Source: a virus
Length of the DNA: 27,407 nucleotides
Virus record (IMG/VR): IMGVR_UViG_3300028027_000193
Coordinates: 1-27,407 of that record
Direction: 5' to 3' (one strand)
Positions 1 through 27,407 of the stretch are shown here, piece after piece. Numbering within the stretch: position 1 is the stretch's first letter; each line of letters begins with the position of its first letter. The position numbers and the translations under genes are program-made. Below the pieces are notes generated by a model. It had not been told where the DNA came from. It did no database searches and was given only the letters and a program-made list of their open reading frames with translations.

Positions 1-1803
1 TATGTCTTTCTCAGGATATTTTATTTCAAAAATCTCATCATAATCTGCAAAAATTGCATTCTGACCAAGCAAATCAATTTGTCCTGTAGTTGAATCAATC
101 AATGTTTGACCTGTTCTATTTAAAGAGTAAATTCCGAACCCAACTTTATTATAAACTCTGAAATCTATGACATTTAATACACCTCCAATATTATTTACAA
201 CTTCAATCAATTGTGACAAATAAATGTCCTGGCCCATAATCAAATTCTGATTTTGAACAAAATTATTAACAACATTTACTACTTCAGAAGCAATTTCATT
301 TCTATTGAAGTTTGGATCAATAAATAAGTCAAATTCAAATCCAATGTTCAAAATTTTTCCATCTTTTACTGAAACGTAGTCTAAATCTGATTTGTATTCC
401 CTTAGATACGTTACTAAATTTTCTTTCATGGTATTAGTTGACTGATTTGTCAATTTTCCATCGGCATCAACACTTAAAATTGAAATTTCAACTTTATTTC
501 CAATAACTGCAACCGAAGCCTTATAAGGAGCTCCATATTTTCCATTCATTTGCAAAATTCTGCTATAATAATCTTTTGGTGTTATACATCTGTTTTGTGC
601 TGCAAAATTATATCTTGTGACATTTCGCATTTCTTCAATAGAAATTTCATTTACACCTCCATATGCAGGAATTGGATTATTGACTGTTAATGATGATTTT
701 ACTCTTTGATTTATAGTCGGATTTTGACCTTGCACAAAAATAGTATGAATTCCTAAAGACGTAAGAACATTTACTCCAACATTGCTTGAAATCCCTCCGC
801 CAACTCTATATTTTATAAATAAAGTAGAGTTAGCTTTTGGATACTCGCCCAAAGAATTGTCAAGAACATAATTCTGTATCTGTTGTAAAAATATATCAGA
901 ATCTGTAATGTATTCATAAGAACTGCTAACGTCTTGAGCTCCATTTCCAAATCTTATTGTAACATACCCTTTGTCGGAGTACTCATACATAAACCTTCTT
1001 CCGATTGTTTGCCATACTCCAACGACAATTCCTGGTCTATCTGAAGGAAGCAATGGTTGTTCAATGAAAATCTTGCTTTGTGCTAAAGAATCAACTGCAT
1101 ACCAAAGGTTATTTGGATCAGTTTGTTCAGAAAGTGTTGGATTTCGTTGGTAATTTACACCATTCAAAGATATAATTGATTCAACTGAAATAACATCATT
1201 ATCTGGGAGGTCTACCTCGAAATATGGTCTTGATTCTGAAGAGGAGACAGTTCTTTTGAAAAACTTCGTTTTGCCTGCAATAACTAACTCTCTCTTTTTC
1301 AATGTATATGATACAATATTACCTGTATTATCTACATTTGGAAGAATTATTCTGTTTGTTGAGCCATTTGCTGAATATGGCGAAGCAAAGTCGATGTCAT
1401 TGATTGTTTCAAAGGATTGACTTGCACCTACAACTTCTGCACCTCTTATAATCAGTGGGGCGTAAGTTAAATCAAAAGAATCTCCGTTCACTGGAACCTC
1501 TACACTAAAATCTACTATCGTGACTGCAGGCCTTTTGAATGGAATTCTGAGACCAAGGGTTCTGGCCATTGCAAGAATTGATCTTCTTTCTTGGGCATAA
1601 GCAAGAATATTTTCTTGAGCAACCTTATCTATATTAGAAGCTAACATATCTCCAAGGGCAGCATTCAATTCTATCAGTAGCATACCAATAGATGCATCAT
1701 CAAATTCTGTGTAAGCTGTTGGGAAGTGCTTTTTTGTATAGTTGATGAGTTCAGATCTTATGCCTGCAAAATCCTTAGTATAATAATTTATTTTCTTTTG
1801 CAT
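1..1803 (-). CDS. Baseplate wedge protein, T4 gp6-like (partial, C-terminus off window)
   Basis: This is a structural protein of the contractile-tail baseplate wedge. The frame is open from an ATG at 1803-1801 to the window edge, giving at least 601 residues; T4 gp6 is 660. The N-terminus reads MQKKINYYTKDFAGIRSELI, followed a little later by an EFDDASIGMLLIELNAALGD segment. This is the N-terminal pattern of gp6 in T4-like phages, especially the marine ones (family knowledge). The baseplate_J-type body follows but I did not align it. The leader has no Shine-Dalgarno sequence and holds an ATATTTATA motif 11 nt before the ATG. Its usual T4-type neighbour gp25 lies at 9468-9851 on the same strand, on the far side of a plus-strand gene island. 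Identity is fairly sure; the exact C-terminal end is unseen. Confidence 0.85.
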   Translation of the reverse strand, partial: MQKKINYYTKDFAGIRSELINYTKKHFPTAYTEFDDASIGMLLIELNAALGDMLASNIDKVAQENILAYAQERRSILAMARTLGLRIPFKRPAVTIVDFSVEVPVNGDSFDLTYAPLIIRGAEVVGASQSFETINDIDFASPYSANGSTNRIILPNVDNTGNIVSYTLKKRELVIAGKTKFFKRTVSSSESRPYFEVDLPDNDVISVESIISLNGVNYQRNPTLSEQTDPNNLWYAVDSLAQSKIFIEQPLLPSDRPGIVVGVWQTIGRRFMYEYSDKGYVTIRFGNGAQDVSSSYEYITDSDIFLQQIQNYVLDNSLGEYPKANSTLFIKYRVGGGISSNVGVNVLTSLGIHTIFVQGQNPTINQRVKSSLTVNNPIPAYGGVNEISIEEMRNVTRYNFAAQNRCITPKDYYSRILQMNGKYGAPYKASVAVIGNKVEISILSVDADGKLTNQSTNTMKENLVTYLREYKSDLDYVSVKDGKILNIGFEFDLFIDPNFNRNEIASEVVNVVNNFVQNQNLIMGQDIYLSQLIEVVNNIGGVLNVIDFRVYNKVGFGIYSLNRTGQTLIDSTTGQIDLLGQNAIFADYDEIFEIKYPEKDI

Positions 1804-1814
1804 GAATTTTTATA

Positions 1815-1823
1815 TATAAATAT
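1815..1823 (-). promoter_or_regulatory. Candidate phage late-promoter motif ATATTTATA before the gp6-like gene
   Basis: On the minus strand ATATTTATA ends 11 nt before the gp6-like ATG. The same nonamer, preceded by G, occurs 15 nt before the 64-residue gene at 10058 and 36 nt before the 43-residue gene at 21979. T4 late promoters consist of a single AT-rich -10 octamer, so a related one-box promoter is plausible. In DNA this AT-rich the motif could recur by chance. The rest of the 108-bp divergent gap 1804-1911 shows no clear promoter for the plus-strand genes. Confidence 0.3.
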
Positions 1824-1911
1824 TGAAGACTGTAATTTATAGTTAATATGAAAAAAATTCATTCAAATGAAACTTTTTGTTTCTTTGGGATGTTTTGAAT
1901 AAAAGTAATTT

Positions 1912-2226
1912 ATGTCAAAAAAATACGAAGTTGTAGATGATGATACTGAAGCTGAAAAAAAGTTTGGGGGTGGTTGGAACCATAGGGTTCTTGTCCATTT
2001 TCATAATAATGAGCCTTATTTCAAAATTCATGATGTTTACTATGGTGCAGATGGTGTTCCAAACAGTTATGGTGCTGAAGCCGAAATCATAAGTTGTGAA
2101 ACAATCAAAGGTATGCGTTGGACTCTTAATAAAATGAAAGAGTGCCTGAAAAAACCAATTCTGATGGCAGGTGATGAATTTCCTAAAGAATATATAATTG
2201 AAACGAATGAAAACAATAAAAATTAA
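1912..2226 (+). CDS. Hypothetical protein, 104 aa
   Basis: I do not recognise this protein. It is 104 residues, starts at an ATG preceded by an A/T-rich leader, and is the first gene of a tightly packed plus-strand group. It has an acidic start (EVVDDDTEAEKKF), a GGGWNHR turn, an aromatic-rich middle (EPYFKIHDVYYGADG) and a charged Asn-rich tail. There is no signal peptide or membrane segment, so it is probably cytoplasmic. Its last 20 bases overlap the start of the metallophosphoesterase gene, which suggests translational coupling and a shared transcript. It is likely an early-expressed accessory protein, but this is inference from position only. Confidence 0.7.
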   Translation: MSKKYEVVDDDTEAEKKFGGGWNHRVLVHFHNNEPYFKIHDVYYGADGVPNSYGAEAEIISCETIKGMRWTLNKMKECLKKPILMAGDEFPKEYIIETNENNKN

Positions 2227-2950
2227 TAATAACGAACTTATTTTTCTTGGGGATATTCACGGAAATTGGAACTGTATTATGCGAAATGATTTAACTAACT
2301 TCAATATAATTCAAGTTGGTGATTATGGAATTGGCTACTATCCAGCAGAACGTGAAGACCACAATTTAAGAATGTTGAGCATTTGGCTCGAAAAGAATAA
2401 CAATTTTCTTTATATAATCAGAGGAAATCATGATGATCCTGATTATTTCGATGGAGGTGATTGGTTAATGTACAAAAACATTTATTTTCTTGAAGATTAC
2501 ACTGTTCTCCAAAACGATAAGCACAACATTCTTTGTATTGGTGGTGCTATTTCCGTGGATAGAGAGTATTCAAAGAAAAAATCAAGAATAATTGGAAGAT
2601 TACTTTGGTGGAAAGATGAACCATTTGTTCTTGATGAAGGCAAATTGAATGAAATCGTTGAAAATTTGAAAATTGATATAGTTGTTACACATACAGCTCC
2701 GAAGTGTTTTAATCCAATTGAATTTAATACAATCGTTTATAATTTTGCAGAAGATGATCCTCTTTTGATACAAGACTTGACCAAAGAGCGAAACCTTGTT
2801 CAAAAGGCTTATGAGATTCTTTTGGGAAATGGCATACAATATTGGATTTATGGGCATTTTCACCACAGTTCAAGAGAAATAATAGACAATCAAGTACAAG
2901 CAATACTACTTAACATAGAAGAATTTTACCATTTAAGAGAAGAATTATGA
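2207..2950 (+). CDS. Calcineurin-like metallophosphoesterase
   Basis: This is a cytoplasmic metal-dependent phosphoesterase of about 247 residues. All the family blocks are visible in order: GDIHGN near the N-terminus, GDYG, GNHDD, THTAP and GHFHHS near the C-terminus. Together they supply the Asp, His and Asn ligands of a two-metal site. The substrate cannot be read from the sequence; phosphoprotein, nucleotide and cyclic-nucleotide targets are all possible in this superfamily. I chose the ATG at 2207 rather than a TTG nine bases upstream. The gene overlaps the preceding gene by 20 bp and the following Nudix gene by the four bases ATGA, so the three are probably translated from one message. 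It is distinct from the PP1/lambda-like phosphatase at 7995. Confidence 0.85.
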   Translation: MKTIKINNNELIFLGDIHGNWNCIMRNDLTNFNIIQVGDYGIGYYPAEREDHNLRMLSIWLEKNNNFLYIIRGNHDDPDYFDGGDWLMYKNIYFLEDYTVLQNDKHNILCIGGAISVDREYSKKKSRIIGRLLWWKDEPFVLDEGKLNEIVENLKIDIVVTHTAPKCFNPIEFNTIVYNFAEDDPLLIQDLTKERNLVQKAYEILLGNGIQYWIYGHFHHSSREIIDNQVQAILLNIEEFYHLREEL

Positions 2951-3384
2951 AAACATCCTGTGGAATAATAATCTACCATAACCCATCCAATGAAGTGCTT
3001 TTAGGCAAAGAATCAAATTCAAAAGATTTCTGGTCAATTCCTAAAGGCGGTAAGGAAGATGGAGAAAACAATTTTGAAGCTGCATTGAGGGAACTTCAAG
3101 AGGAAGCAAATGTTTCAAAAGAATTTATAGATTCCTGTAAAATTTTTGAACTTCCTGTTGAGGTGTATGGTTCGAAGAAAAAGAAGCTTGTACCATTCCT
3201 GGCAATTTGTGACAAACGTCCGAAAGATTTGAAATGTAATGCGATGTTTATAGATTCCTTTGGGAATGAACAGCCAGAGTTTTCAAAACTCCAATGGTTT
3301 GATTTGGATGCAATACTGAATGGTGAAATCAAAGTTCATGGGACACAAATGAACTGCCTTTTGAATGTAAAAGATAAAATTTAA
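2947..3384 (+). CDS. Nudix hydrolase
   Basis: This is a 145-residue Nudix hydrolase, which cleaves a nucleoside diphosphate linked to another group. The Nudix box runs from about residue 36 to 58. It has the form G-x5-E-x7-REL-x-EE-x-N-V, with GGKEDGE and RELQEEANV visible. The usual Gly near the box end is Asn; the metal-binding Glu residues are intact, so activity is expected. Length is typical for a single-domain Nudix protein. The start overlaps the phosphoesterase stop (ATGA). T4 also carries a Nudix enzyme (NudE, acting on ADP-ribose, Ap3A and related compounds). A nucleotide-clean-up or RNA-cap role is plausible here, but the substrate cannot be assigned. Confidence 0.88.
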   Translation: MKTSCGIIIYHNPSNEVLLGKESNSKDFWSIPKGGKEDGENNFEAALRELQEEANVSKEFIDSCKIFELPVEVYGSKKKKLVPFLAICDKRPKDLKCNAMFIDSFGNEQPEFSKLQWFDLDAILNGEIKVHGTQMNCLLNVKDKI

Positions 3385-3388
3385 AAAT

Positions 3389-3691
3389 ATGAAGAGAGAA
3401 AAAATAAAAATCCCCGAAGATAGCAAAAATTTCGAGTTTGATTTTACTAATAGACAAACATTTGAATTAAAGGGGCAAACTTATGATTTCATTGAAGACT
3501 ATCCATCAAGAACAAGTGATGGTGAGGATCATAATTTTGTTTTTAAACGAAGGTCTGATGGAAAGTTGTTTAAATATTTTTGGTGGTACTCTTATTCATC
3601 AGGAAGTTATTATTTTGAAGAAAGAGAAATGGTTGAAGTTGAAGAAGTTGTGATAACAGGTTATGGGTGGAAGGGTAAACTTGAAAAATAA
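3389..3691 (+). CDS. Hypothetical protein, 100 aa
   Basis: I do not recognise this protein. It has 100 residues, starts at an ATG four bases after the Nudix stop and is the last gene before a terminator. It looks mainly beta: a charged start, an ELKGQTYDFIEDYPSR stretch, a DGEDHNF segment, then a very aromatic patch (KYFWWYSYSSGSYYFEERE) and an acidic/valine strand near the end. There is no membrane segment; the aromatic patch alternates with charged residues as in a small beta-barrel or sheet. Co-transcription with the phosphoesterase and Nudix genes is very likely from the spacing. Confidence 0.7.
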   Translation: MKREKIKIPEDSKNFEFDFTNRQTFELKGQTYDFIEDYPSRTSDGEDHNFVFKRRSDGKLFKYFWWYSYSSGSYYFEEREMVEVEEVVITGYGWKGKLEK

Positions 3692-3737
3692 AAACATTAT
3701 CAAAATTATTAATAAATTTAATTTTTTAACATTTTAT

Positions 3738-3769
3738 AAAACCTCTTAACATTCTTAAGAGGTTTTTTT
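3738..3769 (+). terminator. Rho-independent terminator
   Basis: The stem CCTCTTAA (3742-3749) pairs perfectly with TTAAGAGG (3755-3762) around the five-base loop CATTC, followed by seven T at 3763-3769. It lies 47 bp after the 100-residue gene and closes the phosphoesterase/Nudix group. Four A precede the left arm, so it might also act weakly on the other strand. Confidence 0.8.
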
Positions 3770-3830
3770 ATCTCCTTTTTGAACCATTTCTATCATCCCA
3801 GTGTTATAAAATTTGGAGACCTAACTTCCA

Positions 3831-3901
3831 AACCCTAAATATTTCTTAAGAACCCTATTCAATAATGGCAAGCCCTATTTATTAGATAACCAACAACCCT
3901 C
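3831..3901 (+). repeat. AACCCTA direct repeats on a 20-bp period upstream of the primase-helicase gene
   Basis: AACCCTA starts at 3831 and 3851, AGCCCTA at 3871 and AACCCTC at 3895. The intervals are 20, 20 and 24 bp, with A/T-rich spacers. The last copy ends one base before the ATG of the primase-helicase gene (3903). Same-face spacing of two helical turns is typical of iterons or multi-site operators. The gap 3692-3902 otherwise holds only the terminator at 3738-3769 and no gene. Confidence 0.6.
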
Positions 3902-3902
3902 A

Positions 3903-6900
3903 ATGGAAAAAATATCAGTTTTCGAGTGCCTCGATAAAAGCTCAAGACCTTCTTCAGAATTCACTATCGAAGAGGCCCTTCAATATATTCAAGACAATCC
4001 AAGAAAAGAACTTATAACAGAATGTAAATTTCACCCTGACTTAGGCGGAAAGATGAACTCCATTATGAAGTTCAAAGACCGTATTTGGGATCGAAAGGAA
4101 CAGAAGCTTAAAATCGTTGAAAGGAATTATTATAACCATGTGAAGCAAAAAAAGGCTGCAGTGGTTACATGGAACTGCTTTGTCACAGAAAAACGTGCTA
4201 AAGACAAAATTCAGGCTCCTTCTGGGTATATTTACTGTGATGTTGATGATTTTAAAAAACTGATTCTTTCAAATAAGGTTACAGATGAAAAAACAGCTAA
4301 GGAGTATGTCAAAAAATTGCTTTCTTCAGACAGTTTAGGTTTTATAAAGGCTGTTTGGGATTCTTTTGGTGGAGATGGTTTAGGCTTCCTTGTGAAAGTT
4401 TCAGGTTTAACTGTCAGTAATTTTACAACAACATGGAAAGCACTTGAAAGCCTTTTCAGTGGATGGAATATTACTATTGACCCTTCAACAAAGGATATTA
4501 CTAGGTGTAATGTGCTTCCTTATGACCCATCAATTTTTATTCGAGAGGATGAAAATGTTGTTCCATTTGATGCTGTTGAACCAAAAGAAAATAATACAGT
4601 TGTTTTTGACAGTGGAGCACTGCCAAAGGAGCTTACTAATGATACTTTGGCATATAAGCTGGATAACCTCTATAATACTGATAAATCATGGTCAAATAAT
4701 CGTCTAACATATAATTTTTTCTTTGAGTATTTTGCATTTTGCAATTTAATGGGCATTGAAAAAGAGGATGCAATTAACTTCCTCATTAGAAATAATGAAA
4801 GATACCCACTACTGTTTTCATATAGATCTCTTGATACTGTAAAAGATGAGATTGCGGATAGAGTTACAAATTATTATGGTGATCAATTTGGGAAAAGACT
4901 TGTTAGTTCTAATGATGATGGAAATACAATCTATGAATTGAATAAAAAATATTCTGGAGATGTAACAATGAAAATTGAATATGTTTGGAGTAACATCAAA
5001 CATAAGGCTCTGGATAAAAATATAAAAATCAGAAGTTTGGCAAAGATCTCAAAAGAAGCAGGCATTTTCAAAAAACCTGTTATTGATTTCTTGGAGGCCA
5101 TATTAGATTTTGATGAAGACTTATATAAAACTGTTAACCAAGTTTATGGTGACAGCAATATTCTATTTGGAGCAATCAAAATTTTAACTGATGATGCAGC
5201 TAACAAGAAAAAACAAGATTATTACAATTGGGCTGCTTCCAATTCAATGGAAGTTAAAGAGCTTACAGAATACAAAGGCGATCTTCCAAAGAAATTAGAT
5301 GAAATCCTTAAGGAAGCCAATAACATCTTCCAGGCTATTTCAAGGGAGAATGTATTTCAATTTATTGGATACTACTTTAAGAACGCTAAAGCATTTGCTG
5401 TTAAACGTTCTGATTCTTTGGAATATATAAAAAATTTAATAGCGGACAATAATATTGAAGAAAGTATCAAAATTGATACAAAAATCATCAGCAGTGAGAA
5501 GAAAGCATTCTTAAAAAGATTAACTGCTCTCTGTGAATTTGTTTCTTTTGAAATATATGATTATGACTCTTGGAAATTTGGTTTGAGAACGTTAAAAAGG
5601 CTGACATCTGAAAAAATGTCTTCAAGATTTAACATTTCGAAACAATATTTCTTAAAAAATGGTGAATACATTAATTCTGTTGGGATTTCTGATGGAGATA
5701 ATCAGCTTATTTGGGGAAATACAGGTCAAGGTAAGACAACATGGATTTGTGAGCATACAAAAGGCTTGAGATTGTTCCTTGTTCCAATTATTCCACTGCT
5801 TTTAGGTATTGATAATACTTATAAGGCATCAGTATACTATAGAGATAAAAAGAACGTCCAAGAAGGAGATGAACTGATCGTTTGTACATACAGTAGTTTT
5901 CCAAATTTGTTGAAACAAATGAAAAATTGGGAAAATGTGAAAATTTCTGATTATAATTTGTACATGGATGAGGCCCACAACTTTGCAGTCAGTTCATCTC
6001 AAGAGTTCAGAGGGTTTGAATTGAATTGTATTGTTGATAACATGCATCTGTTCAAAAGCCGCAAATTTTTGACTGGAACAAATTTTCCTGTATTGCACCC
6101 TGAATTAAAAAATGTTGAAGTTATCCGTGTAAATTGGGAGCAAACACCTGTAAAGATTTGCACTCCTGTGAGATACAACAACATATTGTATGCTGTTGAA
6201 AATAAGCTGTCTAAAGGTGGAAAGAACTTGATTTATCTTCAAAATAAAAAAGAAGAAGGCCAATTGGGTTCACTGATAGATTATTTGGAATTAAAGGGAT
6301 GGAATAAGGACAAAATTTGGCTGATAAATGCGGATGAAAAGCATAGTGAGAATTTTGAAAGCCTAATGAAAGACAAAAGAGTGAAAGATGATGTTGAAAT
6401 TGTTATCTGTACCTCTGTTATTATCGAAGGCGTGGATATTAATAACTATGATTTTAAATCAGTTCATTTTATGACCCCAGAATCTGCTACAAATATGGAG
6501 CAGATGGTTAACCGATTGAGAAATGTTTATACCAAGGCTATAAATCCTGATGCAATGATTTATACCTATAGAAATATTGATGCAGTTGAAGATTTAGATT
6601 CAGATCATGTGGATGTTTTAGATGTTCAAAAGAAACTTATTGAACAAGCTGAAAGAGGTTTAGAGTTAATGTCAAAGGCTTATAGTTCTGGTGACAGTAT
6701 TAGCTATAAATCAGGTGTGAAGGTGTTCAACCAACATTTGTTTAACAAGAGTAACCTCTATAGAAATAAAGATGGTATTTGGGATATTGACTACTTATCA
6801 ATTGCGAATATGGCTTATAATGACGAAAAAAGATATTCTCAGAAAAATATTGAGTTTTTGAAAGTTTTGTTGGCTGAATATAATTGGAAATTTGAAGAAG

Positions 6901-7967
6901 AATTATTGATTCTTGAGGATATGCAACCTGAAGAGTTGAACAGAATCAAAACATTGAAAGCTGAAAGAAAAGAAACTTTGACCCAGGATGTTTTGGATAT
7001 TCTTGAGGAAGTAAAACTTGAAGGTGAAGAAGAGGCTTGCTCAAAAGTGAGTGATGAGATTGTGATGGAACTTGAAAAATTGCCAAGAGGACAATATCAT
7101 ATTAGTATTAGGAGTAAAGTCCGTTATCTGACAAACCACATGTCTTTTGAAGATGCTTGCAGTCTTATGGAAGAGTGGATCCTGGATCACAATATGAGTG
7201 ACAGGATTTGGAATAAGGTTATTCGTCAAATAAATGTGAAATTGACAGAAAAATTGAAAACATTTGACAATGCTAAAGATAATTCAACAGTTTTTGCCAA
7301 AGAACTTCTGAAATCTTATAAAAAAGTAAAAGTTCTTGAGAAAAAAATTGGTTCTTTTGTAAAACTGACATTAGTGCAGGTGATAGACTTTATCAATAAG
7401 GCAAAACATAAGGCAGGAGAAGAAATTCTTGATGAGAAGCAGTCTTTATTGACATTTAAATCTTATTTCGACACAGAGGAATTTCTTGATGTTAATGGGG
7501 TATATTATGTACTTACAGGGATCAAACTTATCAATGAAATTTCTTCTTTCAATGGGAAGTTAAAATCTTGGGCAGAATTGGCTTTTAAAAAAGGTGAAAC
7601 ACTTACAAACGAAGAATTGGCTGCAAAACTGAATAAATTTAGAGGTGACTTGCCAATCTTGAGTATGTATAAGTTAGACTCAAGAAATGCCATGAGGTTG
7701 ATCCATGACTACTATACATTTGAAAGAGCAGGGGTAAAAACTGTGAAGGGTAAAAAGACAAATACTTATAAGTTCATTGGCTTAGATGCAAAAGAGATTT
7801 CAAAATATGAAATCGTCCCATTGAGAAAGGTTTCAATAGACAGCAAGCATTATGAAGATATGACAATTGAAGAACTTGAGCAGTATCAGTTAGGTGAAAC
7901 CATCAACAATCTTAACTATTACTTAGCAGTTAATCAGAAACCAGATGAATTTCTTTTAGAAGTTTAA
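3903..7967 (+). CDS. AEP-type primase (BT4734/VirE-N-like) fused to an SF2 helicase
   Basis: This is a 1354-residue replication protein. Residues about 85-215 look like the BT4734/VirE-N branch of archaeo-eukaryotic primases: YIYCDVDDF (109-117) with the metal-binding Asp pair D113/D115, SFGGDGLG (154-161), and D199/R201 to D208 in KDITRCNVLPYDP. A helical region follows. Residues about 600-880 are an SF2 helicase motor: Walker A GNTGQGKT (605-612), DEAH (689-692), TGT (724-726), TSVIIEGVD (837-845) and arginine-finger motif Q867-R871-R873. This layout recalls herpes-type origin-binding helicases. The C-terminal 450 residues are not recognised. It probably makes primers and unwinds DNA, possibly recognising the origin. 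The AACCCTA repeats end at its start codon. Confidence 0.8.
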   Translation: MEKISVFECLDKSSRPSSEFTIEEALQYIQDNPRKELITECKFHPDLGGKMNSIMKFKDRIWDRKEQKLKIVERNYYNHVKQKKAAVVTWNCFVTEKRAKDKIQAPSGYIYCDVDDFKKLILSNKVTDEKTAKEYVKKLLSSDSLGFIKAVWDSFGGDGLGFLVKVSGLTVSNFTTTWKALESLFSGWNITIDPSTKDITRCNVLPYDPSIFIREDENVVPFDAVEPKENNTVVFDSGALPKELTNDTLAYKLDNLYNTDKSWSNNRLTYNFFFEYFAFCNLMGIEKEDAINFLIRNNERYPLLFSYRSLDTVKDEIADRVTNYYGDQFGKRLVSSNDDGNTIYELNKKYSGDVTMKIEYVWSNIKHKALDKNIKIRSLAKISKEAGIFKKPVIDFLEAILDFDEDLYKTVNQVYGDSNILFGAIKILTDDAANKKKQDYYNWAASNSMEVKELTEYKGDLPKKLDEILKEANNIFQAISRENVFQFIGYYFKNAKAFAVKRSDSLEYIKNLIADNNIEESIKIDTKIISSEKKAFLKRLTALCEFVSFEIYDYDSWKFGLRTLKRLTSEKMSSRFNISKQYFLKNGEYINSVGISDGDNQLIWGNTGQGKTTWICEHTKGLRLFLVPIIPLLLGIDNTYKASVYYRDKKNVQEGDELIVCTYSSFPNLLKQMKNWENVKISDYNLYMDEAHNFAVSSSQEFRGFELNCIVDNMHLFKSRKFLTGTNFPVLHPELKNVEVIRVNWEQTPVKICTPVRYNNILYAVENKLSKGGKNLIYLQNKKEEGQLGSLIDYLELKGWNKDKIWLINADEKHSENFESLMKDKRVKDDVEIVICTSVIIEGVDINNYDFKSVHFMTPESATNMEQMVNRLRNVYTKAINPDAMIYTYRNIDAVEDLDSDHVDVLDVQKKLIEQAERGLELMSKAYSSGDSISYKSGVKVFNQHLFNKSNLYRNKDGIWDIDYLSIANMAYNDEKRYSQKNIEFLKVLLAEYNWKFEEELLILEDMQPEELNRIKTLKAERKETLTQDVLDILEEVKLEGEEEACSKVSDEIVMELEKLPRGQYHISIRSKVRYLTNHMSFEDACSLMEEWILDHNMSDRIWNKVIRQINVKLTEKLKTFDNAKDNSTVFAKELLKSYKKVKVLEKKIGSFVKLTLVQVIDFINKAKHKAGEEILDEKQSLLTFKSYFDTEEFLDVNGVYYVLTGIKLINEISSFNGKLKSWAELAFKKGETLTNEELAAKLNKFRGDLPILSMYKLDSRNAMRLIHDYYTFERAGVKTVKGKKTNTYKFIGLDAKEISKYEIVPLRKVSIDSKHYEDMTIEELEQYQLGETINNLNYYLAVNQKPDEFLLEV

Positions 7968-7994
7968 AACTATTTATATGAAAACAATGGTTTC

Positions 7995-8693
7995 TTGAGA
8001 AATAAAAATAGAAAACAGAAAACCTATGTTATAGGAGATCTTCATGGTGCATTCTTGCCTCTTGAAGAACTTCTTCGGAGAACTAATGTCCATCCCAAAG
8101 ACAAAATCATTTTCATTGGGGATTTGGCTGATGGTCATCCAGATTTTGATAAATGTTTGAAACTTTTGCTTTCTTTTGAAAACTTTGTACCCATCATCGG
8201 AAACCATGATTTTTTCCTGATAGAATACCTTAAATATGGAACAATCAATGAAGATTGGTCAAAATTCAGTGGGGCTTCCACTATAGAACGCTTGCTTTCC
8301 GATGAAGCAATAATTCCCCTTCTAAGACAATATTTTTCCAAAGCGGACTATTATCATGTCCATGAGAACAAGTTGTTCCTACATGGCGGATTTAACCCTA
8401 AGAGGGCCATTGATGCCCAGAGAAAAAGAAAGTTTGCTTTGAATAGAACTTTGTATTCTTTGGCAAAAACCTATGCTGTTCAAAAGAGAAAAATTCCTGT
8501 ATCTTTTAAAGACCCAGGAATTTCTATTGATGAGATTTTTATTGGTCACTCGACCACTAAGAATTTTAAACCAGATTTTGTGTCTAATCTAATAAATGTG
8601 GACACTGGGATAAAATGTGGCGGAAAGCTTACTTTGATGGATATTGACAGTAAAAATTATATCCAGAGTAAGAATTCGAGGTTTTATTATTGA
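7995..8693 (+). CDS. PP1/lambda-phosphatase-like metallophosphatase
   Basis: This is a phosphoesterase of about 232 residues resembling phage lambda and PP1-type Ser/Thr phosphatases. Visible blocks are GDLHG near residue 14, GDLADG (the usual GDxVDRG, with DR replaced), GNHDF, LHGGF and IGHSTT, then a late NVDTG. These give the two-metal site. The start is problematic. The frame is the same as that of the primase-helicase gene, nine codons after its TAA, and contains no ATG before the first motif. The TTG at 7995 is the best start. An ATG at 7978 lies in another frame and stops after six codons. The neighbour suggests co-transcription with the primase gene. The substrate is unknown. It ends 4 bp from the converging minus-strand gene. 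Confidence 0.78.
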   Translation: MRNKNRKQKTYVIGDLHGAFLPLEELLRRTNVHPKDKIIFIGDLADGHPDFDKCLKLLLSFENFVPIIGNHDFFLIEYLKYGTINEDWSKFSGASTIERLLSDEAIIPLLRQYFSKADYYHVHENKLFLHGGFNPKRAIDAQRKRKFALNRTLYSLAKTYAVQKRKIPVSFKDPGISIDEIFIGHSTTKNFKPDFVSNLINVDTGIKCGGKLTLMDIDSKNYIQSKNSRFYY

Positions 8694-8697
8694 TTTT

Positions 8698-9468
8698 TTA
8701 GAAATCTAAAGCTTTGATTTGATCTATAAGCTTAGTATAATAATCCCAATCTCTATTATTTCTAACGGAATCTTTTTTATTTTCTAATTGAACAACATAT
8801 TGCTTCAATTCTTCAACAGTTTTCACATTATTTTCAGAAATAAACTTTGATAATTCTCGATACTTTTCACTTTTATGGATAAAATCAAATATATTCTTAT
8901 TTACTTTACCTTTGTTTAGAATTTTATTTGGAAGGTTATCTTGATACGTCTTATATAATGAATGCCCAGCTTTTCCTAAAAGGAAATCTATATCACTATA
9001 TTTTTCAGCATTCAATATTTCATCATTAATATCAAAATTTACTACTCCGCCATAAGCATAAGGAATATTATTTCCCATAGGAGTAACATCTAAAAATGAA
9101 TCAGACATACTATCATAAACCCAAAAATGTTCAAAATAAGAGGTACTATCTAAAAATGCCCATCCGCTTACTGGATAATATCTGTGGTTATTTAACTTTA
9201 CCATATCTTTGATAAAATTAAATGTATTTGCCTCGCACTTATTTGGTAATGCACAATTGTAACCCTTAGTCTTTACATTACCATCGTGAGTTAGCTCCAA
9301 TCTAAAATTAGGATTTTTAAAATGGTTTATTAAGAAATTAGGATTTCTATTTTCTTTTTCAAATCTACTAATGAACTCCTCAACAGTTTCTTTTGAAAAA
9401 TTATTCAGTTCATTTTCCTGAATAACCTGTCTAACAAGTCTTCGCAATTCATTTAATGTCACTTTCAT
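8698..9468 (-). CDS. Hypothetical protein with papain-fold-like Cys/His/Asp pattern
   Basis: The 256-residue protein begins MKVTLNELRRLVRQVIQENE, a short helix of the kind that opens many virion-related proteins of T4-like phages. The middle has KCEANTFNFIKD, then SGWAFLDS, then EHFWVYDSMSDSFLDVTP. A Cys followed by Asn/Phe, a His before an aromatic-rich strand and an Asp-Val-Thr-Pro end resemble NlpC/papain/transglutaminase-fold cysteine hydrolases. I infer a possible cysteine peptidase or amidase, but this is pattern-matching only. The C-terminus is helical and charged. The start shares one base with the gp25 stop (TGATG), so it is coupled to gp25 and probably made with baseplate proteins. 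Confidence 0.6.
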   Translation of the reverse strand: MKVTLNELRRLVRQVIQENELNNFSKETVEEFISRFEKENRNPNFLINHFKNPNFRLELTHDGNVKTKGYNCALPNKCEANTFNFIKDMVKLNNHRYYPVSGWAFLDSTSYFEHFWVYDSMSDSFLDVTPMGNNIPYAYGGVVNFDINDEILNAEKYSDIDFLLGKAGHSLYKTYQDNLPNKILNKGKVNKNIFDFIHKSEKYRELSKFISENNVKTVEELKQYVVQLENKKDSVRNNRDWDYYTKLIDQIKALDF

Positions 9469-9851
9469 CAGAACAATATATTTACTTCATCAGATTCCTT
9501 CAAAATTCCATCAGAAATACTGTATGAAATCCTGATACCAATCAGATTTTGGGATTCATTTGTTGTTGTTTCAACTTTTTCAATTTTTAGCTTCGGGATG
9601 TACCTTGTTACTGTTGAAACAATCTCATCTCTTATTTGGGCATATGTTACCTCATCCATTGGTTGGAACAAAAACTGGTCAATGTTCAAACCAAAACTTG
9701 GTTTGAACAGTCTTTGACCTTTTTGAGTTGTGATAAGTAGAGCCAGTTGGCTTTTTATTTCTTCCTTATCGGTTTGATTCATTCTCAAGAATTTACCATT
9801 TAAATCCTCTTGATATGGGAATGTTATCCCAAGATTGTTTTCGTTTGCCAT
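9468..9851 (-). CDS. Baseplate wedge protein, T4 gp25-like
   Basis: This 127-residue protein is close in length to T4 gp25 (132). The core reads LLITTQKGQRLFKPSFGLNI, then FLFQPMD, then IRDEIVSTVTRYIPKLKIEKVE. This is the conserved gp25/GpW pattern in which a GxR...FG turn, an LFxP segment and a long helix precede a PRI-like strand. The protein sits in the inner baseplate wedge, clamping gp6/gp53 (family knowledge). A gp6 homologue on the same strand at 1-1803 supports the call. The start ATG has an A/T-rich leader without Shine-Dalgarno sequence. The name 'lysozyme' sometimes given to this family is historical; no catalytic function is implied. Confidence 0.88.
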   Translation of the reverse strand: MANENNLGITFPYQEDLNGKFLRMNQTDKEEIKSQLALLITTQKGQRLFKPSFGLNIDQFLFQPMDEVTYAQIRDEIVSTVTRYIPKLKIEKVETTTNESQNLIGIRISYSISDGILKESDEVNILF

Positions 9852-9863
9852 AATTAAAACAGT

Positions 9864-10058
9864 TTAAGGTAATTGCCAAGAAGCTCCTGATGGGGTTTGC
9901 CAGCAACTTCCTGATGGAATTTGCCAACAATTACCACCTGTAAAAATATTGACTATTGTTTGCGATTCAATATCATTTTGTCTTAAGAGTAAATTTCTTA
10001 CATTTTTTCTTCTACAAGCTTGGTTGGCAGGACAATCTCTAAAGTTATAATATCCCAT
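9864..10058 (-). CDS. Small Cys-containing protein with C-terminal WQ repeats
   Basis: I do not recognise this 64-residue protein. The most likely start is the ATG at 10058 (MGYYNFRDCPANQACRRKNV), because a longer frame would overlap the SET-domain gene and begins with a low-complexity Phe/Ile stretch. The N-terminal half has two Cys residues and several Arg. The C-terminus is built from eight-residue units: NCWQIPSG, SCWQTPSG, ASWQLP. It ends 12 bp before gp25 and is probably co-transcribed with it. A candidate late-promoter motif (10074-10082) precedes it. A small virion or tail-surface protein is a reasonable guess, but only from context. Confidence 0.65.
   Translation of the reverse strand: MGYYNFRDCPANQACRRKNVRNLLLRQNDIESQTIVNIFTGGNCWQIPSGSCWQTPSGASWQLP
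9873..9935 (-). repeat. 24-bp tandem repeat encoding WQxPSG units
   Basis: Two 24-bp units (9873-9896 and 9897-9920) and a partial third (from 9921) each begin TTGCCA on the plus strand. The two full units share CCTGATGG near their end. Each unit encodes eight residues with an invariant Trp-Gln. Copy-number change would add or remove whole units without a frameshift. Confidence 0.75.
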
Positions 10059-10073
10059 AATTATTAGTTTTAT

Positions 10074-10082
10074 TATAAATAT
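10074..10082 (-). promoter_or_regulatory. Candidate late-promoter motif GATATTTATAA
   Basis: On the minus strand ATATTTATA, preceded by G, ends 15 nt before the ATG of the 64-residue gene (10058). It shares ten bases with the copy at 22016-22024 and nine with the copy at 1815-1823. It lies in the 34-bp gap before the 64-residue/gp25 gene group. Confidence 0.33.
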
Positions 10083-10092
10083 CAAAAAGAAA

Positions 10093-10497
10093 TTAAAAAT
10101 CAATTTCTGAAAAAACATATTTGCATAGCAACTCCTCGCCTGCCTTAATGTTCTTTGTTGTCACATACCTGTCAAGGGTTAGGTCATGATGTACATTAAA
10201 ATTGTCAGAGTGATTAACGTAGTAGCTCAAATTGATAGCGGATACTGTACGACTAAGGAATAGTCCAGCATCATTTGAGTTACACATTCTTTTTAAATAT
10301 ATTTTAGATTCTATAGAAATTTTTTCAATATTATCCCAGGCTATAAAGTCAATATCAGGTTCAATATCGGAGAAAAGTATTGTTTTTTCACTAATGTCAA
10401 TAAGTGCAAATACTCCAATACCATCGCATACTTTAGAAGGTTTTAAACATACATTGCAATTATTTAATATTGAGTCAATAATTTTATTTTTCATCAT
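10093..10497 (-). CDS. SET-domain protein (putative protein-lysine methyltransferase)
   Basis: This is a compact 134-residue SET-like protein. Residues 21-36 (SKVCDGIGVFALIDIS) match the S-x-GxGvFA entry strand. Residues 94-101 contain VNHSDNFN, equivalent to the NHSxxPN pseudoknot motif. KAGEELLCKY (118-127) is the GEEL-xxxY motif with the catalytic Tyr Y127. SET enzymes transfer a methyl group from S-adenosylmethionine to lysine. At this length it is a minimal SET domain without pre- or post-SET zinc modules, similar in size to those of large DNA viruses. It overlaps the upstream 209-residue gene by 14 bp, so the two are probably coupled. The target could be a host or virion protein. It may instead be a non-catalytic SET fold. 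Confidence 0.68.
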   Translation of the reverse strand: MMKNKIIDSILNNCNVCLKPSKVCDGIGVFALIDISEKTILFSDIEPDIDFIAWDNIEKISIESKIYLKRMCNSNDAGLFLSRTVSAINLSYYVNHSDNFNVHHDLTLDRYVTTKNIKAGEELLCKYVFSEIDF

Positions 10498-11113
10498 TAA
10501 AATTTGTTATATAATTATAATCTGTACTGTATCCACCTTTTTGCTCAACAGAATATATATTCATATCAATTTTATATCCAGGATTTTTATCAATTCTATT
10601 AAATGTCCAAGCGTTATCACTCCAGATTATACGGTTGTTTGGATATATAAAGAAATTTCCATTATCCATTTTAAATACATGCCCACACTTATGCTCAGGG
10701 GTCTCACTAAAGTTTGTGTCAAGCATTGCTCTATTCTCATGTGACCAGTCAAGCGTGAACATATAATTTCCTTGCCTTTTAATGCTAGAAATAGATATTA
10801 AATCTGCTCTTAATCCATACATTCTTGATCTTGTTTGAACAGAGATATAATTACTAAAAGAATCCCAATAAATATGTTCTGAAAGAGGGAGTTTTTCTGC
10901 ATCTTTTTTCCAACAAAAGGCGTGAATAGGCCTTCTTGTCCAATTTACTCCATTTTCTAAGAATGCCTCAAAAAGAGGCACTCTTTTTTCAATAGAAGAT
11001 ACACAGTGAACATCGCATAAAGTAAAATCTCCATGACCTTTTTCATTGTTAAATAAAAACTCGTTTCTCAAAAAACAAGTAATTGTTGGGATATCGTGAT
11101 TTAAATACGCCAT
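10484..11113 (-). CDS. Conserved-looking phage protein of unknown function, 209 aa
   Basis: I cannot name a function. The start is the ATG at 11113 (MAYLNHDIPTITCFLRNEFL), 20 bp after the nrdA stop; a longer frame from 11155 would add a hydrophobic stretch read from the nrdA 3' end and is probably not real. The sequence has several Cys/His (TLCDVHCVSS, PIHAFCWKK, PEHKCGH) and many Trp/Tyr. It gives the impression of a globular, mostly beta, perhaps metal-binding protein. It has no membrane segment. It overlaps the start of the SET-domain gene by 14 bp, and the pair may act together. An intragenic stem-loop at 10964-10980 is probably incidental. Confidence 0.7.
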   Translation of the reverse strand: MAYLNHDIPTITCFLRNEFLFNNEKGHGDFTLCDVHCVSSIEKRVPLFEAFLENGVNWTRRPIHAFCWKKDAEKLPLSEHIYWDSFSNYISVQTRSRMYGLRADLISISSIKRQGNYMFTLDWSHENRAMLDTNFSETPEHKCGHVFKMDNGNFFIYPNNRIIWSDNAWTFNRIDKNPGYKIDMNIYSVEQKGGYSTDYNYITNFNDEK

Positions 11114-11133
11114 AGTTAATATTTTTAAAAATT

Positions 11134-13443
11134 TTATGCAGAGCAGCCAAAACATTCAAATTGAGAATCTTTAGGTTTCTTTGGTAATTCTGTATCCACA
11201 GTAGCTTCAACTGCCAACTGTTTTCTTGACATATCAATTGAATCTGTTCTAAGATAATATTGGCCTGTTTTCAATCCAAGCCTCCACCCATGAAAATGGG
11301 ATGAAGTTAATTTTCCAACTGTTGGTGTCCTCATGAAGATATTTAAACTTTGTGACTGATCAATAAATGGTGCTCTATCTGCAGACATCGTAATCAACTC
11401 CTTTTGAGAAATTTCATAAACAGTTTTATATCTTTCACGAATATCTTCAGGAATTATTGCAATCTCTTGAACAGAGCCATTGTTTTTAATAATCTCGCTT
11501 TTAATAAAATCATTCCAAAGATCGATTTCTTCTAAGTCTTTAATAAGATATTTATTGATAACTATATGTTCTCCACCAATAACTTTTCTTACATACATAT
11601 TACTAAAAAACGGCTCAAAAGCTTCTGTGCTGCCAATAATTGAGGCACTTGAGGCTGTCGGCATTTCTGAAGTTAATGTTGAATTAATAACACCATGTTC
11701 GATAATATCCTTCTTCAAAATATCCCAATTCCATATCCCAGACAATTCAGATTTATTTAACTCCCAAAGATCAAATTGAAGAATTCCTTCAGAGAATGGG
11801 GAGCCTTCAAAATATTTATAGGATTTGCCCTTAATTTTAGCTAAATCACAAGAAGCTCTTAAACTTGCATAGTAAATTGTTTCAAAAATTTCTTTATTCA
11901 ATTTTTTTGCTTCTTCAGAAGTGAAAGAGTATCCCATCAAAGCAAATGTATCTGCTAACCCTTGAACTCCTATTGCAAGAGCTCTCTGTTCTGTTGCACC
12001 CTTCCTTGCTTCTTCTGTAGAGTATTCATTAACATCAATAATAACATTTAAAGATTTTACAATTTCATAAGTTGCATCATGCAATCCTTTGAAGTCATAG
12101 TTGTTCCCTTTGACAAATTTATGGAGTACTAATGAAGAAAGAATGCACTGTGCAGTGGTTTCTGAGTCGCTGAAAAGATTTATTTCAATGCAAAGATTAC
12201 TAGACTTAATAGTGCCAATATTCTTCTGATTGCTTTTTCTGTTCACATGGTCTTTATAAGCCATATAAGGAACCCCTGTTTCAATTTGAGCTTCCAAAAT
12301 CCTTTTCCAAAGATCTTGTGCTTTAATTTTCTTACCAATTCCCAAAGAAACTGCCTTTTCATATTCGGCTTCATATTCTTCTCCATAGATCTCCCAAAAA
12401 GGTTTCAAACCATTTTTTACAATATCATTTGGGCAGAATAAATGCCAATCTCCATCAGATTCAACTGCTCTCATGAAATTATCTGGAATCCATAGAGCTG
12501 AAAACATATCTCTTGCTCTCATTTCATCAACACCTTCTTTTCGGATATCTATCACATCAAAAACATCTTTGTGCCAAGGTTCTAAATAAACTGCTGCAGC
12601 GCCTGGACGTTTACCCTTTTGATTCCAGAATCTTAAAGATTCATTAACAACTTTCATATATTTCAAAAGACCACCTGCTTTTCCTCCACCTTTACCAACA
12701 TAAGATTCTTTACTTCTTATATTATGCAAAGCTAGACCAATTCCTTCAGCTCTTGAGGAAGAGATTGAAATATTTCCGAGGGTTTTTAATAGGTCTGGAG
12801 TATTATCACCTTTACACATTGTAAGATTACATGAGATCATACTCTGGTCATGTGTACCTGCATTAATTGTTATTGGGGTTGCAGGAGAAATTTTATGTGT
12901 TGAGACCAATTCATAATATTTCAAAGCATCCTCAATTGTTTCTGAAACAGTTAATGCAACTCTCATATACATGTGCTGTGGCCTTTCAACAATTTCATCA
13001 CGTTCTTTCAAAAGATAAATCTCTTTCAATCTTGAGCATGCAAAATAATCAAAATTGTAATCTCTCCTATAATCAATTGCATTTTGGATAACTTCTGCAT
13101 TTTCCTTTACTTTATTGTAGAGTACCTCATTTACAATTCCATTATTTTTCAACTTTTTAATAAGTTTCAAATAATTTTCCTCAGTTTCTTTATGTAATCT
13201 TGAAATGAAAATATTTGCTGCAAGCCTTGAATAATCAATATGTTTATATGACAATGAATCTGCAGTTATGGCAATCAAATCATCTATTTGACTTGTTGTG
13301 ATGCCATCACCAATACCTTGTGTAACTTTAATGAATAATTCATCAGGATTAACCTTTAATCCTTCGGATTGTTTTTTTATCCTTGTTAATATTTTTGATG
13401 GATTAAATTCCATCTTCACTCCATTCTTTTTTATGATGTCCAT
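11134..13443 (-). CDS. nrdA: Ribonucleoside-diphosphate reductase, class I large subunit
   Basis: This enzyme subunit reduces ribonucleotides to deoxyribonucleotides with NrdB, supplying phage DNA synthesis. It is 769 residues, close to the 760 of E. coli NrdA. An ATP-cone-like N-terminus (residues 1-90) is followed by the catalytic barrel. SCNL with C205 and QCILSS with C433 are the disulfide-forming pair; SSNLCIE gives N416, C418 (thiyl) and E420. The C-terminal tyrosine pair is seen in TGQYYLRT. The tail ECFGCSA carries the shuttle cysteines C764 and C767. All catalytic residues seem intact, and no intron or split is visible. nrdB lies 22 bp upstream on the same strand, so the genes form one operon in the order nrdB-nrdA. 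Confidence 0.95.
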   Translation of the reverse strand: MDIIKKNGVKMEFNPSKILTRIKKQSEGLKVNPDELFIKVTQGIGDGITTSQIDDLIAITADSLSYKHIDYSRLAANIFISRLHKETEENYLKLIKKLKNNGIVNEVLYNKVKENAEVIQNAIDYRRDYNFDYFACSRLKEIYLLKERDEIVERPQHMYMRVALTVSETIEDALKYYELVSTHKISPATPITINAGTHDQSMISCNLTMCKGDNTPDLLKTLGNISISSSRAEGIGLALHNIRSKESYVGKGGGKAGGLLKYMKVVNESLRFWNQKGKRPGAAAVYLEPWHKDVFDVIDIRKEGVDEMRARDMFSALWIPDNFMRAVESDGDWHLFCPNDIVKNGLKPFWEIYGEEYEAEYEKAVSLGIGKKIKAQDLWKRILEAQIETGVPYMAYKDHVNRKSNQKNIGTIKSSNLCIEINLFSDSETTAQCILSSLVLHKFVKGNNYDFKGLHDATYEIVKSLNVIIDVNEYSTEEARKGATEQRALAIGVQGLADTFALMGYSFTSEEAKKLNKEIFETIYYASLRASCDLAKIKGKSYKYFEGSPFSEGILQFDLWELNKSELSGIWNWDILKKDIIEHGVINSTLTSEMPTASSASIIGSTEAFEPFFSNMYVRKVIGGEHIVINKYLIKDLEEIDLWNDFIKSEIIKNNGSVQEIAIIPEDIRERYKTVYEISQKELITMSADRAPFIDQSQSLNIFMRTPTVGKLTSSHFHGWRLGLKTGQYYLRTDSIDMSRKQLAVEATVDTELPKKPKDSQFECFGCSA

Positions 13444-13465
13444 CAGTTATTATTTATAGTTATTT

Positions 13466-14416
13466 TTAAAATTCTTCATCAAATGCCATTGATCCTGATA
13501 AGTCTGCTTTTTTATATTCAGTGGGTCTTCCTTCAAAGAAATTTTGTTTTGCCTTCATAGCAATTTGCATCATAAAGTCAAATGGTTGGCGTACATTGAA
13601 AACAGGCTTACATTTAAATTGGATCAACAATTGATCTGTCACGAACTGAATATATTGAGTCATCAATGTATGATTCATGCCAATTAGTGAAACAGGAAGT
13701 GCATCTGTTATAAACTCTTTTTCAATTTCATAAGCAGACAGAATTACATCTTTAATTCTTTCTTCCGAAAGCTTATTTTCAATATGATTATTATATAAAT
13801 GTACTGCAAAATCTGTATGTAAGGCTTCATCTTTGTTAATATATGAATTAGCTTTACATAGCCCTGGCATAAGACCTCTTGTTTTTAACCAAAAGATTGA
13901 ACAAAAACTCCCAGAGAAGAAAATGCCTTCCACTGCAGCAAATGCAATCAAGCGTTCAGCAAAAGAATCTGAATCAATCCATTTTAATGCCCATTCAGCT
14001 TTCTTTTTTACAATAGGAAGCTTATCAATTGCTTTAAAACATTCGGCCCTTTCTTCAACATCTTTTATATATGTATCAATAAGTAAAGAGTACATGTGAT
14101 TATGAATATTCTCCATCGCAATTTGAAATCCGTAGAAAAATGTTGCTTCAGGATATTGAACTTCCTTTATAAAATTGTGTGCAATATTTTCATTTACAAT
14201 ACCGTCAGATGCAGCAAAAAATGATATAATGTTTTTTATAAAGAATTGCTCATTATCATTTAATTTTTCCCAATCTTTAAAATCTTCTGACAAATCGACA
14301 GCACCTGCAGTCCAAAAAGCAGATTCAGCTGTCTTATAGAAATCCCAAATATCATGATGTTTTATTGGAAAAATAACATACCTTTCTTTGTTTTCAATTA
14401 AAATTTTTTCTTTCAT
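13466..14416 (-). CDS. nrdB: Ribonucleoside-diphosphate reductase, class I small (radical) subunit
   Basis: This is the diiron radical subunit partner of NrdA, 316 residues. By spacing against mouse R2 the iron ligands are D71 (ASDGIVNEN), E102 and H105 (ENIH), E163 (VEGIFF), E197 and H200 (DEALH). The radical tyrosine is Y109. The sequence AASDGIVNENI and the FYGFQIAMENIH block resemble eukaryotic/viral R2 more than E. coli NrdB. The C-terminus AFDEEF is an acidic-aromatic tail of the type that docks on the large subunit. A weak sigma70-like pair, TTGACT (14458-14463) and TATTTA (14435-14440) spaced by 17 bp, lies in the 53-bp gap upstream on the minus strand, but a Bacteroidota sigma factor may not use it. 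Confidence 0.95.
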   Translation of the reverse strand: MKEKILIENKERYVIFPIKHHDIWDFYKTAESAFWTAGAVDLSEDFKDWEKLNDNEQFFIKNIISFFAASDGIVNENIAHNFIKEVQYPEATFFYGFQIAMENIHNHMYSLLIDTYIKDVEERAECFKAIDKLPIVKKKAEWALKWIDSDSFAERLIAFAAVEGIFFSGSFCSIFWLKTRGLMPGLCKANSYINKDEALHTDFAVHLYNNHIENKLSEERIKDVILSAYEIEKEFITDALPVSLIGMNHTLMTQYIQFVTDQLLIQFKCKPVFNVRQPFDFMMQIAMKAKQNFFEGRPTEYKKADLSGSMAFDEEF

Positions 14417-14469
14417 TTTTGTAAGTTGTTTAAATAAATAAGAGTAAAAAAAGCTAAAGTCAATAAATT

Positions 14470-15906
14470 TTACGAATCAGAATAAACATGTTCCACAAGT
14501 GCATCATTAATAGCCTTATCGGTCAAAAATTCTTCTTTGTTAAATTCTATTAACATATTTCCATTGTCAAAAAGGCAATCTTGGTAAACAATTCCTGATC
14601 TTCCCATACGATTTTTAAGAATTGCTACAGTAGCCTTATTTTGTGCCTGTTGATCTAACTCTTTTGCAAACGACATAACAAAGTGTGCTACTTTATACTT
14701 TCCAAAGTCCCCACCCATTTGTTCTCCTGTAACAAGCTTTGCATTCAGGGAACCTTTTGTTCCTTGGGTAAACACCCAGCATGCAAAATTTAATTGGTCT
14801 TTTTTACAGAGTCTTTCTAATTCTCTTGCGATTTCTGATTGTCCCTCCCAAGCATTTGTATATTGTCTTTTTGGCTTAATACAGTCGATGTAGTCAATAA
14901 GCACTACATCAAATTTGATTTTTTTGTATTCACCCGTATCTGGGAAATAGACTCCAGTCTCTAAAGCACGTTCATAGATTCTTTTGATGTCATCAACGGT
15001 GGTGTTGATTGAATCCATTGCATAAGGAACAAGGCAACCCCCACTATTTTTAATTTTTGTTAATTTATCATCTGTTTCCTTTACAACTACCTTACGATTT
15101 TTTTTGTTTGAAGAGAAGTTGATTGGTTTTCCTATCAATTTTGAAATATGCTTCATTTTTATCTGCTCTACAGTATCCTCAAAAAATATCTGAAGAACAT
15201 TATAGCCTGCTTTTGCCATATTATTTGCAACAAATGTAGCAAAGGTACTCTTGCCTACCCCTGACGGGGCAATAACAAGTGCAAACTCTCCATAGGCCAG
15301 TCCACCATTCATATCTTGGTCAAGTGCAACAATTCCTGACGGAATTGGGTGTCTTTCACCTTCCTCAAGATGTCGATAATCACCAGCAACAAAGGCTTCC
15401 AAAGGATTCTCATCTTTTGCACTGATGGTAGCCTTAGAAATCATCCCAGGGAGCTCTTCAAACTTCTCATATTTGCCTTGTTCAACAAGCTTTTGGATTT
15501 CTTGTGTACAAAAGAAAATATTTTTTGTGTTGATGAAATTGATTGTATTCTTTTGAACCCAATTTGATTCCTCAACAACAGTGTTCTTGATATCTTTCAA
15601 GTACTCTTTGAACAATTCTCTATCATACTCACTCTGGGAATTTGCTTGAATCCTCTCAACAATAGTATCATAATAAGGAATTTTATTGTTTACCTTATAG
15701 TGATTTTTTAATGCAACAACAAGTTTTTGTGCTAATGAGTTTGTAAAATGATCTGCCTGAATATAATTTATAACCTTTCTTCCGAATGTTTCATCTCTTA
15801 CCACCCCATTTCCCTTTTGTTCTTTGGTACCAATGATTTCATGGAGTACCTTCAATTCATATGTTTCACCAAAGAAACCTAATGCTTTATCTTCGTAATG
15901 TTTCAT
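14470..15906 (-). CDS. Replicative DNA helicase, DnaB/T4 gp41-like
   Basis: This hexameric RecA-fold helicase unwinds DNA at the fork. It is 478 residues; T4 gp41 is 475. The N-terminal 160 residues are helical, as in the gp41/DnaB N-terminal domain. The motor begins at about 190 (IPSGIVALDQDMNGGLAYGE). It has Walker A APSGVGKST (213-221, K219), FFEDT (241-245, the catalytic Glu region), Walker B DVVLIDYID (333-341) and a late KNRMGRSG region that resembles the DnaB arginine-finger loop. It belongs to the same strand block as nrdB (53 bp downstream). T4 pairs gp41 with primase gp61, but no TOPRIM-type primase is visible in this window. Confidence 0.92.
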   Translation of the reverse strand: MKHYEDKALGFFGETYELKVLHEIIGTKEQKGNGVVRDETFGRKVINYIQADHFTNSLAQKLVVALKNHYKVNNKIPYYDTIVERIQANSQSEYDRELFKEYLKDIKNTVVEESNWVQKNTINFINTKNIFFCTQEIQKLVEQGKYEKFEELPGMISKATISAKDENPLEAFVAGDYRHLEEGERHPIPSGIVALDQDMNGGLAYGEFALVIAPSGVGKSTFATFVANNMAKAGYNVLQIFFEDTVEQIKMKHISKLIGKPINFSSNKKNRKVVVKETDDKLTKIKNSGGCLVPYAMDSINTTVDDIKRIYERALETGVYFPDTGEYKKIKFDVVLIDYIDCIKPKRQYTNAWEGQSEIARELERLCKKDQLNFACWVFTQGTKGSLNAKLVTGEQMGGDFGKYKVAHFVMSFAKELDQQAQNKATVAILKNRMGRSGIVYQDCLFDNGNMLIEFNKEEFLTDKAINDALVEHVYSDS

Positions 15907-15973
15907 CGTTTTATTTTAAATAGGTAGTAATATATAAACAAAAAACATTCTAAAGAAGTTCAATTTTCAAGAG

Positions 15974-16000
15974 AAAAAAGGCGCTCTTTTTTAGAGCGCC
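15974..16000 (-). terminator. Rho-independent terminator after the 372-aa gene
   Basis: On the minus strand the 8-bp stem GGCGCTCT/AGAGCGCC with a five-base A-rich loop is followed by six T (plus-strand A at 15974-15979). It is 16 bp after the stop of the 372-residue gene, separating that unit from the helicase gene. It is one of the most GC-rich spots in the window. The gap 15907-16015 holds nothing else I can identify. Confidence 0.85.
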
Positions 16001-16015
16001 CATATCATTTGAAAC

Positions 16016-17134
16016 TTAGATCATTATGCTTTCTTGGTAAATTTCAGGTTCTGAGGTGTTGACATAAAAGTTTAAATTTTTATCTCTAACATTTAAAAAA
16101 CGGTTTTCATACTGTTCCAAATTCAAATATTCTTTGATAAGTGTTCTGATTCCTTTGAAGTAAGTATTTTCCACTTTTGAAAGCTCTCTTTCAATTTTAC
16201 GCATATCTGCTTCTATAGAAGCGACTTTGATATTATCCCCAGTTTTTTCCACTTCAGAAACAATTGCTTTTAATTGATCAATTCTTGACTTAAAATTAAA
16301 GCTTTTTGTTGTAAGAGTTTGATAATCTGAAATATCTGTATATTCAATACCTGCTTTGCCTTCTTCAGAAGGAGTGTTGAAATTAATATTAAAGTCTTTC
16401 CAGATAATTGCAATTGGTGGAGTGAATTCCTTCCCAGAGTAAGAAAAATCGTCTGCAGAGATAGAGTGTCTGAAAATTTCTCTTTCTGTGTAGTACCCTG
16501 ACAATTCTTTTTCAAATGTTTTTAAAGATGTCATTTCTTCTTTAGTGATATTACCAAACTTTTGTTTTTCCTTTAAAACATCAATTTGATTATTTAACTC
16601 CTTAAGATCATTAAAATATCCTGTAGGCTTTCTAACAGGTGATCTTTTGTCAATAATTACAAATGTGAACTCATTTGTTTTTCCTTTCGCCCAATTTTCA
16701 AGACTGCTTTTGAATTTAAGGTGATCCTGTGTTGTATCATGTTCAGTTTTGATTCCTTGAATTGAATCTTTGATTGACATCACTTCACCCATAAGAATAC
16801 TTCTGTCTGTTTTGTTCAGATTCATAAGATACTGTTCTGTGCCTTGGCGAAGAACTAATCTGAAGATATCTGAAATTTCTTCTCCAAGTTCTACAGCTTC
16901 CCATGAATTTTCAAATATATTTGTATACTGATACACATCCATAATTGTAGAATTTCCTGGAATTTTTATTCTTGAGTCTAAAAATGGATTTAAGTTGTAA
17001 GGCTCTGAAAAAGGTGCATCGAAATCACGTTCAGTGTCTCTTGAATTTCCAGAATGATCAACAGTTGTAACAGGTTCTCCGTTGAACAGGAGTTTAAATG
17101 TGAAACGGTTAGGTTTCCTTTGGTAATCTCTCAT
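16016..17134 (-). CDS. Hypothetical protein, 372 aa
   Basis: I do not recognise this protein. It is 372 residues and starts at an ATG three bases after the RNase H stop. The first 60 residues are polar with few helices (LFNGEPVTTVDHSGNSRDTE). About residues 75-150 look helical. The stretch around 175-225 and again 280-320 are charged, heptad-like coiled coils (for example NNQIDVLKEKQKFGNI and SIEADMRKIERELSKV). Beta-rich strands lie in between (FTPPIAIIWKDFNINFN). It carries no signal peptide or membrane segment. It sits between RNase H and a strong terminator, so it belongs to the replication transcript. A scaffold, adaptor or structural role is possible; I have no motif to decide. Confidence 0.75.
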   Translation of the reverse strand: MRDYQRKPNRFTFKLLFNGEPVTTVDHSGNSRDTERDFDAPFSEPYNLNPFLDSRIKIPGNSTIMDVYQYTNIFENSWEAVELGEEISDIFRLVLRQGTEQYLMNLNKTDRSILMGEVMSIKDSIQGIKTEHDTTQDHLKFKSSLENWAKGKTNEFTFVIIDKRSPVRKPTGYFNDLKELNNQIDVLKEKQKFGNITKEEMTSLKTFEKELSGYYTEREIFRHSISADDFSYSGKEFTPPIAIIWKDFNINFNTPSEEGKAGIEYTDISDYQTLTTKSFNFKSRIDQLKAIVSEVEKTGDNIKVASIEADMRKIERELSKVENTYFKGIRTLIKEYLNLEQYENRFLNVRDKNLNFYVNTSEPEIYQESIMI

Positions 17135-17137
17135 AGA

Positions 17138-18211
17138 TTAGTTATTAGTAAAAGTTTTTAAAAAAGGTTTGAAAAAATATTTAAGATCTTTAGATTTATT
17201 ATTTATATGCTCTAAAATTCCGCTCTCAGTCATTCTTTTTACCATACTGACAGAATTGGATGATTTGAAAGTTTCCTTTGAAAGGAACCCTGTTTCTGTA
17301 AGATTTTTGATACATTGCTCGGTTAAAAATTCAAAATTATTTAAATCCACAATCCGTTCATTTATTTCAAGGATTTGTTTTCCTTGAGAACCATCCGTTA
17401 CACCCTCAAGAATGTTTTTGCATGCATTTAGATGGATTTTAGGTGTACTTTCAATTAAAACGTTTGATGAATTCAATAAGTTCAAACAAATAGATTTAAT
17501 TTCTGATATTGTTAAAACTTTTTCAAGTATCGCAGGAATCATGCCAAACAACGTTGTTTCTCTGACACCTTTAACATTTTTTATTTCATCTGAATCATCA
17601 CCACAAATTGTTTTAATAATTTTTATGTTTTCATAAGGAAATCCAAATATTTTTTTGAAATTCTTATGGTCAATCAGTAAATTTTTGCGATCTTCATTTT
17701 TTTCATACCTTTCAACTGTCCTAGATTTCACTTTGAATGTTTTATTCAGATAATAAACATTGACATCTTTAGAAATACGTTGCAATATATCAAAATCACC
17801 TGTCACAATGGTTATTTTTTCATCTTTAGCCTTGTGTTCCACATAGTAGGCAATAATATCATCTGCTTCTACAATCTCATCTTCATAAACATTGCAAAAA
17901 AACTCTAGGTAGAATTTCAAATCAGCTTTTTGTTGCTGGTATTTTAATGACTTCTCATCTTCAACAGAATGCAACTTTTTCTGAAGGCGCTTCAGTTTAT
18001 ATTCAGGATAAATAGCTCTTCTTAATTCTCCGCTTCGATTTCCATCAAAAACAACCTTCAAATGAGTGTATCGATCAGAATCAAGAATGATCCTGAGTTT
18101 CAAAAGAAACAAAAATGTTCCATTGAAGTTTTTCTTGTATTCTTCAGTGGATAAAGTTGCTTCAAATGAATTTTTTAGTAAGGAATTTCCGTCTACAAGT
18201 AGTGTTTTCAT
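17138..18211 (-). CDS. 5'-3' exonuclease, T4 RNase H / FEN-like
   Basis: This nuclease removes RNA primers and 5' flaps during lagging-strand processing. The family acidic residues are laid out as expected: LLVDGNSLL at the N-terminus, VVFDGNRSGELRR near residue 55-65, EADDIIAYY, VTGDFDILQ, and CGDDSDEIKNVKGV, which starts the helix-hairpin-helix region. Length is about 357 residues from ATG 18211; T4 RNase H is 305. A longer frame begins at 18244 with MFHVEQFNKN, but that stretch is the translation of a repeated 16-bp palindrome and its flank. MKTLLVDGNS is the natural start. No Shine-Dalgarno sequence is seen. It ends the SSB-to-RNase H block, as in T4. Confidence 0.88.
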   Translation of the reverse strand: MKTLLVDGNSLLKNSFEATLSTEEYKKNFNGTFLFLLKLRIILDSDRYTHLKVVFDGNRSGELRRAIYPEYKLKRLQKKLHSVEDEKSLKYQQQKADLKFYLEFFCNVYEDEIVEADDIIAYYVEHKAKDEKITIVTGDFDILQRISKDVNVYYLNKTFKVKSRTVERYEKNEDRKNLLIDHKNFKKIFGFPYENIKIIKTICGDDSDEIKNVKGVRETTLFGMIPAILEKVLTISEIKSICLNLLNSSNVLIESTPKIHLNACKNILEGVTDGSQGKQILEINERIVDLNNFEFLTEQCIKNLTETGFLSKETFKSSNSVSMVKRMTESGILEHINNKSKDLKYFFKPFLKTFTNN

Positions 18212-18215
18212 TAGG

Positions 18216-18257
18216 TTTTTATTAAATTGTTCCACGTGGAACATTTTTGGTTATTAA
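18216..18257 (-). repeat. 42-bp leader repeat, copy 1
   Basis: This stretch matches 18513-18554 at 40 of 42 positions (mismatches at 18221 and 18225). The 32-bp right part, including the central palindrome, is identical. It precedes the RNase H gene, and the other copy precedes the 68-residue gene. Confidence 0.9.
18228..18243. promoter_or_regulatory. parS-like 16-bp palindrome, copy 1
   Basis: TGTTCCACGTGGAACA is a perfect palindrome. It differs from the B. subtilis-type parS consensus TGTTTCACGTGAAACA only by a symmetric T/C and A/G change, and matches the parS core TTCCACGTGGAA used by Myxococcus (known). It is 16 bp upstream of the RNase H ATG at 18211. It could be a ParB centromere site, or an operator or other phage signal. 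Confidence 0.6.
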
Positions 18258-18271
18258 ATATTATATATTAG

Positions 18272-18478
18272 TTATATTGGTATATATACCTCACCAAAAG
18301 GACACTCTACTACTTTGTACATTTTTTTATCAATTATATCCATATACAAAACCTCGTTTTTTATATTTTTTACCATTAACTTTATTCTTTGAAATAGATC
18401 GCCTTTTCTATCCCCATAATAAAAAATATCACCTACTTTTGCACCATTAAAGCCATCAGTATTTATTGAAAATTCCAT
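18272..18478 (-). CDS. Hypothetical protein, 68 aa
   Basis: I do not recognise this protein. The chosen start is the ATG at 18478 (MEFSINTDGFNGAKVGDIFY). A longer frame starts at 18541 (MFHVEQSNKN) but its beginning is the palindrome-repeat sequence shared with the RNase H leader. The product is small, mostly beta (KVGDIFYYGDRKGD, NEVLYMDIIDKKMYKV) and ends FGEVYIPI. In T4 the gene before rnh in transcription order is dsbA (89 aa, a dsDNA-binding protein), but I see no sequence likeness. The intergenic stretch 18212-18271 on its 3' side holds repeat copy 1. Confidence 0.6.
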   Translation of the reverse strand: MEFSINTDGFNGAKVGDIFYYGDRKGDLFQRIKLMVKNIKNEVLYMDIIDKKMYKVVECPFGEVYIPI

Positions 18479-18512
18479 ATTAGAAAATTTGAAACAATTA
18501 AGATTATAATTA

Positions 18513-18554
18513 TTTTTGTTAGATTGTTCCACGTGGAACATTTTTGGTTATTAA
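18513..18554 (-). repeat. 42-bp leader repeat, copy 2
   Basis: This copy is 297 bp from copy 1 and differs from it at two positions, both in the left part. It fills most of the 82-bp gap between the 140-residue and 68-residue genes. Confidence 0.9.
18525..18540. promoter_or_regulatory. parS-like 16-bp palindrome, copy 2
   Basis: The palindrome TGTTCCACGTGGAACA is identical to the one at 18228-18243 and embedded in the same TTTTTGGTTATTAA right flank. It is 46 bp upstream of the chosen start of the 68-residue gene. Confidence 0.6.
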
Positions 18555-18560
18555 GGAATT

Positions 18561-18983
18561 TTATAAACTTTTTGTATCAAAAAACTCAATTGTTTCATCA
18601 TCATATACTTTGAAACATCCTAACACTTTTCCTTCCCCTGTTCTAATGTAAACCCTGCTTCTAGCGATACTTTCCCTTTTTGATGGTATTAGTTCAAAAC
18701 TATCGAGCTTAACCCCAACGCAATCAATTTGTTCAATAATTACTATTTTTTTAAAAGACCTTTTTTTAAAGTCCTCAAATGCTTCTAAAATTGTATTTCC
18801 TACACCATAGTTTATATGTTCCCATTCTTCTTTCATGAAGTGATGTGGATCATACGACCATTCTTCATTTCCTTCCAATGAATTTACACAATCAGCATTA
18901 CAACAAGCTTCTACAATAGCAAATTTACCATACCTCATATTAACTATTGTCATAGGGTAAATGTCTTCAATTTTGTTTATCAT
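18561..18983 (-). CDS. Hypothetical protein, 140 aa
   Basis: I do not recognise this protein. The start is the ATG at 18983, inside the end of the preceding gene (17-bp overlap); the TTG two codons upstream is less likely. It has MTIVNMRYGKFAIVEACCNA near the N-terminus with a CC pair and another Cys a few residues on, then a SYDPHHFMKEEWEH segment, a helical part with NTILEAFEDFKKRSFKK, and beta strands (KKIVIIEQIDCVGVKL, KVLGCFKVYDDETIEF) to the end. The His/Cys pattern hints at metal binding but is not diagnostic. It belongs to the run of small genes between the SSB-like gene and RNase H. Confidence 0.65.
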   Translation of the reverse strand: MINKIEDIYPMTIVNMRYGKFAIVEACCNADCVNSLEGNEEWSYDPHHFMKEEWEHINYGVGNTILEAFEDFKKRSFKKIVIIEQIDCVGVKLDSFELIPSKRESIARSRVYIRTGEGKVLGCFKVYDDETIEFFDTKSL

Positions 18984-19209
18984 CTTCAAAAGATTTATTG
19001 TTTTTTATATTATTTAAATATTTTTCTTCAAATCTAAGATATGATCGTAGAACGGCTTTTAGTGTAAACATATTTATACCACCTCTTTCATCATATAAAT
19101 CTATCTTTTCGATAAGATGTTGCATAGGAGTTTTTTCTTCGTTTGATAATAGTTCAGTTTTACCGTTATCAATACTCATAAAACCGTTTTTAAAATCTTC
19201 TCTTTCCAT
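18967..19209 (-). CDS. Hypothetical protein, 80 aa
   Basis: I do not recognise this protein. The ATG at 19209 lies four bases after the stop of the preceding gene and is preferred to an upstream frame start at 19242, which would overlap that gene. It is a small, mostly helical, strongly charged protein (TPMQHLIEKIDLYDE, LKAVLRSYLRFEEKYLNNIK) with an acidic tail DDKQN. By position it corresponds to T4 gene 33 (a late-transcription co-activator of 112 aa) or dsbA, but that is synteny alone. It overlaps the 140-residue gene by 17 bp. Confidence 0.6.
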   Translation of the reverse strand: MEREDFKNGFMSIDNGKTELLSNEEKTPMQHLIEKIDLYDERGGINMFTLKAVLRSYLRFEEKYLNNIKNNKSFEDDKQN

Positions 19210-19213
19210 AAGA

Positions 19214-19714
19214 CTATTTTTCCTTTCTAATGGTATATTCAATCAACCCTTGCTCAATTTCAAACCTTCTATTGGAACCAATACTCCTTAAGGCATCAAA
19301 CTTTCTGTTAAGGTCATTGTATAACCCTTCAAGAAGGCTATATATTTGACTCCATCTGGAAACATTTGGTCTTCCCTTGATGTTTGCTGTATGCAATGTG
19401 GATGATTTTGTGGAAATTTTATAATAATTCAAATCTTCCTTGTACATTTTAACATCCTCTACAGATTGAGACATCTCAAAAACTGTTTTGGCTATAGTTT
19501 TGGCTGTTGAAACTGTAGAAATGTATGAAGTTATGTTAGAAAGGTCGGCAGAAATAAAATCAAGGTCGATATCTGAGTTATTGAGAGTGTTCTCAAAGAA
19601 ATCAACGCCATTTTCAAATTCTTTGATCAAGATTTCAAGTGCCTGGACACAAAAAGTTTCATCTGAAAGATTTACACCCTTCAGAATTTTATTGTTTAAT
19701 TGGAATAGATCCAT
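19214..19714 (-). CDS. Hypothetical helical protein, 166 aa (position of T4 gene 59)
   Basis: This 166-residue protein is predicted almost wholly helical (for example LETLF-poor but Leu/Ile/Phe-rich heptads such as CVQALEILIKEFENGVDFFE, and SRWSQIYSLLEGLYNDLNRK). It starts at an ATG 71 bp after the SSB-like stop. The T4 helicase loader gp59 is also all-helical, 217 aa, and follows gene 32, so this could be an analogue. No sequence motif supports that, and it may simply be an unrelated small replication-region protein. The terminator at 19742-19775 lies between it and the SSB-like gene, so it needs read-through or its own promoter, which I cannot locate. Confidence 0.65.
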   Translation of the reverse strand: MDLFQLNNKILKGVNLSDETFCVQALEILIKEFENGVDFFENTLNNSDIDLDFISADLSNITSYISTVSTAKTIAKTVFEMSQSVEDVKMYKEDLNYYKISTKSSTLHTANIKGRPNVSRWSQIYSLLEGLYNDLNRKFDALRSIGSNRRFEIEQGLIEYTIRKEK

Positions 19715-19741
19715 TTTTTGTTAGAAATAAGTTGGTGAAAT

Positions 19742-19775
19742 AAAAAAAAGGGTTCCAAATTTTCGTTTGGAACCC
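19742..19775 (-). terminator. Rho-independent terminator after the SSB-like gene
   Basis: On the minus strand a perfect 10-bp stem GGGTTCCAAA/TTTGGAACCC (19750-19759 with 19766-19775) around a six-base loop is followed by eight T (plus-strand A at 19742-19749). It starts ten bases after the stop of the SSB-like gene. T4 gene 32 is likewise followed by a strong terminator (known). Confidence 0.9.
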
Positions 19776-19785
19776 CAGAGTTTTC

Positions 19786-20832
19786 TTAGAATGGTAAATC
19801 ATCCGCTTTTGTAGCCTCAATAGGTTCTGCTTTCGAAATTTCATGGGAAGCTTCAGCCTCAGCACGTTTTTTGAAAGAAGGAGCAAACAATTCAGTTCTT
19901 TCGTTCTTCATGAACTCCACATCGTAACCTCTTTCTCCAAAGAGCACTTTTGCACTCTTTTGAATTTTAGGAATCAACATAGTGTTTACTTTTCCAACGA
20001 AGAATTTGATGATTCTTTTGTTAACATTTTCAGTAATTGCAAACTGAAGTGCCTCATGGTATTCCTTTGCATCGCTTTCGGCACAAAGATGTTTCATGGA
20101 TTCTGTGCCCTTTTTGTCGACAGCCTTTTCGTAATGGTAGTAAAGTGGTTTTACACGTTTTCTGTAGTACCCCTCACGGAATTCTGACATCAAATTTGCT
20201 GCAACGATTGGTTTACCGTCTTTCAAACGAGGTTCTTTGAAATCTTTTTTAGCATCCTTCTCAATCTCAAATTTAAATTGAAGTTTACCTGTAAATTCTT
20301 CCAAAGAAAGCATTGAGTCCAGCCAATTTCTTGTGCTTGTTGAAAAACTGCTGTTTACTCGGTAGATTTGTTTACCATCGAAATCAACAACGTCAAAATA
20401 AACTTTCTCAGTTTCCTGTTTTGGGTTGATTTTGTCCAATTTATGTGACATGTTGTACACATATCCATCAATTGAAGTTACACTGTTAATTGGAAATGTT
20501 CCGTATGCAAGCTTATCTCCACCTTCCGCAAGAATGTTTTTATTTTTTTCATTCTGCTTCAATGCATAAGCACAATCTTTATCTGTAACATTGTCCAAAC
20601 ATTTTTGAATATGTTTGTTATACTCTGCTAACAGTTTTGAATGTTCTTTTTGAGCTTTGTTGAATTCTTCTTCAGAATCAAAATAGTCTTCATTCGGTGC
20701 ATTCATGATAAAAGTGCGTTCTACTTTGAACACTTTTTCATCATCCTTTGTGTACACTTGTACATTGTAGCTTTCGAATCCCTTGAATGGCGATTCGATT
20801 TTTTTTGCCCCACCATTGTTTCCTAATGCCAT
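19786..20832 (-). CDS. Putative single-stranded DNA-binding protein (gp32-position, SSB-type tail)
   Basis: This 348-residue protein probably coats single-stranded DNA at the fork. It has a basic, polar N-terminus (ALGNNGGAKKIESPFKGFE), beta-rich segments (NVQVYTKDDEKVFKV, KVYFDVVDFDGKQIYRV) and a basic YYRKRVKPLYYHYEK stretch. The C-terminus is acidic and ends DDLPF. DDIPF-like tips are a hallmark of bacterial SSB, where they dock partner proteins; T4 gp32 also has an acidic tail but not this tip. No CxxC zinc site is seen. Its place, followed by a strong terminator and the small-gene/RNase H series, is that of T4 gene 32. Its leader is a G-free RNA with repeats. The OB fold is inferred, not proven. 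Confidence 0.55.
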   Translation of the reverse strand: MALGNNGGAKKIESPFKGFESYNVQVYTKDDEKVFKVERTFIMNAPNEDYFDSEEEFNKAQKEHSKLLAEYNKHIQKCLDNVTDKDCAYALKQNEKNKNILAEGGDKLAYGTFPINSVTSIDGYVYNMSHKLDKINPKQETEKVYFDVVDFDGKQIYRVNSSFSTSTRNWLDSMLSLEEFTGKLQFKFEIEKDAKKDFKEPRLKDGKPIVAANLMSEFREGYYRKRVKPLYYHYEKAVDKKGTESMKHLCAESDAKEYHEALQFAITENVNKRIIKFFVGKVNTMLIPKIQKSAKVLFGERGYDVEFMKNERTELFAPSFKKRAEAEASHEISKAEPIEATKADDLPF

Positions 20833-20902
20833 AAGTTGTAAAAAATTTAAGTTAAAAAATAATTGTTTAAGTTATATGTAAATTGTTAAGTTGTTAGTAT
20901 AA
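20833..20902 (-). promoter_or_regulatory. G-free, repeat-bearing mRNA leader of the SSB-like gene
   Basis: On the minus (mRNA) strand the 70 bases before the ATG contain no G, so they should be unstructured. They carry AACTTAA three times (plus-strand TTAAGTT at 20847, 20867 and 20886) and a near copy AACTTAT overlapping the ATG (20831-20837). T4 gp32 represses its own translation by binding an AT-rich unstructured leader (known); this looks like a similar operator (inference). Confidence 0.45.
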
Positions 20903-20943
20903 CATTGTGACTATTGAATAAGTTCCAATGTTTTTTATTTTTT

Positions 20944-21672
20944 TTAAAAAGTTTTTCTGATGTCAACTGTATTATATGTATCATCAATTTCCTTTTGAGT
21001 CAAATTATATACCGTTGGAGCTTTATCTTCTTCAGGTTGTTCTTGTGTTCTTCGGGAATATCCGCCACTACTGTCACCATCATCCCAAAAATCTGTTAAT
21101 CTTTGTGTATAAGGAAACGAATGCAATGATTGTAACATAAGCTTTTCTTGAGGAGTAGGATTTCTTTTGGCCATCTCCTTTTTCATATTTTGCTCAAGCT
21201 CTCCAACCTTATTCATCAAAGTTTCATTTGACTTCATAAGTTTTTCAATGTACTCAGAAACTTCGCTGCCAATTGAATCAATTTTTGTTTCAACATTTTG
21301 AACGCCTGTTTCAGTTTTTTGAACACCGCTGACAATATCTGAAACGTCCACTTCAACTTCTCCAGAATCATTTGTTTCAACTGGGGCTTCTGGCATCGGT
21401 TCAGCAACAGGTGTTTCAGTTGGCATCGGTTCAGCAACAGGTGCTTCAGTTGGAGCAGCAGCTTCGGCAGGTGCAGCAGATAAAGCATCAAGTTCTTTGC
21501 TCAAAGCCTCGTCTTCAGCACTCAATTCTTCGTCACCTTCAGCCTCATTTAAAGTTTCCTCATCAAAAAACAAATTCTTGTTTTCAGATGGTTCAAAATC
21601 CGTGCCATATGTTTTATATTCAGAAAGAATAAATAATCTTTCGGAAATTTTATCAATATTTAATTTTGCCAT
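20944..21672 (-). CDS. Acidic coiled-coil protein with Pro/Ala-rich linker (virion or scaffold-like)
   Basis: This 242-residue protein is unknown. It begins MAKLNIDKISERLFILSEYK, a short amphipathic head often seen in virion-related phage proteins. A long acidic segment (residues about 40-65) follows, then a Pro/Ala/Glu-rich linker with APVAEPMPTETPVAEPMP, where the ten-residue unit is duplicated. A predicted coiled coil comes next (SGVQKTETGVQNVETKIDS, then KSNETLMNKVGELEQNMKKE), and a polar C-terminus. The acidic, coiled-coil build resembles phage prohead-core or scaffold-like proteins (T4 gp22/gp68), but that is analogy only. It is 8 bp after the 54-residue gene and shares its direction. 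Confidence 0.65.
   Translation of the reverse strand: MAKLNIDKISERLFILSEYKTYGTDFEPSENKNLFFDEETLNEAEGDEELSAEDEALSKELDALSAAPAEAAAPTEAPVAEPMPTETPVAEPMPEAPVETNDSGEVEVDVSDIVSGVQKTETGVQNVETKIDSIGSEVSEYIEKLMKSNETLMNKVGELEQNMKKEMAKRNPTPQEKLMLQSLHSFPYTQRLTDFWDDGDSSGGYSRRTQEQPEEDKAPTVYNLTQKEIDDTYNTVDIRKTF
21391..21450 (-). repeat. 30-bp tandem duplication encoding a ten-residue linker unit
   Basis: 21391-21420 and 21421-21450 are identical except for one base. Each encodes ten residues of the Pro/Ala/Glu-rich linker of the 242-residue protein. The near identity points to a recent duplication. Confidence 0.85.
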
Positions 21673-21680
21673 TGTTTTCC

Positions 21681-21845
21681 TTAAAGAAGTAATTCTCTTC
21701 CGTCTTCAACTATAAGCTTCTTTTGAACATGCTCAATAATTTCGCCAGATTTAGTGTTAATTTTTTTGGTTTTTTCAGTTTTAACCGTTTTAGCCTTTGA
21801 TTCTTCACCTAAAAAGGTATCAAAAGCTTTGTTAATATCTTCCAT
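21681..21845 (-). CDS. Small protein, 54 aa
   Basis: I translated this from ATG 21845 to TAA 21681. The product starts MEDINKAFDTFLGEESKAKT, is Lys-rich in the middle and ends KKLIVEDGRELLL. I recall endings of this form, with ...VEDGRxLL, in small proteins beside head or tail genes of T4-like phages, but cannot name one. It is 8 bp before the 242-residue gene and 2 bp after the 43-residue gene, so it is clearly part of that transcript. Confidence 0.6.
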   Translation of the reverse strand: MEDINKAFDTFLGEESKAKTVKTEKTKKINTKSGEIIEHVQKKLIVEDGRELLL

Positions 21846-21847
21846 AA

Positions 21848-21979
21848 TTATCTATAAATTGATGCAAAGATTGCAACCACATTTGGTGATGGCACATCCT
21901 GTGGATATTTGTAATTTGTTTGTGTTTTTACACAAATTCCGCCTTTGAAGCTAATTCCAACACTTGTTCCGCAAGCCAT
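21848..21979 (-). CDS. Small protein, 43 aa
   Basis: I translated this from ATG 21979 to TAA 21848. The product is MACGTSVGISFKGGICVKTQ followed by 23 more residues. It has Gly-rich strands with two Cys and a PQDVPSPNVV segment. It has no close family I can name. It is first in a tight series (43, 54, 242 residues; gaps of 2 and 8 bp) and a candidate late-promoter motif stands 36 nt upstream, so it may be the first gene of a late transcript. Confidence 0.55.
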   Translation of the reverse strand: MACGTSVGISFKGGICVKTQTNYKYPQDVPSPNVVAIFASIYR

Positions 21980-22015
21980 GATTGATTGATTTTAATTTAT
22001 ATGTAGTTTCCTGTT

Positions 22016-22024
22016 TATAAATAT
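22016..22024 (-). promoter_or_regulatory. Candidate late-promoter motif GATATTTATAA
   Basis: The motif lies in the 51-bp gap between the 170-residue gene and the 43-residue gene. On the minus strand it is 36 nt upstream of the 43-residue ATG and shares GATATTTATAA with the copy at 10074-10082. Confidence 0.35.
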
Positions 22025-22030
22025 CACAAC

Positions 22031-22543
22031 TTATAGAAAACAAATCAAAAACTTATCTTCGACACCTAATTTATTTTCAACAGATGTCTCAACTGTTAAA
22101 TTTGCAGCTGAAATTTCTAAAAACGGGTCAAAACCCATGATGGAACATAGTTCTATAGACATGTACCTAATACTTTTGAGATCTTTTATATAAAGTAAAC
22201 AGTTGCTCAAAAGTATTTTCGTATCCGATTTCAAATCCAATACTGGTGTAGGTTCCAAGAGTAAATCCAAATAGGTGAAAGAAAATTGTTCAAGAAATCT
22301 TTCCAGACACAATTTCTCAAACTTTTTCAGGTCTTCTTCCTGCTTCATTCGATCCTCTTCAGCTTCCAAAGTCCAATAAGTATTTTCATCAATCTGCCAA
22401 TTTCTTAAGGACATTTCAGGAAATTTACTTTTAGCATTTTTCCACCCAACGATCAATGTTGGTTTATCCTTTGGAAATGGGTATTCAACTTCCTCAAGAG
22501 TTTTTGAGGTTGTAAAAAGGTTATTTATATATCCTGTAATCAA
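22031..22543 (-). CDS. Hypothetical protein, 170 aa, TTG start
   Basis: I do not recognise this protein. It opens at a TTG (22543) that overlaps the TGA of the preceding gene by two bases; there is no in-frame ATG until residue 44, so translational coupling to the 288-residue gene is likely. The first 45 residues are polar (YPFPKDKPTLIVGWKNAKS). The middle is a highly charged helix (EEDRMKQEEDLKKFEKLCLE). The last part is Leu/Ile-rich and helical (SFTYLDLLLEPTPVLDLK). It belongs to the tail-side gene block, so a baseplate/tail assembly role is plausible, but only by position. Confidence 0.65.
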   Translation of the reverse strand: MITGYINNLFTTSKTLEEVEYPFPKDKPTLIVGWKNAKSKFPEMSLRNWQIDENTYWTLEAEEDRMKQEEDLKKFEKLCLERFLEQFSFTYLDLLLEPTPVLDLKSDTKILLSNCLLYIKDLKSIRYMSIELCSIMGFDPFLEISAANLTVETSVENKLGVEDKFLICFL

Positions 22544-23406
22544 AATGGCATATCTTTAGTCAATTTATTAATTAATTCTTCACCGCTTCTAAGATTTTTA
22601 ATTAAATTACTTCCGTTATTTTTTTGTAATCCTTGTAATTCTTGTAATTCTTTTAATTCTTGTAATCCTTGTAACCCTTGTAACACTATATTTTTTATTT
22701 TTGCTAATTTAAACATTTTCTTTAATGGGTAATGTGCAACAATTCTTAATCCTTCAGAAGGTTCTGTTAAAACAGATGAACATAAATGAAACAAATGATT
22801 TGAAGAAAAAATTCCAATATGATTAATTGGAACTATAGGAATTTTTTTATTTATCAGACCTTTATTTTTTACGCTTGGCCAAATACTTTGATATCCTACT
22901 TCAGAAAATTTTAATTTGTTCATTGGGGTACTATCATACCATCCTGAGTTATTTTGATCAGGATTTACATTAGCTTTAGAGTCAAGATCCAAGAATTTAG
23001 ATAATTTACGTTCCTTAGGGCCCTTTAAACCTAAAAAATACATTTCATCAATAGCCCTTAGAACATAAGGACTTCCAGGGAAATATCCAAATACTATAGA
23101 ACCATCTTCAATTTCTTTTGAAAGTTCATTGTTGTCAAATCCATTTGAAACACCTAAAGAAAATGATGGTTCCTTTATATATTTCAAATTTATATTGATA
23201 AGGAATTCCTTATCAAGCTGTAAAAACATATTCCAAGCTGAAGTCACTTCATCATCAAAAGTAATCCCCAGCTCATTCAATACATTTTTAACCCATTGAT
23301 AGCTTTGGAAATTATTTGTTCCTAAAGAAGATGGGTTGTTTGGATCGAGAATTTTTTTTATTATTGTATTAAATTCCGATATTGTTTTATTTCCGTAGTT
23401 GAACAT
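22540..23406 (-). CDS. Hypothetical tail-region protein with LQx triplet repeats, 288 aa
   Basis: The 288-residue protein follows the hub-like gene by 4 bp. The C-terminal half has PINHIGIFSSNHLFHLCSS and GLRIVAHYPLKK (residues about 194-230). That is loosely like the HxGI...H core of NlpC/P60 and CHAP hydrolases, with H196 and H207. The catalytic Cys of that fold is not where expected, so the likeness may be structural only, or wrong. Residues 242-262 consist of seven three-residue units (LQG, LQG, LQE, LKE, LQE, LQG, LQK) encoded by a 9-bp tandem repeat. A hub/tail-associated role is inferred from position. Confidence 0.65.
   Translation of the reverse strand: MFNYGNKTISEFNTIIKKILDPNNPSSLGTNNFQSYQWVKNVLNELGITFDDEVTSAWNMFLQLDKEFLININLKYIKEPSFSLGVSNGFDNNELSKEIEDGSIVFGYFPGSPYVLRAIDEMYFLGLKGPKERKLSKFLDLDSKANVNPDQNNSGWYDSTPMNKLKFSEVGYQSIWPSVKNKGLINKKIPIVPINHIGIFSSNHLFHLCSSVLTEPSEGLRIVAHYPLKKMFKLAKIKNIVLQGLQGLQELKELQELQGLQKNNGSNLIKNLRSGEELINKLTKDMPF
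22624..22686 (-). repeat. 9-bp tandem repeat, seven units
   Basis: Seven 9-bp units of the form TTGTAATCC/TTGTAATTC (plus strand) run without interruption through the 3' part of the 288-residue gene; one has TTTTAATTC and the last two drift to TTGTAACCC and TTGTAACAC. Each encodes three residues, so changes in copy number keep the frame. Confidence 0.85.
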
Positions 23407-23410
23407 ATTT

Positions 23411-26400
23411 TTAATAAGTTAATGCCTGTTTTATACCATAATAAGATGTTTCAAAATGCATCCAATCATATCCTCCATATCTCCCAAGATTGTACCAACC
23501 CCATTTTTCAAGTATATCTAAAAATGCTGTATAAGGTGCCTGACTAAATAAAGCATCTTTACCCCTTGAATTATATAAATTTAATTCAGCTGTAAAATCT
23601 ATTGCAATACCATAAGCATGTGGAGAAGGATTAGCTCCATTAGTAATTCTTCTGAAAACAAAAGACCCTGCAAAAAGATTTAACCCCAATTTTTCAATAT
23701 TTGTAGTCCCATAGAAATCTAAAACTTCACGCATGGCATAAATAAATGAATCGCCTACTAAACCATGTAACTGAATCTTTGAAACGGCTTTATTATTATA
23801 CATATTTTTTAATGGAAAAGGTAATGTATATATTTTTATATATTTTGAAGCAAATGTAGCCCTCTGTTTATCATCAGCCCTTTCACCTTTAATTGGCAGT
23901 AATGATTGGTCAATATATCCAAATACGTTATCATGCTCAGTTTTTGAATAAAGCCCTCTTGCAACTCTACCTTTTCCAACAACATATGCTTTTGAATTTG
24001 AAGCCTTTAAATATGCATCAAGTTCATTAAATATTCCACTTGTTACAATCTGTCCATTTGCAATAGGAATATTTAATAGATTTGAACTACGAGTTTTACT
24101 CATAATTGCAGAAACTTCTAAATCAGAAATTGTTATAAGTTTTGCATAAGGATTTGATGCCCAAAGACCAGTTCTATCTAAACTATTGGAAGTTTGAATA
24201 AGATTTCTGGGATTAGGATTCAAAATTGAAACCTTTGTGTTTAATATCAACTGCCCATTGAATGCAGGTGTTGTAACCAAAGGCAGGTTAAAGTTTGGAA
24301 CTTCCCCAAAGTTAGTATTATAAGCCTCAAGATTCCCAGTTTTTTCTTTCCCTCCAATTTCTGCTTCTGAATATGAATTACCTCCTAACGGTCTGATAAC
24401 AGTACGTTTTCTTTCTTCATCAGAAAACAATGTTTCCGAAAGAGGGATAGAGATATATGAAGTAATTTCTTTAACAACAGGGTACGAAAATCTTGGCATC
24501 CTATATCCTTCGAAACTTGTTTCAATATTATTGGCAGTAATTTCATGCTTTACTTTAGCTACCTGATATGCCCCATGATAAAATGGAATATTGTCCAACT
24601 GAAAATAATTTAAAGCATTTACCATCATATTACCCATACAAGTGACAGCACATTTATAACTTCTTACACCATAAATATTATAAAGATTAGCTTTTTTGTA
24701 AAGAGGTTTTGTACCTCCTCTTGAATCAAAATTTTCTGCTAATGCATCATGGTATTCTGCAGTTGCTTTATGTTCAGATTGATTCAATCCAATAGTTTTA
24801 AATATACTTTGGTTTTGATCTGCATAACCAACTCTAAAAACAACCAAATTATATTTATTTTTTTCACTTGGAATATCTTTTACTCCTGCAGGAACCCTCT
24901 TTTTAAATCCATTTGGTATATTTCCAACTTCAGATTCTCTAAAATCAAAACCATCATTTACATAATATGCTTTTTTACCTAAATCAAGAGATGTTGAAGC
25001 CCCAGATCTATAAACACAGATATATGAAGCACCACTATTAACTTGCTCAAGTGTTGTAACAGGTTTCCACATATCTAATCCTTCTTGAGGAGTCTTATAA
25101 TTCATAAAAGCAGGCAAAGCGTACATCTCAAATCCAGATGCACGTCCTAAAGTAGATAAAAATATTGAAAAGTCTTCTGTTTTTAATCCTGCTAAAGTTT
25201 GAAGTGCCTTTGGATCAACAACTGCAGTGTCACCAATAGGATTAAAATGTGAATCTACAAAAGAAAATCTCTCAATCAATCTATTACCCAAGTTGTTTCC
25301 ACAGGAATTATAGGGTTTTCCATCTAAAGACCCACCTAACCATTTATCATATAAATTTTTGAAGTGCCTGTATGAAGCCAATTTCATATCCTTATCAGCA
25401 ACATAAAACGGTTCTGAAGGATTATTATCAACAGTATTTAATGTACCGCCTAATGACCCCTTATTAGCCTCAGTAACCCATTTTTTATATGTTGTAATCC
25501 ATTGAACCAAGTATTGTTTCAATATATCATTTGAAAGCACTTCAGAAGTCAAAACAGTTCTTTTGATTCCATTAACATCGTTTACAACAAAATCTATTGG
25601 AGTTACTATTTCTTCTAAAAGAGCATCATAGTAGCTTATAAACATATTATGATTAGCTGAAGGAGCGTATTTAGCTCCAGAATCAATTAAATTCCTATAG
25701 TTGTAAACAATATTTTCTATTGAAATTATTTCAGGTAAAAAGTCAGTTAAAATGAGATTTGCAGGCCCATTGTACTCGTTTGTAGTCCAATTTTCAAAAT
25801 ATTTCACCATTATATCAATGAAATTGTCACTAAAATCATTGAGGTTTGGTAAATATTGTTTTGTCTCTTTTTCTTTACTTATTAAACCTGCAATATAATT
25901 TGGAGCCATCAATGATGTTCCATTAGAAAAATTAATAGTTAATTGGTTAATTATATTTTCAAAAATATCTTCACCATACAATTTAATATAGTTTGCCCTC
26001 CAAAATTGTGCTGCAACCCAAGCCATTTGCATTTTTGTTAAATTGTAAATGCCTGCTAAATCTAAAATCTTATAAAAATCACTGATAGAATCCATAGGAA
26101 CTGTCAAAAGAAACAAATATGCTTTCTCAAGTGGTGACCCTATTGTATAATATTCTTGTTCAAGTAAAGATTTATCTGTATCTACACCATTAACAATTCC
26201 AAGTCCAATTGAAGAGCCAGCTAAATTACTAAATTTAATATTTTCATCTGTAGTCGTAACAAAATCAACGGCAGGGTTTACCTGTCCATCAAAAACTGTT
26301 AAATCATTGATGATACTTGAAATTACATATGGGACAGATTTATCCTGTAAAAGATCATTACTTGTTCTTGACTTATAAAACTTTCTTATAGATGTCTTTA

Positions 26401-27407
26401 CCTTATTATTCCAAAGCAAATCAGTAATATCCCCTTTGATCAAATAGCTTGCCTTGTCCAATTGTCTATGGACAATTTTAAATTTCGTTGGAATAAAAAT
26501 GTCTTCTATAGAAGATTTAAACCCTGCGATTAAATCTACAACAGGCTTTGCCAGGTTTCTCTTTTCTTTTTTTGAAACATTTTGTACTATGTCAAAGGCA
26601 TTTTCTAAACTCCCTTCATTTTTATTATTTATTGACACAACACTTGAAGCACTTGTCAATGTTGGAGTTGCAATAGCCAATATTGAATCTGCAAAAACAG
26701 TTGAATCAACGTTATTAATTATATTTCTAATGGTAGGTTCAACAGTCTTATGAAAAGCATAAGTTGAATCTATCTGAGAAATATAATTAAAAGTACTCTC
26801 ACGATATCTTGAGAAATTATAAGCAGCCCTTGCACGACCAACAATTTCATTTGCCAGTTCTAAAGGAACAATATTTCCATTAAAAGTTAATGTATTTATT
26901 TTTGAATATGGTGTTGACAATCCTGTGACTGTTGCAACTGCAGGCGGAAGATTCAAATCTTCAACATACAAAGGAACCCAACTGTCACCAGGGGCACTTG
27001 AAGTATTCTTAGCATTTTCTGATACTTTAGTGGTGGTAGAAGTTCCATTTGAGGTTACCATTGAATTCAAAGCCTTTTTAATAAGCCCAATTTCAGGAAA
27101 ATGTGGATTATCTTCACCTACAACATCACCTAACCAAACTTCTTCTCCAGTACTTGCATTATATACTGATGGAAATGGATAAATTCTATTATTTAAAACT
27201 TGCTGATCTGTTGAAACGCCTTTAATTGCAGAAATTCTTTTTTGTTGAATATCTTTGTTGTCAGCAGCTAAGCCATAATCATAAATAATTTTTAAATAGG
27301 CATCAATATTCCCTAGAAGAATGTCAAAAACATTTTGGATATTTAATTTCAATCCAATTTGTGATTCTATACTGCTATTTAATTCATCATTTACAGTTTT
27401 TTCAAGA
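23411..27407 (-). CDS. Very large baseplate/tail hub-like protein ending in an M15 peptidase (partial, N-terminus off window)
   Basis: The frame is open to the right edge. A TTG at 27352 is not the real start: the upstream codons remain open and read ESQIGLKLNIQ. At least 1330 residues are present. The end is an M15-type metallopeptidase: SPHAYGIAID (H at 23618-23620, D at 23597-23599) and DWMHFE (H at 23456-23458), giving the zinc-binding SxHxxGxAxD and HxE-type motifs. This enzyme class cleaves peptidoglycan cross-links. Upstream, FYHGAYQVAKVKHEITANN and IETSFEGYRMPR resemble the hub proteins of contractile tails, which form the central spike base (gp27/gp5 analogues). It probably pierces the cell wall during infection. 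The rest is not recognised. Confidence 0.78.
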   Translation of the reverse strand, partial: LEKTVNDELNSSIESQIGLKLNIQNVFDILLGNIDAYLKIIYDYGLAADNKDIQQKRISAIKGVSTDQQVLNNRIYPFPSVYNASTGEEVWLGDVVGEDNPHFPEIGLIKKALNSMVTSNGTSTTTKVSENAKNTSSAPGDSWVPLYVEDLNLPPAVATVTGLSTPYSKINTLTFNGNIVPLELANEIVGRARAAYNFSRYRESTFNYISQIDSTYAFHKTVEPTIRNIINNVDSTVFADSILAIATPTLTSASSVVSINNKNEGSLENAFDIVQNVSKKEKRNLAKPVVDLIAGFKSSIEDIFIPTKFKIVHRQLDKASYLIKGDITDLLWNNKVKTSIRKFYKSRTSNDLLQDKSVPYVISSIINDLTVFDGQVNPAVDFVTTTDENIKFSNLAGSSIGLGIVNGVDTDKSLLEQEYYTIGSPLEKAYLFLLTVPMDSISDFYKILDLAGIYNLTKMQMAWVAAQFWRANYIKLYGEDIFENIINQLTINFSNGTSLMAPNYIAGLISKEKETKQYLPNLNDFSDNFIDIMVKYFENWTTNEYNGPANLILTDFLPEIISIENIVYNYRNLIDSGAKYAPSANHNMFISYYDALLEEIVTPIDFVVNDVNGIKRTVLTSEVLSNDILKQYLVQWITTYKKWVTEANKGSLGGTLNTVDNNPSEPFYVADKDMKLASYRHFKNLYDKWLGGSLDGKPYNSCGNNLGNRLIERFSFVDSHFNPIGDTAVVDPKALQTLAGLKTEDFSIFLSTLGRASGFEMYALPAFMNYKTPQEGLDMWKPVTTLEQVNSGASYICVYRSGASTSLDLGKKAYYVNDGFDFRESEVGNIPNGFKKRVPAGVKDIPSEKNKYNLVVFRVGYADQNQSIFKTIGLNQSEHKATAEYHDALAENFDSRGGTKPLYKKANLYNIYGVRSYKCAVTCMGNMMVNALNYFQLDNIPFYHGAYQVAKVKHEITANNIETSFEGYRMPRFSYPVVKEITSYISIPLSETLFSDEERKRTVIRPLGGNSYSEAEIGGKEKTGNLEAYNTNFGEVPNFNLPLVTTPAFNGQLILNTKVSILNPNPRNLIQTSNSLDRTGLWASNPYAKLITISDLEVSAIMSKTRSSNLLNIPIANGQIVTSGIFNELDAYLKASNSKAYVVGKGRVARGLYSKTEHDNVFGYIDQSLLPIKGERADDKQRATFASKYIKIYTLPFPLKNMYNNKAVSKIQLHGLVGDSFIYAMREVLDFYGTTNIEKLGLNLFAGSFVFRRITNGANPSPHAYGIAIDFTAELNLYNSRGKDALFSQAPYTAFLDILEKWGWYNLGRYGGYDWMHFETSYYGIKQALTY

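Follow-up and report, generated by a model that had tools for sequence, protein, structure and literature searches.

T4-type phages prime DNA synthesis with gp61, a TOPRIM/DnaG-like primase that is unrelated to the archaeo-eukaryotic primases (AEP), and gp41, a hexameric RecA-type helicase. A phage fragment of 27,407 bases, which constitutes the entire IMG/VR record IMGVR_UViG_3300028027_000193 (hereafter, the window), encodes, along with a gp41-like helicase, a protein that joins a predicted AEP domain to an SF2 motor in one chain, raising the question of whether this protein replaces gp61 in priming or is present in addition to it.

A predicted helicase-primase gene in a T4-like phage

The AEP-SF2 gene occupies positions 3903..7967 on the plus strand of the window, as an intact open reading frame of 1354 amino acids with an ATG start and zero internal stops. 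The predicted protein consists of a BT4734-like AEP domain (4167..4538; residues 89-212), assigned from Pfam, profile comparison, conserved motifs and a low-confidence structure model; a helical region linking the primase and the motor (4626..5582; residues 242-560), delineated from AlphaFold secondary structure of low to moderate confidence; an SF2 helicase core (5598..6602; residues ~566-900), recognized by motifs I-VI, Helicase_C, a RecA2 fold match and homology to jumbo-phage proteins; and a C-terminal part of 454 residues (6603..7964) without a recognized family. Given the terminator-like hairpin 5' of the gene (3738..3766, plus strand), with a 12-bp stem followed by a T run, AEP-SF2 may open its own transcription unit; two terminator-like sites were seen in the scanned stretch, with about two expected by chance, and none of the Bacteroidota-type promoter patterns matched in the gap 5' of the gene.

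Directly downstream, on the same strand, is a gene for a Ser/Thr-phosphatase-like protein (7995..8693; phrog_246), a homolog of which adjoins AEP-SF2, likewise on its downstream side, in the relatives G001, G003, G004, G005 and G006. The neighbors of AEP-SF2 are phosphatase and nudix genes, not replication genes. The gp41/DnaB-like replicative helicase, correctly identified in the initial annotation, is encoded on the minus strand (14470..15906; phrog_19, E 9e-49), as is a 5'-3' exonuclease that is a possible primer-removing nuclease (17138..18244; Pfam 5_3_exonuc_N, E 1e-22; phrog_107). AEP-SF2 is located apart from both gp61 and gp41, on the strand opposite to that of gp41.

The attribution of the fragment to a T4-like phage is supported by predicted structural genes: the window encodes a gp25-like baseplate protein, and the relative G001 (184.5 kb) encodes a T4-type terminase (TerL), portal, major capsid protein and tail sheath. 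The hosts of these phages appear to be Bacteroidota.

The BT4734-type AEP domain

A profile search with the whole protein matched both BT4734-like_N and Helicase_C, each near its cut-off in the single protein. The BT4734-like_N match (PF08800; residues 89-212) was just below the cut-off when the protein was searched alone (hmmscan, E 0.0015) and above it in the genome-wide search, and was recovered in all four lineage members (best E 1.6e-5). In hhalign, the AEP profile of the family matched BT4734-like AEP domains, a set of eight comprising seven from cellular Bacteroidota and one from a Flavobacterium phage, with a probability of 99.0 (E 3e-18, score 115), compared with scores of at most 20.2 for 20 column-shuffled profiles and 11.4 for the reversed profile. 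At the level of sequence comparison, these searches confirm the original proposal of an AEP domain of the BT4734 type, which they place at residues ~89-212. D5_N was absent in the domain search, and a weak similarity of the protein to a CRISPR-associated PrimPol was detected with NCBIfam.

AEP motif I (hhhDhD) reads IYCDVD, with the acids D113 and D115, and motif III (hD) is I192-D193; both are conserved in seven homologs, and neither the three predicted metal-binding acids (D113, D115 and D193) nor the flanking motifs vary among proteins that share 49-61% identity. Motif II of AEPs (sxH) includes a His described as required for nucleotide binding (PMC5862659). Residues 159-161, at the position of this motif, are G-L-G, and the His is absent in 7/7 homologs. 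The cellular BT4734-like proteins mostly contain G-L-K here, so that the His is not a general feature of this subfamily. The replacement of His by Gly, along with the location of the gene next to phosphatase and nudix genes instead of replication genes, would fit a former primase, whose AEP domain would serve for binding nucleotides or DNA, with the protein as a whole acting as a helicase or translocase of the SF2 type, for example, an origin-binding or host-takeover motor. The invariance of the three acids and the surrounding motifs at this level of divergence argues against such a loss of activity, which we regard as improbable; the AEP domain probably is catalytic in primer synthesis.

The AlphaFold models are of low confidence (mean pLDDT of 56.6 for AEP-SF2) because no more than four distinct lineages are represented in the alignments. 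In the AEP-SF2 model, residues 108-198 superpose on a reverse-transcriptase palm (Z 8.7, rmsd 2.6, 80 aligned), a fold of the kind expected for an AEP, with the caveat that a Z near 8 can reflect a common arrangement. There was no AEP chain among the matches listed in this comparison, and Foldseek with the N-terminal model yielded no significant match.

The SF2 motor and the C-terminal region

The presence of an SF2 motor in the same chain, also part of the initial annotation, was borne out. Helicase_C matches residues 768-871 (Pfam), slightly below the curated cut-off in this protein, and is found in 4/4 lineage members. The SF2 motifs I, Ia, Ib, II, III, IV, V and VI are conserved in every homolog that reaches them, with nearly identical sequences, such as Walker A GNTGQGKTT, motif II DEAH/DEEH, TGT and NRLR. 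In the model, residues ~742-894 match SF2 RecA2 domains (Z 6.9, rmsd 3.4, 117 aligned); RecA1 is modeled poorly. Judging from the motifs and the two predicted RecA-like domains, the SF2 core is complete, and the motor probably is a DNA helicase. Given that G001 encodes a separate SNF2-like SF2 helicase that has no profile match to the AEP-SF2 motor, the latter is not simply a UvsW-type helicase. The UL9-type origin-binding family (Herpes_ori_bp, PF02399) was considered as well and did not match at E<=1 in any of nine records.

The C-terminal ~450 residues, noted as unrecognized from the outset, indeed gave no Pfam, PHROG or PDB match by sequence; nor did the whole protein match any PHROG family or, by sequence, any PDB entry. 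In the model, residues ~1130-1293 form, twice in succession, a set of helices and then a beta hairpin (pLDDT mostly 64-84), which might resemble tandem winged helices and so faintly hint at a DNA-binding C-terminus.

Coexistence of AEP-SF2 with gp61 in relatives

Full-length homologs of AEP-SF2 were identified in G001, G003, G004, G005 and G006, and a copy cut by the contig end in G007, with 49-62% identity; some of these contigs are near-identical, leaving four distinct lineages. The dN/dS values for two close pairs, 0.042 and 0.089, indicate strong purifying selection on the gene. The window and G001-G004 all encode the gp41-like helicase, which is 57-80% identical in the relatives; these relatives were recruited via the DnaB gene and via alignments. 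IMG/VR scans with single proteins (the window AEP-SF2 protein, P0001, and the MA9V-2 protein described below) returned no match because the patterns were too specific, and a scan of cellular genomes with the full AEP-SF2 alignment yielded no relative.

The initial annotation left open whether gp61 is encoded elsewhere in the genome. In G001, an ORF of 312 aa at 147462-148400 matches phrog_47, the family of T4 gp61 (E 2e-38), contains DNAG_N, and can be aligned with the primases of T4 (gp61) and Flavobacterium phage immuto, the zinc-binding Cys and the TOPRIM residues being conserved. Homologs of this primase share a contig with AEP-SF2 in G005 (48% identity) and G006 (46%), and the distance from gp61 to the start of AEP-SF2 is similar in all cases: 19.5 kb in G001, 22.6 kb in G005 and 21.1 kb in G006. 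A gp61-type primase with intact motifs is therefore present in 3/3 relatives whose contigs cover the syntenic region; G002, G003, G004 and G007 stop short of it. In G001, G005 and G006, AEP-SF2 is additional to gp61 and is not its replacement. Queries from T4 and immuto detected no DNA polymerase, clamp loader or UvsX in G001, a contig that is probably incomplete.

In the window itself, gp61 was not found; only 3.9 kb are available on the gp61 side, leaving a gap of 15-19 kb between the window edge and the expected place, which accounts for the gene being invisible. By analogy with the relatives, the window phage's own gp61 probably lies beyond the window edge. The search for gp61 accordingly succeeded in the relatives and not in the window, and the replacement of the canonical priming system suggested in the initial annotation did not hold for the three relatives. 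That AEP-SF2 took over from gp61 specifically in the window phage would be compatible with the lack of gp61 in the window and with the four complete jumbo-phage genomes that encode related proteins and in which no gp61-type primase was found, but in view of the intact gp61 in every relative that reaches the region, we consider this highly improbable.

AEP-SF2 proteins of jumbo phages

A tblastn search with the motor alone led to a 1215-aa 'hypothetical protein' of Chryseobacterium phage MA9V-2, the relatives of which include gp68 of Sphingomonas phage PAU and the 'helicase' of Tenacibaculum phages PTm1, PTm5 and pT24. The AEP motifs of the named jumbo-phage proteins are N-terminal and precede the SF2 motor, and the order of a BT4734-like AEP, an SF2 motor and a long C-terminus is shared between the window protein and PAU gp68, PTm1 gp117, pT24 gp013 and the proteins of MA9V-1/2. 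The proteins that contain these AEP domains bear no annotation beyond 'helicase', 'gp68' or 'hypothetical'; the word primase is absent from the MA9V-1 paper, and the AEP-SF2 fusion is not mentioned in the available part of it (PMC10537231). In the IMG/VR scan, jumbo-type AEP-SF2 was represented by 68 loci, some on contigs of 193-410 kb.

The motors of the window family and the jumbo group are homologous (E 3e-13 over residues 566-1037): the motor profile scores 84 against MA9V-2, compared with at most 29 against three other SF2 helicases and 52 against one phage DEAD-like helicase. The AEP part of the jumbo proteins matched BT4734-like proteins with a probability of 94.8 (E 5.5e-8), and with a deeper alignment, 96.8 (E 2e-10); the AEP parts of the T4-like and jumbo groups, compared directly, showed no significant match, so that a phylogeny of so short a domain would be unreliable. 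The four named jumbo proteins retain the motif II His, whereas the window family has Gly. The fusion found in both phage groups likely descends, as a whole, from one ancestor.

In the complete genomes of MA9V-2, PAU, PTm1 and pT24, neither phrog_47 nor DNAG_N was detected above the cut-off, in contrast to the presence of gp61 and gp41 in the relatives of the window phage; the gp61 profile had no match in MA9V-2 and PTm1. DnaB was seen only as weak matches below the cut-off, those to PF03796 falling inside the AEP-SF2 protein. A DNAG_N hit in MA9V-2 (E 0.012) was rejected as a primase, its sequence looking like a sliding-clamp protein instead. AEP-SF2 is the sole primase candidate found in these four genomes and, in jumbo phages without a detected gp61, may be the only primosome, which suggests that this architecture is able to prime replication.

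Proposed role of AEP-SF2

We give an even chance to the interpretation that AEP-SF2 is an active second helicase-primase that serves a specialized step beside gp41/gp61, the specialization being proposed because the standard primosome coexists with it. The BT4734-like AEP domain would synthesize a short primer; the motor of the same chain, of the SF2 type, would open, or translocate on, duplex DNA. The protein would thereby melt and prime DNA either at an origin or where a fork is blocked or has been made by recombination, with gp41/gp61 then taking over the bulk of lagging-strand priming. No origin was identified, nor was a firmly assignable DNA-binding domain. The intact acids and SF2 motifs, the purifying selection and the co-residence of gp61 and gp41 in the relatives are all consistent with a second primase and with a division of labor between the two systems; the Gly in motif II, the separation of the gene from gp61 and gp41, and its direction opposite to gp41 count against it.

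A PrimPol-like function, in which the AEP would reprime past lesions and the SF2 motor would remodel forks, with no part in initiation, appears unlikely to us, if considerably less so than the loss of primase activity. SF2 motors often remodel forks, repair is a fitting role for a second primase that is redundant with gp61, and the weak NCBIfam similarity noted above is to a PrimPol. Moreover, repair enzymes exist within the AEP superfamily (PMC4538821). Against this stand the jumbo-phage relatives, in which AEP-SF2 seems to be the only primase, pointing to replication, and the occurrence of AEP-SF2 in every sampled lineage of the clade, all of which were found via the gene itself or its neighbor gp41.

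Relationship to known systems and implications

AEP-SF2 fusions had already been described in 2018, as had the motor's connection to T4-like phages (Kazlauskas et al., PMC5862659). The all3500-family AEPs, which carry SF2-related C-terminal domains and are related to pVOG1685/9714 of T4-like phages and SPbeta, likewise combine an AEP and an SF2-type motor in one chain (PMC5862659). The protein analyzed here differs from them in that its AEP is of the BT4734 type and PF02399, the UL9 family, does not match its motor, and in that the window phage also encodes gp41, and its relatives also gp61. The Bacteroidota BT4734-like/VirE_N proteins and the primase of Flavobacterium phage mumin/mymlan share the AEP domain but are shorter; in the Flavobacterium phage, the annotated helicase adjoins the primase as a separate gene, whereas here the two form one chain. 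With the T4 gp61/gp41 primosome, AEP-SF2 would share the class of function, primer synthesis and unwinding. As far as the open-access literature shows, it is new that T4-like phages encode such a fusion with a BT4734-type AEP, that this fusion and a gp61-type primase coexist, and that PAU-like jumbo phages have an AEP that had gone unannotated.

Because the same genome encodes a conserved second primase from a different superfamily, equipped with a motor of its own, a division of labor in priming becomes testable, and AEP-SF2 is a candidate answer to the question of how PAU-like jumbo phages prime. Tentatively, as a scenario that we find possible albeit somewhat doubtful, T4-like phages with apparent Bacteroidota hosts would possess two complete primosomes, unrelated in evolution, that divide the labor between them, and the PAU-like jumbo phages would rely on the related AEP-SF2 protein as their sole replicative primase-helicase. 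If so, AEP-SF2 would represent a widespread, unrecognized phage primosome with an SF2 motor at its core.

AEP-SF2 proteins and replication genes of the jumbo phages and G001

An AEP domain is present in proteins of the Chryseobacterium phage MA9V-2 (L056:6741-10388), Sphingomonas phage PAU (L058:2332-6246), and Tenacibaculum phages PTm1 (L059:2326-6336) and pT24 (L060:2086-6525), whose annotations say no more than hypothetical, gp68 or helicase. In these four jumbo phages no gp61-type primase was found, and their DnaB matches are weak only. Relatives of the jumbo-type AEP-SF2 proteins occur at 68 loci in IMG/VR (L190-L257), several of which lie on contigs 193-410 kb long.

Two of these phages, MA9V-2 and PTm1, have matches to the T4 gp43-like polymerase in two separate ORFs (W01:149284-150801 and W01:154260-155537; W03:165174-166667 and W03:168659-169486, respectively), as would be seen with a split polymerase gene.

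T4 and Flavobacterium phage immuto queries found no DNA polymerase, clamp loader or UvsX in G001, the 184.5-kb relative (L013-L022), although genes for gp41, gp61, terminase, portal and capsid are present. This contig is probably incomplete; alternatively, the replisome may be divergent.

Other genes of the window and of G001

The 1313-aa protein of the window (23411-27352; TTG start as listed) has an M15 peptidase domain at its C-terminus, and the 1786-aa protein of G001 (102492-107852) is organised in the same way. Another G001 protein (L013:7359-9083) combines a GNAT acetyltransferase domain with a subsequent weak ART-PolyVal (ADP-ribosyltransferase) match. Window positions 1-1911 contain a single, short listed ORF of at least 60 aa and no tRNA, and GC skew is negative across the first kilobase.

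The window has a ferredoxin-like gene (10484-11155; phrog_3704, E 1.5e-50), and a gene with a ferredoxin annotation occurs in immuto too. The window also encodes NrdA and NrdB (11134-13443, phrog_84, and 13466-14416, phrog_86), from which the G001 ribonucleotide reductase adjoining gp41 (L018:16185-18047; phrog_367) differs. Among the matches listed for the window NrdA, nearly all cellular relatives bear Bacteroidota titles.
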